Positions 1-64,000 of a DNA stretch of 64,000 bases are shown piece by piece. The notes below the pieces were generated by a model. That model searched no databases and was not told the DNA's origin. It saw nothing but the letters and a program-made list of their open reading frames with translations. This DNA comes from Polynucleobacter sp. TUM22923. GTDB taxonomy: Bacteria > Pseudomonadota > Gammaproteobacteria > Burkholderiales > Burkholderiaceae. The position numbers and the translations under genes are program-made. The number at the start of each line of letters is the position of its first letter. Positions within the stretch are counted from its first letter, which is position 1. The stretch is from NCBI RefSeq assembly GCF_030295705.1, contig NZ_AP027274.1, positions 434,001 to 498,000 on the forward strand, given 5' to 3'.

Positions 1-169
1 GAACTCCAAAATCTGCTTCTAAAGCCTTACAAATTCTTTCCTCATTGGCTGCAACCAGCTTTTCAATACGGCCAATTCTTTCTAGTCGAACCTCAAGAGT
101 GGGATTGGGTTGGGCAGCATAAGCCGCTTTAATTTCTTCTAATTGGAGCGTAAGGCGATTGACTGTCAT
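1..169 (-). CDS. Aldehyde dehydrogenase family protein, N-terminal fragment (cut by window edge)
   Basis: The first 56 codons are present; the rest lies outside the window. The ATG is at 169, reading leftward. The visible part is a charged helical segment with alternating Arg, Glu and Leu, followed by a stretch ending in ALEADFG. This matches the N-terminal helices of aldehyde dehydrogenases of the coniferyl-aldehyde type, where the phrase 'aI..DFG' precedes the NAD-binding domain. No catalytic residues are in view, so family assignment rests on this short region only. The gene is divergent from msrA, with about 50 bases between the two starts. Confidence 0.6.
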   Translation of the reverse strand, partial: MTVNRLTLQLEEIKAAYAAQPNPTLEVRLERIGRIEKLVAANEERICKALEADFGV

Positions 170-222
170 GGGAATAAGATAGGCGGCAAGCAAATGATTG
201 AATAAGGTATTAGGATAAAGGT

Positions 223-795
223 ATGAACACAATTAATGAAGAAAACTTAGCAACTGTGGAGCGTGCCACCTTAGGAGGGGGCTGTTTCTGGTGTCTTGAG
301 GCTGTTTATCAGCAAATTATTGGCGTAAGCGCGGTGATTTCAGGTTACGCAGGCGGCCCTCGCGCCAATCCGGATTATGAGTCTGTTTGTACGGGTACAA
401 CCGGCCATGCAGAAATTGTCGACATCTATTTTGATGCCAGTGTGATCACGTATCGCGATCTGCTGGAAGTGCTATTTGTGATTCATGACCCAACTACACT
501 GAACTATCAGGGTAATGACCATGGTACCCAATATCGCTCGGTCATCTTTACGCATAGCGAGGCTCAAAATAAGACTGCGCATGAGGTGGTAAGAGAATTA
601 GTGGATGCGAAAATCTATTCCAATCCAATCGTGACAGAAATTGCTGACGCACCAGTGATTTATCCGGCCGAAGATTACCATCAAGATTATTTCCGTCAGC
701 ACCCTGGGCAGGGTTATTGCATGGCGGTAGTAGCGCCTAAGCTAGCTAAATTTAGGGCGAAGTTTAGATCTTTGTTAGCTGTAGGATTTCAATAA
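223..795 (+). CDS. msrA: Peptide-methionine (S)-S-oxide reductase MsrA
   Basis: MsrA reduces the S-epimer of methionine sulfoxide in proteins or free form, repairing oxidative damage in the cytoplasm with thioredoxin as electron donor. The 190-residue product carries the hallmark GCFWC at residues 20-24, with Cys21 as the nucleophile, and the downstream DHGTQYRS block that shapes the active site. The length is normal for the single-domain family; no MsrB fusion is visible. The ATG is preceded by a weak purine-rich AAAGG. It is convergent with pdxH, with only 27 bases between the stops, and no obvious strong terminator lies there. Confidence 0.95.
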   Translation: MNTINEENLATVERATLGGGCFWCLEAVYQQIIGVSAVISGYAGGPRANPDYESVCTGTTGHAEIVDIYFDASVITYRDLLEVLFVIHDPTTLNYQGNDHGTQYRSVIFTHSEAQNKTAHEVVRELVDAKIYSNPIVTEIADAPVIYPAEDYHQDYFRQHPGQGYCMAVVAPKLAKFRAKFRSLLAVGFQ

Positions 796-822
796 GACGC
801 AATCAGATCGTCGGTGGTCAAT

Positions 823-1458
823 TTAGGGGGCCAACCGGGTAATGCGCCAGTCGTTCCCCTCTAGTTGATAGTGAATACGATCGTGCAAACGTGATGGACG
901 GCCCTGCCAAAATTCAATTTCGGTTGGGCGCAATCGATATCCTCCCCAGTGCTCTGGGCGCGGAGGCTCATTTCCATACTTCGCGGCAAAATCTTTTTCA
1001 GCTTGCTCTAAAAATTCCCGGTTTGGGATTGCAGTACTTTGTGGGGAAGCCCATGCGCCAATTCGGGAGGCCGGTGGACGAGAGTGATAGTAATCATCAC
1101 TTTCAGCTGCGGTGATTTTTTCAGTCGAACCCTTGATGCGTATTTGACGTTCAAGTTCATGCCAATGAAATAACAATGCTGACTGGGGCCGAATTGCCAG
1201 CTCACGACCCTTTTGGCTGTCGTAATTGGTAAAAAAGGTAAAGCCACTCTGGTCTGCGCCTTTTAGTAAGACAATACGAGCTGAAGGATTACCAGCCTGA
1301 TCAGCAGTCGCCAAGGTCATGGAGTTCGGTTCAGGACACTCTGCTTTTGTGGCCTGATCAAACCATATTTGAAATAAGGCTAGCGGATTGGCTGGAACTT
1401 CAGTTTCTAAGAGCTGACCAAAGGTATAGTTTTTACGAAGTTGAGCAATGGGATCCAT
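823..1458 (-). CDS. pdxH: Pyridoxamine 5'-phosphate oxidase PdxH
   Basis: PdxH is an FMN-dependent oxidase that converts pyridoxamine or pyridoxine 5'-phosphate to pyridoxal 5'-phosphate, the last step of vitamin B6 synthesis and salvage. The 211-residue length is standard. The split-barrel FMN-binding region contains RIVLLKG, FFTNYDSQKG and the RQIRI segment. The C-terminal dimerisation block has WGGYRL and the closing RLHDRI and W-R-I-RLAP signature. The ATG at 1458 overlaps the leader of the divergent tcdA; the two starts are 23 bases apart in antiparallel arrangement, so their promoters must interleave with each other's coding sequence. Confidence 0.96.
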   Translation of the reverse strand: MDPIAQLRKNYTFGQLLETEVPANPLALFQIWFDQATKAECPEPNSMTLATADQAGNPSARIVLLKGADQSGFTFFTNYDSQKGRELAIRPQSALLFHWHELERQIRIKGSTEKITAAESDDYYHSRPPASRIGAWASPQSTAIPNREFLEQAEKDFAAKYGNEPPRPEHWGGYRLRPTEIEFWQGRPSRLHDRIHYQLEGNDWRITRLAP

Positions 1459-1480
1459 TTTTAAAGTATACAGAGAAGCT

Positions 1481-2278
1481 ATGGCAGAAGACAGGTTGGA
1501 AGCAACTGAGGTAGTGGCTAATGAGGTTAGCGCAGATGATCGTCGCTTTGGAGGGGTAGCTCGCCTCTATGGCCCTGAGCTGCGTGAACGATTTCGCAAG
1601 GCAACTGTGGTTGTGGCTGGATTAGGAGGTGTTGGTTCTTGGGCTGCTGAAGCCCTAGCTAGAACCGCTATCGGCCATCTTGTATTGGTTGATTTTGATC
1701 ACATTTCTCAGAGCAATACCAATCGTCAATTACATGCGCTTGAGGGAGAGTTTGGTAAGGCTAAGGTGCAGGCTATGGCTGAGCGGATACGGCTGATTAA
1801 TCCTGAAATCACGCTGACTATCTGTGACACATTTTTAGAGCCACAAAATTTAGAGGAGTGGATTCCTCAAGAGGCTCTAGTTTTAGATGCAACCGATTCA
1901 GTGCTGACCAAAATTGCTTTAGCAGTTTGGGCTACCCAAAACCAGCGCGCACTAGTGATGTGTGGTGCCGCGGGTGGAAAATCGGATCCTACCTCTGTTC
2001 GTTGCGAGGATCTTTCTCGAACCGAACAAGATGCTTTGCTCGCAAAGGTGCGCCAAGGACTTAGACAAGATCATGGCTTTTCCAGAAATCTAAAAGACAA
2101 GATGGGTATTCGTGCTGTGTATTCACATGAGCCAAGAGCCGGAGTAGCAAGTGGTGGCTTAGCCTGCTCAGGCTATGGATCTACCGTGATGGTAACGGCA
2201 GCCTGTGGCTTAGCTGCCGCCGCAGAAATCCTGAATCTGATCTCGATTCAGTCAGTAGGCTCAGTAAAGTCTATCTAA
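1481..2278 (+). CDS. tcdA: tRNA threonylcarbamoyladenosine dehydratase TcdA (CsdL/ThiF family)
   Basis: TcdA is an E1-like, ATP-dependent enzyme that dehydrates t6A37 of tRNA to the cyclic hydantoin form ct6A. The 265-residue product has a Rossmann-type nucleotide site (GLGGVGSWAAEALARTAIG), the SNTNRQ motif that contacts ATP, the LDATDS segment, and the conserved C-terminal EPRAGVASGG-LACSGYGS region typical of TcdA rather than ThiF or MoeB. There are no CxxC zinc pairs as in sulphur-carrier activators. An in-frame ATG exists 33 bases upstream at 1448, but it lies inside the start of pdxH; the ATG at 1481, after AGAGAAG, is preferred. The stop codon is the first part of a 10-bp tandem repeat (separate entry). 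Confidence 0.9.
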   Translation: MAEDRLEATEVVANEVSADDRRFGGVARLYGPELRERFRKATVVVAGLGGVGSWAAEALARTAIGHLVLVDFDHISQSNTNRQLHALEGEFGKAKVQAMAERIRLINPEITLTICDTFLEPQNLEEWIPQEALVLDATDSVLTKIALAVWATQNQRALVMCGAAGGKSDPTSVRCEDLSRTEQDALLAKVRQGLRQDHGFSRNLKDKMGIRAVYSHEPRAGVASGGLACSGYGSTVMVTAACGLAAAAEILNLISIQSVGSVKSI

Positions 2279-2299
2279 ATCTAGCTGAATCTATCTAAA
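2270..2299 (+). repeat. Three tandem 10-bp units spanning the tcdA stop codon
   Basis: The sequence is three head-to-tail 10-mers: TCTATCTAAA, TCTAGCTGAA, TCTATCTAAA. The outer two are identical and the middle one differs at two positions. The first unit contains the tcdA stop TAA. The same kind of micro-repeat follows nadE, lolA and fbpA in this window. Replication slippage is the simplest explanation. Confidence 0.8.
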
Positions 2300-2522
2300 C
2301 CCTTAAGGGCAATCCCTGTAGGAAATTACGTATTCTTCTGTCATCTATTGGGTGTTTAAAAATGCCTAGTCCTTGATTTAAATAAGCATTTTTGTTTTGT
2401 AAGAATCATATTTATTCATTTAGTAGATTTAGATAAATTACCCCTCTAGTAGAGATCAGAACTCCTGCCTAGACTTTGCTTCGTTGGTGACTTGCCAACG
2501 ACAAACTGAAAGGGGGTCTGTT

Positions 2523-3905
2523 TTGCAGACTGAACATACTGGTTTAAAGCGTCACCTCAAGGTGCGACATATTCGTTTGATGGCTTTAGGGTCAACGATT
2601 GGTGTCGGACTATTTCTTGGCTCTGCAAGTGCGATCAAAATCGCTGGGCCTTCCATTCTGCTGGGATATCTACTGGCGGGCATCGTCGCTTTTATTGTGC
2701 TGCGCACTCTAGGTGAGATGGCAGTCCATGAGCCTGTAGCGGGATCATTTGCAGCCTATGCCAATACCTACGTGGGTCCTCTAGCTGGCTATATGGTCGG
2801 CTGGGGTTATTGGACTTACTGGATCGTCGTGGGTATTGCCGAGGTCACGGCTGTGGGTATTTATATGGGAATTTGGTTTCCAGACACGCCGCAGTGGATT
2901 TGGGCACTATCGTCGATTCTGATGATGGGTCTGATCAATCTAATTGCAGTAAAAGTCTTTGGTGAATTTGAGTTCTGGTTTGCCTTGATCAAAGTCGTGG
3001 CGATTATTGCGATGATTGCATTAGGTTGCTCCGTGATTTTCTTTGGCTTTACGAATGACTGGAATCCCATTGGATTAAGTAATCTATGGATTCATGGAGG
3101 CTTTTTCCCAAATGGCATTAGCGGCATGCTGCTCTCGCTGCAGATGGTCTTATTTGCTTATGTCGGCATTGAGATGATTGGCTTGTCTGCTGGTGAGGCT
3201 GAGAATCCACGTAAAACCATACCCATGGCAATTGATTCATTGGCCTGGCGCATCTTGATTTTTTATATGGGTGCAATCTTCGTGATTCTGGCGATATTCC
3301 CTTGGAACGAAGTGGGTCAGCAGGGCAGTCCTTTTGTAGTGATGTTTGAACGCATTGGCTTGCGTGAGGCTGCAGGCATGATTAACTTTGTGGTGATTAC
3401 CGCAGCACTGTCTTCCTGTAATGCTGGCATTTTTAGTGGTGGACGCTTGTTGTATGCCTTATCGGTAAATGGGTATGCGCCATCTCCTTTTGCGAGGTTA
3501 TCTAGGTATGGCGTTCCTCATCGAGCGGTGATGGCAACAGTAGCTGTGTGTATGTCAGGAGTCGTACTCAATTACTTTGTACCTGATAAGGCATTTCAGT
3601 ATGTCATGGCCGCAGTGACGTTTATTGGCCTGATGGTGTGGATTTCTATCTTAATTACCCAGATTCAATTTCGTCGTTCTTTGACAAAAAACCAGGTAGC
3701 TGAGTTAGCTTATCGCACCCCTTGGTGGCCCTATTCCTCGTGGTTCGCATTGGCATTTATTGCTTTAGTAGTAGTGCTGATGGGCTTTCATGAGGATGCC
3801 AGGATGGCTTTGATATTAGGGCCTTGCTTAATGGGCTTGTATCTCGTCATGTTCTACCTGGTGGGATTGCATCACAAAACCAAACTCAATCGTGACTTTA
3901 AATAA
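2523..3905 (+). CDS. Amino acid permease (APC superfamily, AAT-like), probably alanine/glycine/serine type
   Basis: This is a twelve-helix proton-coupled amino acid importer of the inner membrane. The start of helix 1 carries the family signature RHIRLMALGSTIGVGLFLGS, and the loop after the second helix has the GEMAVHEPVAGSFAAYA block typical of the AAT family (CycA, ProY, GabP, AnsP). I chose TTG at 2523: AGGGGG lies six bases upstream, giving 460 residues. A longer TTG start at 2484 has no ribosome site. The alanine dehydrogenase gene begins only 10 bases after the stop, so the pair is very likely an operon and the substrate is likely alanine or a close relative (inference from context). 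About 200 bases separate it from tcdA, with no other gene visible there. Confidence 0.85.
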   Translation: MQTEHTGLKRHLKVRHIRLMALGSTIGVGLFLGSASAIKIAGPSILLGYLLAGIVAFIVLRTLGEMAVHEPVAGSFAAYANTYVGPLAGYMVGWGYWTYWIVVGIAEVTAVGIYMGIWFPDTPQWIWALSSILMMGLINLIAVKVFGEFEFWFALIKVVAIIAMIALGCSVIFFGFTNDWNPIGLSNLWIHGGFFPNGISGMLLSLQMVLFAYVGIEMIGLSAGEAENPRKTIPMAIDSLAWRILIFYMGAIFVILAIFPWNEVGQQGSPFVVMFERIGLREAAGMINFVVITAALSSCNAGIFSGGRLLYALSVNGYAPSPFARLSRYGVPHRAVMATVAVCMSGVVLNYFVPDKAFQYVMAAVTFIGLMVWISILITQIQFRRSLTKNQVAELAYRTPWWPYSSWFALAFIALVVVLMGFHEDARMALILGPCLMGLYLVMFYLVGLHHKTKLNRDFK

Positions 3906-3915
3906 GGAGATAGCA

Positions 3916-5034
3916 ATGATTGTTGGCGTACCTCAAGAAGTAAAAAATAATGAATTCCGTGTGGGCTTAACCCCGGGTAATGTAAAAGGTTTGTGCAAAC
4001 AAGGTCACTCTGTATTAGTTCAGAGGGGGGCTGGAGAGCAGATTGGTTTAACAGACGAGTCTTATCGTTTAGCAGGAGCTACATTGATTAATAGTGCGGC
4101 TGAGGTATTTGCAAAAGCGGAGATGATTGTCAAAGTCAAAGAGCCTCAGCCACAAGAATGCGCTATGTTGCGCGAGGATCAGATTCTCTTTACCTATTTG
4201 CATCTTGCTCCGGACCCAACCCAAACCAAAGCATTGATGTCCTCAGGGGCTACATGCATCGCCTATGAAACGGTAACCTCAGGACTTGGTGGATTACCGC
4301 TGCTAGCGCCAATGAGTGAAGTGGCTGGCAGGATGTCGATTCAGGCAGCAGCTTCTCATCTTGAAAAGACTCATGGCGGTTTAGGTATTTTGATGGCTGG
4401 GGTGCCGGGCGTTGCCCCTGCAAAGGTTGTCATCTTGGGTGCAGGTGTAGTAGGTCGTAATGCCCTTCAAATGGCGGTAGGGATAGGTGCGGAAGTCTGT
4501 ATTTTTGACCGCGATATTGATCGTTTAAGGCAGATAGATATGTTGTATGGCAATCGCGTCAGAACCTTTTATGCAGACCCGCTATCAGTCGAGCTGGAAG
4601 TGTGTGAGGCGGATGTAGTGATTGGCGCTGTACTATTGCCAGGAGGTGCTGCACCAAAGTTAGTCACTCGAGAGATGGTCCGCAAGATGAAGGTTGGTGC
4701 TGTAGTGGTTGATGTGGCAATAGATCAAGGGGGTTGTTTCGAAACCTCCAGACCTACTACCCATACAGACCCTACTTTTACTGTGGATGGTGTGTTGCAC
4801 TACTGCGTTGCCAATATGCCGGGTGCTGTAGCTCGTACCTCTACTTTTGCGCTTACCAATGCAACCTATCCTTACATTGAAGCATTAGCGAATAAAGGCG
4901 GCTTGATTGCTTTGCTCAATGATCCTCACTTGCGGAATGGGTTAAGTGTGCACCGAGGAATATTGACATCAGAACCAGTAGCCATTGCTCAGAAAAAAGA
5001 CTTTGTATCCGCTGAGGAATTGCTAGCCGTATAG
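3916..5034 (+). CDS. ald: Alanine dehydrogenase
   Basis: Ald catalyses the reversible NAD-dependent oxidative deamination of L-alanine to pyruvate and ammonium. The 372-residue product shows the N-terminal catalytic domain with VGVPQEVKNNEFRV, a Lys in VKVKEPQ and a His in YLHLAPDP (substrate binding and proton transfer in the family). The NAD-binding Rossmann segment is ILGAGVVGRNA near residue 175, and the C-terminal block contains VANMPGAVARTST. The ATG at 3916 is fixed by AAGGAG six bases upstream. An in-frame ATG eight codons earlier overlaps the permease gene and is less likely. With the permease it forms a two-gene alanine uptake and catabolism unit ended by a hairpin. Confidence 0.95.
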   Translation: MIVGVPQEVKNNEFRVGLTPGNVKGLCKQGHSVLVQRGAGEQIGLTDESYRLAGATLINSAAEVFAKAEMIVKVKEPQPQECAMLREDQILFTYLHLAPDPTQTKALMSSGATCIAYETVTSGLGGLPLLAPMSEVAGRMSIQAAASHLEKTHGGLGILMAGVPGVAPAKVVILGAGVVGRNALQMAVGIGAEVCIFDRDIDRLRQIDMLYGNRVRTFYADPLSVELEVCEADVVIGAVLLPGGAAPKLVTREMVRKMKVGAVVVDVAIDQGGCFETSRPTTHTDPTFTVDGVLHYCVANMPGAVARTSTFALTNATYPYIEALANKGGLIALLNDPHLRNGLSVHRGILTSEPVAIAQKKDFVSAEELLAV

Positions 5035-5040
5035 TACTTT

Positions 5041-5075
5041 GGCGGCATATATTGCGAATATGCCGCCTTCTTTGC
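5041..5075 (+). terminator. Rho-independent terminator after ald
   Basis: A perfect 10-bp stem, GGCGGCATAT paired with ATATGCCGCC at 5058-5067, has a 7-base loop and is followed by the pyrimidine-rich TTCTTTGCTCT. It begins six bases after the ald stop. Confidence 0.8.
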
Positions 5076-5120
5076 TCTATTATCAATAGATGCAAAAACA
5101 AACCCTAACAGCTTAAGCGG

Positions 5121-5696
5121 ATGGATATTTCTGCGCTAGCAATATCTACAGGCGTTGTTGCTCTGGCCGAGATGGGAGATAAAACCCAGTTACTTTCTTT
5201 GATGTTAGCGGCCCGCTATCCGAAACAAGCGCTCGGAATCATTGGCGGCATTTTTATTGCAACGATTGCGAATCATGCTTGCGCGGCTTTTTTAGGGCAC
5301 TGGCTCACCAGTCTAGTGAGCGCAAATATTCTGAAATGGGTTTTAGGGCTCAGTTTTTTGGGTATCGGACTTTGGCTGCTGGTTCCAGACCATATTGATG
5401 ATGCGGCAGACTCTAAAGTGGCCGACAAAGCCTTGCAGGTTTTTATGCTGACAACAGGTCTTTTTTTCTTGGCAGAGATGGGAGATAAGACCCAGATCGC
5501 CACTATCGCCCTGGGGGCAAAGTATGCAGATGTGCTGTCAGTCACCATAGGCACCACTTTGGGGATGATGCTAGCGAATGCCCCTGCAGTCTGGATAGGC
5601 CAGAAATTTACTCAGCGTTTACCGCTTCGATGGGTGCATGGGGTAGCTGCAATCACTTTTATTGCGATTGGTTTAGCGACCCTCATTTGGGGTTAA
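5121..5696 (+). CDS. TMEM165/GDT1 family membrane protein, probable Mn2+ exporter
   Basis: The 191-residue protein has about six membrane helices arranged as two homologous halves. Each half carries the family hallmark E-x-G-D-K-T: EMGDKTQ at residues 17-23 and again at 119-125. These acidic residues are thought to bind the transported divalent cation or exchange it for protons. Bacterial members export manganese. I looked for a yybP-ykoY-like leader, but only about 50 bases separate the ald terminator from the start, so no manganese riboswitch fits. pepN starts 34 bases downstream on the same strand. Confidence 0.88.
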   Translation: MDISALAISTGVVALAEMGDKTQLLSLMLAARYPKQALGIIGGIFIATIANHACAAFLGHWLTSLVSANILKWVLGLSFLGIGLWLLVPDHIDDAADSKVADKALQVFMLTTGLFFLAEMGDKTQIATIALGAKYADVLSVTIGTTLGMMLANAPAVWIGQKFTQRLPLRWVHGVAAITFIAIGLATLIWG

Positions 5697-5730
5697 GAAC
5701 AAACGGCCATTCGGGGCTTAAAATTACCTC

Positions 5731-8340
5731 ATGAAAACTGATCTATCGCAGAGCTTCAGCAGGCTCAAGTATCTCCCCCCTCATTACACTCTAAGTCAGG
5801 TAGAGCTTGATATTGCTTTAGATCCAGCGCGAACTATTGTTAAAAGTCGCCTTGAGGTTTTACCTGGTCCCAATCATGAGGCAGGATTGCCTTTGGTTCT
5901 TCAGGGTCAAGAGCTTGAATTTGTAAGCTTACGTATCAATGGCGAGGCTCATCGTCAGTTTGAGTTGACGCCTCTGACGCTGACGATTCATGCGCTACCC
6001 AATGATGGCTGCCAAGCGTTCATTGTCGAGATCATTTGTGTTTGCATTCCGGAGAAAAATACCTCTCTGATGGGGCTCTATGTTTCTAACGGCAACTTTT
6101 TTACGCAATGTGAAGCTGAGGGATTTCGCAAAATTACCTATTTTCTAGACAGGCCTGATGTGATGGCGCGCTATCGGGTTACTTTGCGGGCGCGAGAGGC
6201 GGAGTATCCAGTTTTATTATCCAATGGCAATTTACTGAGTACTGAAAAACTAGCTAATGGCTGGCACACTGCAGTCTGGGAAGATCCATTTCCTAAACCC
6301 GCTTATTTATTTGCATTGGTTGCCGGTAAGTTGGAATGTATTGAAGAGACCATCACGACCAGTAGTGGCGCAAAGAAACTATTGCAGATTTGGGTTGAGC
6401 CACACGATTTAAAGAAGACGCGCCATGCGATGGATTCTTTAATTGCCTCCATTTACTGGGATGAAAAACGCTACGGCTTGGAATTGGATCTAGAGCGCTT
6501 CATGATTGTGGCTGTAGGAGATTTTAATATGGGGGCTATGGAGAATAAGGGCCTCAATATCTTCAACACTAAGTATGTCTTGGCTCAAGCAATGACTGCA
6601 ACCGACGCCGACTTTGCCAATATTGAGAGCGTTGTGGCACATGAGTACTTTCATAACTGGACGGGTAATCGGGTGACTTGCCGTGACTGGTTCCAGCTAT
6701 CCCTAAAAGAGGGTTTGACCGTATTTCGTGATCAAGAATTCTCTGCCGATCAAATGGGCAGTGAGTCCGGTAGGGCGGTAAAGCGGATTGAGGACGTGAG
6801 ACTTTTGCGTCAACTCCAATTTCCAGAAGATGCGGGCCCAATGGCGCATCCTATTCGTCCAGACGAGTATCAAGAAATCAATAACTTTTATACCGTGACA
6901 GTGTATGAAAAAGGCGCTGAGGTTGTGCGCATGTACCAAACGCTGCTGGGTAGAGAGGGCTTTCGTAAGGGAATGGATCTCTACTTTAAACGCCACGACG
7001 GTCAGGCTGTGACTTGCGATGATTTCTTGATGGCGATGGCTGATGCGAATGGGTGTGATCTTGAGCAATTCAAGAATTGGTATAGCCAAGCAGGCACTCC
7101 AATGGTGAGCGTGATCGAATCATATGATGCGGCTACAAAAGAATATCAAGTAACGTTGACACAGCACTTTCCTGCAAATGTAAAAAATATGGACACCAAG
7201 TTGTTTCATATTCCATTGGCAATGCGCTTATTGACGCCGACTGGTGATCAACAAGAATGCTTGTTGGAGTTGATGCAAGAAAGCCAAACGTGGACCTTTC
7301 CAGATGTAAAAACCCGCCCTGTTTTGTCCATTAATCGCAATTTTTCTGCGCCCATTAAGTTGGACTTTGATCAAAGTGAGGCCGATTTATTAACGCTATT
7401 CTCGAGTGACGATGACGCGTTTAATCGCTGGGAGGCTGGACAAAAATTAGCAATGCAGATGATTTTGCAGAACCGTTTGCCTGATGCAGCGCTGATTTCG
7501 GCTTATCGCGATCTCTTAATGGACCCTGTATTGGACCCTGCGTTTAAAGACCTTGCGCTGACTTTGCCTGCAGAAACTTATTTGTATGAGCAGTGTGTCA
7601 GCGTTGATCCTCAGAAAATTTATGCAGCTCGTCGTGCTTTCCGTCAGGCTATTGCAAGAGAGCTCCGAATCGAGTGGGCCTCCCTCTATCAGCAAATGCA
7701 AACGCCTGGCCCATTCAATCCTGATGCGGTAAGTGCTGGCAAACGGGCCTTGAAAAATCTGGCGTTGAGTATGTTGCTCGAGGCAGATCCCTTAATTTGG
7801 TCGCCAATGGCGGTCAATCAATATCACAATGCCGATAATATGACTGATCGGTATGCTGCTTTAGCGGCGCTGGTGATTCAGGGATCCCCATCTGCAGTTG
7901 CATGCCTTGAAGACTTTTATACTCACTTTGCAGATGACCCTTTAGTAATCGATAAATGGTTCTCTTTACAGGCGAGTAGACCACCCGTTTCTGATGCTGA
8001 TGCCACTTTAAGCGATGTGCGTCGCTTGCAAGGGCACGAGGCTTTTAAGATGAATAACCCTAATCGTGTTCGTAGCGTGATTCATGCGTTTTGTATGAAT
8101 AACCCCGCTAGCTTTCATCAAATAGATGGTAGTGGTTATGCTTTTTGGGCAGAATCTGTGCTCGCCTTAGATGCTATCAACCCTCAAGTAGCTGCTCGTT
8201 TAGCTAGAGGCCTTGACCGCTGGAAGCAGTTTGCACAGCCCTATCAAAGTCTGATGCAAGCAGCCCTGCAGCGAGTAGCTGCATGTGAAACCCTCTCAGC
8301 GGATGTGAAAGAGGTGATTTTGAAAGCGCTTGGTGATTAA
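5731..8340 (+). CDS. pepN: Aminopeptidase N (M1 family zinc peptidase)
   Basis: PepN removes N-terminal residues from peptides in the cytoplasm as a broad-specificity metalloaminopeptidase. The 869-residue length matches the proteobacterial PepN family. The exopeptidase motif GAMENKG is near residue 268. It is followed by the zinc site HEYFHNW with the distal Glu in LKEGLTVFRDQEF, so all catalytic residues are present. The N-terminal beta domain and the long helical C-terminal domain are intact. The tyrosine that stabilises the transition state is probably in the VTVYEKG segment. There is no signal peptide. Confidence 0.97.
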   Translation: MKTDLSQSFSRLKYLPPHYTLSQVELDIALDPARTIVKSRLEVLPGPNHEAGLPLVLQGQELEFVSLRINGEAHRQFELTPLTLTIHALPNDGCQAFIVEIICVCIPEKNTSLMGLYVSNGNFFTQCEAEGFRKITYFLDRPDVMARYRVTLRAREAEYPVLLSNGNLLSTEKLANGWHTAVWEDPFPKPAYLFALVAGKLECIEETITTSSGAKKLLQIWVEPHDLKKTRHAMDSLIASIYWDEKRYGLELDLERFMIVAVGDFNMGAMENKGLNIFNTKYVLAQAMTATDADFANIESVVAHEYFHNWTGNRVTCRDWFQLSLKEGLTVFRDQEFSADQMGSESGRAVKRIEDVRLLRQLQFPEDAGPMAHPIRPDEYQEINNFYTVTVYEKGAEVVRMYQTLLGREGFRKGMDLYFKRHDGQAVTCDDFLMAMADANGCDLEQFKNWYSQAGTPMVSVIESYDAATKEYQVTLTQHFPANVKNMDTKLFHIPLAMRLLTPTGDQQECLLELMQESQTWTFPDVKTRPVLSINRNFSAPIKLDFDQSEADLLTLFSSDDDAFNRWEAGQKLAMQMILQNRLPDAALISAYRDLLMDPVLDPAFKDLALTLPAETYLYEQCVSVDPQKIYAARRAFRQAIARELRIEWASLYQQMQTPGPFNPDAVSAGKRALKNLALSMLLEADPLIWSPMAVNQYHNADNMTDRYAALAALVIQGSPSAVACLEDFYTHFADDPLVIDKWFSLQASRPPVSDADATLSDVRRLQGHEAFKMNNPNRVRSVIHAFCMNNPASFHQIDGSGYAFWAESVLALDAINPQVAARLARGLDRWKQFAQPYQSLMQAALQRVAACETLSADVKEVILKALGD

Positions 8341-8429
8341 AGCGGCATATTTTTTAGAGTAAATGTGCTTTAAAGGCAAAATAGAGTCTGTTTAGCAATG
8401 CACCACCCCAGATTGATGGAGAATTCCTT

Positions 8430-9434
8430 TTGACAGCTTCAACTACTTTTAATACCCATTTCAAGCAATATTTAGAGACTGTTCAGGTCAAGGGCAATGC
8501 CGTTCCTGCTGGTCTTCAAGAGCTGTTGGTTGCGGTTGCTGATACTTGTATGACTCTCAGCCATGAAGTGGCTCAAGGTGCTTTGATTGATTTATTGGGT
8601 TCTGCTGGCACAGGCAATGTGCAGGGTGAAGTTCAGCAAAAGTTAGATGTGATCGCGAATGATCTATTAATTGAAGGTGTACAAGGCTGTCAATCACTCG
8701 CAGGCTTAGCTTCTGAGGAAATGGAGTTACCAGTTGCCGTTCAAGGAACGGGTGATTACTTACTATTATTTGACCCACTCGATGGCTCATCCAATATTGA
8801 TGTGAATGTATCCATCGGTACGATTTTCTCCGTCCTTAAAAAACAAAACTCTGCTGCACCTTTGCAAACAGCGGACTTCTTATTGTCGGGGCGTCATCAG
8901 GTAGCTGCCGGTTATGTGGTTTATGGACCTCAGACCACAATGGCCTTAACCCTTGGTGATGGTGTTGTGATGTTTACCTTAAATAGGGTTACTGGTGAAT
9001 TTGTACTAATTAAAGAATCTGTAGAGATAGCCCACAGTACCAAAGAATTTTCAATCAATATGTCCAATATGCGTCATTGGGCAGAGCCAGTGCGCCGTTA
9101 CGTTGATGAGTGTCTTGCGGGTGTTGGCGGTGAGCGTGACAAAGACTTTAATATGCGCTGGATTGCTTCCATGGTGGCAGATGTGCATCGCGTACTTTCT
9201 CGAGGGGGTATTTTTATGTACCCTTGGGACCAGCGCGAGCCGCATAAGCCGGGCAAGTTACGCTTAATGTATGAGGCAAACCCGATGAGCTTTTTAGTAG
9301 AGCAGGCCGGTGGTGCATCTACGAATGGGGATCAATTGATTATGGATTTAATTCCGACGGACCTGCATGAGCGTGTGTCTGTCATGCTGGGATCTAAAGA
9401 AGAAATCGAGCGTTTACAGCGTTACCATGCGTAG
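8430..9434 (+). CDS. fbp: Class I fructose-1,6-bisphosphatase
   Basis: Fbp hydrolyses fructose 1,6-bisphosphate to fructose 6-phosphate in gluconeogenesis, using Mg2+. The 334-residue product shows the metal-binding [12 protein letters not shown] motif, the upstream EE pair in LASEEME, and [10 protein letters not shown] near the substrate site. The start is TTG at 8430, with GGAGA seven bases upstream. It is convergent with cphA, and a shared bidirectional hairpin lies between the stops. Confidence 0.97.
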
Positions 9435-9480
9435 AGTTAGTTACTAGAAAATAGGACTGCTCTTTATGGCAGTGTTACAA

Positions 9481-9508
9481 AAGCCCAATCAATGATTGGG
9501 CTTTTTGT
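9481..9508. terminator. Bidirectional terminator between fbp and cphA
   Basis: A 10-bp inverted repeat (AAGCCCAATC, three-base loop, GATTGGGCTT) is followed by a T-run on the plus strand and preceded by an A-run serving the minus strand. It can end both convergent transcripts. Confidence 0.85.
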
Positions 9509-12079
9509 TTATGGCCGTACCTTTTCTTTAAGATAGGCCAATGATTCTTCGACTTGATCAATTAAGATTAGGCAAATATCACCGGGTGATAAATCATTTA
9601 ATGCCGTATCAATCGCTAAAAACTCGCCAGTAATTTCTTTGACTTGCTTTGCTTGCGTTGTTCCCACTAGCCCCTCTTGCAAGAGCTTTAATACTTCACC
9701 ATCTTCGCGACCACGTTGACATTGATCTTGATACAAAATGACGTTATCAAAATTATTCCCTAAGATGCGGGTGAGATCACGGATATCTTCATCACGACGA
9801 TCACCGGCCCCACTAATGACTACGTGACTCTTTTTGGGCTTCATTGCTGTAATTGCGCTCGCGAGCGCGCGCATAGCATCTGGGTTGTGGCCGTAGTCAG
9901 CAATGACAGTGGCACCCTTATGCTGGAATTGATTAAAGCGTCCTGGCACTGCGTTGGCAGAGCTTTGAAAGGAGTGTAGGCCGCGTGCAATTTTCTCAGC
10001 GTCTAATCCTAGCGCCCATGCAGCACCAATAGAGGCCATTGCATTTTCTATTTGAAAGCCGAGCACCCCATTTTGAGTGATCGGAATTTCACTTACAGGA
10101 AAGCGGTAGACAACCCGAGCGCCCTTGGACGCAACAATGTAAGTACCGTCACAGTAAATAACTTTTTTATTCTTTGCCCGATGCGCAGCAATCACGGGGT
10201 GGTGTTGATTTTGAGCAAAGAAAATGACGCGGCCATTACAAACGTCACCCATTTTGACCACAATGGGATCTGCTGCATTGAGGACTGCCGCGCCGGTGGG
10301 GGCTACGTTTTGCACGACTACCCGTTTCAGAATGGCTAAATCCTCGACGCTGGTAATGTAGTTCAGGCCTAAATGATCCCCTTCACCGATATTGGTTACT
10401 ACGGCTACTTCACAACGATCAAAACCCAAACCTTCGCGTAGCATTCCTCCGCGGGCTGTTTCTAGAACGGCGGCATCTACATCGGGATGCATTAAGACAT
10501 TGCGCGCGCTTTTGGGGCCGCTACAGTCGCCAGAGTCAATCAGTCGATGGTTGATGTACACGCCATCGGTCGATGTCATACCAACGCGTAGACCTGTCTC
10601 ATTAATAAGATGGGCAATCAGACGTACGGTGGTTGTTTTGCCATTGGTGCCCGTCACAGCCACCACTGGAATACGGCCATCTTCGCCCAATGGGTACATC
10701 GTATTAATAATATCTTCGCCAACGGGACGACTTTTGCCATACGAGGGCTTGAGGTGCATGCGTAAACCAGGGGCAGCATTGACTTCGACAATACCGCCAC
10801 CTTGTGCTTCAAGAGGTTTATAAATTGCCTCACACAGAATATCGACACCAGCAATATCTAGGCCAATCATTTGTGCCGCAGCGATAGCGCTAGCCGCCAC
10901 ATCGGGATGCACATCATCCGTTACATCCGTAGCGGTTCCGCCAGTACTTAAGTTGGCATTATTGCGCAATAAAACCCGCTCCCCAGTCTTGGGAATGGAT
11001 TCTGGGCTCAGATTGTTGCTGGCTAAATGAGCTAAGGCAATATCATCAAAACGAATTTTAGTTAAAGCAGTTGCGTGACCATCGCCACGTAAAGGATTAC
11101 TGTTCTCTAGTTCTACCAATTGAGCGATAGTGTGCTTGCCATCGCCAACGACTTGGGCAGGCTCACGACGTGCAGCAGCAGAAAGTCGATTGCCAACCAC
11201 TAGGAGGCGATAGTCTGCACCTGGTAAATAACGCTCAACAATGGTCTCACGGCCAAAAGCCTGAGTCACAATAAAGCCTGCGCGAACCTCTGCTTCAGTC
11301 TGAATGTTGGCAACTACACCTTTACCCTGATTGCCATCTTTAGGTTTGAGGACAATCGCCCCACCAATTTTTTGTGCAGCCCGCCAGGCATCGTCAGCGG
11401 TAGTAACTACTTCGCCAATGGGTACAGAAACGCCTGCAGCGGCGAGTAAATTTTTGGTCAGCTCTTTATCCTGAGCTATCGCTTCTGCAATGGCGCTCGT
11501 GTCGCTAGTCTCTGCCGCTTGAATACGTTTTTGTTTGCTACCCCAGCCAAACTGCACCATGCTACCTTCCGTCATGCGGCGAAAGGGAATATTTCTTTGA
11601 ACGGCAGCATCTACGATAGAACCTGTACTGGGCCCAAGCCGAACATCTTCATATAGGGCCTCTAATTCAGAGAGAGCTGCAGTGAGATTAAATGGAGAGT
11701 CAGTCAGCGTAGCCAGAATTAATGCAAAAGCAAAGTCAAATGCCATACGGCCGACTACCTCTTCGGTGTACTCGACCACGACCTGATAAACACCAGCTTC
11801 AATGGTTTGTACTGTACGACTAAAGGTGACTGGGCAGCCTGCCTGCGATTGCAGACCGAGGGCTGCATGCTCCAAGGCATGCGCTAATGAGAGAATTTGA
11901 TTATGACCACCCCGACGCATGCTCCCTAGTTGAGGAAAGCGCTCTCGAATTCTGTTTTCAAAATCAGGAATGGAATCAATGGAGCGTTCAGTTTCATCGC
12001 AAGAAACAATCGCCTCCAGGGCGGTGTGTCGGCTCCATAAATTTGGGCCGCGCAACATACGAATACGGGTGATTTCCAA
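9509..12079 (-). CDS. cphA: Cyanophycin synthetase CphA
   Basis: CphA polymerises aspartate and arginine into multi-L-arginyl-poly-L-aspartate, a nitrogen and carbon storage polymer, using ATP. The 856-residue product has the full architecture. The N-terminal domain spans about residues 1-160. The ATP-grasp domain spans about 200-470, with GGAIVLKPKDGNQGKG and VEVNAAPGLRMHL. The Mur-ligase-like domain has its P-loop GTNGKT at 477-482 and extends to a complete C-terminal subdomain with DYGHNPDAM and SGAGDRRDEDI. The start is TTG directly abutting the stop of the upstream paralogue; its GGAG ribosome site lies inside the last codons of that gene, so the two are translationally linked. Confidence 0.96.
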   Translation of the reverse strand: MEITRIRMLRGPNLWSRHTALEAIVSCDETERSIDSIPDFENRIRERFPQLGSMRRGGHNQILSLAHALEHAALGLQSQAGCPVTFSRTVQTIEAGVYQVVVEYTEEVVGRMAFDFAFALILATLTDSPFNLTAALSELEALYEDVRLGPSTGSIVDAAVQRNIPFRRMTEGSMVQFGWGSKQKRIQAAETSDTSAIAEAIAQDKELTKNLLAAAGVSVPIGEVVTTADDAWRAAQKIGGAIVLKPKDGNQGKGVVANIQTEAEVRAGFIVTQAFGRETIVERYLPGADYRLLVVGNRLSAAARREPAQVVGDGKHTIAQLVELENSNPLRGDGHATALTKIRFDDIALAHLASNNLSPESIPKTGERVLLRNNANLSTGGTATDVTDDVHPDVAASAIAAAQMIGLDIAGVDILCEAIYKPLEAQGGGIVEVNAAPGLRMHLKPSYGKSRPVGEDIINTMYPLGEDGRIPVVAVTGTNGKTTTVRLIAHLINETGLRVGMTSTDGVYINHRLIDSGDCSGPKSARNVLMHPDVDAAVLETARGGMLREGLGFDRCEVAVVTNIGEGDHLGLNYITSVEDLAILKRVVVQNVAPTGAAVLNAADPIVVKMGDVCNGRVIFFAQNQHHPVIAAHRAKNKKVIYCDGTYIVASKGARVVYRFPVSEIPITQNGVLGFQIENAMASIGAAWALGLDAEKIARGLHSFQSSANAVPGRFNQFQHKGATVIADYGHNPDAMRALASAITAMKPKKSHVVISGAGDRRDEDIRDLTRILGNNFDNVILYQDQCQRGREDGEVLKLLQEGLVGTTQAKQVKEITGEFLAIDTALNDLSPGDICLILIDQVEESLAYLKEKVRP

Positions 12080-14272
12080 TTAAACTCCTGCTGGAATGGT
12101 GGTGTCGAAAACAAAGGTCTCAGCACCAGCTTCAATAACGTTGAAGGGAATATTTAAAGCCCACGCTGCAGCAATGGCTGCCCCCAGATTTATTGCCTTC
12201 CATGGCGAGCTCGGGTTGGATTCTGCATGGCGCGGAACGGGAATGCTCTTAGGCTCATCAGCACCCCATTGCAACAATATTTGCTGTTCGCCAACGATAA
12301 TCACTCGGCCTTTTTTATTCAGGTGAGCTTGTATTACTGGAGATGATGCATCCTGCGTAAAGAAGATCACCTCTCCGTCACATAACTCAGCCATCTTAGC
12401 TACCATGGGGTCATCGGCATTAAGAACGGCAACTCCGGTAGGTAACACCACATCTACCTGTGTGCGAACAATGCTAAATATTTGATCTTCATCATCAATA
12501 GCGTACTGTGGGAAATTAGCTGCTGGGTCAATGTTCAGAACGATGCCGACTTGGCAGCGGTCGTAAGCTAAGCCCTCGATCAACATCGAAAGATGATTGT
12601 TCTCAATTACCGCAGCTTCAACAGCGCGATTTAGTAAAGTACGCCGCGCATTTTCCCAGTTCGCGGCATTACTTTTCTGAATAGAGCGGTGACCAAAAAA
12701 TAAGCCTTTACTACAAGAAAGGCCCACATACAAATTGCTTAAACGTAAAAAATGGGCAACCATTTCTGAGACAGGTGTTTTGCCACGAGCACCAGCGATG
12801 CCAATGACCGGAATCCGAAAATCTACCCCAGATGGAAAGAGGTGATCTGCGATGGCTTGCCCTACAGGTTGTGGGTTACCGCTTGCAGGCTTGAGGTGCA
12901 TTAGCAGTCCTGGGCCGGCATTGACTTCAACGATGGCTGCGTTTTGTGATGCCATCGGCTTACTAATATCTTGGGCAACGAGATCAACCCCAGCAATCTC
13001 TAAGCCAACCACGCGGGCTGCCAGAGCAACTTGACTGGCTGTATCAGGGTGTACCAAGTCTGTAACATCAAACGCAACATTACCGTTGCTTTGAATAAGT
13101 ACTTTTTGATCGATAGCAGGAATGCTGGAACCACTCAATTTTTGACGGGCTAGCTCTAATTCCACTGCAGAATCAATACGCACTGGATTCAGAGGGCATT
13201 CCTCTGTTTTACCTCGCCTTGGATCAGAGTTAATCTGAATTTGAATAAGCTCTAAAACGGTATGTTTGCCATCACCAGTAACCCAGACGGTCTCTCCTTT
13301 AGCTGCGGCAACTACTTTATTGCCTACAACCAATAAGCGGTGTTCATCACCAATAATGTGCCGTTCAACTAAGACTTCGCTACCTTCATCAATGGCTACT
13401 GCGTAGGCTGATTGAATTTCTGTTTGGGTATATAAATTAATAAAAACACCGCGGCCGTGATTACCGTCTATTGGCTTTACAACCACCGGTAAGCCGATAT
13501 CTTGAGCCGCCTCCCAAGCATCATCAGCGCTGGTGACCGTGCGACCCTCGGGTGTAGGTACACCTGCGCTTGAAAGCAGGCTTTTAGTAAGGTCTTTGTC
13601 ACGCGAGATGGTCTCAGCAATAGCGCTCGTTCTATCCGTTTCTGCTGTCCAGATCCTGCGCTGTTTTGAGCCGTAACCTAATTGAACAAGATTGCCTTCT
13701 GACAAACGTATAGACGGAATACCCCTTTCTTCGGCCGCATTGACAATGCAGGCCGTACTGGGCCCGAGTAAGAGGTCATCACCCAAGTCACGTAGGTTTT
13801 CAAGGATCGTTTTGACTTGAGCTACGGAATCTTGGGTATCTTGCGCCAAAGCCAGGTATAGATCGCGCGCATACTTCAGAGCGGTGAGGGTCACCTCCTC
13901 ATTGATGGCGCTCACCATTACCTTATAGACTCCGCGACGATCCCCATCGCGTGCTTTTCCAAAGCCGCCCGGAATACCCGCTAAATTTTGTAATTCAAGG
14001 GTGAGATGTTCCAGAATGTGCGCTGGCCAGGTGCCTTCCTCAACTCGCTTGAGAAATCCACCGGCTTCACCATAACTGCAGCGATGCTCTTGAAGGCTTG
14101 GCAAGGCTTTGACTAGCCGCTCATAGAAACCTGGAATCAGATTCGAGGGGTAGTCTTCCAGATCGCCAATATCGACCCAAACCTCAATTACCGGGTGGTA
14201 GGTCCACATATTGGGGCCGCGTAAATGCTTTACGCTCAGTATTTCAATGGTTTTATCTAGCAGTTGGGGCAT
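12080..14272 (-). CDS. Cyanophycin synthetase paralogue CphA' (lacks the Mur-ligase C-terminal subdomain)
   Basis: This second CphA homologue is the first gene of the pair. The N-terminal domain and the ATP-grasp domain (VVVKPIDGNHGRG, VEVNAGPGLLMHL) look complete. The Mur-type domain keeps a P-loop variant, GARGKT at residues 494-499, where CphA has GTNGKT. It ends at 730 residues, about 125 short of CphA, so the Mur C-terminal subdomain is absent. Tandem cphA/cphA' genes are known in Burkholderiales such as Cupriavidus necator H16. Whether this protein extends cyanophycin alone, uses beta-Asp-Arg dipeptides like cyanobacterial CphA2, or helps CphA cannot be told from sequence. Confidence 0.85.
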   Translation of the reverse strand: MPQLLDKTIEILSVKHLRGPNMWTYHPVIEVWVDIGDLEDYPSNLIPGFYERLVKALPSLQEHRCSYGEAGGFLKRVEEGTWPAHILEHLTLELQNLAGIPGGFGKARDGDRRGVYKVMVSAINEEVTLTALKYARDLYLALAQDTQDSVAQVKTILENLRDLGDDLLLGPSTACIVNAAEERGIPSIRLSEGNLVQLGYGSKQRRIWTAETDRTSAIAETISRDKDLTKSLLSSAGVPTPEGRTVTSADDAWEAAQDIGLPVVVKPIDGNHGRGVFINLYTQTEIQSAYAVAIDEGSEVLVERHIIGDEHRLLVVGNKVVAAAKGETVWVTGDGKHTVLELIQIQINSDPRRGKTEECPLNPVRIDSAVELELARQKLSGSSIPAIDQKVLIQSNGNVAFDVTDLVHPDTASQVALAARVVGLEIAGVDLVAQDISKPMASQNAAIVEVNAGPGLLMHLKPASGNPQPVGQAIADHLFPSGVDFRIPVIGIAGARGKTPVSEMVAHFLRLSNLYVGLSCSKGLFFGHRSIQKSNAANWENARRTLLNRAVEAAVIENNHLSMLIEGLAYDRCQVGIVLNIDPAANFPQYAIDDEDQIFSIVRTQVDVVLPTGVAVLNADDPMVAKMAELCDGEVIFFTQDASSPVIQAHLNKKGRVIIVGEQQILLQWGADEPKSIPVPRHAESNPSSPWKAINLGAAIAAAWALNIPFNVIEAGAETFVFDTTIPAGV

Positions 14273-14481
14273 GTGTGGGATTGAGCAATTGGCCAGCGCT
14301 GAGGGCGCATGGGTAAGAAAATGCTCAAACGGTCTCTCTATTTCTAATAATTATTGAAAATCCACAAATTGGTAAAAATAATCTAAAAAGCTGACTTTTG
14401 TAATTTAACGGCTTTAGGTGGCTTAAAGTTGACAAAGTTACATATTCATAAAAACTTAGCTCCACTATACTTTCAAGGTCA

Positions 14482-16776
14482 ATGAAGCTAGAAATTCCAC
14501 CATCTACATCCTCGCTACCCGCTCATTGGGTTGGTAACTTGCGGATTCACTCCCCTGATCTAGTAGTAGATTCGGTCTTTGCATGGCTTGAGATTGACCT
14601 TGATGGTGAAATGCGCTTTACTAAAAGCCTGCTGTGCCTTACCCCTGCAGGATTACTGTGGACTAATGGCGAGCAGTCTGAGTTATGGCCAATGCAGGCC
14701 GGAGCACAGTTGTTACATGGAGACCATGCAGGTGTAGGGCATCTAAAGCTGGAGATGGATGACAGACTTCAAAGAACTTGGTACTTTACCTTAGCGGTTA
14801 ACCCCCAAGCGCTGCGCCTGCAAAGCGGCTTTAAGCAGATCTTGCGTGGGGATCAGGTAGGTAGCATCGCCAGTGAAGTGTCTGAATACGACCAACAGGT
14901 TTGTCCAGCCTGCCTTAATCCAAAGCCTGCCAACACAAACGACTGTCCAACATGTGGCCCCGAAGAGGATGCGCCGCCTTCAACTTGGACTTTATTTAAG
15001 TTATGGCGTTTTGCCCGTCCCTACAAAAAAGAATTGCTTCTAGGCTTCGTATTAACACTGCTTTCTACGGGGGCCACGTTAATACCTCCTTATTTAACAA
15101 TGCCCTTAATGGATCACGTATTGATTCCTTTTGAGAAGGGCAATCCAATTGATTTTCATTTGGCGAGCATGTACCTAATTGCACTGTTCGTTGCAGCCAT
15201 TGTGGCTTGGGCTTTAGGCTGGTGGAAGACATACCTTTTGGCATTGGTCAGTGAGCGCATCGGCGCAGACTTACGTAACACTACCTTTGAGCACTTATTA
15301 AAGCTTTCGTTAGAGTATTTCGGAGGAAAAAGGACGGGTGATCTGATTGCGCGTATTGGCGCAGAGACTGATCGCATTTGTGTTTTCTTGTCGCTATACG
15401 CTTTAGACTTTATTACTGACGTGTTGATGATCACAATGACCGCGGCCATTTTGATCTCCATTGATCCTCTGCTGGCATTGGTAACGCTGGCTCCATTGCC
15501 ATTTATTGTGTGGATGATTCATGCGGTACGCGATAAGCTGCGCTTTGGTTTTGAGAAGATTGATCGCATTTGGTCAGAAGTTACCAATATCCTGGCTGAT
15601 ACCATTCCGGGTATTCGAGTAGTGAAAGCATTTGCTCAAGAGGATCGAGAATTAAAGCGCTTCGTCGACTCTAATAAACATAATTTACAGATTAATGATC
15701 GCGTGAATCGAGTGTGGGGTTTATTTTCTCCAACGGTCACTTTATTAACTGAAACAGGTCTATTAGTTGTCTGGGGTTTTGGCATTTGGCAGGTTGCGCA
15801 TCATAAAGTTTCCGTAGGTGTTTTGATTGCTTTCTTGGCTTATATCGGACGTTTTTATATTCGCCTTGACTCCATGAGTCGGATTGTTTCGCATACACAA
15901 AAAGCAGCTGCTGGCGCAAAGCGGATTTTTGATATTTTGGATCATGTCTCAAGTGTTCCGGAGCCAATTAATCCCGCCCCCTTGGGTGAGGTCAAAGGCC
16001 GCATCTCTTTGCGGGACGTGGGTTTTCGCTATGGCAATCGCGCGGTCACTAAGGGAATCAACCTTGATATTGCCCCAGGAGAAATGATTGGCTTAGTGGG
16101 TCATAGCGGGTCTGGTAAAAGTACCTTGGTGAATTTAATATGCCGCTTCTATGATGTCAGTGCCGGCGCGATTACTTTGGATGGACGTGATATTCGAAGC
16201 ATTGCGATTAGCGACTATCGCAAGCGCATTGGTCTAGTGCTACAGGAACCCTTTTTATTCTTCGGGACTATTGCTGAGAATATTGCGTATGGCAAACCTG
16301 AGGCCACGCGGGAAGAGATTATCGAAGCAGCCCGTGCTGCCCATGCTCATGAATTTATTTTGCGTTTACCGCTAGGATACGACTCTCTCGTTGGTGAGCG
16401 CGGCCAATCTCTTTCTGGTGGTGAGCGGCAACGTATTTCAATCGCTCGTGCATTACTAATTAATCCCAGTATTTTGATCCTAGATGAGGCCACCTCATCT
16501 GTGGACACCACCACTGAAAAAGAAATTCAGCGCGCTTTGGATAACCTTGTTAAGGGTCGTACTACTATCGCTATCGCGCACCGCTTATCCACCCTAAGAA
16601 AAGCAGATCGCTTAGTGGTATTGGATAAAGGTGAAATCGTGGAAATCGGCTCTCATGATCAATTAATGGATGCGCAAGGTGCTTACTATGCGCTTTACCA
16701 AGCTCAGCTTCGCCACGCGGCGGAGTTAGTTGAGGGCGGCGCCATTGGTGAGAGTATTGAGAAGGTATTAGCATGA
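14482..16776 (+). CDS. Cyanophycin-metabolism-associated ABC exporter (fused permease and ATPase, zinc ribbon)
   Basis: This is a 764-residue half-transporter. Residues 1-135 form a domain I cannot assign. It is followed by a CxxC-x10-CxxC zinc ribbon (Cys141, 144, 155, 158), a six-helix exporter-type membrane domain (about 175-470), and an ATPase with Walker A GHSGSGKST, signature LSGGERQRI, Walker B ILILDEATS and a switch His in AIAHR. It overlaps the following DUF1854 gene by ATGA. It is divergent from the cphA genes across a 209-base spacer. This transporter/DUF1854 pair is known to travel with cyanophycin genes in betaproteobacteria. The substrate is unknown. The start is ATG after AAGG with short spacing. 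Confidence 0.88.
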   Translation: MKLEIPPSTSSLPAHWVGNLRIHSPDLVVDSVFAWLEIDLDGEMRFTKSLLCLTPAGLLWTNGEQSELWPMQAGAQLLHGDHAGVGHLKLEMDDRLQRTWYFTLAVNPQALRLQSGFKQILRGDQVGSIASEVSEYDQQVCPACLNPKPANTNDCPTCGPEEDAPPSTWTLFKLWRFARPYKKELLLGFVLTLLSTGATLIPPYLTMPLMDHVLIPFEKGNPIDFHLASMYLIALFVAAIVAWALGWWKTYLLALVSERIGADLRNTTFEHLLKLSLEYFGGKRTGDLIARIGAETDRICVFLSLYALDFITDVLMITMTAAILISIDPLLALVTLAPLPFIVWMIHAVRDKLRFGFEKIDRIWSEVTNILADTIPGIRVVKAFAQEDRELKRFVDSNKHNLQINDRVNRVWGLFSPTVTLLTETGLLVVWGFGIWQVAHHKVSVGVLIAFLAYIGRFYIRLDSMSRIVSHTQKAAAGAKRIFDILDHVSSVPEPINPAPLGEVKGRISLRDVGFRYGNRAVTKGINLDIAPGEMIGLVGHSGSGKSTLVNLICRFYDVSAGAITLDGRDIRSIAISDYRKRIGLVLQEPFLFFGTIAENIAYGKPEATREEIIEAARAAHAHEFILRLPLGYDSLVGERGQSLSGGERQRISIARALLINPSILILDEATSSVDTTTEKEIQRALDNLVKGRTTIAIAHRLSTLRKADRLVVLDKGEIVEIGSHDQLMDAQGAYYALYQAQLRHAAELVEGGAIGESIEKVLA

Positions 16777-17249
16777 ACCCCTATCAAAAACCCCATACCT
16801 TGGAGCGGGATAGTCTTGGTCGCCTCGTATTGATCGATGCTGCAGGTAATCGTCATGAAGGTATTTATCCCGTAAGGGCCTTTCCGATTACTGCGCCAGG
16901 TGCCGGAATTTCATTAATGGATGCTTCGGGTAAGGAACTTTGTTGGTTCGATAGTGTTAGCCAAGTTCCCGAGGTTGAATTAGGTCTTATTGAGCAAGAA
17001 ATGGCTGCACGCGAGTTTATGCCGGTAATTGAAAAAATTACGCAGGTATCCACCTTTGCCACCCCCAGCATTTGGGATATTGAAACTGACCGTGGTCCAA
17101 CTCGTATTCGCCTCAAGACAGAGGAAGATATTCGCTGTATTGCAGGTAATACTTTGCTCATTGCCGACGCGAATGGCTTGCAATTCATCATCCAGGACTC
17201 AACGCAGCTAGATAAAACTAGTAAAAAGTTTTTGGATCGATTCCGCTAG
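16773..17249 (+). CDS. Cyanophycin-metabolism-associated DUF1854 family protein
   Basis: The 158-residue soluble protein has no signal peptide or membrane segment. Visible features are an N-terminal strand-rich half ending in CWFDS and a C-terminal half with TPSIWDIETDRGPT followed by EDIRCIAGNTLLIADANG and a terminal FLDRFR. These fit DUF1854, whose function is not established. It starts inside the stop of the ABC exporter (ATGA overlap), indicating coupled translation and probably a joint role. The genomic association with cphA is the only functional clue. Confidence 0.85.
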   Translation: MNPYQKPHTLERDSLGRLVLIDAAGNRHEGIYPVRAFPITAPGAGISLMDASGKELCWFDSVSQVPEVELGLIEQEMAAREFMPVIEKITQVSTFATPSIWDIETDRGPTRIRLKTEEDIRCIAGNTLLIADANGLQFIIQDSTQLDKTSKKFLDRFR

Positions 17250-17279
17250 TACCGTTTCGATTAAAATCAAGTCCTTACC

Positions 17280-17355
17280 GCCGCTTTAGCTCAGTTGGTA
17301 GAGCAGTTCATTCGTAATGAAAAGGTCGCCAGTTCGATTCCGGCAAGCGGCACCA
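17280..17355 (+). tRNA. tRNA-Thr (anticodon CGU)
   Basis: The 76-base cloverleaf includes an encoded CCA. The acceptor GCCGCTT pairs with AAGCGGC. The D-arm is GCTC-AGTTGGTA-GAGC. The anticodon loop TTCGTAA gives CGU. The T-loop is TTCGATT with one A-C mismatch in its stem. The G27-A43 mismatch at the top of the anticodon stem is also found in the E. coli tRNA-Thr(CGU). Confidence 0.95.
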
Positions 17356-17522
17356 TTTTTTAATACTAGGGTATCTACTTAGTAACTAGTATTACCCCTA
17401 GTAAGCCATTTGTTAATTATTGATGGCAATCAATTCTTGTAGGCCTAAATTCGACAAGAATTACTTTATTATAAAAAACAAGCCAATTTGTTGTTGGCCC
17501 TAAAATTTTTGGAGGAGCGTTC

Positions 17523-18527
17523 ATGAAAATGAAGTTAAAAGGGGCATTGATTTCCACCGCATTAGCCCTCGGTGTTGCTGCTGTTTCACCCGCTTTTGCT
17601 GCTTGGGAGCCAACTAAGCCAGTTGAGTTCATTATTCCTGCCGGTCCCGGTGGTGGTGCTGACCAAATGGCCCGTATGATTCAGGGCATCATCACAAAAA
17701 ATAATTTGATGAAACAGGCCATGATTCCGGTCAACAAATCAGCTGGGGCTGGTGCTGAAGGTTTCTTGGCTATGAAAGAGGCTAAGGGCGATCCAAACAA
17801 GATCGTAATCACCTTGTCTAATTTATTCACCACGCCCTTAGCTACAGGTGTGCCGTTTAACTGGAAAGACATTACACCAGTGGCAATGTTGGCACTGGAC
17901 CAGTTTGTGTTGTGGGATAACGCTGATAAGCCTTACAAAACTGCCAAGGAATACATCGACGCAGCTAAAGCGGCTGGTCCTGGTAAGTTCAAGATGGGCG
18001 GAACTGGCTCTAAGCAAGAAGATCAAATCATTACTGTTGCATTAGAAAAAGCGACTGGCGCGAAGTTTACTTATATCCCATTCAAAGGGGGTGGTGATGT
18101 TGCTGTTCAATTAGTTGGTAATCACATTGATTCGTCAGTGAACAATCCAATTGAGGCAGTTGCTCAGTGGCGTGCAGGCAAGTTGCGTGCATTGTGTGTA
18201 TTTGATGACACACGGATGCCTTATAAAGAAAAGATTACGCCAACCATGTCTTGGTATGACGTACCAACCTGCAAAGAGTCAGGTGTATCGACTGACTACG
18301 TGATGCTCCGCGGGATTTTTATGGCTCCAGGCGTGACTCAAGAACAGGTTGATTACTATGTAAATCTGTTTAAGAAAGTTATTCAAACACCTGAGTGGAA
18401 AAAATTCATGGCTGATGGTGCGTTTAATCAAACGTTTATGACAGGTAAAGAGTTCGGTAACTGGCTGACACTCAATGAGGCTTTGCATAAGCAGTTGATG
18501 ACTGAAGCTGGATTCTTAGCCAAATAA
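17523..18527 (+). CDS. tctC: Tripartite tricarboxylate transporter substrate-binding protein (TctC/Bug family)
   Basis: This periplasmic binding protein captures a carboxylate for the TctAB membrane complex. The 334-residue precursor has a clear signal peptide cut after about residue 26 (ending PAFA) and the Bug-family opening PVEFIIPAGPGGGADQMARM. The second domain contains MGGTGSKQEDQ and YIPFKGGGDVAVQLVGNHID. GGAGGAGCG lies just before the ATG. It leads the operon tctC-tctB-tctA, with an attenuating hairpin after it. The substrate is not determined by sequence; Bug proteins bind citrate, other di- and tricarboxylates, or aromatic and amino acids. Confidence 0.92.
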   Translation: MKMKLKGALISTALALGVAAVSPAFAAWEPTKPVEFIIPAGPGGGADQMARMIQGIITKNNLMKQAMIPVNKSAGAGAEGFLAMKEAKGDPNKIVITLSNLFTTPLATGVPFNWKDITPVAMLALDQFVLWDNADKPYKTAKEYIDAAKAAGPGKFKMGGTGSKQEDQIITVALEKATGAKFTYIPFKGGGDVAVQLVGNHIDSSVNNPIEAVAQWRAGKLRALCVFDDTRMPYKEKITPTMSWYDVPTCKESGVSTDYVMLRGIFMAPGVTQEQVDYYVNLFKKVIQTPEWKKFMADGAFNQTFMTGKEFGNWLTLNEALHKQLMTEAGFLAK

Positions 18528-18547
18528 TCAGCAGCAAAATTGAACGG

Positions 18548-18576
18548 GGGCCTCCTTCCGGAGGTCCTATTTTTTA
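18548..18576 (+). terminator. Hairpin with T-run between tctC and tctB
   Basis: An 8-bp stem (GGGCCTCC with GGAGGTCC, one G-T pair) closes on a TTCC loop and is followed by TATTTTTT. Placed after the binding-protein gene, it probably causes partial termination, so that TctC is made in excess over the membrane subunits, as is common for binding-protein operons. Confidence 0.7.
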
Positions 18577-18638
18577 CCAATAGCATCCGAGATTTAGCGG
18601 ATGAGATTTAATCAACCCCTTTTTTAGTGAACCAATCA

Positions 18639-19166
18639 ATGTCTGAAAACACCAATAGTCCTAAATCAGAGTCTGCTATTAGCGTACGCGCCATGGACAT
18701 CATCACCGCGCTTCTTTTTATCATTCTTGGCTTGGTAGTGATGACGGGAAGCGTAAAGTTAGGTGCATCCTGGGGTAGCGATGGACCTGAAGCTGGTTAC
18801 TTTCCTTTTTATATCAGCTTAATTTTTATTCTTTCAAGTTCAATTACGCTCTATCAAGCAGCGGTTGTAGACAAGAAGAAAAAAACTGAGTCCTTCGTTG
18901 ATAAAGAACCTCTTAAGCAAGTTCTGGCAGTGTTGCTTCCGGCGATTGTTTTCGTTTTGGGTGTACAACTCATCGGCATTTATGTCTCCTCACTTATTTA
19001 TATTGCCGTCTTCATGGTTTGGTTGGGGAAATACCCTCTTTGGAAGGCTGCCACAGTTTCATTAGGTGTGACTGTTGCTCTCTACCTTATGTTTGAGCAC
19101 TGGTTTCAGGTTCCATTGCCACATGGCTCGTGGATCAATCCACTCGAGTTTATTGGCGTGAACTAA
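18639..19166 (+). CDS. tctB: Tripartite tricarboxylate transporter small membrane subunit TctB
   Basis: TctB is the four-helix small permease subunit that pairs with TctA. The 175-residue product starts with a hydrophilic tail, then a helix around residues 22-45. A loop with GPEAGYFPFYISLIF, highly typical of the family, leads into a second helix. Two further helices follow, and the C-terminus ends with FEHWFQVPLPHG. I chose the ATG at 18639; a GTG four codons upstream is possible, and neither has a good ribosome site. tctA follows after 43 bases. Confidence 0.88.
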   Translation: MSENTNSPKSESAISVRAMDIITALLFIILGLVVMTGSVKLGASWGSDGPEAGYFPFYISLIFILSSSITLYQAAVVDKKKKTESFVDKEPLKQVLAVLLPAIVFVLGVQLIGIYVSSLIYIAVFMVWLGKYPLWKAATVSLGVTVALYLMFEHWFQVPLPHGSWINPLEFIGVN

Positions 19167-19209
19167 AAAATATAACTATTAAAAAAGATTAGAAAAGAAG
19201 GAGTTCCAG

Positions 19210-20709
19210 TTGGAAGAAATTAATGCTCTATTCGGCGGCTTTGCCGTCGCAATGACACCGTTTAACTTGCTGCTTATGCTTGTTGGGGTCACTCTTGGTG
19301 TGATTATTGGCGTATTGCCAGGCCTAGGTGGGGCGAACGGAATTGCCATCCTGTTGCCGTTGACTTTCACGATGCCACCAACCTCAGCGATCATCATGCT
19401 TTCCTGTATTTACTGGGGCGCATTATTCGGCGGTGCGATTACTTCTATTTTGTTTAACATTCCAGGCGAGCCTTGGTCGGTTGCAACAACTTTTGATGGT
19501 TACCCAATGGCCCGTAATGGTAAAGCTGGCGAGGCATTGACTGCTGCGTTCACTTCATCGTTCGTTGGTGCGTTCTTTGCGATTGTGATGATTACCTTCT
19601 TAGCCCCATTAGTGGCGAAGTTTGCGTTGCAGTTCGGGCCGCCAGAGTTCTTCTCGGTCTACCTGCTTACCTTCTGTAGCTTTGTGGGCATGAATAAGGG
19701 CTCTCCATTCAAGACCATTTCAGCCATGATGCTGGGCTTCGCTTTAGCTACGGTTGGTATGGATACGGTTACTGGCCAACTCCGTTTGACTTTTGGTCAG
19801 CCAGAATTAATGCGCGGCTTTGATTTCTTAATCGCTGTGATTGGTCTGTTCGGTATCGGTGAAATTCTTCTATCGATGGAAGAGGGCCTGGCATTTAAAG
19901 GTGCCGCCGCTAAGATTCGTCGCCAGGTTGTTCTCGAGACCTGGGCAAAGCTTCCCAAGTACTGGGCAACGACATTACGCAGTTGCTTGATTGGTTGCTG
20001 GATGGGTATCACTCCAGGCGGCGCTACTCCTGCATCTTTCATGGCCTATGGTGTTGCAAAGCGGGTCTCTAAGAATGGCGAGAACTTTGGTAAAGGTGAG
20101 ATGGAGGGTATTGTTGCTCCAGAAACTGCAGCCCATGCTGCTGGTACCGCTGCTTTGTTACCAATGCTGTCTTTAGGTATACCGGGCTCACCAACCGCTG
20201 CAGTATTGCTGGGCGGTTTGTTAATCTGGGGCTTACAGCCTGGCCCATTACTCTTCGTTGAGAAGCCAGACTTTGTTTGGGGCTTGATTGCGAGTATGTA
20301 CTTGGGTAACTTGGCGGGATTATTTGTAGTTCTGACTTGCGTGCCATTGTTCGCTTCTATCTTGAGAATCCCTTTCTCCATCATTGCTCCAGTTATTTTG
20401 GTCATTTGTGCGGTTGGTGCCTATACCGTTCACAACGCTACTTTTGACGTTTGGTTGATGTTAGGTTTTGGTGTGATGGGCTATGTCTTTAAAAAGCTCG
20501 ACTATCCAATGGCGCCAATGGTCTTGGCCTTGGTATTGGGCGATCGCGCAGAAGACTCATTCCGTCAGTCAATGCTGATTTCTCAAGGTAGTTTGGATGT
20601 ATTTTTCTCCAACTACCTAGTCAGTGGAATCACTGCTCTGGCCCTACTGCTACTCTTCTGGCCAATTATTGGTAAGGTGATTAGCAAGAAAAAGCCTGCA
20701 GCTGCTTAA
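19210..20709 (+). CDS. tctA: Tripartite tricarboxylate transporter large membrane subunit TctA
   Basis: TctA is the main permease subunit, with about 11-12 helices, that drives sodium- or proton-coupled uptake of the ligand delivered by TctC. The 499-residue product has both family signatures: GVLPGLGGANGIAILLPLTF near the N-terminus, and the second-half counterpart GIPGSPTAAVLLGGLLIWGLQPGP. The start is TTG at 19210 with AAGGAG six bases upstream. It closes the tctCBA operon and is followed by a strong terminator. Confidence 0.95.
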   Translation: MEEINALFGGFAVAMTPFNLLLMLVGVTLGVIIGVLPGLGGANGIAILLPLTFTMPPTSAIIMLSCIYWGALFGGAITSILFNIPGEPWSVATTFDGYPMARNGKAGEALTAAFTSSFVGAFFAIVMITFLAPLVAKFALQFGPPEFFSVYLLTFCSFVGMNKGSPFKTISAMMLGFALATVGMDTVTGQLRLTFGQPELMRGFDFLIAVIGLFGIGEILLSMEEGLAFKGAAAKIRRQVVLETWAKLPKYWATTLRSCLIGCWMGITPGGATPASFMAYGVAKRVSKNGENFGKGEMEGIVAPETAAHAAGTAALLPMLSLGIPGSPTAAVLLGGLLIWGLQPGPLLFVEKPDFVWGLIASMYLGNLAGLFVVLTCVPLFASILRIPFSIIAPVILVICAVGAYTVHNATFDVWLMLGFGVMGYVFKKLDYPMAPMVLALVLGDRAEDSFRQSMLISQGSLDVFFSNYLVSGITALALLLLFWPIIGKVISKKKPAAA

Positions 20710-20730
20710 CTTGCTGGTAGTTCATAGCAA

Positions 20731-20760
20731 AGAAAAGGGGGCGTAAGCCCCCTTTTCTTA
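20731..20760 (+). terminator. Rho-independent terminator of tctCBA
   Basis: A perfect 12-bp stem (AGAAAAGGGGGC and GCCCCCTTTTCT) has a GTAA tetraloop, and the T-rich 3' arm forms the release tract. Confidence 0.9.
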
Positions 20761-20801
20761 TTGGAGGACAGCTTTTAGAAGTCGGCTAAAATTTACTTAG
20801 A

Positions 20802-21182
20802 ATGAATTTCCCTAAACACCGTTTGCTTCACTGGCTTGCTGCCCTTGCAGTAATGATGAGTGCGCTTGCCCCAGCAATTTCTCAGGCAGTTTCAGTTAGC
20901 AAACATGGTCAAGGCTTTGCGATGGAGATTTGTTCGGCAGAAGGGAATCAAATGCAGATCGAGATCAAAGCGAATGCAGATTCCCCGGCCGACATTCAAG
21001 ATGCTAGTAGACCTTGCCCTTACTGTTTTGTTCAGGGTACCGTTACCCCCGCATTGAATACCAGCCTGACATTTCAGGCGCCGCAAAGTTTTGCGTTTCT
21101 ACCGCAGCTGTTCTATCAGTCACCTCAGCCTCTAACTGTCTGGCTAACACCCCCCTCTGCCGCACCTCCTTCACAGGTCTAA
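20802..21182 (+). CDS. DUF2946 domain protein, probable exported metal-related protein
   Basis: The 126-residue protein has an N-terminal signal segment (HWLAALAVMMSALAPAISQA) and a short periplasmic domain whose key feature is CPYC at about residues 71-74. A proline-rich tail follows. This arrangement is DUF2946, a family of unknown function that commonly occurs next to copper proteins. Here a DsrE-like protein and a PCu(A)C copper chaperone follow on the same strand, supporting a role in periplasmic copper handling (inference). No catalytic motif is seen. The CPYC thiols could be a metal or redox site. Confidence 0.75.
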   Translation: MNFPKHRLLHWLAALAVMMSALAPAISQAVSVSKHGQGFAMEICSAEGNQMQIEIKANADSPADIQDASRPCPYCFVQGTVTPALNTSLTFQAPQSFAFLPQLFYQSPQPLTVWLTPPSAAPPSQV

Positions 21183-21259
21183 GTAACTTAGGCCCATAGC
21201 CTCGCTATGAAAACGGCAGATGTATTGCCATGTGTTGTTAGATTATGTGGAGTACTGCA

Positions 21260-21682
21260 ATGACATTACAGCGAATCGTATCAAAAATTATCTTACTGAC
21301 TGGACTGTCGGTATTTTCTTTATCAACATTTGCGGGTGCTAATGATCCGCTTTTTGTGAACTTATCCTCAGACGAGCCTATGCGTGCAAGCATGGCAATT
21401 CAATTTGGTAAGCATCACTTTGCCAATGGACACCCACTCACCATCTTTTTAACGGATAAGGCAGTGAATTTGGGCGTTAAAGCTGGCTCAGGTCAATTTG
21501 CTGAACAACAGCAGCTTATATCTGAAATTGTTGCGAGTGGCGCTCTTGTCATTATGTGTCCGATATGTCTAAAGCAAAGAGGGTTTACTGAGGGCGATCT
21601 CATTACTGGTGTAAAGCTAGGGGGACCAAAAATGACCGGCGATGCATTGTTCAGGGACGGCACTAAAACAATCAGTTGGTAA
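21260..21682 (+). CDS. Exported DsrE-family-like protein
   Basis: The 140-residue precursor has a signal peptide (IILLTGLSVFSLSTFAGA). The mature part begins DPLFVNLSSDEP and continues with an alpha/beta pattern: a small fold with IFLTDKAV, then the VIMCPICLKQRG segment and GVKLGGP. This matches the DsrE/YchN fold, with conserved cysteines in CPIC. I chose the ATG at 21260 because GGAG lies seven bases upstream; an ATG five codons earlier lacks one. It lies between DUF2946 and the copper chaperone gene, so a role in thiol or copper chemistry in the periplasm is plausible but unproven. Confidence 0.75.
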   Translation: MTLQRIVSKIILLTGLSVFSLSTFAGANDPLFVNLSSDEPMRASMAIQFGKHHFANGHPLTIFLTDKAVNLGVKAGSGQFAEQQQLISEIVASGALVIMCPICLKQRGFTEGDLITGVKLGGPKMTGDALFRDGTKTISW

Positions 21683-21744
21683 AAGCTTAAATGACGTTTT
21701 CGATTTTCAAAAGTATTTCACTATCATTTTTTTAAAGGATTTTT

Positions 21745-22227
21745 ATGAAAAAGTATTCATCAATTTATTTGGCTCTTGCCATGACTCTGGGTTTTGGTAC
21801 TTCGACGCTTGCTCAAAACGCAAAAGTAGGGAATTTACAAATTGAAAATGCCTACACGCGCGCTACCGTGCCAGGCCAGCAAGTAGCAGGTGGATTTTTT
21901 AAGATTGAAAACAAGGGTGCAGTAGATCAATTGATTTCTGTAACCTCACCTGTTGCTGGTGAAGTCCAGTTGCATGAAATGGCTATGGAAGGCAATGTGA
22001 TGAAAATGCGTCAAGTAAAAGATATTCCTATTCCAGCAGGCGGCTCTGTTGAGCTAAAGCCAGGTGGCCTGCATTTGATGTTCATGAACATCAAAGCACC
22101 TTTGGCTACTGGTGAGATGGTCCCAGTAAAACTCAAATTTGCTAAAGCCGGTGAAGTTGAGGTGAAAATGCTAGTGAATGCGATGGGAGCCCCTGGCGCC
22201 TCTCGTGGTGGTGCAATGAAACATTAA
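21745..22227 (+). CDS. Periplasmic copper chaperone PCu(A)C
   Basis: PCu(A)C proteins bind Cu(I) in the periplasm and help deliver it to cytochrome oxidase CuA or CuB. The 160-residue precursor has a signal peptide ending about residue 23 (STLAQ). The copper motif is exact: His77-x10-Met88-x21-His110-x-Met112. The C-terminus is glycine- and alanine-rich with a final HisMet-poor tail. AAGGA lies before the ATG. It is last of a three-gene set, DUF2946, DsrE-like, PCu(A)C, and is followed by a bidirectional terminator shared with ilvD. Confidence 0.92.
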   Translation: MKKYSSIYLALAMTLGFGTSTLAQNAKVGNLQIENAYTRATVPGQQVAGGFFKIENKGAVDQLISVTSPVAGEVQLHEMAMEGNVMKMRQVKDIPIPAGGSVELKPGGLHLMFMNIKAPLATGEMVPVKLKFAKAGEVEVKMLVNAMGAPGASRGGAMKH

Positions 22228-22248
22228 TTTGAATTTCTGTTGCAAATA

Positions 22249-22284
22249 AAAAGCCCCTCAGTTTTTGACTGAGGGGCTTTTGTT
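22249..22284. terminator. Bidirectional terminator between the copper set and ilvD
   Basis: A perfect 14-bp inverted repeat, AAAAGCCCCTCAGT with ACTGAGGGGCTTTT, encloses a five-base loop. The A-run and T-run at the two ends allow termination in both directions. Confidence 0.9.
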
Positions 22285-22298
22285 TTGGGCTGAACGCT

Positions 22299-23987
22299 TT
22301 AATCTAAATTCAGATCCGTTACTGCGCCTTTACTGGCAGAGCTCGCAAGGCGCGCATACTTCGCTAGCAAGCCGCGGGTATAGCGTGGCTTGGGTTGTAC
22401 CCAAGCAGCGCGACGTTGAGCGATCTCTTCATCGCTTACATTGAGTTGAATTAGCAGCTTGTGGGCATCAATGGTTACTGAGTCACCTTCATGGATGAGG
22501 GCGATCGTACCGCCTACAAATGCCTCTGGTGCAACGTGACCAACAACCATGCCCCAAGTGCCACCAGAGAACCGACCATCGGTAATCAGGCCAACAGACT
22601 CTCCTAAGCCTTGCCCCACTAGAGCAGCCGTTGGAGCAAGCATCTCACGCATACCGGGGCCACCTTTAGGGCCTTCGTAGCGAATGACCATGACATCACC
22701 ATCTTTGATTTTTTGCTCCATGATGGCAGCCATCGCATCATCCTCAGAATCAAAGACACGGGCAGGGCCGGTAATTGATGGATTTTTCAAGCCGGTGATT
22801 TTAGCTACGCAACCCTCAGGTGAAATATTGCCCTTCAAAATAGCCAAGTGACCTTGTTTATACATCGGGTTGTCTAAAGTACGAATCACCTTTTGATCGG
22901 CACGGGGGACGGAAGGAATATCTTTTAAGGTCTCTGCGATGGTTTTACCAGTAATGGTGATGCAGTCACCATGGAGTAGTCCGCCATCTAGCAATAGCTT
23001 CATGATCTGGGGAATGCCGCCCGCTTGATGTAGATCGGTAGCCAAGTAATTGCCGGAGGGTTTCATATCCGCAATGACTGGTACTCGCTGACGAATGCGC
23101 TCAAAGTCATCAATCGTCCAATCAATTTCTGCTGCACTAGTGATGGCTAAGTAATGGAGAACGGCATTGGTAGAGCCACCCACTGCCATGATTACACTTA
23201 CCGCATTCTCAATCGATTTTTTAGTGATGATGTCCCGTGGGCGTAAGTTGTTCCTAATCGCTTCTACCAACACCAGGGCTGAATCATGTGCGCTAGCGAC
23301 TTTCTCTGCATCTACGTTTGACATGGTTGAAGAGTAAGGCAAGCTCATGCCAAGAGCCTCAAACGAAGAACTCATGGTGTTGGCGGTATACATGCCGCCG
23401 CAAGAGCCGCTTCCTGGGCAAGCGTTTTGCTCTACGCCCTTAAGGTCCTCTTCTGTCATACGGCCAGAAGTAAACTCACCAACCGCTTCAAATGCAGAAA
23501 CAATATTAAGTTCTTTTCCTTTAAAGTGTCCAGGCTTGATTGTTCCCCCATAGACATAAATACTGGGAACGTTTGTACGTGCCATAGCCATCATGCCGCC
23601 CGGCATATTTTTATCGCAGCCGCCGATGACGAGAACGCCGTCTTGCCACAGGCCGTTCACACAAGTTTCAATGCTATCTGCAATGACTTCACGTGATACG
23701 AGTGAATATTTCATGCCCTCTGTACCCATGCCGATACCATCGGATACAGTTGGAACGCCAAATAATTGCGCTTTTGCTCCAGCCGCTTCAAGAGCGCTTA
23801 CTGCTGCATCAGCAAGTTTCTGAAGTCCACTATTGCAAGGAGTAATAGTGGCGTGACCATTGGCTACACCCACCATCGGCTTAGAAAAGTCCTTGTCTTC
23901 ATACCCCATTGCGTAATACATCGAGCGATTAGGAGCACGTGCAACCCCTTCAGTGACATTGCGAGAGCGTTCGTTAAGGCGTTTCAT
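22299..23987 (-). CDS. ilvD: Dihydroxy-acid dehydratase
   Basis: IlvD dehydrates 2,3-dihydroxy-3-methylvalerate and the isovalerate analogue in isoleucine and valine synthesis, using an iron-sulphur cluster and Mg2+. The 562-residue product has [13 protein letters not shown], the [10 protein letters not shown] motif, [17 protein letters not shown], and the C-terminal [11 protein letters not shown] block, so the three cluster cysteines are present. Length and motifs fit the short (about 560 residue) class. A spacer of about 230 bases separates it from the next, divergent gene; I see no attenuator peptide rich in Ile, Val or Leu there. Confidence 0.96.
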
Positions 23988-24216
23988 GCGAGTGTGGACT
24001 CCAAAAAAGAATGATTTGAAAAGCTCTATTGTGCCGTGAGACAGTGAGATGTGCCCGGTTTATAAATAGCCTTCCGCTCGTTAAATGTTGCGGCGCAGTA
24101 AATTTGGATCTTTTTATTTTCAGGTAATCCTTTTTAAGTGATGGGTTATGGCCCTTAATTAGGATAAAGTCATGTTTATTCTGTAGTTGAGCGGCACCAC
24201 CTCCTTATTTTAAATA

Positions 24217-25161
24217 ATGGTTCTTATGAACAACAGTTCTCAGCCTTTAGAGATTCGCAAGGAAGCCTTTACTGCGGCTCGGATAAGCGCCGGCCTGAGT
24301 ACAAAAGATCTTGGTGCATTGGCTTGCTTGTCAACTCGCCAAATTGAGCAAATTGAAAATGGTGAGAGCAGCTCTTTTTATGGGGCGCAGATTAAATATA
24401 CTGCCGCCAAAAAAGTAGCAAAACTATTGAAGTTAAGCGAGGAAGATGCTTTTGAGTTTGGCCTCACTGATGTGATCCAAGCGGCCCCTGAAATTCAAAA
24501 GGAAATGAGTGAGCAGATTAAAACGGCTCAGTCTTCGCCGGATCTAAAAAAGCAAAATAAGAAAACTGCTTCGGAAATTCGTTTTAGCTCAGGGGTACCC
24601 CGAGCACAAGCAAGTCGTAAAAAGAAGTTTTTTTTGGGCTTCAGCCTGCTTGCCGTTATAGTTTTCTCGGTCATTAATCTGCGTCCACTATTCTTTGCAG
24701 ATAAGCCCGAAGAAATCCTGCTGGTAAAGGAGGGGGTTGAGATTGCTCCGGTAGTGCCAGCAGATTCTGCTCCCCTAATTATTGCCCCACCAATGACGGT
24801 ATCAGGCACTCCAAGCGAGACTTCAATTGCTTGCCCGGCAGAGGAGGGGATTTTGAGCTTTAAGCCTGAGTCGCCACGCAAAGTGGCTGATATGGTACAT
24901 ATTCAGGTGAAGAGCGCGCAAACCGTGTGTGTGGTTGATGCTTCGGGAAAAATACAAAACAAAACAGTTGAGCCGGGTGCAGGTACGTCGTTTTTTGGTA
25001 GACCACCATTTAAGGTGCTAACAAACGGAATTGCTCAGGTAGACATTTATTTTCAGGGGGCTAAGGTGCGCCCGGTGAACCCAAATATTAAAACACTCAT
25101 TCTTGAAGCAGCTGCAGTAGCTGCTTCACCTACCGATAGGTCGGATTCTCAGTTTCGCTAA
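24217..25161 (+). CDS. RodZ-like membrane protein (N-terminal helix-turn-helix, C-terminal DUF4115-like domain)
   Basis: The 314-residue protein has a Cro/C1-type helix-turn-helix at about residues 15-70 (LSTKDLGALACLSTRQIEQIENG), a basic stretch, and one membrane helix near 142-160 (FFLGFSLLAVIVFSVINL). The periplasmic part's last 90 residues, with GAGTSFFGRPPFKVL and VDIYFQGAKVRP, follow the beta pattern of the RodZ DUF4115 domain. It could be a cell-shape factor linked to MreB or a membrane-bound regulator. It is not beside ispG, where rodZ often sits. No clear ribosome site precedes the ATG; a second ATG is three codons in. Confidence 0.65.
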   Translation: MVLMNNSSQPLEIRKEAFTAARISAGLSTKDLGALACLSTRQIEQIENGESSSFYGAQIKYTAAKKVAKLLKLSEEDAFEFGLTDVIQAAPEIQKEMSEQIKTAQSSPDLKKQNKKTASEIRFSSGVPRAQASRKKKFFLGFSLLAVIVFSVINLRPLFFADKPEEILLVKEGVEIAPVVPADSAPLIIAPPMTVSGTPSETSIACPAEEGILSFKPESPRKVADMVHIQVKSAQTVCVVDASGKIQNKTVEPGAGTSFFGRPPFKVLTNGIAQVDIYFQGAKVRPVNPNIKTLILEAAAVAASPTDRSDSQFR

Positions 25162-25182
25162 GATCTGCGATTCACTAAGCTT

Positions 25183-25542
<360 letters not shown>

Positions 25543-25590
25543 CTAGAACAATCATACTGATAAATTGATTGGGCGGCTTATGCAGCGCTT

Positions 25591-25644
25591 AAGTGCTGCT
25601 GAAGTGCTGCTTTAAGGATAACCCTAAGGACCCCTAGACCCCTA
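25591..25644 (-). repeat. Tandem micro-repeats on and after the nadE stop codon
   Basis: Read on the minus strand, the nadE stop TAG opens two perfect 8-bp copies of TAGGGGTC (25644 down to 25629) followed by a decayed TTAGGGTT. Further on, two 10-bp copies of AGCAGCACTT occur with an 11-bp period (plus-strand AAGTGCTGCT at 25591 and 25602). They parallel the post-stop repeats at tcdA, lolA and fbpA. Confidence 0.75.
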
Positions 25645-27261
25645 GGCTCTAAATTTCGAGGTGATGGGATAGCGCCAGTCGCGCCCAAATGCACGGGTGG
25701 TAACTCGAACTCCTGGGGGTGCCTGACGGCGTTTATATTCATTCAGTTTTATGAGACGGGTGACCTTTTCAACGCTCTCCACATCAAAGCCAGCGGCAAT
25801 CATTTGAGCAATGGATTGATTTTGTTCCATGTATCGCTCCACAATGCTATCCAGTACTTCATACGAAGGCAGGCTATCCTGATCTGTTTGATCTGATCGT
25901 AATTCTGCGGAGGGTGCGCGGGTCAAAATGCGCTCTGGGATAACGGGGCTAATACTGTTTCGATAGGCGCAGAGTCGATAAACTAAAGTCTTGGCAATAT
26001 CCTTGATGACCGCAAATCCACCGGCCATATCCCCGTAAAGGGTGCAGTAACCCACTGCCATCTCACTTTTGTTACCAGTCGTTAATACCAGGCGACCTGT
26101 TTTATTCGAAAGCGCCATTAACAAGGTACCACGCACGCGCGCTTGAATATTTTCTTCGGTTGCGTCTACCGCTAAACCTTTAAATTGTTCTGCTAAAGCT
26201 GTTTCTAGCGCATCGACTGAGGCACTAATCGGAATTTCGTCATACTGGACATCTAAATTCTTTGCCATTTCTCTTGCATCAATCCAGGAGATGTCAGCGG
26301 TATATCGCGAAGCCATCATGACGGTGCGAACCTGATCAGCCCCTAATGCATCTACGGCGATAGCAAGAACTAGAGCAGAGTCGACACCCCCTGAGAGACC
26401 GATGATCACACCTGAAAAGCCATTTTTTCGAACATAGTCACGCACACCAAGTACTAAGGCGCGATAGGCCTGAGCCTCAACACTCGTTGGTGAAACTAAC
26501 AACCCTTTTTCTAAATCACCCGACTTGCTGATACCAACAAAACCCATATCTGTTTCAAACTGCGTCATGGACATCACTAGCTCGCCAATTTTGTTTAGGG
26601 CGAACGATCCACCGTCGAACACCAGCTCATCTTGGCCCCCTACAGCGTTAACATATACCAATGGCATTTTCGTAGTGGCAATATGCTGGCGCAGAACCTC
26701 GATGCGGAGCACTTCTTTTTGTAGGTGGTATGGTGAGGCATTGAGCACTAACAATATCTGTGCACCTGCTGCATGTGCTTGCAGAGCGGGGCCGGGATGC
26801 CAAGCATCCTCACAAAGAATAAGACCAAACTGAGTTCCATTGGCTTCAAATACGCAGGCTACATTGCCTGCAACAAAATACCGCACTTCATCAAAGACCT
26901 CATGATTTGGCAGCTTTTGCTTGGCATAGGCTGCAATCACTTTGCCATCACGCAAAACAGAAGCGTAGTTTTGTAGGCCGACAGCTGTCATTTTTGGGTG
27001 ACCAACAATCACGGTCAGATTAGGAAATTTTTTAAGCGCATGCATGAGTTGCTCGAGCTCAAACTCGGCAGCTTCAATAAAAGCCGGACGTAATAGCAAA
27101 TCTTCGGGGGGGTAGCCCGTAAGCGATAACTCAGGGGTCAAAACGATGCAGGCCCCTTGCGCATACGCTTTGGCAGCTGCTTGTGCGATGAGTTGGGCAT
27201 TGCCAGGCAGATCACCCAATAGAGGGTTGATCTGCGCTAGGGCAATAGTTGGTGAACTCAC
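25642..27261 (-). CDS. nadE: Glutamine-hydrolysing NAD+ synthase
   Basis: NadE makes NAD from deamido-NAD, ATP and glutamine-derived ammonia. The 539-residue two-domain form has an N-terminal nitrilase-like glutaminase with Glu (LTPELSLTGYPPEDL), Lys (AKQKLPN) and Cys (ILCEDAW) in order. The C-terminal synthetase has the P-loop-like GLSGGVDSAL and TTGNKSEMAVGY. The start is GTG at 27261, 17 bases after the ppa stop, so ppa and nadE are likely one transcript. Confidence 0.95.
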   Translation of the reverse strand: MSSPTIALAQINPLLGDLPGNAQLIAQAAAKAYAQGACIVLTPELSLTGYPPEDLLLRPAFIEAAEFELEQLMHALKKFPNLTVIVGHPKMTAVGLQNYASVLRDGKVIAAYAKQKLPNHEVFDEVRYFVAGNVACVFEANGTQFGLILCEDAWHPGPALQAHAAGAQILLVLNASPYHLQKEVLRIEVLRQHIATTKMPLVYVNAVGGQDELVFDGGSFALNKIGELVMSMTQFETDMGFVGISKSGDLEKGLLVSPTSVEAQAYRALVLGVRDYVRKNGFSGVIIGLSGGVDSALVLAIAVDALGADQVRTVMMASRYTADISWIDAREMAKNLDVQYDEIPISASVDALETALAEQFKGLAVDATEENIQARVRGTLLMALSNKTGRLVLTTGNKSEMAVGYCTLYGDMAGGFAVIKDIAKTLVYRLCAYRNSISPVIPERILTRAPSAELRSDQTDQDSLPSYEVLDSIVERYMEQNQSIAQMIAAGFDVESVEKVTRLIKLNEYKRRQAPPGVRVTTRAFGRDWRYPITSKFRA

Positions 27262-27278
27262 TCTCGCTAACTCAGCAA

Positions 27279-27815
27279 TTACTTCTGGGACTTCGCGTAA
27301 CCTTCAATGCCTTCAAGAATTTCTTTATGGGCATCAGCTACACCACTCCAACCTTTTACCTTGACCCACTTACCCTTTTCGAGGTCTTTATAGTGCTCAA
27401 AGAAATGTTGAATTTGATTGAGTTGCAATTCATGTAAGTCTTCAGGCTTTTGCAAATGCTTATAAATAGGCAAAATTTTATCTTCTGGAACAGCTAATAA
27501 TTTAGCATCCTGACCACCTTCATCTTCCATCAGCAAAACACCAATAGCGCGGCAACTAACTACGGAACCTGGAAAGAGTGGGAACGGTGTCATTACCAAA
27601 ACATCAACAGGATCTCCATCGCCAGCGACGGTTTGCGGGATGTATCCATAGTTGCATGGGTAGTGCATAGCCGTACCCATAAAGCGATCTACGAATAGCG
27701 CGCCACTTTCCTTATCCACTTCGTACTTTACTGGATCCGCATTCATTGGGATCTCAATAATGACGTTAAAACTTTCGGGGATTTTCTTACCAGGACTGAC
27801 TTTGTCGTAACTCAT
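27279..27815 (-). CDS. ppa: Inorganic pyrophosphatase (class I)
   Basis: Ppa hydrolyses pyrophosphate to phosphate, pulling biosynthetic reactions forward. The 178-residue cytoplasmic enzyme shows the signature DGDPVDVLV (metal-binding aspartates), plus YGYIPQT upstream and the conserved [13 protein letters not shown] segment. Length and motifs are typical of proteobacterial hexameric enzymes. It lies upstream of nadE, another pyrophosphate-linked enzyme, in the same direction. Confidence 0.96.
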
Positions 27816-27922
27816 GAATACTCCAATTGGTGATTAATATATATTTTGATAAAAACCAAAATAATGGGGTGTGGCGAATAAATAATTAATATTAAATCTA
27901 ATCAGGTTTTTATTTTAAGGCT

Positions 27923-31231
<3,309 letters not shown>

Positions 31232-31232
31232 G

Positions 31233-31955
31233 ATGAGCTTAGTGATGATGACAAGGATGGCTCGTAGATTGATGTCCGTTTTTACTGTCGGTATCTGCAT
31301 CCAGATGGCTGCAAGCCCAATCAACCCTGTTATGGCTGCCGATGGGCAAACCGGCATTGAACAATTGCGCCAGTTTGTGCGTAATTCAAAGACAGCCGAG
31401 GGGGATTTCGTGCAGCAGCAATTGCGCGCTCCAAAAGCTGGCGAGTCGCAAGATAAGGGCTTGAAAGTGGTTCGTCAAACACAGGGGCGCTTTATTTTTC
31501 AGCGACCAGGGCGTTTTGTCTGGGATACCCAAAAGCCATATGAGCAAAAATTGATTGCCGATGGTAAGCAGCTGATCCTATGGGATAAAGATTTAAATCA
31601 AGCTACCTTTAGACCTGCAGGGCAGGCTCTAGCTGCTACACCAGCCGCCATTCTTTTTGGAGAGACTTCCTTAGATCAGCACTTTGATTTAATGGAGGGA
31701 GAAAGTCGTCTGGGTATGCAATGGGTATCGCTGGCGCCCAAGAAAAGCCCGAATGCCAAGAGTGGGAGTGATATGCCCTACACCAAAATGGCGATTGGTA
31801 TGAGCAATGGCTTGCCAAAAGCATTGGAGCTGATAGATGGACTGGGTAGTGTTGTTTTGGTAACTTTAGATAAGATCCAATTAAATATTGATTTACCGGC
31901 CAACCGATTTAATTTTGTACCACCCCAAGGCGCAGAGGTTTTACGCTTGAACTAA
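31233..31955 (+). CDS. lolA: Outer-membrane lipoprotein carrier protein LolA
   Basis: LolA shuttles lipoproteins across the periplasm from LolCDE to LolB. From the ATG at 31233, one base after the ftsK stop, the product is 240 residues with a signal peptide ending near residue 36 (NPVMAA). The mature part has GDFVQQQL, GRFIFQRPGRFVWDTQKPYEQKLIADG and the closing NRFNFVPPQGAEVL block. A longer start at 31191 would run into ftsK and is rejected. In many relatives rarA lies between lolA and serS; here only a repeat-bearing spacer of 117 bases is present. Confidence 0.92.
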   Translation: MSLVMMTRMARRLMSVFTVGICIQMAASPINPVMAADGQTGIEQLRQFVRNSKTAEGDFVQQQLRAPKAGESQDKGLKVVRQTQGRFIFQRPGRFVWDTQKPYEQKLIADGKQLILWDKDLNQATFRPAGQALAATPAAILFGETSLDQHFDLMEGESRLGMQWVSLAPKKSPNAKSGSDMPYTKMAIGMSNGLPKALELIDGLGSVVLVTLDKIQLNIDLPANRFNFVPPQGAEVLRLN

Positions 31956-31979
31956 AAATAGCTGATAAGTAGCCGTAAA

Positions 31980-32024
31980 GCAGCTAAGGTAACTAAGCCA
32001 ACTAAGGTAACTATGGCAGCTAAG
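31980..32024 (+). repeat. Five tandem 9-bp units after lolA
   Basis: The units are GCAGCTAAG, GTAACTAAG, CCAACTAAG, GTAACTATG and GCAGCTAAG, head to tail. More decayed copies reach back to the lolA stop at 31953-31955. Nearly every unit carries CTAA. The 9-bp period keeps the reading frame. Confidence 0.85.
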
Positions 32025-32057
32025 GCAAAATATCCCATTAATAAATATTGAATTTGA

Positions 32058-33383
<1,326 letters not shown>

Positions 33384-33496
33384 CTGAGCGAGCGGGCTAT
33401 TGCGAATAAGTGGGTTGAACCAATAATTGCCTTACGCCATCTTCTTTTGTAAGCTAGAGGTGGTTATCATCAGTGGCTATAATCTTGTTACGGTTC

Positions 33497-33586
<90 letters not shown>

Positions 33587-33631
33587 AAACCTAGGTTCAC
33601 AACTTGCTCAGCCTTGTTGTGATCCCGCCAG

Positions 33632-33654
33632 AGCCCCGCACCACGCGGGGCTTT
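33632..33654. terminator. G+C-rich hairpin just inside the island
   Basis: A perfect 8-bp inverted repeat, AGCCCCGC with GCGGGGCT, has a five-base loop followed by only a short T-run. It could end the tRNA-Ser transcript or readthrough from the defence operon. The surrounding 247 bases (33587-33833) hold no convincing gene. Confidence 0.5.
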
Positions 33655-33833
33655 GCGCTTCTGGCTCCGAACCACGCCCACGGCGCTGGACCGAAAAAGC
33701 CGTCTCAAACCCCGTTTATCTCAAAACCTCATGACTTTTCTGGTCTAGGTTCGGAGGTCGGGTTTTTTGAATTTGGGTGGAAAAGCTGTGAACCGACCTG
33801 AATGAAATTTCGTTGTTCAGGAGGCTTTGGTCG

Positions 33834-35525
33834 TCAGCCGGTGATGAACACGTTAAGCCTGTTTGGGATACGTGCGCGACGCACTTCAAGGAACTTCTTG
33901 TAGGCAGGGGTGTCAAGCAGCTCTGGATCCAACGGAATCTCTTGGACGCTGAATCCCTCTTCCCCACTCTTTGCCGCAAAAAAGGCCAGGTATTCTTTTG
34001 GCGGCTTGTCGCTGATGACGCGGTTTGTCTTGCCACCAATGAATGCCAAGTTGGCTATATCGTCGGCCTCTCGCGAAATCACACCTGCCTTGGTGAGCAC
34101 AGCCTTTGGAAAAATAGGGTGGAACTGAAGGCGATGTTGAACGCCACTGTGATCAAGGGCAATCGTCAGATTGGAATGCCAGTCTTTTGCGCCAGCCGAG
34201 CGGAAGGCCAAGAACATCGTCTTGAACAACGCACTACGTTGGTTTCTTCCCGATAGCTCTTCAGGCGAAATTTCCAGCCTACCTACCTGCGAACGTAGTC
34301 GGTCAATCAAGTCCTGGATATCTCCTCCATCCCGAATCGAGGCAATGTCCTGATCAAGCAGTGTCTCACTTGAGCCGCGTGAGAATCGGCCATTGGCGTT
34401 AGCCGCAAGCACCCAATAACGCAGCAACTTGGACTCATCTGGCGAAATTTGGTAGTTGCGCTTATGCCCAAAATACGAAATGGCCACCATCATTGACGAA
34501 GAGGAAAGCAGTGCTGGACTATCAATGCCGACGTTACTTTTGAGAAAATTCATGGCGAAGTTCATGCCTTCGCAGGCTTCATTCCACGCGGTTTGAAGCC
34601 GGGTGATGTCAAGCGAGCTCACCGTCTTGAAACGAGATTGTCCAGTGGCCATGGCCACTAGATTCTTCAAGTGGATACCCAGTTCCAAATCAAATCCGAC
34701 TTCTTTGCACTTGATTTGAAATGCCTGGAAGGTGTGAAGTGAGTTTTTCCACTTTGCAGTGATTTGGGCCAGCGCTAGATCAGAGCTTCGAAGCTTTGCG
34801 CCAAGTGAGTTGACGCGCACAAAGATCTCAGTCACCTCGTCATAGGAAAGCGTGCGCTCCAGCACATCCATGCGGTACACGTACTTCTTGACGGCCCTGA
34901 GGCGATCAAGACGTTGGCTATAAAGGTCTGCACGAGGGTCATCAAAGGAGGTCACGCCAGCCCGTTTGAGGAAATCGGTGTTGCTTGTGCTCTTGAAAAC
35001 CTCTGAGACTTTGACCCAGCGCGGACTACTTTCCAACTTGCGGGTCGATACAACGAAGGTCATTCGGTCAAAACGCTGCTGGAGTTCATCCTCCGATGCG
35101 TCCACCTGGTCGGGCTCGGTGTCATCAACGTCACTTTCCTCATTGATTTCCATGAAGCCCTGAAGCTCATTGGGGTGCTCAAGGTTGAAAAGAATTTCAA
35201 TCGGACGCTTTCTGCCGCGAACATTCACAGGCTCACCACGAATCACAGCGGAAAGAGATGTGAGCCGCTGCTGCCCGTCTAAAAGCAGTCGTGTTGTTTT
35301 GTAGGGGTTACTTTGTTGTCCAACCGCCATGGCTTGCAATGGCACATCTTCGTCAGTCTCCCAAAGCAAGATCGCTCCGGAGGGGTAGCCACGATAAAGG
35401 GAGTCCAGAAGATCACGAACCCTGGTTGATCGCCATACATACTGCCGCTGCATCTCAGGCAAGCGTAGCTCGCCACGTTCAATCATTCCGACTAGTTCGT
35501 CAACCGATGCTTCTGCTTTTGCCAT
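33834..35525 (-). CDS. DUF262-DUF1524 (GmrSD-like) protein, putative modification-dependent nuclease
   Basis: The 563-residue protein is the last gene of the defence operon and begins six bases after res. The N-terminal DUF262 (ParB/Srx-like) domain has LPEMQRQYVW and the NTP-associated motif DGQQRLTSL at residues 83-91. The C-terminal region has HPIFPKA followed by a spaced N-x-x-N-segment (NLAFIGGKTNR), matching the HNH-type DUF1524 found in GmrD and BrxU. In those relatives DUF262 uses nucleotides to control HNH cleavage of modified phage DNA. Here both domains are in one chain. A type IV-like activity is inferred from family, not shown. The composition is somewhat less G+C-rich than the neighbours (28/60 in the line at 34501), which suggests a separate origin. 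Confidence 0.8.
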   Translation of the reverse strand: MAKAEASVDELVGMIERGELRLPEMQRQYVWRSTRVRDLLDSLYRGYPSGAILLWETDEDVPLQAMAVGQQSNPYKTTRLLLDGQQRLTSLSAVIRGEPVNVRGRKRPIEILFNLEHPNELQGFMEINEESDVDDTEPDQVDASEDELQQRFDRMTFVVSTRKLESSPRWVKVSEVFKSTSNTDFLKRAGVTSFDDPRADLYSQRLDRLRAVKKYVYRMDVLERTLSYDEVTEIFVRVNSLGAKLRSSDLALAQITAKWKNSLHTFQAFQIKCKEVGFDLELGIHLKNLVAMATGQSRFKTVSSLDITRLQTAWNEACEGMNFAMNFLKSNVGIDSPALLSSSSMMVAISYFGHKRNYQISPDESKLLRYWVLAANANGRFSRGSSETLLDQDIASIRDGGDIQDLIDRLRSQVGRLEISPEELSGRNQRSALFKTMFLAFRSAGAKDWHSNLTIALDHSGVQHRLQFHPIFPKAVLTKAGVISREADDIANLAFIGGKTNRVISDKPPKEYLAFFAAKSGEEGFSVQEIPLDPELLDTPAYKKFLEVRRARIPNRLNVFITG

Positions 35526-35531
35526 GATTTT

Positions 35532-38500
35532 TTACCCCACCAACTCCATCAGCTTCCCATACCCATCCACCACGTCGTACTTCACCTGGTCGGATGTGAT
35601 TTTGGCGAAAAATTTTCGGGCGCAGTCAATCTTACTTTGCTCGATTTTTCGCAGGTCCATGCTGGACATGGAACCCTTGGTTTCTGCGACAAAGTAGACG
35701 TGTTTCACCTTGCCCTCCTGGAAGGCAATGGCCCAATCCGGGTTGTAGTTGCCAACCGGGGTAGGGATAAAAAAACCGCGTGGTAGCTTGGCGTACACCA
35801 CCACTTCGGTGCTGGCATCCAGCTCACGCACAAAGTTGCGTTCGTTCTTGGAGTCGGTGAAAACGTAATCGTAGATGTGGTGATTGGCCTTGACCGCTTT
35901 ACTGAAATCTTCCTTGGCCTTGTCCTGGGTGAAGATGTCCATGTGGTACGTGTCGCCCGTGGGGTCGTAGGCAATGTGCTCCACTATCACAGTGGCCTTT
36001 TGCTCGTTCATCTGCCGGGCCGCTTTTTGCATGAAGTCTTCCGGGTTGGTCCGGTACTGACTGAACACCGCCTTGTTGATTCCCTGCAAGACACTGGCCA
36101 CGGTGGATCGTGTCAATTGCGTCTCTCCGGCCAGCCGTCCAATGAGGTCGTACTTCACCGCAGAGTGCGCTGACGCCCGGTGAAAATCCGTGGTGGATTC
36201 GGTCACTTTGAAGGATTCACCCTGGCGAATTCCGTCATAGGTTGCCGTGTCGGTCTGCTCGCCCGCCACCACGGTATATTGCATAGGGCTCACTTTGAGT
36301 TCGGCTTCCAAGGCCTTGACACACTTGGCCACCAGCTCCGGCGTTTCAAATTCCACCGTGTACGCTGCCTTGTGGTTGATGCGATTCCACAGCGCCTTGA
36401 ACTCGGCCTTGTCGAAGTTGGCATTGAGCGGGTTGGTTTTTGCCTTGCGGTCATTCCCAATGTCCGGCAGTTGCGCATCGCTGAACACGCTATCAATTAG
36501 CCCCAGTACCTGCTCGGCGTGAACCGCCAATTCCTCGGGCAGGTCGGCAAGCTGGCCTTCCTTTTTGGCGTCATGGTACTTCTGCGTGATGTTGCGCTTC
36601 TTGTCCACGTAGCCGTTTTGGATCAGGTAGAACTCGATGTCGGTTGCCATCTCGGCGGTAACTTCGACATCGCCGCTCGTGGTTTGGAGGACTTTGCCTT
36701 TGAAATATGCTTGGTCCGCCACCCGTGGCCGCTCCGACAATCCGTCGCTGATGTCGCGCTGCAACGCGGTCACAAAGTCCTTGTAACTCTCGCTGGCCAC
36801 CACGGTCAGCACGTTGATTTGGTGCACCGTGGCCGGGTTGTCCATGCGGTCGCCATGCTGATTGACGGACAAGCGCAGGCCGCGCCCGACTTCCTGGCGA
36901 CGGCTCACGGTGTTGTCGCTGTGTTTGAGCGTGCAGATCACAAACACGTTCGGGTTGTCCCAGCCCTCGCGCAATGCGGAGTGGGAGAAGATGAAACGCA
37001 CCGGCTCCTCAAACGACAACAGGCGTTCCTTGTCTTTCAGAATCAAGTCGTAGGCATCCACGTCATCGGTTTCTGTGGATTTCTTCCCGGTTTCCGGGTC
37101 CACCATCCGCTTGGTCTTCTTATCAATAGAGAAATAACCGTTGTGCGTCTTGCCGGTCGCGATTCCTTTCAGATACCGGTTGTACGGCGTGTCATCCAGC
37201 GTCAGCACCTCGGAGAGCTGCTGGTTGTACTCCTCCTCAAACATCCCGGCGTACTCACCGGGCTGCTCGCCTGCTTCGTTATAGCTGCGGTACTTGGCCA
37301 CCGCGTCAATGAAGAACAGCGACAGCACTTTGATGCCCTGGTTGAACAGCGCCTGCTCTTTCTCAAAGTGGGCTTTGACGGCCTCCCGAATTTGAATGCG
37401 TCGCAAGGCCGATTCACTGACATCGCCAGTCGCCTCACCCGCCATCAGCTCATGGCCATTGGTGAAACTCACCGTGTTGGTCAAGGCGTTGATGTCAGCC
37501 ACCACAAAGCCACGGTACTGCTCCAAATCGCCGGACATGTCGAACAGATTGTCATTGCGCGCGAGTTTGCGCAGCACGCGCTTGATGCCGTTGTTCTGCT
37601 TGATTTCCAACTCCACCCGCGCCACCGGGGCAGCGGTAGAAACCTCAATCGACTCCAAATACAGGTACGCATTGGTGCCGGTCAAGCCCTTGACTGAGAT
37701 ACCGCGCACGGAGATTTTCTTGACCAGCTTTTGGTTGTACGCATCCAGCGCGTCCAGGCGGTGAATTTTGTTGTGCGTCGTTTTGTGCGTGGCGGAATAA
37801 CGCAGCACAGCCAGTGGCTTGAAGTTCACCAATGAATCGAGAGTTTTGCCACCCTCCATCTTCTGCGGCTCGTCCAGGAAAAGCACCGGCCGGTTGGCGC
37901 TGATCACGTCAATCGGTCTGCGCGACTGGAAGTCGTCCAGCTCTTCGTAAATGCGGCGGGCGTCCTTGCCGGTGGCGTTGAAGGCCTGCACGTTGATGAC
38001 CATGACATTAATGCCCGCATCACTGGAAAAGCTTTCCAGGTTGTGCAGTTGCTTGGAGTTGTAAATGAAGAAGCGGGCGCGCTTCTTATAGTCGTCCAAA
38101 AAGTGCTCGGCGGTGATTTTCAGCGACTTGAACACGCCTTCGCGGATGGCAATGCTGGGCACCACCACAATGAACTTGCTCCACCCATAGCGGGCGTTCA
38201 GCTCGAACATGGTCTTGACATAGCAATACGTCTTACCCGTGCCGGTCTCCATTTCCACGTCCAGGTTGAAGTCACACACCTTGGTTCTGACCAAGGCGTT
38301 TGAGAGCGGCAGGTTTTGCCTGCGCTGCACGGCGTGGATGTTCTCCAACACCTGACCGGGGGTCAACGCCAGATCGGCATTCTTGAAACCCACAGTTTCC
38401 AACTCTGCCGCCGCCTGGCCACCGGCATCGACGGCACGGCCTGGGTCCACACGGTAGTTCAATACCTCGCGCTTTGGTTGCCCGAGAAAACAGTCCGCCA

Positions 38501-38552
38501 CCGCCTCCACTGCGTTGGTCTGGAAGGCTTGTTTTTTGAATTTTAGTTTCAT
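35532..38552 (-). CDS. Type III restriction enzyme, Res subunit
   Basis: Res supplies the ATPase motor and nuclease that, with Mod, cut unmodified DNA after meeting inversely oriented sites. From the ATG at 38552 it is 1006 residues. The superfamily 2 helicase has motif I METGTGKT at 101-108, motif II DEPQ at 227-230, a later [16 protein letters not shown] segment and motif [12 protein letters not shown]. The C-terminal endonuclease domain has NPDW, then ETKG after a hydrophobic strand, fitting PD-x(n)-E-x-K. All key residues are present, so the enzyme should be active. An upstream in-frame extension to 38648 crosses the repeated spacer and is rejected. It lies downstream of fic in the same operon. 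Confidence 0.93.
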
Positions 38553-38600
38553 GTGTTTCTCTGCAATGTCTCTGCAAGCTTCTATTTTTACTCTGCAATT

Positions 38601-38694
38601 TTGTGGAGCCTTGGGACTCCACAAGCCGCGTAGTGGAGCGCAAAACAAAAAATAGACTCCACAAACGTGTTTGTAGCGCGCACGGGCTCCACAA
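38601..38694. repeat. Repeated CTCCACAA elements between fic and res
   Basis: The octamer CTCCACAA occurs at 38617, 38657 and 38687, and its inverse TTGTGGAG at 38601, with a partial copy AGTGGAG at 38632. The inverted pair at 38601-38624 forms a 10-bp hairpin with one mismatch and a TTGG loop. This fills most of the longest spacer (147 bases) of an otherwise tightly packed operon. Confidence 0.7.
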
Positions 38695-38699
38695 CCATT

Positions 38700-39815
38700 T
38701 CAGAGCACCTCGTGGCCCTCGGCTAGATTGATCAGTCGGGGGAAGCACAGTGTGGCAGGCCGTCGGCCACTCCCAGCTTGTAGCTCCCGCAAGATACCCG
38801 CTGCCTTCAACTGCCGGAGCAAACCTGGGGTTGTCTTTTCGTGAATGCCAAACTCCCGAAACATTCGCGCCGTCAAGTCCGACGAGCGAAAAATCGGCTT
38901 AATAAAGATCGCATCCAGCACGTGTACCGTGTACTGCGAATGCGTGGCCGCCTGAATCGCCAGTTTCATCTCTTCGTAGAGTGACTGAATGGCCGTCACG
39001 CGCTTGCTGTTTTGCGCCGCCTGAGTGGTGATGGCCTGCAAAAAAAATGCAATCCAACCATTCCAGTCGCCATCTTCCGAAATGGCTTTGAGTCTTGCGT
39101 AATATTCTTCCCGATGATTTTCAAGATACTCCGACAAGTAAAACATGGGCTGTGACAACGCCCGTTTTTGAAACAGGAAAAGCGGAATCAAAATGCGACC
39201 AATCCGGCCATTGCCATCCTTGAACGGATGAAGCAACTCAAACTGGGCATGCAGCACAGCCGTTTGCAACAAAAAATCCACATCGTCACTGTCGAGATAA
39301 TGCTCCCAAGCTTGTAGATGGTCCGGCAGTTGGATGGGGTTGGGCGGTACAAAACTGGCTTGCTCCATCGTGCAACCATGTTTTCCAATCCAGTTCTGGT
39401 CAAGACGGAATACCCCAGGCGTCTTATCCTGCCCACGCACACTGCCCATCAAAATACGATGTAGCTCCCGAACAAAACTCAGTCGGATGGGGTAATCCTT
39501 CAAGTACTCACGCGCCGAATAAAGGGCTTTCCGGTAGTTGGAAATTTCTTGAATGTCCTCGTATTTCTGACCCTCCTTGATCAGCCCCGCTTCTTGCTCC
39601 AACACTTCATCAACCGTGGCTTGCGTGCCTTCAATTTTGGACGACAGAACCGCCTCCTGCGTAGCCAAAGGCGACAGCATCACCGCAGGGTTGGGGATGC
39701 CTTGCAATAGGCCATCGTATCGGGCCAGTGCCGCATTGGCCTGCCCTACCAGTGGCAACAGCAAACGGTAATCCAGGTCGGTAATCGGTAATGCATTGGG
39801 GATGTAGGGCTGCAT
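38700..39815 (-). CDS. Fic family protein (putative AMP-transferase) in the restriction operon
   Basis: Fic enzymes usually transfer AMP from ATP to a hydroxyl of a target protein. The 371-residue product has an N-terminal Fic_N region with the inhibitory-helix motif S-x-x-x-E-G (Ser58, Glu62, Gly63), the full catalytic loop HPFKDGNGR at 196-204, and a C-terminal winged-helix-like region of about 85 residues. The inhibitory motif in the same chain before the core marks it as class II, held inactive by its own glutamate. It begins 13 bases after mod and precedes res, so it is embedded between the two subunits of the restriction enzyme. The target is unknown. Confidence 0.88.
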   Translation of the reverse strand: MQPYIPNALPITDLDYRLLLPLVGQANAALARYDGLLQGIPNPAVMLSPLATQEAVLSSKIEGTQATVDEVLEQEAGLIKEGQKYEDIQEISNYRKALYSAREYLKDYPIRLSFVRELHRILMGSVRGQDKTPGVFRLDQNWIGKHGCTMEQASFVPPNPIQLPDHLQAWEHYLDSDDVDFLLQTAVLHAQFELLHPFKDGNGRIGRILIPLFLFQKRALSQPMFYLSEYLENHREEYYARLKAISEDGDWNGWIAFFLQAITTQAAQNSKRVTAIQSLYEEMKLAIQAATHSQYTVHVLDAIFIKPIFRSSDLTARMFREFGIHEKTTPGLLRQLKAAGILRELQAGSGRRPATLCFPRLINLAEGHEVL

Positions 39816-39828
39816 GGGGGCGTTTCTT

Positions 39829-41724
39829 TCAAATGCACTTGACTTCGGTGGTGGGCGACATCAGCTTGAAGATTTGCTCCACGTTGATTTTTATGCTGTC
39901 GCTGGCAAAGCCAGCATCGCGGAACACCACTCGCAGGGGCTCACGCTTGGCCAGCAGCTTCACGAAATCTTCGTTGACGCCCTCATCAAAGCATGCCGCC
40001 AGTGCATTGCCATCGACAAAGTACACGGTCTTGCCTGCGATGGCTTCCTTGGATATGGGCAATGCCAGGTCAACGCCCCAGTCCAGCAGCACCTGGAACA
40101 GCAAGTCCTCGGACGTGCGGTCTTCGCGGATGTTGTTGACTTGATCGGTCAGCAGGTCTTGCGAGACGGCGTCGGGGGTGTAGAACACCTCTTTCATGTT
40201 TGAGCTGTCGATTTTGAGAACACGAAAACCGATGTCGAGGTTTGAATTAGTTATTGCATGTTCATCTTTGACTTTTTTACCCGCACGGCGAATACGATCC
40301 TTGCAGATTTCTGCAATAGTTTTATAGCCAGCTTTAAATGCATCACTCCCCAAGTCACAAACCTCTGGAAGCTGAACCATGATTCCCCTTCGCGTGCCGC
40401 CATCTCTTAGATTCAAAGTCATCAGCGCATGTGCAGTCGAGGAAGATCCCGCAAAAAAGTCTAAGACAATTTCATCACCACCCGAACTAGTGCCAATTTC
40501 TAGTAGTTGCTCAATTAGCTTACTCGGCTTGGGATATGAAAATATCTTTGCATTTCCAAATATATCGAGAATTTCATTAGTGCCATGCTGGCTGAAAACA
40601 TTATCTATAAGTGAAAAGGCTTTTGCCTCACGAGTAATCCCATGCTCATCTTTTAGATATTGTTTACTATGCACACTCCACTCACCTTTCTTATCTTTTA
40701 AGAACTCCAATTCCGCATTACTTGCAGCTATTCGGACTCGTTCCCGACTCCAATACCACTGTCGTTTCGGGTTTATGAGCGTTCCATCGGGTGCTTCGAT
40801 CGGAAATACTAAATTTACACGCTCATCTACGGCTTTACCGGCTTCTAACGGGTGAGTCCTGTATGGCCCACGTATGCTGAAATTAGTATCCTTAGATTTG
40901 TAATAGCGTTGGATGCTTTCGTCACTTAAAGGAATAAATATTTCCCCCAAGTCGTTTATAGATTTTGCGTAAATTAAGATGTACTCATGTAGAGTCACTA
41001 AATGCTTTTCCTTCGCTCCTCCTCCATACCTTTTTTTCCAAATAATACAGTCAACAAAATTCTCTTCACCAAAAATTTCGTCACAAAGCTTTCTCAGATT
41101 AGCACCTTCATTATCATCAATTGAGATAAAAACAAGTCCATCTTCGCGCAGTAAATTTCGTGATAGCTTCAGACGAGAATAAATCATGCTTAACCAGTCG
41201 GAGTGCATGCGACCGTTGCTTTCAGTATTCGCCACCAGTCGATTGCCCTGTATATCCTTTTGATTGGAACGCTCAAAATAGGAAGCAGAATCCTCCGCAA
41301 AATCATCCTCATAAATGAAATCATTCCCCGTGTTGTAAGGCGGATCGATGTAGATCATCTTGACCTTGTTCAGATAGGTCTCTTGCAGCAGTTTCAGCGC
41401 ATCAAGGTTGTCGCCCTCAATGAACAGGTTTTGCGTGGTGTCAAAGTCCACGCTCTCCTCACGGCACGGGCGCAGGGTTTTGGCAATGGGTGCATTGGCG
41501 GTCAGCAACGCTTCGCGTTTGCCGGGCCAATTGAGCTGGTAGCGCTCCTGCGGGCCTTCCACGATGGAACCAGACAGCTCCTGGCGCAGTTGGTCAAAGT
41601 CTATGCTTTTCGTCACCACGCCGTCGGCATCGCGCGCCTCGGCCATGCAGTTAGGGAACAGCGCCGCAATTTTGTCGATATTGGCCTGCGTAAGGTCAGG
41701 GCTGTGCATTTTCATTTTATTCAT
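39829..41724 (-). CDS. Type III DNA methyltransferase, Mod subunit
   Basis: Mod methylates adenine at N6 in the recognition site, and its target-recognition domain sets the specificity of Mod and Res. The 631-residue beta-class enzyme has motif IV DPPY at 127-130 first, then a variable central region, then motif I as LDFFAGSSSTAHA (Phe424, Gly426) near residue 421, the order expected for type III. The ATG at 41724 is preferred over TTG two codons earlier. The segment from just after DPPY to about residue 500 is strikingly A+T-rich compared with both ends of the gene (21/60 G+C at 40561 against 36/60 and 37/60 at 40081 and 41461), suggesting replacement by recombination. Confidence 0.93.
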   Translation of the reverse strand: MNKMKMHSPDLTQANIDKIAALFPNCMAEARDADGVVTKSIDFDQLRQELSGSIVEGPQERYQLNWPGKREALLTANAPIAKTLRPCREESVDFDTTQNLFIEGDNLDALKLLQETYLNKVKMIYIDPPYNTGNDFIYEDDFAEDSASYFERSNQKDIQGNRLVANTESNGRMHSDWLSMIYSRLKLSRNLLREDGLVFISIDDNEGANLRKLCDEIFGEENFVDCIIWKKRYGGGAKEKHLVTLHEYILIYAKSINDLGEIFIPLSDESIQRYYKSKDTNFSIRGPYRTHPLEAGKAVDERVNLVFPIEAPDGTLINPKRQWYWSRERVRIAASNAELEFLKDKKGEWSVHSKQYLKDEHGITREAKAFSLIDNVFSQHGTNEILDIFGNAKIFSYPKPSKLIEQLLEIGTSSGGDEIVLDFFAGSSSTAHALMTLNLRDGGTRRGIMVQLPEVCDLGSDAFKAGYKTIAEICKDRIRRAGKKVKDEHAITNSNLDIGFRVLKIDSSNMKEVFYTPDAVSQDLLTDQVNNIREDRTSEDLLFQVLLDWGVDLALPISKEAIAGKTVYFVDGNALAACFDEGVNEDFVKLLAKREPLRVVFRDAGFASDSIKINVEQIFKLMSPTTEVKCI

Positions 41725-41802
41725 GGTCAATTAGGCTTCTAGCCCCCGTGGAATATGCGCAAGCAGATATCAAATGTATAGCTACTGCAATATTGATTTC
41801 AT

Positions 41803-42489
41803 TCATGAGGCCAGCAAACCCAGCTCTGTGCGAAGGGTGCGCAACTCGGCGTTGATTGTGACCTTGCGATTGAACTGCTTTTCAGCGTTCAACCGGGATT
41901 CAAGTTTGGCAGCGGCAACCTGCTTTGCAGCCAGTGCAGACAGGCGGTCTAGCTGGGCACGCAGCGATTCGCCTAGACGGGCTGGCAAGGCAAAGTGCTG
42001 ACGCAAAAGCTGCTCGTAAAGGCCCAGCAAATCCAGCGCCATAGGCAATGCAGGCCGGACAACACCGTCGCTTTGCCACGGTGCGGCGTGGTAGTCCCCC
42101 ACCACCCACTGGTCACTGGCAGCATCGCTGGGCCGCTTGTGTGCCGCAACGGGCCGAGTGCGCCCGTCAAACCGTAGGTTGAAGAGGATGGGGAAGGGTA
42201 TGGCCTTGTCGATACACCGAAGCACCAAATGACTGATGTCAGGCAGCTTCAAAGCCACCTCAAACACTTCAATCTCCGGGACGCCAGCCTTTGCGGGCAG
42301 GTTGATGGTTTCGGGTGAGAGCTTGTAAGCCCAAGTGATGCTCTCTACCTGCTCTACAAACATGGCACGCAAGGCTGCGCTGGGCTTGGCATGGGCGTAG
42401 ATTTTGGTCTTGGCCACTGGGCGGTCAACCTTTGCCTGGCGTGGCCATGCAAACAACGCGACCGGCTGGGTGTCCAAAGTGGCAGTCAT
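41803..42489 (-). CDS. DUF4391 domain protein
   Basis: The 228-residue soluble protein of unknown function has no membrane segments. It has an N-terminal tail ending in a Trp-rich loop (ALFAWPRQAKVDRP), a central alpha/beta part with FEVALKLPDISHLVLRCIDKAIPFPILFNL, and a C-terminal helical region (about 150-228) with a likely coiled coil: LYEQLLRQHF, then SLRAQLDRLSAL and repeated charged heptads. The pattern matches DUF4391. Its start overlaps the stop of the helicase gene by ATGA, so the two are translated together and probably act together. It lies upstream of mod, 78 bases apart. No catalytic motif is evident; a structural or adaptor role is a guess. Confidence 0.75.
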   Translation of the reverse strand: MTATLDTQPVALFAWPRQAKVDRPVAKTKIYAHAKPSAALRAMFVEQVESITWAYKLSPETINLPAKAGVPEIEVFEVALKLPDISHLVLRCIDKAIPFPILFNLRFDGRTRPVAAHKRPSDAASDQWVVGDYHAAPWQSDGVVRPALPMALDLLGLYEQLLRQHFALPARLGESLRAQLDRLSALAAKQVAAAKLESRLNAEKQFNRKVTINAELRTLRTELGLLAS

Positions 42490-45400
42490 GGGGCCTGAAT
42501 CACCAAGAAGCTGATCAGTTCAAAGTCTTCGAGCCCGGCAACTTCTTGCACCAAAGCGCTGGTCTTGCCCGGTGAGAACAGGCTGTCCACGTCTTGCTCT
42601 TGCTGGCGGTCGATCATCGAGCGGATCGCCTTGTCCAGCAATGTGGAGTAGGCCTTCATATTGCGGCCATCGTCTGTGACTTTGTTGAAGGGCTCAAAAG
42701 CGGCGGGCATCGGCTCACTGCGGCCTTTGCAGGCCGTACGGGCCAGATCCAGCAAGGCTTTGACCTCCATGTGGTCGGCAATGATGGAGCCGTCCATGCC
42801 GATATAAACCAAGTAATACGGGTGCAGCCGGTTCTTTTGCTGCACTACCCCACCAGCTGCACCACTCAACAGGCGGTTGCGAAGAGTAAAAATAACGCCG
42901 GGCTGCAAGCCTTTGTCCGGGTTGGCGGGCACCACAGCATGCAAGCCATTGGGGAGGCGGGCCAGGTCGTCATGGGCTTTGACGTAGTTCAGCAAATCCA
43001 TGCGGAAGTCGTTCAGGCCCAGGTCGGTAATAGATACCCCGGTTTTGAGGTCTTCCATCTCGATAACCTCCTCCTGCAAGCGGCGCAATTGCTCCTTGCG
43101 GTAGGCCACGTCGTTGGCCTGGGAAGACAGCACGTTGTCATCGCCCGTGGCGGTCACGTCGGCAATCATCATGCGGCTTTCCACCCGCTCTTTGAGGCGG
43201 ATGTACTCGTCCAGGCTGATATCGGGCCAGTAGTTGACCAACTGGATACGCGCATTAGGAGAGCCAATACGGTCCACCCGGCCAAAGCGCTGAATGATGC
43301 GCACCGGGTTCCAGTGGATGTCGTAGTTGATAACGGTGTCGCAGTCCTGCAAGTTCTGGCCTTCGGAGATGCAGTCGGTGCCTATCATCACGTCGATTTC
43401 GCCCGGCTCATGCGGCATGGTCAGCGCCTTCTCTTTGGCGCGGGGTGCAAACAGCGTGAGCATGGTTTGAAAATCAATCCCTTGGCGCGGATTCGCGGCC
43501 AGCCTGAGTGTGGTTTTGGGCTCGGTAGAGCCGGTAACCTTGCCGGTGTGGATGCCGTGTTTCTGGAACAGGCTTGCGGCCAAGTTGTCGTACAGGTAGT
43601 TGGCGGTGTCCGCGAACGCAGTGAATATAAGCAGCTTGCGGTTGCCGGGATTAATGGGGTTGGCCACCTTGTGCTCGATCTGCGCTTTGAGGTGTTGGAG
43701 CTTGGCATCGTCCGCCGGAGTGATTTTGGCCATTTCAGCCAAAAGCCCGTCAATGACGGCCAGGTCAGCGCCAAGGTCATGCTCCCAGGATGGCAAGTCC
43801 ATATCGCCTAGGTCGATTTGCACTTTGCCGCCCGTGCGGTTGTCATTGCCGCCTCGGTCATCATCCAGGTCGGGTAACAGATCGTCATCAAAATCGGCGT
43901 CTTCAAAGTCCGGCGTGTGGTCGGTGAATTTGGCGGCTTTGCCCGACTTTTTGAAGGCGGCAATCTTGGTTAAAGCCTTCTGGTGGTTGCTTTGCAGGCT
44001 TTGTAACGTTAGGCGGAACGACGCGACGGAGCTTTCCAGTCGTTTCAGTAAGTTGACCGTCATCAGCGCCTGCAAGCTTTTCTCGCGGTCGGCCTGCTTT
44101 AACTTGCCACCACCGCTGGCCACCTCGGTGTCGTACATATCCTCGTATTTCTTGATACGGCTGGGCAGGATGTAGCTCACTGGGGCATACACGGCCAGCT
44201 TTAAGAGCGAGAGCTGGTTGAAGATGTCATTGAAGCCAATCACGTCGGTGCGCTTGGTCAACGGGCAGTGGAACGACAGCGGTTTAAGGCGTTCCGGGAA
44301 GTTACCGATGTCCTTGGTGTCGTAGAAGGTTTCGATGTGCTTGCGCGACCGGGCAATGGTTACGCTGTCCAGCAACTCGAAAAAGTCGAAGTCCAGCGCA
44401 GCCAAGATGGCGCTGGCGGTACGCTCCTCGGGTGGCAACTTGGTCCAGGTGTTAAACGCCGTTTGTGCGCGCCGGAATATCTCGTCAATGTCCTTCTCGG
44501 TGCGCAGCTTGTCACCCAGCAAACCGGCGTTGCCTTCATAGGCCAGGGCCAGTTGGTTGCGCAGATCGTTGAACCTGTTGTTGACCGGAGTGGCAGACAG
44601 CATCAGCACCTTGGTTTTGACGCCCTGCTTGATAACGGAGTTCATCAGCTTCTGGTAGCGAGTCTCCTTGTCCTTGTAGACATCGTTGTTGCGGAAGTTG
44701 TGCGACTCGTCGATAACCACCAGGTCATAGTTACCCCAATTGACCCGGTTAAGTGGCGTGCCAAACGACTCGCCACTGGTGCGCTGCAAGTCGGTATGGC
44801 AGAGCACCTCGTAGTTGAACCGGTCTTTGGCGAAGATGTTGGTTTTGAGATTGCGGTTGTAGGTGAGCCAGTTGTCGGCCAGTTTCTTGGGGCACAGCAC
44901 CAGCACCGAGCGGTTGCGCAGCTCGTAATACTTGATGACGGCCAGCGCCGTGAAGGTTTTACCCAGGCCCACACTGTCGGCCAGGATGCAGCCGTTGTAG
45001 GTTTCCAGCTTGTTGATGATGCCGGTGGCGGCATCGCGCTGAAAGTTGAACAGTTTTTGCCACACCAAGGTGTCCAGGTAGCCAGTGCGGTCGTTGGGCA
45101 ACACGTCTTCGTTGAGGTCTTCTAGGAACTCGTTGAAGATGTTGTAAAGCATCAGGAAGTAGATGCGCTCGGGCGAATTTTCTTGGTAAACCGACGCGAT
45201 GTGCTCGCATACGAGATTTGTAACGTCGGTGAGCTTGTCAGGATCAGCCCAAATCTGGTCGAACAGGTTCAGGAACACGCCGGTATGACCGGGCTCGTCG
45301 AACTTGTTGACGATATTAGACACCGCGTTGCCACGCTGGTAACCCAAGTCGACAGCAGTAAAGCCATGCAGCGGCATGTAAACCGCATTGGGCGTTGCTG

Positions 45401-45812
45401 CGGCAGCGGTCTGCACCGCTGCAAACTGCTGCATGGGTGCGCCGCCACTGTTGGACCGAAACTTGGCCTTGCGGCGCATCCAGTCGGCACATTCGCGGGC
45501 GATGGCACGCTGGGTCAGCTTGTTTTTAAGCTGCACCTCAAACTCGGTGCCGTAGAAGCTGCGCTCAGCCCCTGCTTTTGGAATGTGGAATTCGCGCCGT
45601 TCTTTCTTTACTGCATCGGTCACTTGCTCAGGGATGAACGAAGGCGACGTGAAAATGAATTCCAATGCATCGATGGTTTCCAGCTCAGCCTTTAATGCTT
45701 CGTATGCATAAATGGAGAAACACGAAGCTGCTACTTTCAGCCGTCCGCCGGGTTTTAGCTTTTCTTTGAGATCGTCGCCAAGCAGGTTGTTGATGTTGTC
45801 GATCAGTTCCAT
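42486..45812 (-). CDS. SNF2-family helicase with N-terminal PLD-like region
   Basis: The 1108-residue ATPase has an N-terminal part (about 1-200) resembling the phospholipase-D-like domain found on phage-defence helicases, although I see no clear HxKx4D catalytic motif. The motor follows, with FQRDA (Q-like motif) near 257, Walker A ADSVGLGKT at 278-286, DESH at 368-371, LSATPVNN, then a second lobe with LLIFTAFADTANYL, GTDCISEGQNLQDCD and RIIQRFGRVDRIGS. A charged acidic insertion (DDDLLPDLDDD) separates the lobes. The product probably translocates on double-stranded DNA. Its ATG shares a base with the WYL stop (TAATG) and its stop overlaps DUF4391 (ATGA), placing it firmly in the operon as a second motor beside Res. 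Confidence 0.87.
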   Translation of the reverse strand: MELIDNINNLLGDDLKEKLKPGGRLKVAASCFSIYAYEALKAELETIDALEFIFTSPSFIPEQVTDAVKKERREFHIPKAGAERSFYGTEFEVQLKNKLTQRAIARECADWMRRKAKFRSNSGGAPMQQFAAVQTAAAATPNAVYMPLHGFTAVDLGYQRGNAVSNIVNKFDEPGHTGVFLNLFDQIWADPDKLTDVTNLVCEHIASVYQENSPERIYFLMLYNIFNEFLEDLNEDVLPNDRTGYLDTLVWQKLFNFQRDAATGIINKLETYNGCILADSVGLGKTFTALAVIKYYELRNRSVLVLCPKKLADNWLTYNRNLKTNIFAKDRFNYEVLCHTDLQRTSGESFGTPLNRVNWGNYDLVVIDESHNFRNNDVYKDKETRYQKLMNSVIKQGVKTKVLMLSATPVNNRFNDLRNQLALAYEGNAGLLGDKLRTEKDIDEIFRRAQTAFNTWTKLPPEERTASAILAALDFDFFELLDSVTIARSRKHIETFYDTKDIGNFPERLKPLSFHCPLTKRTDVIGFNDIFNQLSLLKLAVYAPVSYILPSRIKKYEDMYDTEVASGGGKLKQADREKSLQALMTVNLLKRLESSVASFRLTLQSLQSNHQKALTKIAAFKKSGKAAKFTDHTPDFEDADFDDDLLPDLDDDRGGNDNRTGGKVQIDLGDMDLPSWEHDLGADLAVIDGLLAEMAKITPADDAKLQHLKAQIEHKVANPINPGNRKLLIFTAFADTANYLYDNLAASLFQKHGIHTGKVTGSTEPKTTLRLAANPRQGIDFQTMLTLFAPRAKEKALTMPHEPGEIDVMIGTDCISEGQNLQDCDTVINYDIHWNPVRIIQRFGRVDRIGSPNARIQLVNYWPDISLDEYIRLKERVESRMMIADVTATGDDNVLSSQANDVAYRKEQLRRLQEEVIEMEDLKTGVSITDLGLNDFRMDLLNYVKAHDDLARLPNGLHAVVPANPDKGLQPGVIFTLRNRLLSGAAGGVVQQKNRLHPYYLVYIGMDGSIIADHMEVKALLDLARTACKGRSEPMPAAFEPFNKVTDDGRNMKAYSTLLDKAIRSMIDRQQEQDVDSLFSPGKTSALVQEVAGLEDFELISFLVIQAP

Positions 45813-46738
45813 TACTCATCAGCCTTTTCATTGGACGAATGGCCTGGCGCCAGTGTGGCACTCTCCACACCGTACAGCGTCTGATGATTGCGCAACCATA
45901 AATGATGCTCTTTGCAATCCAAGCTGTGGTCCGTCGTGCAGTCCACCGACCAACGCCTTAGTGCATAGCCAACAAGAGGGGCTCGCATGTCAATGCTGAA
46001 CATGCCCTTTTCCATGCGAAAGTCAGCTTCGACGGCTTTGGGATGTTCTAGCCCTGGGTGCGGGACCATCTCCAGTCGAACAATACGAGCCCATTGGGCA
46101 TCTGCCTCAATTTGCTGGGCGTCTGGAATTGGTTTGTTCAGGTTCTTTGCTTTGACGATGCGAGTCAGCGAGAAGTCGGCAAAGCGCTCGCGTTCGCAGT
46201 CATAGGCGCGCAAATGCCAACGCAAGCCAGTGTCAGCAAGGGCCAGCGGGCTTAGAGTCTTAGTTGATGCACCTGAGGCAACAGACAGGTAACTGACTTT
46301 GACTTGGCGCTTGTTGGCGATTGCCCGAGTGAGAACAGCCAAGGTCTCAAGGTCTGGCTTGACGAGGTCGCTGGCGGTTTCGCATGGAACTGTGCAGCGC
46401 AGCTTGAGGTCTAGGCCATCTCCAAACCCTGATCTAAACCAAGTGAGCACGCGGTCAGCGGTGTGCTCGAACAACGGCGAGAAATAATCAGTGGTCGCGT
46501 AGCGGCGCTGAGACGGGTCGTAAATAAGGTTGTGCGGTGCAAGGCGGCGGTAGGTGGCTAGGTCACGTGCGGTGGCCGCAGGCTTGACCCCGAAGCGCCT
46601 TTCGATGTCCGCACGGGACAGGTCTGCACAGAAGTACGCCTTGAATTCGATAAACGACAGCCGCTCCCGCTGGCCTTGGGAGAGGTCGTCTAGCTGAGCT
46701 GCAACTCTCTTTGTGACCACAAAGGCGTCCTTGTTCAA
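45812..46738 (-). CDS. WYL-domain transcriptional regulator (BrxR/CapW type) of the defence operon
   Basis: The 308-residue protein is the first gene of the seven-gene operon. Residues about 20-85 form a winged helix-turn-helix (IEFKAYFCADLSRADIERRFGVKPAATARDLATYRRLAP), the middle is a WYL domain (VKVSYLSVASGASTKTLSPLALADTGLRWHLRAYD), and the rest is a C-terminal extension. This order is that of BrxR and CapW, which repress BREX, CBASS and other defence operons and respond to a nucleic-acid or nucleotide ligand. The start is TTG with no evident ribosome site; other starts nearby would cut the DNA-binding region, so translation may be weak or leaderless. Autoregulation is inferred from position. 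Confidence 0.83.
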   Translation of the reverse strand: MNKDAFVVTKRVAAQLDDLSQGQRERLSFIEFKAYFCADLSRADIERRFGVKPAATARDLATYRRLAPHNLIYDPSQRRYATTDYFSPLFEHTADRVLTWFRSGFGDGLDLKLRCTVPCETASDLVKPDLETLAVLTRAIANKRQVKVSYLSVASGASTKTLSPLALADTGLRWHLRAYDCERERFADFSLTRIVKAKNLNKPIPDAQQIEADAQWARIVRLEMVPHPGLEHPKAVEADFRMEKGMFSIDMRAPLVGYALRRWSVDCTTDHSLDCKEHHLWLRNHQTLYGVESATLAPGHSSNEKADE

Positions 46739-46780
46739 ATAGTATGGGTTCTACTTTAGCAGATTCAGACACTCCGCTCT

Positions 46781-46798
46781 ATCATTTTGATGCATGAT
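46781..46798. promoter_or_regulatory. Candidate operator upstream of the WYL operon
   Basis: The inverted repeat ATCAT-N8-ATGAT lies in the 106-base spacer between the divergent WYL and DUF3293 starts. WYL repressors of the BrxR type bind short inverted repeats in such positions. The arms are only five bases long, so chance occurrence is possible. Confidence 0.3.
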
Positions 46799-46844
46799 GT
46801 AGTTGTTGCTGCTAGCTGTACGTTAAATGAAGGGGTGAGTTGTT

Positions 46845-47273
46845 TTGCAAGTTGAATCAGTAATTTCGCCGGAGACGGTCCAGGCATATCGGGAGACAGA
46901 TTTCCGCGTCGAGATTGACCCGTCACTGGTCTTGCGTATAGATGTACGTAATCCAGCATTGGCGGAGCTCTACAAAGCCTTTGGGGCTGAAACTTGCGTT
47001 TTCATCACGGCTTGCAACCCCAACGGGGTGTTGCTGAGCGATGGGGAAAACCTCAAACTGCAGGAGCAATTGCTTCGTGAGCTTGGCGTACGAAGCCTTG
47101 ATTACCTACCAGGTGAAGGCAAGCACCCCACAGGTAATTGGCCAGGGGAGCCGAGCTTTCTGGTTTTTGGTCTATCGCTTGAGGCCGCTAAGACTCTTGG
47201 CCGAAGGTTTCACCAAAATGCTGTCGTGTGGTGCGGATCTGATGCGATTCCACAGCTTCTCATCTTGCGGTAA
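46845..47273 (+). CDS. DUF3293 domain protein
   Basis: The 142-residue cytoplasmic protein has unknown function. Conserved DUF3293 marks are visible: AYRETDFRV near the N-terminus, VFITACNPNGVLLSDGEN in the middle, then GEGKHPTGNWPGEPSFLVFG, and RFHQNAVVWCG towards the end. The start is TTG with AAGGGG nine bases upstream. It is divergent from the defence operon and followed after 11 bases by an alpha/beta hydrolase gene, so those two are probably co-transcribed. Whether they belong to the defence function is unclear. Confidence 0.75.
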   Translation: MQVESVISPETVQAYRETDFRVEIDPSLVLRIDVRNPALAELYKAFGAETCVFITACNPNGVLLSDGENLKLQEQLLRELGVRSLDYLPGEGKHPTGNWPGEPSFLVFGLSLEAAKTLGRRFHQNAVVWCGSDAIPQLLILR

Positions 47274-47284
47274 CTGGTCGCGCG

Positions 47285-47839
47285 ATGAACATGGAGAACG
47301 CTGTTTATTACCTGCCCGGATACGGCGGTAGGCTTTCAACTGGCTTGGGTGCAGCATTGACATCCCGTGGCTTGGCCATCGCTGGACGCGAGACAGTTGG
47401 TGAGTTCCAGGGCATGCCGTTTAAAGATCAGGTTGACACAGTTGCGGCAGATCTCCAAGACCATTTTTGGAATGACAGCGCGCGCGTAATTGCAAATTCA
47501 TTCGGCGCATATTTGTTTTTACATGCGCAGGCTCAAATGGAGCCATATTTGGGCAGAGTGTTGCTTCTCTCGCCAATCGTCGGCGAGTTTTCCAGTACCG
47601 AGACTTCCATGAATTTCATTCCGCCAAAGGCCGAGGCGCTTTCTGGGCTGATCAAGGCGGGTAAATTTAAACCGCCTACTCAGTGCGAGATACACGTCGG
47701 TGCACTGGATTGGCAGAGCAATCAGGACCAAGTGAGCGAACTTGGACGGTTGCTGGGTATCGGCGTTAATGTGGTACCCGGAGGTGGGCACATGCTCGAC
47801 AAGGGGTACGTTGGGGCGCTACTGGACCGCTGGCTCTAA
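47285..47839 (+). CDS. Alpha/beta hydrolase
   Basis: This is a 184-residue compact hydrolase without a signal peptide. The oxyanion strand is YYLPGYGG near residue 8. The nucleophile elbow ANSFGAY, near residue 68, has Ser in the position of the usual GxSxG, with Ala replacing the first Gly. A likely acid is in GALDWQSNQD, and the catalytic His is in GGGHML near the C-terminus. The triad order is normal. The substrate is unknown. It overlaps the convergent recombinase-module gene by 21 bases at its 3' end. Confidence 0.72.
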   Translation: MNMENAVYYLPGYGGRLSTGLGAALTSRGLAIAGRETVGEFQGMPFKDQVDTVAADLQDHFWNDSARVIANSFGAYLFLHAQAQMEPYLGRVLLLSPIVGEFSSTETSMNFIPPKAEALSGLIKAGKFKPPTQCEIHVGALDWQSNQDQVSELGRLLGIGVNVVPGGGHMLDKGYVGALLDRWL

Positions 47840-48247
47840 CTCGCTTGGTTTGCGAGGCTTCAAAAAGTGCGCTTCTTGCGCACCCCACTCCATGGGAAAT
47901 GGCTCCATGAGGTCCTTCATGGTTATGTGAGCCGGGTACTTACCGCTCAGGATCGCCTCAATGATGTCGGGCGACAGGTATGCCAGGCGCAGGATGCGAC
48001 TCACAAACGACGCGCTGATATTTTCTGACTTGGCCAGGTCCTCGATCGAGGCATGGGTGCCATCGAACAGTTTGCGCTGCCAGCGGTGGCCACGCGCCAC
48101 CAACTTGACCATGGCGTTGTCAATAAGCGCCTCGCCCCGCTCGATGGCGCGCTCACCGTTTGGCAGCATGATGACGGCCTTGCCCCCACGTTTGCGAAAA
48201 GACATGGCTATCTCGGTGCTGAAACCAGTTGGGGTGTCGTGATTCAT
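47819..48247 (-). CDS. Small protein with helix-turn-helix, downstream of the serine recombinase
   Basis: From the ATG at 48247, which overlaps the recombinase stop by ATGA, the product is 142 residues. After a basic N-terminal strand (FRKRGGKAVIML) comes a region that looks like a ParB/KorB-style helix-turn-helix: SIEDLAKSENISASFVSRILRLAYLSPDIIEAIL. The C-terminus contains KDLMEPFPMEW. I do not recognise a named family. The overlap with the recombinase gene suggests it is a partner such as a directionality factor or regulator, but this is only inference. Confidence 0.6.
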   Translation of the reverse strand: MNHDTPTGFSTEIAMSFRKRGGKAVIMLPNGERAIERGEALIDNAMVKLVARGHRWQRKLFDGTHASIEDLAKSENISASFVSRILRLAYLSPDIIEAILSGKYPAHITMKDLMEPFPMEWGAQEAHFLKPRKPSELEPAVQ

Positions 48248-49587
48248 GCCGCCTCCAGTTGTTTTTCGGGTGCGAGGGTGTCTCGTAGAAGTTTGTTTAA
48301 ACCCTTGTCTTGCCACTTGATCGTGATCCCGTCCTTGCGCACCGTGATGCGCTCGACGAGGGTGTGCAGGATCTTGGCCTGCTCGGCCGGAAACAGCTCG
48401 TCCCAGATCGCATCGATCGACTGCAGGCTGGCGACAGCATTGGCCTCTTCAACCTTGGGCCGCTGGGTACCGATACCCCGCACCGCATGCGACAGCACCT
48501 CAGGCGATCGCAGGATGCCGCGCATCTTTTCAATCACGACCAGTTCTATCTCTCCAGCAGGGATGCGCTGGATGTCGCAGGCCTCCTTGCCGATCTTGAT
48601 GGAGTCGGTGTTGATGTAGTAGCGGTAGGTCTTGTGCTGCTTGCGGGTCCAGCCCGGCGTGAAGGCACGGCCTTGATCAGAAAACAGCAACCCCCGCAAG
48701 ATGGACGGTGCGCTGCCACGTCCAGCCAGCCTGGCCTTGTTCATCGGCGCGCCGCTTCTCAGGTGCGCCTGCACAGCGTCCCATACCTCTTGCGCAATGA
48801 TCCCAGCGTGCTGACCAGGGAAGTGCTGCCCCTTGTAGGCGGCAATGCCAATGTAGACCGGACTGCCGAACAGCTTGTAGACCGAGCCCTTGGTGATCAG
48901 CTTGCCCTGCCTGGTCACGCCTTTGATCGTGGTCCAGGACTTGGTGGTCACGCCGCGAGTTCGAAGGTCCTTGACGATGGTGGCCATAGAAGGCGTGGCG
49001 GCAAAGCGGGAAAAAATCTCCTGGACCAGCGCAGATTCTTGTGGGTTGGCCACCAGCATGCGGTCAACCACGTCATACCCCAATGGCGGCATTCCGCCCA
49101 TCCAGATGCCACGTTGCCTTGACGCGGCAATCTTGTCGCGCACCCGTTCGCCAGATAACTCACGCTCAAACTGGGCAAACGACAACAAGATGTTCAGGGT
49201 CAGTCGCCCCATGGAGGTGGTCGTATTGAAGGATTGGGTGACCGAGACAAAGGTCACCTTATATTGGTCAAACAATTCCACCAGTTTGGCAAAGTCGGCC
49301 AGAGATCGTGACAGCCTATCAATCTTGTAGACCACGATAGTGTTGACCAAGCCTAGGCGTACATCATCGAGCAGGCGCTTTACGGCTGGACGCTCGAGCG
49401 TGCCGCCGGAGAAGCCGCCGTCGTCATACCGCTCATTGAGCATGGCCCAGCCCTCGGACTTTTGGCTGGCGATGTAATTGGCGCAAGCATCAAACTGGGC
49501 ATCAAGCGAGTTGAAGTTTTGGTCCAGACCTTCTTCGGTGGACTTGCGCGTGTAGACCGCGCACAGCACTTTTTTGGTGTCAGTCAT
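48244..49587 (-). CDS. Large serine recombinase (site-specific integrase/resolvase family)
   Basis: This 447-residue recombinase has the catalytic N-terminal resolvase domain: YTRKSTEEG with nucleophile Ser16, the YDDGGFSGGTLERPAVKRLL block, KIDRLSRS, and TTTSMGRLTLNILLSFAQFERE. It is followed by the recombinase DNA-binding domain (PLGYDV, then about residues 180-280) and a basic C-terminus. No zinc-ribbon cysteine cluster is obvious, and the chain is somewhat short for large integrases. The ATG at 49587 overlaps the DUF2924 stop (TGATG). It is probably the mobility gene of the right half of the island. Confidence 0.9.
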   Translation of the reverse strand: MTDTKKVLCAVYTRKSTEEGLDQNFNSLDAQFDACANYIASQKSEGWAMLNERYDDGGFSGGTLERPAVKRLLDDVRLGLVNTIVVYKIDRLSRSLADFAKLVELFDQYKVTFVSVTQSFNTTTSMGRLTLNILLSFAQFERELSGERVRDKIAASRQRGIWMGGMPPLGYDVVDRMLVANPQESALVQEIFSRFAATPSMATIVKDLRTRGVTTKSWTTIKGVTRQGKLITKGSVYKLFGSPVYIGIAAYKGQHFPGQHAGIIAQEVWDAVQAHLRSGAPMNKARLAGRGSAPSILRGLLFSDQGRAFTPGWTRKQHKTYRYYINTDSIKIGKEACDIQRIPAGEIELVVIEKMRGILRSPEVLSHAVRGIGTQRPKVEEANAVASLQSIDAIWDELFPAEQAKILHTLVERITVRKDGITIKWQDKGLNKLLRDTLAPEKQLEAA

Positions 49588-50030
49588 CAAATGCTCCTTC
49601 CGCCAAGCAAACCAAAGAACGTCCAGCCGTTTCGGTTGGTTCCAGTAATGACCATAGCGATGCGCGAGATGGACTTGTAGCGCTGGCCCGCGTACTCAAA
49701 GTCGTCGATGTGGACCAAAACCTCGTGGCGCTGGCCGTCCCACTCACGGATAAGGCGTGTGCCGCTGATAGGTCTGCCGTCAACGCGGCGGCGGCGGACA
49801 TCGGGCTTGCCCCCGTCTAGTTGCTCCCCAAGCTTTTCAAGTCGCTTGATGGTCTCCCGCTTGAGGCCACCAAGGGCCACCTCCTGTATGCGGTAGGCAA
49901 GGCGCGTTTCAAGGAAGCGGCGGTTAAAGGGCGGGGCCTGAGTCAAGAACATTTCTCGCCACATCTGCTTTAGGTCAGCCGTGGGGGCCGTCTTGAGGGC
50001 TGCAACGCGTGCAACAAGTGAGTCATTCAT
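49587..50030 (-). CDS. DUF2924 domain protein
   Basis: The 147-residue basic protein has FNRRFLETRLAYRIQE near residue 35 and, later, RRVDGRPISGTRLIREWDGQRHEVLV and YKSISRIAMVITGTNRNGWTFFGL. These are the DUF2924 signature, including the small domain seen at the ends of some serine integrases that touches DNA. It lies directly upstream of the recombinase with overlapping stop and start, so it is likely a co-translated recombination accessory protein. Function is unproven. Confidence 0.78.
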   Translation of the reverse strand: MNDSLVARVAALKTAPTADLKQMWREMFLTQAPPFNRRFLETRLAYRIQEVALGGLKRETIKRLEKLGEQLDGGKPDVRRRRVDGRPISGTRLIREWDGQRHEVLVHIDDFEYAGQRYKSISRIAMVITGTNRNGWTFFGLLGGRSI

Positions 50031-50150
50031 GGGTGTTGTCCTTGGTAGTTGTTACACCTGTATGAACGCTCTCTTCGGCGCGCTTAGCAAGTTGAGCTTC
50101 GCGTTTCTGGCGATCCAGCATGCGAATTGCGCCTTGGGCCAGGATTGCGC
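50023..50150 (-). pseudogene. 5'-truncated small gene of the recombinase module
   Basis: In frame before DUF2924, with an 8-base overlap at its stop, is the tail of a gene encoding GAILAQGAIRMLDRQKRE and a further 24 residues. The start is missing because IS3 sequence lies immediately upstream. The same protein segment, with Tyr for Met, occurs in the intact 66-residue gene at 53500-53700. Confidence 0.65.
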
Positions 50151-50250
50151 CGGTGGGCAGCGTGGCGCCAGTAGCCTGATGGGGCGATCTGCAAGGCCTT
50201 GCAGATCGACTCGACCCCGTAGGCCTGTCGGTGATGATCGACGAATCTGC
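50150..50250 (-). pseudogene. IS3 orfB (transposase) fragment
   Basis: After the orfA stop, in the -1 frame, the minus strand encodes FVDHHRQAYGVESICK and then ALQIAPSG, the well-known N-terminal part of IS3 OrfB. Nothing of the DDE catalytic core follows. The T-rich TTTTTC near the end of orfA fits the frameshift site used to make OrfAB in this family. Confidence 0.7.
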
Positions 50251-50577
50251 TCAGGACTTCAGACGGCGGTCGAGTTCCGCCTGGGCGAAAAACGCACTGG
50301 CCAACTTCAGGATTTCGTTGGCCCGGCGCAGCTCTTTGTTCTCTCGCTCGAGCTCCTTCATGCGCTGGGCGTCGCTCGTGGACACGCCTGCTCGTGCGCC
50401 CGTATCAACCTCGTGGCGCTGCACCCAGCCCAAAAGGGTCTGCGGCACGCAGCCGATCTTCAGGGCAATGGATTCAACGGCAGCCCATAGCGACGGGTAC
50501 TCGCCTCTGTGCTCCAGCACCATGCGCACAGCCCGCTCTTTGACTTCCGGGGAAAACTTGTTTGACTTCTTGTTCAT
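50251..50577 (-). CDS. IS3-family transposase OrfA
   Basis: The 108-residue DNA-binding subunit has a helix-turn-helix over about residues 9-65 ([16 protein letters not shown], then [15 protein letters not shown]). A leucine-zipper-like stretch follows ([31 protein letters not shown]). This is the standard IS3 OrfA arrangement. It is intact, but its partner orfB is truncated, so no functional transposase is expected. It lies between the recombinase module and the phosphatase cargo and marks a rearrangement point in the island. Confidence 0.9.
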
Positions 50578-50635
50578 GGCTCAATCTTCTCAAAGTGTTG
50601 AGCCTCCTCAAAACTCGGGGCGATTCAAGCTGACG

Positions 50636-50669
50636 CGGTCACAAATTTGTCACGAAGTTTCATTATATT
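50636..50669 (+). promoter_or_regulatory. Pho box and -10 element of the phosphatase operon
   Basis: CGGTCAC and TTGTCAC at 50636-50642 and 50647-50653 are separated by AAAT, which copies the PhoB consensus (CTGTCAT, A/T-rich four, CTGTCAC) with an 11-base period. A weaker third half-site, TTTCATT, follows at 50658. A -10-like TATATT at 50664 begins ten bases after the box, the spacing at which PhoB replaces the -35 contact. The first gene starts 29 bases downstream. Phosphate-starvation control is therefore likely. Confidence 0.7.
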
Positions 50670-50698
50670 CAATTGTTCTAATTTTTAACTGATTAGCC

Positions 50699-51271
50699 AT
50701 GCTGTTTTATTTACTACGTCAGTATCGATTTTTCAGACATCCTTGCGCTGGTAGCTCACGGTTGAGGCTGCTGCTGTCTTTCGCAACGTGTCTATTTGCT
50801 TGCTTCAGTGTCAGCGCACAAGTTAAAGAAAATGTGCCCCCAACACTGCTTTTTTCTGACTTCTACCACCAACCCATTGCGCCTACCGGTCCCGAAATGA
50901 AGAGCACTCTGCGGCAAGCAGATGGCCGCGTGGTTCGGATAGCTGGTTACATGGTCAAACAAGAAGTACCCAGCTTGGGGCGGTTCATGTTCGCAGCCCG
51001 ACCGGTTTCCATGAGCGAGCACGCCGACGGCGATGCAGATGATCTACCCGCTGCCTTGGTAACGGTTTATCTAGATCCAGAGCTGAAAGATTGGATTGCG
51101 ACCCACAAATCAGGACTGATTGCTCTAACCGGTTTGCTCAATGTCGGGCGCCTTGAAGAAAGCGATGGCCGAGTTTCTTGGGTACGCATGCACCTAACAC
51201 CTGAGGCAACCCGCGGAATGAATGCCATTGAACTGGCTAACCATTTTCACGCCCAGCAGCACAGACATTAG
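50699..51271 (+). CDS. Exported protein of unknown function in a Pho-regulated operon
   Basis: The 190-residue product has a long basic and hydrophobic N-terminus that looks like a signal peptide, with cleavage near residue 40 (FSVSA). The mature part is small and beta-rich: LLFSDFYHQPIAP, VVRIAGYMVKQEVPSLGRFMFAARP, an acidic loop, and ALVTVYLDPELKDW, then GLIALTGLLNVGRLEESDGRVSWVRMHL. The layout resembles the small periplasmic DUF3299-type beta proteins, but I cannot confirm a family. It is first in a probable operon with alkaline phosphatase (86 bases apart) behind a Pho box, so a link to phosphate scavenging is likely. Confidence 0.6.
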   Translation: MLFYLLRQYRFFRHPCAGSSRLRLLLSFATCLFACFSVSAQVKENVPPTLLFSDFYHQPIAPTGPEMKSTLRQADGRVVRIAGYMVKQEVPSLGRFMFAARPVSMSEHADGDADDLPAALVTVYLDPELKDWIATHKSGLIALTGLLNVGRLEESDGRVSWVRMHLTPEATRGMNAIELANHFHAQQHRH

Positions 51272-51357
51272 TAATTCGTCGCAAACGGTCGCCACACTTT
51301 TTCCTGCCCTTTGGCTTTTAGCTCACCCCAGTTCTTCACCTTCAAATTTGTTTGCAT

Positions 51358-53412
51358 ATGAAAAAATTAAATACCAAGTTTTGTCAGCTCGTGCCCGTCG
51401 CCCTCAGCCTGTTTGTTGCCAGTACTTCTCAAGCTGCGCCGGCCGTCACTCGCCTGACGCCGCCCAGTGAGCTGTTCAGCTCGGGTAAAGCAGCTCCGGT
51501 AATTGCGCGATTCTTGCCGGGGCAACGCTTTGACCTGCAAGCAACCATTCGTCCCGACGCTGCTGACAAGACCATCAGCAACGCTAAATTCGCTATCAAC
51601 GGCAAAACTGTTGATGTGAATGTGGCGCTGAAAGTCTGTGCCGACAGCTGCAAAAAAGACATCCCCGCAAATGCAACGTTGGCCACCAGTCGCGCCGTCA
51701 GCGTAGATAAACCTGGAATGTACACCTTGACGGTCACGGCCACCCAAAGCGATGGGCAAACGGTGACTGCGACAGGCAACTTTGAAGTGGTGCCCTTGCT
51801 AAGCGGCTTGAGCGTCGGTCAAAAAGTGAAAAATATCATCATCATGTTTGGTGACGGTATGGGTGCAGCACAGCGTACCGGTGCCAGAATTGTTGCTGGT
51901 GGTTATGCCCAAGGCAAAGTCATCACCCCGTTGGCAATGGATACCTTCCCGGTGACGGGCATCGTTAAAACCGCGTCCCTTAACTCCATCGTGACGGACT
52001 CCGCCCCCGGCATGTCCGCCTACGTTTCAGGTAACAAAAATAACAACAACGAGGAAGGTGTGTTTCCCGACGATACGCTGGACTTTTTTGACAATCCGCG
52101 TATTGAATACTTAAGTGAGTATTTGCACCGGCTACAGGGTAAAGCGCTGGGAATTGTCACCACCGCTGACGTGTTTGATGCCACCCCAGCAGCCAATGCG
52201 ATACACACCAGCAACCGCGGCGCGGGCACCGGTATCGTGGACCAGTATTTTGATGATCGCAAATTAACCGGCTTGTCGGTGCTCATGGGTGGTGGGCGCA
52301 AGTGGTTTCTGCCCAGTACCACGCCTGGTTCTGCTCGAGGCGATCGGACCGACTATGCTTTTTCCGCATCAGACGCTCATACAGCTGACATCGTTAGGCG
52401 TTGGGGCACAGCACCTGGTGCTTTAGACAAGCAGCGTGATTTACTGGCCGAGTTTCAGTCAGCAGGCTTTGTTTATGCGCCCGACAAAAGCGGCTTAGAT
52501 ACCGTTGATGTGAAAAAAGTCGATAAGTTGTTGGGTTTGTTTTCACACTCCAACATGAACGTGGCGTTGGACAAAATGAACGGTAGGCGCAGCAAAGCCA
52601 GCAGCCTTGGAAACTCAGGTAAAAACACTGTTGTTAATGATTACGGCTTTCCCGATCAACCGATGCTCGACGAAATGACAGCCAAGGCTTTGGCTGTTCT
52701 TGGCAAGAAAAAAGAAGGTTTTGTACTGATGGTCGAGGGAGCTTCCATCGACAAGCAGCTGCATGCCATGGACACTGAACGTTGGTTGTTAGACACCATT
52801 GAATTCGACCGAGCCATCAAGCTGGCGCAAGAATTCGCTGCCAAGCGCGGCGACACTTTGGTGATCGTTACGGCAGATCACGAAGCTGGCGGCGCGGCAT
52901 TGATTGGCGGGTCCAAGGTCAGCGATGCGCGTTTACAAGAGTTGGTTCGTGAAGGCGGGGGCAACGCATTGCGCGATAAAGTAGTGGGGTTGTATGAAGA
53001 AGCTGGCTTTCCCAAATACCGACTCGCCAACGACGGCTACCCGGAGACCACGGACATTGACAACCGCATGCTGGTGGGATATGGAGCCAATTCCGACCGT
53101 TCGGAAGACTATCTGACCAACCCCTTGCCCCTGCAAGACAGTCAGCAGCCGTTCGTTAAAGAGCAACCTTTGGCCGCTTACCCTGCGAATCCTACAAAAC
53201 GCGATCTTGAAGGCAAATACTCAGTAACCGGCCAAGTTCCTGGCAGCAGCGCAGCTCACACCGCTGACGACGTACCGCTATCGGCTTTTGGCCCAGGTGC
53301 TTATGCTTTCACTGGCACGATTGACAACACCGACGTGTTCTTCAAACTTGCACAAGCGGCTTTAAAAGGGGTTTTAGTCCCCAAAGAATTCATGCCCAAG
53401 CCCAAGCGTTGA
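51358..53412 (+). CDS. Alkaline phosphatase (PhoA superfamily), exported
   Basis: This enzyme releases phosphate from organic monoesters in the periplasm. From the ATG at 51358 it is 684 residues with a signal peptide ending STSQAA (about residue 27). An extra N-terminal beta domain of about 125 residues precedes the catalytic domain. Metal-binding FGDGMG has Asp166; the nucleophile is Ser215 in IVTDSAPG. Later ligands include MVEGASIDKQLH and TADHEAGG, and the C-terminal part has the His in SSAAHTADDVPL. All expected zinc and magnesium ligands appear to be present. It is longer than E. coli PhoA because of the N-terminal domain and a C-terminal insert. The upstream Pho box implies induction at low phosphate. 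Confidence 0.92.
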   Translation: MKKLNTKFCQLVPVALSLFVASTSQAAPAVTRLTPPSELFSSGKAAPVIARFLPGQRFDLQATIRPDAADKTISNAKFAINGKTVDVNVALKVCADSCKKDIPANATLATSRAVSVDKPGMYTLTVTATQSDGQTVTATGNFEVVPLLSGLSVGQKVKNIIIMFGDGMGAAQRTGARIVAGGYAQGKVITPLAMDTFPVTGIVKTASLNSIVTDSAPGMSAYVSGNKNNNNEEGVFPDDTLDFFDNPRIEYLSEYLHRLQGKALGIVTTADVFDATPAANAIHTSNRGAGTGIVDQYFDDRKLTGLSVLMGGGRKWFLPSTTPGSARGDRTDYAFSASDAHTADIVRRWGTAPGALDKQRDLLAEFQSAGFVYAPDKSGLDTVDVKKVDKLLGLFSHSNMNVALDKMNGRRSKASSLGNSGKNTVVNDYGFPDQPMLDEMTAKALAVLGKKKEGFVLMVEGASIDKQLHAMDTERWLLDTIEFDRAIKLAQEFAAKRGDTLVIVTADHEAGGAALIGGSKVSDARLQELVREGGGNALRDKVVGLYEEAGFPKYRLANDGYPETTDIDNRMLVGYGANSDRSEDYLTNPLPLQDSQQPFVKEQPLAAYPANPTKRDLEGKYSVTGQVPGSSAAHTADDVPLSAFGPGAYAFTGTIDNTDVFFKLAQAALKGVLVPKEFMPKPKR

Positions 53413-53499
53413 ATCTTTCATCAGTGATGAGGCGGGCTCGCCGCCTTGTATGTATCGGTGCACCGATGGCTAATGCGCCAAAATACGTCTCGGTGAGGT

Positions 53500-53700
53500 T
53501 TATGGAGGCGGCCGGGTGTTGCCAAGGCTTGTGCTGAGAGGATCAGCAGAGGCTTCTTTGATTTTCTGAGCCGCTGCTCGCTCCTCCCTTTTCTGACGAT
53601 CCAGATAGCGGATTGCACCTTGGGCGAGGATTGCTCCAATGATGGCCATGGGACTTTTTTCAGGGGGTGTGAATTGGGTTTCTGGAAGCTTGGATTTCAT
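53500..53700 (-). CDS. Small basic protein related to the recombinase-module gene
   Basis: The 66-residue protein has a short hydrophobic segment (PMAIIGAILAQGAIRYL) followed by the charged DRQKREERAAAQKIKEAS and a proline-rich tail. GAAGAAGG lies upstream of the ATG. Its core is nearly identical to that of the truncated gene before DUF2924 (50023-50150). I do not recognise the family. Its position near the right border, reading inward, is what would be expected of the first gene of a recombinase module whose other members are now at 47819-50030. Confidence 0.55.
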   Translation of the reverse strand: MKSKLPETQFTPPEKSPMAIIGAILAQGAIRYLDRQKREERAAAQKIKEASADPLSTSLGNTRPPP

Positions 53701-53995
53701 GCCGGTACCTTCTTCAGTTTTAAAGAGGGCCCATGGTTGCTTCCATGCCGACGAGCTATCAAGTCAATCAGTCTTTCTGGAAAACGGCGGGATTGTATAG
53801 CTGGCTCAAAGGCTAGGATGGATCAACCAACCAAAAGCTTATCTCGACGGACACTGGCTGGATTTAGGCTGTTTTTGATGAAGTAGTTTATGCTCCGCCA
53901 GCATCGCCCTGCAAGCCCCTATCTACGGGGTTCTTTCTTTTTTAGGGCTCTGTACCCACCGCTGTACCCACCATTAGGAGCTTTGCAAGTTACAC
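53701..53995. other. Right junction of the island, no gene seen
   Basis: These 295 bases hold no convincing ORF. They contain CTCCGCCA at 53893-53900, identical to the last eight bases of tRNA-Ser, and a direct repeat TGTACCCACC at 53951 and 53963 (12-base period). Short repeated GTACCC/GGGTAC sequences are common next to attachment sites of tRNA-targeting integrases, so this is probably the right end (inference). Sequence near 53951-53995 leads directly into recQ. Confidence 0.45.
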
Positions 53996-55831
53996 ATGAA
54001 TCAAATCCATCAAGTTCTTCGTCATGTTTTTGGTTTTGATCAGTTTCGCGGCACCCAAGAGTCTATCGTCCAACATGTAGTTGATGGCGGTGATGCGCTA
54101 GTGCTGATGCCAACCGGTGCCGGTAAATCTTTGTGTTATCAAATTCCTTCGATTACCCGTGCTGGGGTTGGGGTGATTGTTTCCCCTTTAATTGCACTTA
54201 TGCAAAATCAGGTTGATGCGCTGACCCAGTTAGGGGTAAAGGCTGCGTTCTTAAACTCCAGTCTTGATGCACAAGAATCCCAATTAGTAACTAGTCGATT
54301 GTTGGCTGGGGACTTAGATTTAATCTATGTCGCGCCTGAGCGCCTGCTTAGTAATAGCTTTTTATTTACCCTGGATAAGTTAAATGCTAGCTCTGGCATT
54401 GCATTGTTTGCTATTGATGAGGCGCATTGTGTCTCGCAGTGGGGTCACGATTTTCGTCCAGAGTATCGGCAATTAACAATCCTGCATGAACGCTTTCCAA
54501 ATGTACCGAGGATTGCGTTAACAGCGACCGCAGATGCGCCTACTCGAGCAGAAATCGTAGAGCGTTTATCCCTGGAGTCTGCCAAACAATTTGTTTCTAG
54601 TTTTGATAGGCCAAATATTCGGTATCGGGTGCTACAAAAAAATAGCGCTAAACAACAGTTAGAGCAGTTTTTAGAAGCGGAGCACTCAGACGATTGCGGC
54701 ATTATTTATTGCTTATCTCGCCGCAGTGTGGAGGATACCGCGCAGTGGTTTGTAGATCGTGGTTGGGATGCGATGCCCTATCACGCCGGCTTAAGTATCG
54801 AAATCCGCAATGCCAATCAAAAGCGTTTTTTGCGTGAAGAAGGTGTCATCATGGTTGCCACGGTAGCGTTCGGCATGGGGATTGATAAACCCAACGTTCG
54901 TTTTGTGGCCCACCTCGATTTGCCTAAAAGCATGGAGGGCTACTATCAAGAAACCGGTCGGGCTGGTCGCGATGGCTTACCTGCAAATGCTTGGATGGCC
55001 TATGGTTTAGGGGATGTTGTGAATCTGCGGCAGATGGTGGACTCTGGTGAGGCTTCTGAAGATCGCAAAAGAGTAGAGCGTCAAAAGCTCAATGCTCTCT
55101 TGGGTTATTGCGAATCCATTACTTGCCGACATCAAGGTATCTTGCGATATTTTGGTGAAGCACATCCTGGGAAATGCAATCACTGTGATAACTGTTTGGA
55201 GCCCGTTGCAACGTGGAATGCAACGCAAGAGGTGCAAAAAGCGCTATCTTGCGTTTATCGAACAGGGCAGCAGTTTGGTGTAACCCATTTAATTGATGTT
55301 TTGCTTGGCAAGTCTACGCCGCGCATTCAGCAATATTTTCATCAAAGTGTCAGTACGTTTGGCATTGGCCAAGAACTCAATCAAGCACAGTGGAGTAGCA
55401 TCTACCGTCAATTGGTGGCGGGAGGTTATCTAGATGCCGATATTGCTTCTTATGGCGGTTTAAAGCTGGTTAGCGCGATGGCTCTACCTATATTGCGTGG
55501 CGAGCAAGAGATTTGGTTGCGTAAAGATCCTGCCAGTGTAAAGACTAAGGCTGCTAAGGTGGGAGGCGTCAAAGCAGCGGTTTACTCATTTACGAATGCT
55601 GCCGAAGAAACGCTGTGGTTGGCCCTAAAAGCAAAAAGAACAGACTTGGCCCGAGAGCAAGGCGTTCCCCCTTATGTCATTTTTCATGACAGCACCTTGC
55701 AGGAGATTATGAAAATCGCCCCAAGAAATTTGCAAGAATTTAGTCACATTAGCGGGGTAGGTCGGGCTAAATTAGAGCGCTATGGCACTCAATTTATTGA
55801 TGTGGTCGAAGAGATTCTCTCGGGGGATTGA
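53996..55831 (+). CDS. recQ: ATP-dependent DNA helicase RecQ
   Basis: RecQ is a 3'-5' DNA helicase of recombination repair and replication-fork restart. The 611-residue product has Walker [31 protein letters not shown], a second motor lobe with [10 protein letters not shown], and the RecQ C-terminal zinc site (four cysteines in CRHQ and CNHCDNC near 375-400). A winged helix and a C-terminal HRDC domain (about 530-611) follow. Full-length and normal. It is the first host-like gene after the island. Confidence 0.96.
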
Positions 55832-55937
55832 TTATTGGGTCGATTAACTACAGTCAATCATGGTGATCGCGATATTTTGTGCAAAGCAGCATAAAAAAAG
55901 GTAAAATTTAGGGGTTAACCCTTAAAAGGAGGAAAAC

Positions 55938-56084
55938 ATGAACCAACTAAAAAATATATTTACCAATGTATTTTCTGTGTGGAATGAACGCAATAGCTTG
56001 GAAGCCTTTATTGCTAATCATTATCCCCAGTCACATGCAGAGGTAGAGCGTTTAACTAGCCAGTACTTTGGCTCTACTCAGTAA
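55938..56084 (+). CDS. Very small protein (48 residues), possibly DUF3563-like
   Basis: The ATG is preceded by AAAAGGAGG with ideal spacing. The peptide is amphipathic: MNQLKNIFTNVFSVW, then an acidic and aromatic half with SLEAFIANHYPQSHAEVERL and a final TSQYFG. No signal peptide or known catalytic motif is present. A perfect palindrome GGGTTAACCC (55912-55921) sits just before the ribosome site. A second small ORF starts 12 bases downstream and a strong terminator follows, so this is a dedicated small operon. The family assignment is tentative. Confidence 0.55.
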   Translation: MNQLKNIFTNVFSVWNERNSLEAFIANHYPQSHAEVERLTSQYFGSTQ

Positions 56085-56096
56085 AGGAATGTGAAA

Positions 56097-56201
56097 ATGA
56101 AAATTAGAAGCCAATATTTAAACCGTTTACTCGCTGCTTGGATTGAGGCTAGAACAGCCTATATCAAGTGCTACCTCGATCATCATCGAATCGGCAGCTA
56201 A
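56097..56201 (+). CDS. Very small protein (34 residues)
   Basis: The ATG at 56097 has AAAGGA eight bases upstream. The peptide is a single helix-like stretch, YLNRLLAAWIEARTAYIKCYL, with a His/Arg end. It recalls the short DUF1127/YjiS type in its Trp-Arg spacing but lacks the closing motif. It shares a transcript with the 48-residue ORF and ends just before a perfect hairpin. Its coding status is likely but not certain. Confidence 0.45.
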   Translation: MKIRSQYLNRLLAAWIEARTAYIKCYLDHHRIGS

Positions 56202-56220
56202 TAAGAGCCTGATATAACTG

Positions 56221-56262
56221 GTCAAATAAAAACCACCTTCGGGTGGTTTTTATTTGACCTTA
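56221..56262. terminator. Strong hairpin terminator with TTCG loop
   Basis: A perfect 17-bp inverted repeat (GTCAAATAAAAACCACC and its complement) closes on TTCG. The A-run in one arm and T-run in the other let it serve the small-ORF operon from the left and fbpC from the right, since the two converge. Confidence 0.92.
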
Positions 56263-56295
56263 AACACGATCATGTTAGAAACATCAACAGACTGC

Positions 56296-57375
56296 TCAGT
56301 CACTAAAAGTCACTACGTGGTCTGCGACTAAGTGAATACCAATTTTTTCACCAATGGCATGGTCATGATGGCTGGGAACAAAAGCAAAAATCTCTACTCC
56401 TGAGTGTAGCTTGAGGGTGTATAAAAAATCAGCACCCCGAAAGGTTTTTCTAACAACTTCTGCTTGCATTGGGCTGTGGTCATCGTGGACGATATCATCG
56501 GCGCGCAATAAGACATCTATCTCCTGGCCTACTTTATAGACCTGATCTTCTTCTAGCGCCAACTCACCAAGTTCAATGTGCACTTTTCTCTCCTGCTGAA
56601 CAATGCCTTTTACAAAGACGCCGCGACCAATAAAGTCTGCAATGTAGCGATTTACCGGTTTGTGATAAAGCTCATAAGGAGCATCCCATTGCAAAACTTT
56701 GCCATCGGCCATGACCCCCACTTTATCTGCGATAGCAAATGCCTCGAATTGATCATGAGTCACTAAAAGGGCGGTGATTGCATTGCTTTTGAGAATTTCA
56801 CGCATTTCTGTAGCGAGACGTTCTCTTAGGTCGACATCCAAACTGGAGAAGGGTTCATCCAGTAGGATCAAATCGGGCTCAGGAGCCATCGCTCTCGCGA
56901 GTGCTACACGCTGCTGTTGGCCGCCACTAAGTTCGTGTGGATAGGCTTTTTCTTTATTTAATAGCAATACTCGCTTAAGCCACTCTTTGGCTACAGAAGC
57001 CCTTTTTTCATTAGGGAGATGGTGTAAGCCAAAAATAATATTTTCCAAGACGGTGAGGTGCGGAAAAAGCGCAAAGTCCTGAAAGACCATACCAATTCGT
57101 CTTTGGTTGGGTGCCAGGTGGATAGATGGGGAACTGACAACCGTATTGCGTAAGAGAATATTCCCGGCTTTGGCGGGCTCAAAACCACAGATCGCTCTGA
57201 GCACTGTAGACTTGCCGCACCCAGAGGAGCCTAGAAGGCAGCCAATTTCACCTTGACGGAGTTCTAAATCAAGACCATTTACGGCGCTGACGTGGCCACG
57301 TCCTTCTCGACTGCGGTAGTCAATTTCTAACCCCTGAATGGATAGGAGTGCTTCAGTAGAATTGGTGTCGATCAT
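56296..57375 (-). CDS. fbpC: Ferric iron ABC transporter ATP-binding protein (FbpC-like)
   Basis: This is the ATPase subunit of the iron(III) importer. The 359-residue product has Walker A GSSGCGKST, the signature LSGGQQQRVALARAMAPEPD with Walker B LILLDEPFSSLD, and the switch His in LLVTHD. The remaining 110 or so residues form the regulatory TOBE-type domain (VLLRADDIVHDDHS) typical of FbpC and other iron or sulphate ATPases. It is divergent from the permease gene, 50 bases apart, so the two strands share one control region. The iron assignment relies on the linked binding protein. Confidence 0.88.
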   Translation of the reverse strand: MIDTNSTEALLSIQGLEIDYRSREGRGHVSAVNGLDLELRQGEIGCLLGSSGCGKSTVLRAICGFEPAKAGNILLRNTVVSSPSIHLAPNQRRIGMVFQDFALFPHLTVLENIIFGLHHLPNEKRASVAKEWLKRVLLLNKEKAYPHELSGGQQQRVALARAMAPEPDLILLDEPFSSLDVDLRERLATEMREILKSNAITALLVTHDQFEAFAIADKVGVMADGKVLQWDAPYELYHKPVNRYIADFIGRGVFVKGIVQQERKVHIELGELALEEDQVYKVGQEIDVLLRADDIVHDDHSPMQAEVVRKTFRGADFLYTLKLHSGVEIFAFVPSHHDHAIGEKIGIHLVADHVVTFSD

Positions 57376-57425
57376 TTTCTCATTGGCGCTAATGGTTTAA
57401 TACAGAGCTAGAGTCTAAACGGATT

Positions 57426-59000
57426 ATGGATTTAATGAACCGAATTGCTGCACTGCTTGCCTTGTTGCTGTTTTTGCCCCTGTTTGGCTTGGCAATGCCA
57501 TTTCTATTTCCGGGTGTTGAAGGTTCCGCCTTGTTGGCAATAGATACGATCAGTCATTTAGGGAATTTTGTGCTCGGAGGGTATGTCATCTCCACTCTGA
57601 TTCTGATCATTGGGGTAGGCTTAGGCGTCTTTATCTTGGGCGTTGGAAATGCTTGGATCATTGCAAGTTATGAGTTTCCAGGAAAGAAGATCTTTGAGTG
57701 GGCGCTTATTTTGCCGCTGGCTGTTCCTACCTATGTCACGGCCTATCTCTTTGTGGACCTCCTGCAGTTTTCTGGTCCTATACAAAGTACTCTGCGCACA
57801 ATGCTTGGAGCTGAGTCACTTTGGTTTTTTCCCGATCCCCGTTCTTTAGGTGGAGCTATTTGGGCTTTTTCATTTTGCTTATTCCCCTATGTTTATCTCA
57901 TCACCCGTACTGCCTTTTTGGAGCGTAGTGGGCGACTTATAGAAGTTTCTGAAACGCTGGGATATAGCCATCTTCAGGCATTGACTAAGCTGGTATTACC
58001 AATGGCAAGGCCGGCAATTTTTGCAGGCATGGCTTTGGCCTTGATGGAGGTGTTGGCAGACTTTGGCGCCGTCTCTTATTTTGGTGTGCAAACTTTTGCC
58101 ACCGGCATCTTCAAGGCTTGGCTCTCGTTTGGTGATCGCTTAGCTGCAATTCAGCTTGCCTTAGGCCTGTTGAGTTTTGTTTTACTGATCTTTTTCTTTG
58201 AGCAGCATAGTCGCTCTCAGTTGCGCTATGCCTCTTCATCCGAAAGTAGGTTGACTCCTAAAATATTAAGTGGAGGCAGTCGTTTCTTTGCCTTTACATT
58301 TTGTGGCCTAACTCTCCTTTTCGGTTTCTTAATGCCAGCTGCTGCGCTGCTTCAGTTACTCTATAAGCAGGGGCTCAGTATCGATATACGGTATTTCAGT
58401 TGGTTAGGAAATTCCTTATTTGCAGCTGCTGGAACAGCCTTACTTTCAGTGGTGTTGGCACTATTTTTTGCCTATGCAGTGAGGCTTAGCCCTCGCTTAG
58501 CCTGGGTAAATCGTTTGCTTGGATTTGGTTACGCATTACCGGGCGCAGTCCTGGCAATTGGCGTGCTTTCTTTTCTTGAGACCTTTCAATTGGCTTGGTG
58601 GATTTCTAGCAGCATATTGGTATTGGTATATGCCTATGTTGTGCGCTTCCTTTCTTCAAGTTTGCAAAGCGTAGAGACGGGGCTCTCTCGCATCACACCA
58701 TCGATGGATGGTTCTGCCGCGCTGTTAGGGCTGTCTAAGATTCAAATACTGAGAAAAGTGCATGTACCCTTACTCAAACGCAGCCTAATTACTGCCGGTC
58801 TATTTGTATTTGTAGATGTAATGAAGGAGTTGCCCGCAACCTTGCTTTTGCGCCCCTTTAACTTTGATACTTTAGCTGTAGCTACCTATCAGTTGGCGGC
58901 TGATGAGCGGCTTGCAGAATTAGCTTTGCCATCCTTAACGATTGTTTTGGTTGGACTTTTCCCCGTTTTATTGCTATCGAGAGTGATATCCAAATCCTGA
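57426..59000 (+). CDS. fbpB: Ferric iron ABC transporter permease (FbpB-like)
   Basis: The 524-residue inner-membrane protein has about 12 helices, formed by two fused copies of the binding-protein-dependent permease domain. EAA-type loops that touch the ATPase occur in each half: EVSETLGYSHLQALTKLVLPMARP near residue 178, and SAALLGLSKIQILRKVHVPLLKRS near 438. The fused layout is typical of FbpB/ThiP-class iron permeases. It precedes the binding-protein gene by about 115 bases containing a separate promoter. Confidence 0.9.
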   Translation: MDLMNRIAALLALLLFLPLFGLAMPFLFPGVEGSALLAIDTISHLGNFVLGGYVISTLILIIGVGLGVFILGVGNAWIIASYEFPGKKIFEWALILPLAVPTYVTAYLFVDLLQFSGPIQSTLRTMLGAESLWFFPDPRSLGGAIWAFSFCLFPYVYLITRTAFLERSGRLIEVSETLGYSHLQALTKLVLPMARPAIFAGMALALMEVLADFGAVSYFGVQTFATGIFKAWLSFGDRLAAIQLALGLLSFVLLIFFFEQHSRSQLRYASSSESRLTPKILSGGSRFFAFTFCGLTLLFGFLMPAAALLQLLYKQGLSIDIRYFSWLGNSLFAAAGTALLSVVLALFFAYAVRLSPRLAWVNRLLGFGYALPGAVLAIGVLSFLETFQLAWWISSSILVLVYAYVVRFLSSSLQSVETGLSRITPSMDGSAALLGLSKIQILRKVHVPLLKRSLITAGLFVFVDVMKELPATLLLRPFNFDTLAVATYQLAADERLAELALPSLTIVLVGLFPVLLLSRVISKS

Positions 59001-59043
59001 GGTGACTGTCCATATCCTAGTCCGTAATTTACCCCTGCCTTTC

Positions 59044-59076
59044 TTAATTGATAATCATTCGTATTTATGCTACATT
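59044..59076 (+). promoter_or_regulatory. Promoter with Fur-like box upstream of fbpA
   Basis: TTGATA at 59048 and TACATT at 59071 are separated by 17 bases, a good sigma-70 pair. Overlapping the -35, bases 59044-59062 match 12 of 19 positions of the Fur consensus, with an unbroken GATAATCATT. Iron-dependent repression of fbpA by Fur is therefore likely. Confidence 0.6.
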
Positions 59077-59115
59077 TGTATACATCCTATTCTGATTACA
59101 AATACGGCAACATAA

Positions 59116-60177
59116 ATGCAAATCGTCTTTAAAAACTTGAGTCTCTGCCTGCTTCTTACTATTGCCGGCCTAGCGACAAACGCTGCTGCCCAGCCTCATA
59201 AAGACTCTGATAAAGAACTTAATCTTTACTCGGCACGACACTATCAAACCGATGAAGCCTTGTATGGTGACTTCACCAAAAAGACCGGCATCAAAATCAA
59301 CCGGATTGAAGCTGATGACAATGCGTTAGCAGAAAGATTAAAAAGCGAAGGCGCTAATAGTCCGGCTGATGTCATTTTGATGGTGGATGCTGCAAGACTA
59401 TGGCGCGCACAAATTGATGGGTTTTTTAAGCCAATTCATTCGAAATATTTAGAAAGCCGTATTCCTGCTAATTTGCGCGCTAAGCCTGATCCAGAGGGAA
59501 CAACTTGGTTCGGATTTTCAACTCGAGCCCGTTTAGTGGTGTACAACAAGGCGAAAGTAAATCCTCAAGATGTGGATACCTATGAAAAGCTTGCGGAGCC
59601 TATTAATAAAGGTAAGGTATGTACGCGCTCTGGTGCTCACCCTTATATGCTTTCCCTCATTGGTGCCATGATTGAGCGTCGTGGTGAGGCGGCTACGGAA
59701 GAGTGGGCCAAAGGAATGGTTGCCAATATGGCGCGTCCCCCAAGAGGTGGTGATACCGATCAAATTAAGGCAGTGGCATCAGGGGAGTGTGGTGTGGCGC
59801 TAACGAATTCTTACTACTTAGTCAGGTTACTACGATCTACTAAGCCTGAAGACCAAGCCCTTGTCTCTAAGATTGGGTTTGTTTGGCCCAATCAGCAAAC
59901 AACGGGCGCCCATATCAATATTGCGGGTGGTGGTGTGGCCAAAAATGCCCCGCATGCCTTGGCCGCCACTCAGTTCTTAGAGTATCTGGCCAGTGACTCT
60001 GCGCAAGAATATTTCGCTAACGGCAATAATGAATGGCCGGCAGTGAAGTCAGTCAAGATTGATAATGAGGGCCTCAAAATGTTGGGGACATTTAAGGCGG
60101 AAAATATTTCTGTAGCCTCTATTGGCAAAAATCAAATTGCGGCCCAAAGATTGCTCGATCGTGTGGCTTATAAATAG
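59116..60177 (+). CDS. fbpA: Ferric iron ABC transporter substrate-binding protein (FbpA-like)
   Basis: This periplasmic protein binds Fe3+ and hands it to FbpB. The 353-residue precursor has a signal peptide ending about residue 25 (TNAAAQ). The mature part opens ELNLYSARHYQTDEALY and has the adjacent tyrosines Tyr233-Tyr234 in TNSYYLVRLL that ligate iron in the FbpA/FutA family. GFVWPNQQTTGAHINIAGGG is another family segment. The upstream promoter carries a Fur-like box. The stop codon is followed by a 9-10 bp tandem repeat. Confidence 0.92.
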   Translation: MQIVFKNLSLCLLLTIAGLATNAAAQPHKDSDKELNLYSARHYQTDEALYGDFTKKTGIKINRIEADDNALAERLKSEGANSPADVILMVDAARLWRAQIDGFFKPIHSKYLESRIPANLRAKPDPEGTTWFGFSTRARLVVYNKAKVNPQDVDTYEKLAEPINKGKVCTRSGAHPYMLSLIGAMIERRGEAATEEWAKGMVANMARPPRGGDTDQIKAVASGECGVALTNSYYLVRLLRSTKPEDQALVSKIGFVWPNQQTTGAHINIAGGGVAKNAPHALAATQFLEYLASDSAQEYFANGNNEWPAVKSVKIDNEGLKMLGTFKAENISVASIGKNQIAAQRLLDRVAYK

Positions 60178-60179
60178 GG

Positions 60180-60226
60180 TTGGTCAGAATTGGCTAGAAT
60201 AGTCAGAATAGTCAGAATAGCTAAAA
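60180..60226 (+). repeat. Five tandem 9-10 bp units after fbpA
   Basis: The units are TTGGTCAGAA, TTGGCTAGAA, TAGTCAGAA, TAGTCAGAA and TAGCTAAAA, ending two bases before another TAGG. They start two bases after the fbpA stop TAG, and most contain TAG or CTAG/CTAA. Confidence 0.85.
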
Positions 60227-60266
60227 TAGGTATTGCAATTCTGCTGCCATTCATAAGGCGTTAAAT

Positions 60267-60536
60267 ATGTGTATTTTCAGAAAACTAGGGATTCTGATTG
60301 TCGGGGTCATCTTGGTAGCCTGCTCAACTCCGCAAAGTGAATTTGGAGTCTATCGCCAGTCTGACGGAACGATTGGGGTGCATGCTCCTAAATCTGCAAA
60401 GGATACCGAGGCACAGGCAGCTGCGGTCGAGGAGTGCAAAAAACTAGGAAAGCGTAGCGCCACTATCGTGGAAACACGAAAAACAGTGAACGATCGCTTT
60501 CCTATGACTTACATTTATATCTGTAATGCCTACTAA
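60267..60536 (+). CDS. Small lipoprotein of unknown function
   Basis: The 89-residue precursor has a lipobox: a hydrophobic stretch GILIVGVILVAC with the lipid-bearing Cys at residue 19, followed by STPQSEFGVY. The mature part is a small alpha/beta domain, with GTIGVHAPK, a helical AAAVEECKKLGKRS, and a closing MTYIYICNAY that adds two cysteines. I do not recognise the family. It is downstream of fbpA on the same strand with a repeat-bearing spacer, and may be independent. Confidence 0.65.
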   Translation: MCIFRKLGILIVGVILVACSTPQSEFGVYRQSDGTIGVHAPKSAKDTEAQAAAVEECKKLGKRSATIVETRKTVNDRFPMTYIYICNAY

Positions 60537-60561
60537 TCTATTTCAAAAGAGCGGCTGACTA

Positions 60562-61452
60562 CTAGCTGAGCAACCACTTCTTGATGGATTTATTGACACA
60601 CATTGCATCCAAAGCTAAACCAAAGAATTCTGAACCATTGGTGATCATGCTTTCAATTGCCTCAACCTTACCTAATTTCACGCCACGTAAATAGCTAGCG
60701 GCACGGTAGCGTAAAAAATGTTCATTCTTGCCATCTTCATTATCGGTTGAGCAGATTTCTAGATTGCCATAACGGGTCTCTGGATTGATGTTGAGGATCG
60801 AAAGACCTAGTGCGCCAATGAGGTTTTCAGGAACAGGGATAGGGATGTATGAGTAAAGAGAAATTAATTGCTCATCCTCGTCTACTTCAATGATGTGATC
60901 AACATCAAATACATCTTTTTCAGTTAGCTCGGTTTCACCAGAGTCACCACCGCCAAAAGTAGATTCAAACTGAAGCATTGCAGTATTGCTATCTTTTGAG
61001 ATTTCAATCATATCGGGATAACCTAGCAATCCTTTCCACCAATACATCAGTGAAAATGTACACGGCTTGACTTCTACCAAACCTTTTTTGGTTGACTTAG
61101 CAAAATACAAACCATAAAACTCGTCATCTTCCTCAAGTCCATATTGATCAACCTTGAGCTGTTTAGGCTTGGTATTTTTAGCTGATTTTTTTGCTACCTT
61201 TTTAGCTGCGGGCTTCTTAGCTGCGGGCTTTTTTGCCGCAACTTTTTTAATGGCTTTTTTAGCCACTGGTTTTTTAGCGGCTGCTTTCTTGGCAACTACT
61301 TTCTTAGCTACTGGTTTTTTCACTACCTTTTTGACGGCCTTTTTAGCAGGCGATTTTTTCGCTACTACTTTTTTAACGGCTTTCTTTGCAGGGGCTTTTT
61401 TTACCACCTTAGTAGCTACTTTCTTTTTTGCTGGTGACTTCTTTGTAGCCAT
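60562..61452 (-). CDS. Histone H1-like Lys/Ala-rich tail fused to a globular domain
   Basis: The 296-residue protein has two unlike parts. Residues 1-96 consist almost only of Lys, Ala, Val and Pro in repeats such as PAKKAVKKV and AKKPAAKK, like eukaryotic H1 tails and bacterial AlgP/BphA-type proteins, so it probably binds DNA or another polyanion. Residues 97-296 form an acidic globular domain (DQYGLEEDDEFYGLYF; later ETRYGNLEICSTDNEDGKNEHFLRYRAASYLRG) that resembles YbjN or secretion-chaperone-like folds. AAGAAGGG precedes the ATG. Its role is unknown; nucleoid association is suggested by the tail. Confidence 0.7.
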   Translation of the reverse strand: MATKKSPAKKKVATKVVKKAPAKKAVKKVVAKKSPAKKAVKKVVKKPVAKKVVAKKAAAKKPVAKKAIKKVAAKKPAAKKPAAKKVAKKSAKNTKPKQLKVDQYGLEEDDEFYGLYFAKSTKKGLVEVKPCTFSLMYWWKGLLGYPDMIEISKDSNTAMLQFESTFGGGDSGETELTEKDVFDVDHIIEVDEDEQLISLYSYIPIPVPENLIGALGLSILNINPETRYGNLEICSTDNEDGKNEHFLRYRAASYLRGVKLGKVEAIESMITNGSEFFGLALDAMCVNKSIKKWLLS

Positions 61453-61629
61453 GGTCTATTACCCTTCTTTTGGTAGTTAATGTGTACAGTACACCATCAG
61501 ATATTACTTCAATTGCCGACTGTTTTTGCTGATTTTTAAATGGGTATATTTCTGATGGTTTTAAAGGGGAGGTGCTGAAACGGGGCATTACTTACTTCAC
61601 TATTTCTCTAGGGGCTAGAATGAAGTGAT

Positions 61630-63459
61630 ATGCGTATTAGAGTCAACATCATCTTCAGCGTTCTTGCCCTTTTAGTCGCGCTAGTAGGCATGGGGATCTG
61701 GTATGCCTCATCGTTGGTCAATCCAACCAAGCTAGCGGCTTTACTGACATCCTCAGTCAAAACGGCAACTGGCCGAGACCTTCGAATCGCGGGACCCGTC
61801 AAATTGCAATTTTTTCCTGGGATTGCTGTTTCCGCAGAACAGTTGACCTTAAGTAATGCCTCTTGGGGATCTCAGAGAGATTTTCTAACTTTGGATCAGA
61901 TTTCACTCAATATCAAATTACTGCCTTTGCTGAGTAAACGTGTTGACATCGACAGTATTGAACTCAAGGGCTTAGACCTCTTTTTGCAGAAAAATCGATC
62001 AGGTCAGGCTAATTGGGTAATGGGTAGTCAAGGCCCTTTAGCCACTAATTTAGCAAGTAATAAGCAAGATGAGGCGCCCGCTAGTCAAAATAGTCTGATG
62101 AATGTAGGTAATGTCATGATTGCCAATGCGAACGTGCATTACCTAGATCCAACGGGCTTAAGTTCGATATATCAAGTCCAGCGCTTATCGCTGACTAAAA
62201 GCGGGGCTAAGACCTTGGTCGCGATTGATATAAAGTACAAAGCGCTAGCACTGGAGATACGAGGTAAAACAGATTCAGTTTTAGAATTAATGCAGCATTG
62301 GAATGTATCGCCAGCGCAGTTTGCCCTAGATCTTAATGTAGGGATTAACGGTAAATCGATTCTCATCCAGGGCAATGTAGCTAAAAATCCAAAGACATTA
62401 CCTTTGATCGATTTGGCAATCAATTCTGCAGCAGTGGATTGGCCATCAAGTGATGCAATAGGAAACCCCCCCGTTCAGCAGTCCACCAGATTGAGTGGCC
62501 AGAACTTAAAGACAGCCTCAGCGGAGTCAGTTCAGCATTCTCCATCCACCTATTTTTTTAGTGATGCCAACTTGCCATTAGACCTCTTGCCTGAAGCTCG
62601 GGGAAAGATTTCAATCGGCATTATTAAATTGGGCTTACCGGGCCGTCAACCCATTGAGAATCTCAATGCCACCATTGAGATGGATGGATCGCAGATTGCG
62701 GTTCCGCAGCTTACTTTTGGGGTGGGGCAGGGCCAGGCTAATCTTGCACTTCACCTTACCAGGCTTGATGCAGCCTCGCCTGTGGTGACTGCTAAAGGAG
62801 TGACAGCTAACTTTACTCTTGAAAGTTTGATGGCTAGGCTAGATCCGAACTCCAAGGTGGGTGGCGGTAAGATGAAGCTGGCGTTTAATTTACAGTCTGC
62901 CGGAATGAGTGCGCATCAAATGGCATCAAATGCTAGCGGAAAAATTCAAATCCGCATTGACCAAGCAAAAACAGATTCCCTTTTTCTTAATAGCGGGGGC
63001 GATTTTGTCGTCACGCTTTTAGATGCTATTAATCCTTTGCGCAAAAAATCAAATCAAAATACGATAGAGTGTGCCGTGGCCTATTTACCCATTTCTCAGG
63101 GGCAGCTTAATATTGCCAATACTGTTGGGATGGAAACTGATCGTTTAAATGTTCTCTTGGGCGGCACAATTAATCTCAAGACTGAAGCAGTCAATCTGAT
63201 GGTTGAGCCTTACGAAAAATCAGGACTCACTACGGGGATTGATTTAGGGGGATTGGTTAAGATAGGGGGTACCTTACAGAACCCCAAACCGATGATTAAT
63301 CAGGCTGGCGTTATCAGCAGCGCCATTTCAGTTGGGCTTGGATTTTTGACCGGTGGCGCTAGCATTCTGGCGGAAAACGCCTTATCCCTTGGAAAAAAAG
63401 GTAGCCCCTGCAAAGATGTACTTCGCCCCTGGGCAGATATTTACCCTGGGGCTGAGTGA
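61630..63459 (+). CDS. AsmA family protein
   Basis: The 609-residue protein has an N-terminal signal anchor (INIIFSVLALLVALVGMGIWYAS) and a long beta-rich periplasmic body. The opening GRDLRIAGPVKLQFFPGIAVSAEQLTLSNASWG is the AsmA signature. The C-terminal part, with ASGKIQIRIDQAKTDSLFLNSGGDFVVTLLDAINP and GTINLKTEAVNLMVEP, is the AsmA_2-type domain. AsmA-like proteins form grooves or bridges for lipid transfer between the inner and outer membranes. It is divergent from the histone-like gene. Confidence 0.85.
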   Translation: MRIRVNIIFSVLALLVALVGMGIWYASSLVNPTKLAALLTSSVKTATGRDLRIAGPVKLQFFPGIAVSAEQLTLSNASWGSQRDFLTLDQISLNIKLLPLLSKRVDIDSIELKGLDLFLQKNRSGQANWVMGSQGPLATNLASNKQDEAPASQNSLMNVGNVMIANANVHYLDPTGLSSIYQVQRLSLTKSGAKTLVAIDIKYKALALEIRGKTDSVLELMQHWNVSPAQFALDLNVGINGKSILIQGNVAKNPKTLPLIDLAINSAAVDWPSSDAIGNPPVQQSTRLSGQNLKTASAESVQHSPSTYFFSDANLPLDLLPEARGKISIGIIKLGLPGRQPIENLNATIEMDGSQIAVPQLTFGVGQGQANLALHLTRLDAASPVVTAKGVTANFTLESLMARLDPNSKVGGGKMKLAFNLQSAGMSAHQMASNASGKIQIRIDQAKTDSLFLNSGGDFVVTLLDAINPLRKKSNQNTIECAVAYLPISQGQLNIANTVGMETDRLNVLLGGTINLKTEAVNLMVEPYEKSGLTTGIDLGGLVKIGGTLQNPKPMINQAGVISSAISVGLGFLTGGASILAENALSLGKKGSPCKDVLRPWADIYPGAE

Positions 63460-63474
63460 TTTTTTAGGGGGATC

Positions 63475-63822
63475 TTAAATTACTAGTCCGCTGATAAAAA
63501 GGCTAAACAAAGAAATAAAGATACTGGCAAAGAGTGCGGTCCAGAAGCTGGAAATCGTAAAGCCACTAACAACTGCCGACACCAGCATTAATACTAGAGC
63601 GTTGACTACCAGCAAGAAGAGGCCCATGGTGAGTACCGTGAGGGGGAGTGTCAACAGAATTAGCAGTGGTTTTACTACTGCGTTAGCAAATCCTAGTAAT
63701 AAAGCGGCAATCAACAGGGATCCGCCATCTGCAAAGCGTAAGCCACTAAATATATAGCTTGCCACCCAAAGCGATAGTGAGGTTAAGCCCCATTGGAGTA
63801 AAAAAGGCGTTAAGTTAACCAT
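63475..63822 (-). CDS. Phage-holin-family membrane protein (DUF360-type)
   Basis: The 115-residue hydrophobic protein has four membrane helices: PFLLQWGLTSLSLWVASYIFSG, SLLIAALLLGFANAVVKPLL, LTLPLTVLTMGLFLLVVNAL, and a final stretch from SFWTALFASIFISLF. The ANAVVKPLLILLTLPLTVLTMG core is the usual mark of Phage_holin_4_2, a chromosomal family that is generally not phage-related despite its name. Function is unknown. It is convergent with the AsmA gene, 15 bases apart. Confidence 0.82.
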   Translation of the reverse strand: MVNLTPFLLQWGLTSLSLWVASYIFSGLRFADGGSLLIAALLLGFANAVVKPLLILLTLPLTVLTMGLFLLVVNALVLMLVSAVVSGFTISSFWTALFASIFISLFSLFISGLVI

Positions 63823-63878
63823 CGTGTTTTTCCTTTTGTGTGATCTATATTCAATTTATTGTTGATATTAGCAGGAGC

Positions 63879-64000
63879 TTAATAGTGCGGAGGAATATCA
63901 TCCATCAGTGAGCCTCCACCAGCCCCATCTCCAGCGCTCGATTGCTCTTTGATCGACTTTAACTCTCGATATAGAAACTCAATTTGCTGCTGTTGTTTGT
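63879..64000 (-). CDS. slyX: SlyX-like protein, C-terminal end (cut by window edge)
   Basis: The last 40 codons lie in the window. They encode a Gln-rich coiled coil (KQQQQIEFLYRELK), a flexible Ser/Gly linker and the typical end DIPPHY. A coiled coil closing in PPHY is the hallmark of the SlyX family, whose function is unknown. The start lies outside the window, so the full length cannot be checked. Confidence 0.75.
   Translation of the reverse strand, partial: KQQQQIEFLYRELKSIKEQSSAGDGAGGGSLMDDIPPHY

What the first reader, a model, noticed from the sequence alone, without database searches (positions are those of the whole stretch)
33834..46738. Seven-gene composite defence operon built around a type III restriction system
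Seen: seven co-directional genes, WYL regulator, PLD-like/SNF2 helicase, DUF4391, Mod, Fic, Res and DUF262-DUF1524. WYL/helicase (TAATG) and helicase/DUF4391 (ATGA) overlap. Mod-Fic and Res-DUF262 gaps are 13 and 6 bases, DUF4391-Mod 78 and Fic-Res 147. Known: Mod and Res alone form a type III system; GmrSD-like proteins attack modified DNA; SNF2 and PLD helicases occur in several phage-defence systems. Inference: this is one coordinated system in which methylation-sensitive and modification-dependent arms, a second motor and a Fic enzyme act together. I know of no described system with this exact composition.
Basis: partly seen in the sequence, partly recalled or inferred. Interest (0 to 1): 0.85.

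Follow-up and report, generated by a model that had tools for sequence, protein, structure and literature searches.

The report
Four-gene restriction system with swappable cargo
A bacterial defence operon that looked like a unique seven-part machine is really a widespread four-gene version of a known DNA-cutting system, carrying a regulator and two add-on genes that other bacteria replace with different ones.

Summary
The seven co-directional genes are real and look intact, but the conserved unit is four: PLD-like/SNF2 helicase, DUF4391, Mod, Res. Of 107 loci, 94 show all four in this order and direction, 12 are cut by a contig end, and one (L077) is a broken exception. The unit spans 12 named phyla plus a candidate division. 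Helicase, DUF4391, Res and both ends of Mod diverge together; Mod's middle (target-recognition) part does not. Fic and DUF262 sit in slots where relatives carry Schlafen/AlbA ATPases, RhuM, Bro-N, Abi_2, UvrD, SIR2-HerA or GmrSD. This Fic occurs with DUF4391 and Mod in two other loci found here. GmrSD-type genes flank or enter ten other loci, none of them with Fic. The first gene is a BrxR-family regulator, upstream in 7 of 107 loci. The helicase's PLD domain lacks the HKD motif in 104 of 104 homologues, so Res is the only recognised core nuclease. DUF4391 models confidently but matches no PDB fold. The operon lies on a 20.4-kb insertion behind tRNA-Ser. Ten paper searches found no description of the unit in the part of the literature held here. 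Verdict: new variant of type III restriction with exchangeable cargo.

The parts
45812..46738 (-). WYL regulator, BrxR family (optional part)
   Evidence: Pfam WYL; nearest PDB sequence 7qfz E 8e-74, then CapW and BrxR 7t8k (that 7qfz is the E. fergusonii BrxR is recalled). Directly upstream of the helicase in 7 of 107 loci.
42486..45812 (-). PLD-like (no HKD motif) + SNF2 helicase, core gene 1
   Evidence: PADLOC C3a139 'HKD+Snf2' 8.6e-125, residues 183-1105; helicase motifs GLGKT, DESH, SATP, QRFGRVDR; H.K....[DN] absent from the first 300 aa of 104 of 104 homologues; N-domain model (pLDDT 73.8) resembles SauUSI 7clg, E 5.6e-5.
41803..42489 (-). DUF4391 protein, core gene 2
   Evidence: PF14335 6e-54; AlphaFold2 pLDDT 95.5; no PDB or BFVD match with E<0.001.
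39829..41730 (-). Mod, type III DNA methyltransferase, core gene 3 (likely start ATG 41724)
   Evidence: PADLOC MTase_III 9.6e-231 full length; DPPY at 129, FAGSS at 426; central part evolves independently of Res; only PF01555 match in this genome (other methylase families were not searched).
38700..39815 (-). Fic protein of the SoFic group, cargo between Mod and Res
   Evidence: PADLOC SoFic 9.6e-114; HPFKDGNGRIGR and SSKIEG; same slot in L073 (73% identity), L147 and L162.
35532..38648 (-). Res, type III restriction subunit, core gene 4 (likely start ATG 38552)
   Evidence: PADLOC REase_III 1086 bits; EcoP15I Res 4zcf 1.3e-75; TGTGKT, DEPQ, and PD...ETK near the C-terminus.
33834..35525 (-). 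DUF262 (GmrSD_N) protein, cargo after Res
   Evidence: PF03235 2e-28; PADLOC HEC-05 1.7e-48 full length; 7p9k DUF262 protein 1.2e-14; DGQQR.
33497..33586 (+). tRNA-Ser(cga), left edge of the insertion
   Evidence: ARAGORN; followed directly by the RecQ-like gene in 4 of 10 same-genus relatives fetched.
33587..53995 (.). 20.4-kb insertion between tRNA-Ser and the RecQ-like gene (53996-55831) relative to those four relatives; may be composite
48244..50030 (-). Large serine recombinase (48244-49590) and DUF2924 gene (49587-50030) on the same insertion
   Evidence: Pfam Resolvase, Recombinase, DUF2924.

Best explanation
[quoted passage not shown] Shown by sequence comparison: Mod and Res look catalytically intact; helicase, DUF4391, Mod and Res are a fixed, co-diverging unit; Mod's recognition part is exchanged independently; Fic and DUF262 occupy slots with high turnover. 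Inferred: Mod marks one strand of an asymmetric site with N6-methyladenine; Mod-Res recognises unmarked entering DNA and Res cuts it. The PLD-SNF2 helicase, whose PLD fold lacks the catalytic motif and so probably only binds DNA or partners, forms a translationally coupled pair with DUF4391. DUF4391 probably docks the motor to Mod-Res through its C-terminal helical hairpin, helping the complex search, clear proteins from or translocate along invading DNA. The Fic protein is probably a backup effector, self-inhibited by its SSKIEG motif until infection or loss of restriction releases it. The DUF262 protein probably attacks phage DNA with modified bases. The BrxR-like regulator probably represses the operon until needed.
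For: Order and direction kept in 94 of 107 loci; 12 of the other 13 are cut by a contig end. In a phylum sample of 398 genomes DUF4391 is in 23 and the helicase (695 bits or more) in 21, with 20 shared; the 3 DUF4391-only genomes have it at a contig end, one of them with a helicase fragment at the edge. Helicase-DUF4391 overlap of exactly 4 bases in 51 of 98 loci. Distance correlations over 74 loci: helicase-Res 0.93, helicase-DUF4391 0.91, DUF4391-Res 0.88, Mod-Res 0.75. Along Mod, rho with Res is 0.68-0.75 for residues 3-92, 0.20-0.49 for windows between 63 and 212, -0.14 to 0.07 for 183-494, and 0.75-0.81 for 495-614. Catalytic motifs. Cargo turnover and make-up.
Against: Nothing here tests function. 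Co-divergence could reflect transfer as a block without physical interaction. One locus (L077) keeps helicase and DUF4391 but has only the first 115 residues of Mod and no Res in the remaining 2.8 kb. One helicase relative (G111, 696 bits, 41% identity) stands beside an Eco57I-type methylase with no DUF4391 or type III homologue near it, so the motor can occur outside type III systems. Many Mod-Res pairs lack the module. The Schlafen/AlbA cargo and the empty state are more clustered on the tree than shuffled labels (1 and 0 of 500 shuffles as low), so cargo is partly inherited, not purely swapped. The docking role of DUF4391 is inferred from its shape alone. No inverted repeat of 8 bases or more was found at 46700-46900 that would suggest a BrxR-type operator.
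Confidence: 0.6

Rival explanations
1. Two restriction arms share one methyltransferase: Mod's mark is read both by Res, which cuts, and independently by the helicase-DUF4391 pair, which acts like a DISARM, Dpd or BREX motor and blocks the DNA without cutting.
For: The helicase's named PADLOC and NCBIfam relatives include DrmD, DpdE, BrxHI and HmaA motors. A relative pairs with an Eco57I-type methylase and no Res homologue nearby (L151). It lacks a recognisable nuclease.
Against: In DUF4391 loci Res is present wherever the stretch allows a check, apart from the broken L077, and Res diverges with the helicase more tightly than Mod does, which argues for one machine with Res.
Confidence: 0.25
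2. One reading: all seven genes form one coordinated system.
For: Co-directional genes with short gaps in the window. GmrSD genes lie in or directly after the core in ten other loci (one of them, L054, by similarity only). Fic recurs in the Mod-Res gap (L073, L147, L162). In L073, L147 and L162 the sequence ends in or just after Res, so a following DUF262 gene cannot be ruled out there.
Against: None of the ten other GmrSD-bearing loci has Fic. Slot content differs between close cores, e.g. L063/L108, L083/L096, L097/L099. 11 of 12 Fic loci fetched for this check have no DUF4391, Mod or Res homologue beside them, though some are on short contigs. WYL is directly upstream in 7 of 107 loci.
Confidence: 0.1
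3. A chance stack of unrelated defence genes gathered on an island.
For: The operon lies on a tRNA-adjacent insertion with a serine recombinase; Fic and DUF262 are exchangeable.
Against: The four core genes are fixed across 12 named phyla plus a candidate division, with co-divergence.
Confidence: 0.05

Closest known systems
EcoP15I-type (type III) restriction-modification
   Same: Mod and Res with the expected motifs and order; Res similar to EcoP15I Res 4zcf.
   Different: Adds an upstream PLD-SNF2 helicase and DUF4391, and cargo slots; the window has Fic between mod and res.
DISARM, Dpd and BREX motor subunits (DrmD, DpdE, BrxHI) and the PLD proteins SauUSI and NgoAVII R
   Same: SNF2-type motor next to a DNA modifier; PLD-fold N-domain resembles SauUSI (E 5.6e-5) and, less strongly, NgoAVII R (E 1.3e-3).
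   Different: No DUF1998 (DrmB) or PglZ domain in Pfam for the operon's proteins; scores far below NCBIfam cut-offs; HKD motif absent.
SoFic, single-gene abortive-infection Fic
   Same: Full-length PADLOC match; Fic and inhibitory-type motifs. Sofic is said to act by AMPylation and abortive infection (PMC12249575: start of abstract and one passage seen).
   Different: Scores 191 against the NCBIfam SoFic cut-off of 550; embedded between mod and res.
BrxR-regulated BREX + BrxU island of pEFER
   Same: BrxR-family regulator and a DUF262 type IV-like gene beside a modification-based system; the paper also reports type III + type IV clusters with BrxR (passages and section 22 read).
   Different: Type III core with DUF4391 and helicase in place of BREX.
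BREX-Related (DUF499) systems and HKD+SF2-helicase CxC/Pbe systems (PMC12839542 outline and passages, PMC10853773 passages)
   Same: Helicase plus methyltransferase gene sets with auxiliary effectors.
   Different: They centre on DUF499 or CxC ABC ATPases; the passages read do not describe this type III core, and 'DUF4391' is in neither main text (one search finds it in one other paper only).

Membership tests
Type III restriction-modification | Beta-class Mod methyltransferase: DPPY before the FxGxG-like motif, recognition part between | tested here: met
   DPPY 129, FAGSS 426; variable centre; MTase_III 9.6e-231. The class order is recalled.
Type III restriction-modification | Res with SF2 motor and C-terminal PD-(D/E)xK nuclease | tested here: met
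   TGTGKT, DEPQ, PD...ETK; PF19778 2.3e-34; 4zcf.
Type III restriction-modification | One-strand methylation and need for two inverted sites | not testable with these tools
   Needs methylome and cleavage assays.
DISARM | DrmA helicase plus DrmB (DUF1998) | tested here: not met
   No DUF1998 in Pfam for the ten proteins scanned; no DrmB among the PADLOC hits shown (25 of 43 shown for the helicase); DrmA only a partial hit to the helicase at 1.1e-14. The rest of the window was not scanned for it.
BREX | PglZ and BrxC | tested here: not met
   No such hit in Pfam or among the PADLOC hits shown for the ten proteins scanned.
PLD (HKD) nuclease | HxKxxxxD catalytic motif | tested here: not met
   H.K....[DN] in 0 of 104 helicases in the first 300 residues; a bare H.K occurs in 11 of 78 in the first 280.
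SoFic | Full-length Fic protein with HPFxxGNGRxxR | tested here: met
   but below the NCBIfam equivalog cut-off.
GmrSD / BrxU type IV restriction | DUF262 with DGQQR plus DUF1524 (HNH) domain | tested here: inconclusive
   DUF262 and DGQQR met; DUF1524 not reached in Pfam, H469...N...N by eye.
BrxR regulators | wHTH-WYL protein closest to BrxR/CapW | tested here: met
   7qfz 8e-74 over residues 16-302.
BrxR regulators | Inverted-repeat operator upstream | tested here: inconclusive
   No inverted repeat of 8 or more bases at 46700-46900; the paper says not all homologues have one.

The most novel reading that the evidence does not exclude
The helicase-DUF4391 pair turns a type III enzyme into a two-stage, multi-module immune machine: a nuclease-free motor with a new adaptor fold is loaded by Mod-Res at unmodified sites and strips or blocks phage DNA, while the Mod-Res and DUF4391-Mod slots hold guard effectors (Fic, RhuM, Schlafen-like ATPases, Abi_2) that are set off when a phage disables restriction. 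This would make the slots a general catalogue of restriction-guarding suicide genes.
Probability: 0.3. Interest if true: 0.72.

Novelty: new variant of a known kind. Interest (0 to 1): 0.48.

Why it matters
The PADLOC models scanned here label this locus as type III RM, SoFic and candidate genes and have no model for DUF4391, so its real unit, four genes that stay together, is easily missed. That unit is found in 12 named phyla plus a candidate division, and on plasmids; the five-gene CFT073 locus (WYL plus the core) is covered to at least 80% in one place in 54 of 5,426 complete E. coli genomes (whether each copy is intact was not checked). It includes a protein family of unknown function with a confidently modelled fold that matched no solved structure. 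The cargo slots point at a set of exchangeable effectors that can be tested directly for guarding restriction. For the original claim it shows how a long tidy operon can mix a fixed machine with passengers.

Tried and rejected
Considered and rejected: the whole operon as DISARM, BREX, Dpd or ARMADA (no defining partners among the proteins scanned; ARMADA from passages of PMC12458937); the helicase as an active PLD nuclease (motif absent); Fic as a constant partner.

Led nowhere: fold matches for DUF4391 in PDB (best E 0.026, TM 0.18) and BFVD; direct repeats of 14 bases or more of the tRNA-Ser region elsewhere in the window (none); inverted repeats upstream of WYL; promoter scan no better than shuffles (4 found, 6.9 expected) and terminator scan 25 against 17.1, sd 5.2. 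Literature: ten searches. 'DUF4391' is in one paper of the library (listing only, not opened); none of the passages read describes the four-gene unit. The library lacks most subscription papers, and supplements were not open to me, so absence from print is not shown.

Five pairs are at least 97% identical in helicase and one member of each was dropped, but not in the counts. 8 of 96 Mod-Res gaps were over 250 bases without a plus-strand ORF of 100 aa and got no label in the change count; the tree there is a quick one with 18 of 85 inner branches poorly supported. Frameshifted genes in some draft contigs (e.g. L058, L113, L125, L128) make gap sizes unreliable and some cargo ORFs may be fragments. 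L077 is an exception. A 116-aa ORF with a 23-bit Fic match in L075 and WYL fragments in L033 and L040 were not counted. Two of the 50 proteins (both DUF262-annotated, from L031) were added by hand, and one cut ORF (L108) was left out. In L146 (G122) the ORF before Fic is mostly PAS domain with a 41-bit Mod match, so I do not count it as an intact Mod-Fic-Res locus. Of 38 plasmid hits I looked at 8 regions.


Full report
OBSERVATION. Seven minus-strand genes from 46738 down to 33834 are open and ordered as reported. Family scans give WYL, a PLD-like/SNF2 helicase, DUF4391, type III Mod, Fic, type III Res and DUF262. Motifs expected for activity are present in Mod (DPPY, FAGSS), Res (TGTGKT, DEPQ, PD...ETK), Fic (HPFKDGNGRIGR, with an SSKIEG inhibitory-type motif), DUF262 (DGQQR) and the helicase (GLGKT, DESH, SATP, QRFGRVDR). 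That these motifs go with activity is recalled knowledge.

IS IT ONE SYSTEM? In 94 all four core genes could be placed, always in the order helicase, DUF4391, Mod, Res on one strand. Of the other 13, 12 are cut by a contig end; L077 is a real exception, with helicase and DUF4391 intact, two cargo genes, only the first 115 residues of Mod, and no Res in the remaining 2.8 kb. Three more annotated plasmids fit too (Aeromonas, Mycolicibacterium, Photobacterium). The 80 contigs carry labels of 12 named phyla, one candidate division and one organism without a stated phylum. In a phylum-wide draw of 398 genomes, DUF4391 is in 23 and the helicase at 695 bits or more in 21, with 20 shared. The three DUF4391-only genomes have it at a contig end, one with a helicase fragment at the edge; the one helicase-only genome (G111) is discussed below. 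Res of this kind is wider (43 of 398 at E 1e-30): Mod-Res occurs without the helicase and DUF4391 in L148, L150, L152 and L157, so dependence runs one way.

CO-DIVERGENCE. Over 74 loci with all four proteins full length (near-identical copies removed), protein distances correlate: helicase-Res 0.93, helicase-DUF4391 0.91, DUF4391-Res 0.88, and Mod with the others 0.71-0.75 (each p 0.005, the floor of 199 permutations); in the 69 closer loci the values are 0.90, 0.87, 0.83 and 0.59-0.65. Mod's weaker value has a clear cause: its ends track Res (rho 0.68-0.75 for residues 3-92, 0.75-0.81 for 495-614) while residues 183-494 do not (rho -0.14 to 0.07, identity down to 22%); windows in between are intermediate. 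The recognition part is swapped on a constant chassis. Such diversity of Mod recognition domains is known (PMC3311624, listing and start of abstract seen). Shared transfer history could also produce the co-divergence.

CARGO SLOTS. Among measured loci, a plus-strand ORF of at least 100 aa sits between DUF4391 and Mod in 21 of 101, between Mod and Res in 34 of 96 and between helicase and DUF4391 in 7 of 103; 46 of the 94 complete loci have at least one. Of 86 internal ORFs of 90 aa or more, 77 are co-directional. Of 55 scanned (the plus-strand ones of at least 100 aa from loci in native orientation), Pfam finds Schlafen AlbA_2 in 13, RhuM 5, Bro-N 4, 23S IVP 4, GmrSD 2, PIN 2, Fic/Doc 2, UvrD 2, and single Abi_2, DUF2130, HerA, SIR2 and others. 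Of 50 co-directional proteins after Res (48 from the systematic list, 2 added by hand from L031), 7 are GmrSD_N, 4 HerA, 3 SIR2, 3 Mrr. On a helicase tree of 88 rows, 81 of them labelled, the Mod-Res slot needs at least 24 changes of state: L063 (RhuM) and L108 (AlbA), or L083 (empty) and L096 (RhuM), have close helicases. The window's nearest relative, L056, has an AlbA ATPase where the window has Fic. Against pure swapping, the AlbA and empty states are more clustered than shuffled labels (1 and 0 of 500 shuffles as low), so cargo is partly inherited.

FIC AND DUF262. The window's Fic has a 73% identical counterpart in the same slot of L073, one in L162 (DUF4391-Mod-Fic-Res) and one in L147 (Mod-Fic-Res without helicase or DUF4391). 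The slot association is therefore recurrent, but rare and not tied to the core. Of 12 Fic loci fetched for this check, 11 have no DUF4391, Mod or Res homologue, some on short contigs. GmrSD-type genes lie in or directly after the core in ten other loci (L031, L045, L054, L057, L059, L087, L090, L109, L121, L125; L054 by similarity only) and before it on the Aeromonas plasmid. None of these ten has Fic. In L073, L147 and L162 the sequence ends in or just after Res, so whether DUF262 follows there is unknown. The regulator belongs to the BrxR family (7qfz 8e-74) and stands directly before the helicase in 7 of 107 loci. BrxR homologues near clusters of type III plus type IV restriction are reported in PMC9122601 (section 22 read).

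THE UNKNOWN MODULE. The helicase N-domain models as a PLD fold (pLDDT 73.8), nearest SauUSI, but the motif H.K....[DN] is absent from the first 300 residues in 104 of 104 homologues. PADLOC's label 'HKD+Snf2' should not be read as a nuclease here. DUF4391 models at pLDDT 95.5 from 64 sequences as an alpha/beta domain with a C-terminal helical hairpin. Foldseek finds nothing convincing in PDB (best E 0.026) or BFVD. Absence of a match is not proof of a new fold. A distant helicase (G111) sits beside an Eco57I-type methylase, and two other type III loci have a different SNF2 helicase directly upstream of Mod (L149, L153). An SNF2 motor has thus been paired with a modification enzyme more than once.

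SETTING. In four of ten same-genus relatives fetched, the RecQ-like gene follows tRNA-Ser(cga) directly. In the window 20.4 kb lie between them (33587-53995), holding the operon, a serine recombinase with DUF2924, and an alkaline phosphatase-like gene. In the other six relatives no RecQ-like match was found within the fetched stretch. DUF4391 was found in none of the 24 other same-genus genomes searched. No flanking repeat was found, so the insertion mechanism is open.

MECHANISM. Best explanation: an extended type III enzyme in which the helicase-DUF4391 pair works with Mod-Res, Mod supplies exchangeable specificity, and the slots hold backup effectors. The unit and the exchangeability are shown by comparison; the motor's task, the docking role of DUF4391, the backup role of Fic and the repressor role of the WYL protein are inferred from relatives. 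Main rival: the pair is a separate, Res-independent arm reading the same mark. Deletion and mutant tests that separate them are listed under next steps.

NOVELTY. My ten paper searches found no description of this four-gene unit, but the library is partial and I read passages, not whole papers. I rate it a new variant of a known kind; the seven-gene claim itself is not supported.

Noticed in passing
   Followed up: partly
L149 8112-10961 (-) and L153 7068-9998 (-): A different SNF2 helicase lies directly upstream of type III Mod in two genomes, a separate pairing of an SNF2 motor with type III restriction.
   Followed up: partly
Mod-Res gap in 15 of 96 measured loci, e.g. L050 11651-13306: A 552-aa protein, in the scanned representative Schlafen AlbA_2/HATPase_c_4, is the commonest cargo of the Mod-Res slot; the tree needs at least 9 changes for it.
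   Followed up: partly
L077 10001-22795: Helicase and a DUF4391 fused into a 720-aa ORF, then two long cargo genes and a Mod reduced to its first 115 residues, with no Res in the fetched stretch.
   Followed up: partly
window 50100-50590 (-): The minus strand reads like an IS3-type transposase orfA next to the serine recombinase; judged by eye only.
   Followed up: no
window 46845-47839 (+): A DUF3293 gene and an unassigned 184-aa gene lie between the operon's promoter side and the recombinase genes.
   Followed up: no
L174 (Aeromonas media plasmid) 6807-22266: An eight-gene version: DUF262, helicase, DUF4391, ATP-binding domain protein, Mod, AAA ATPase, DUF4276, Res, with both inner slots filled.
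   Followed up: no
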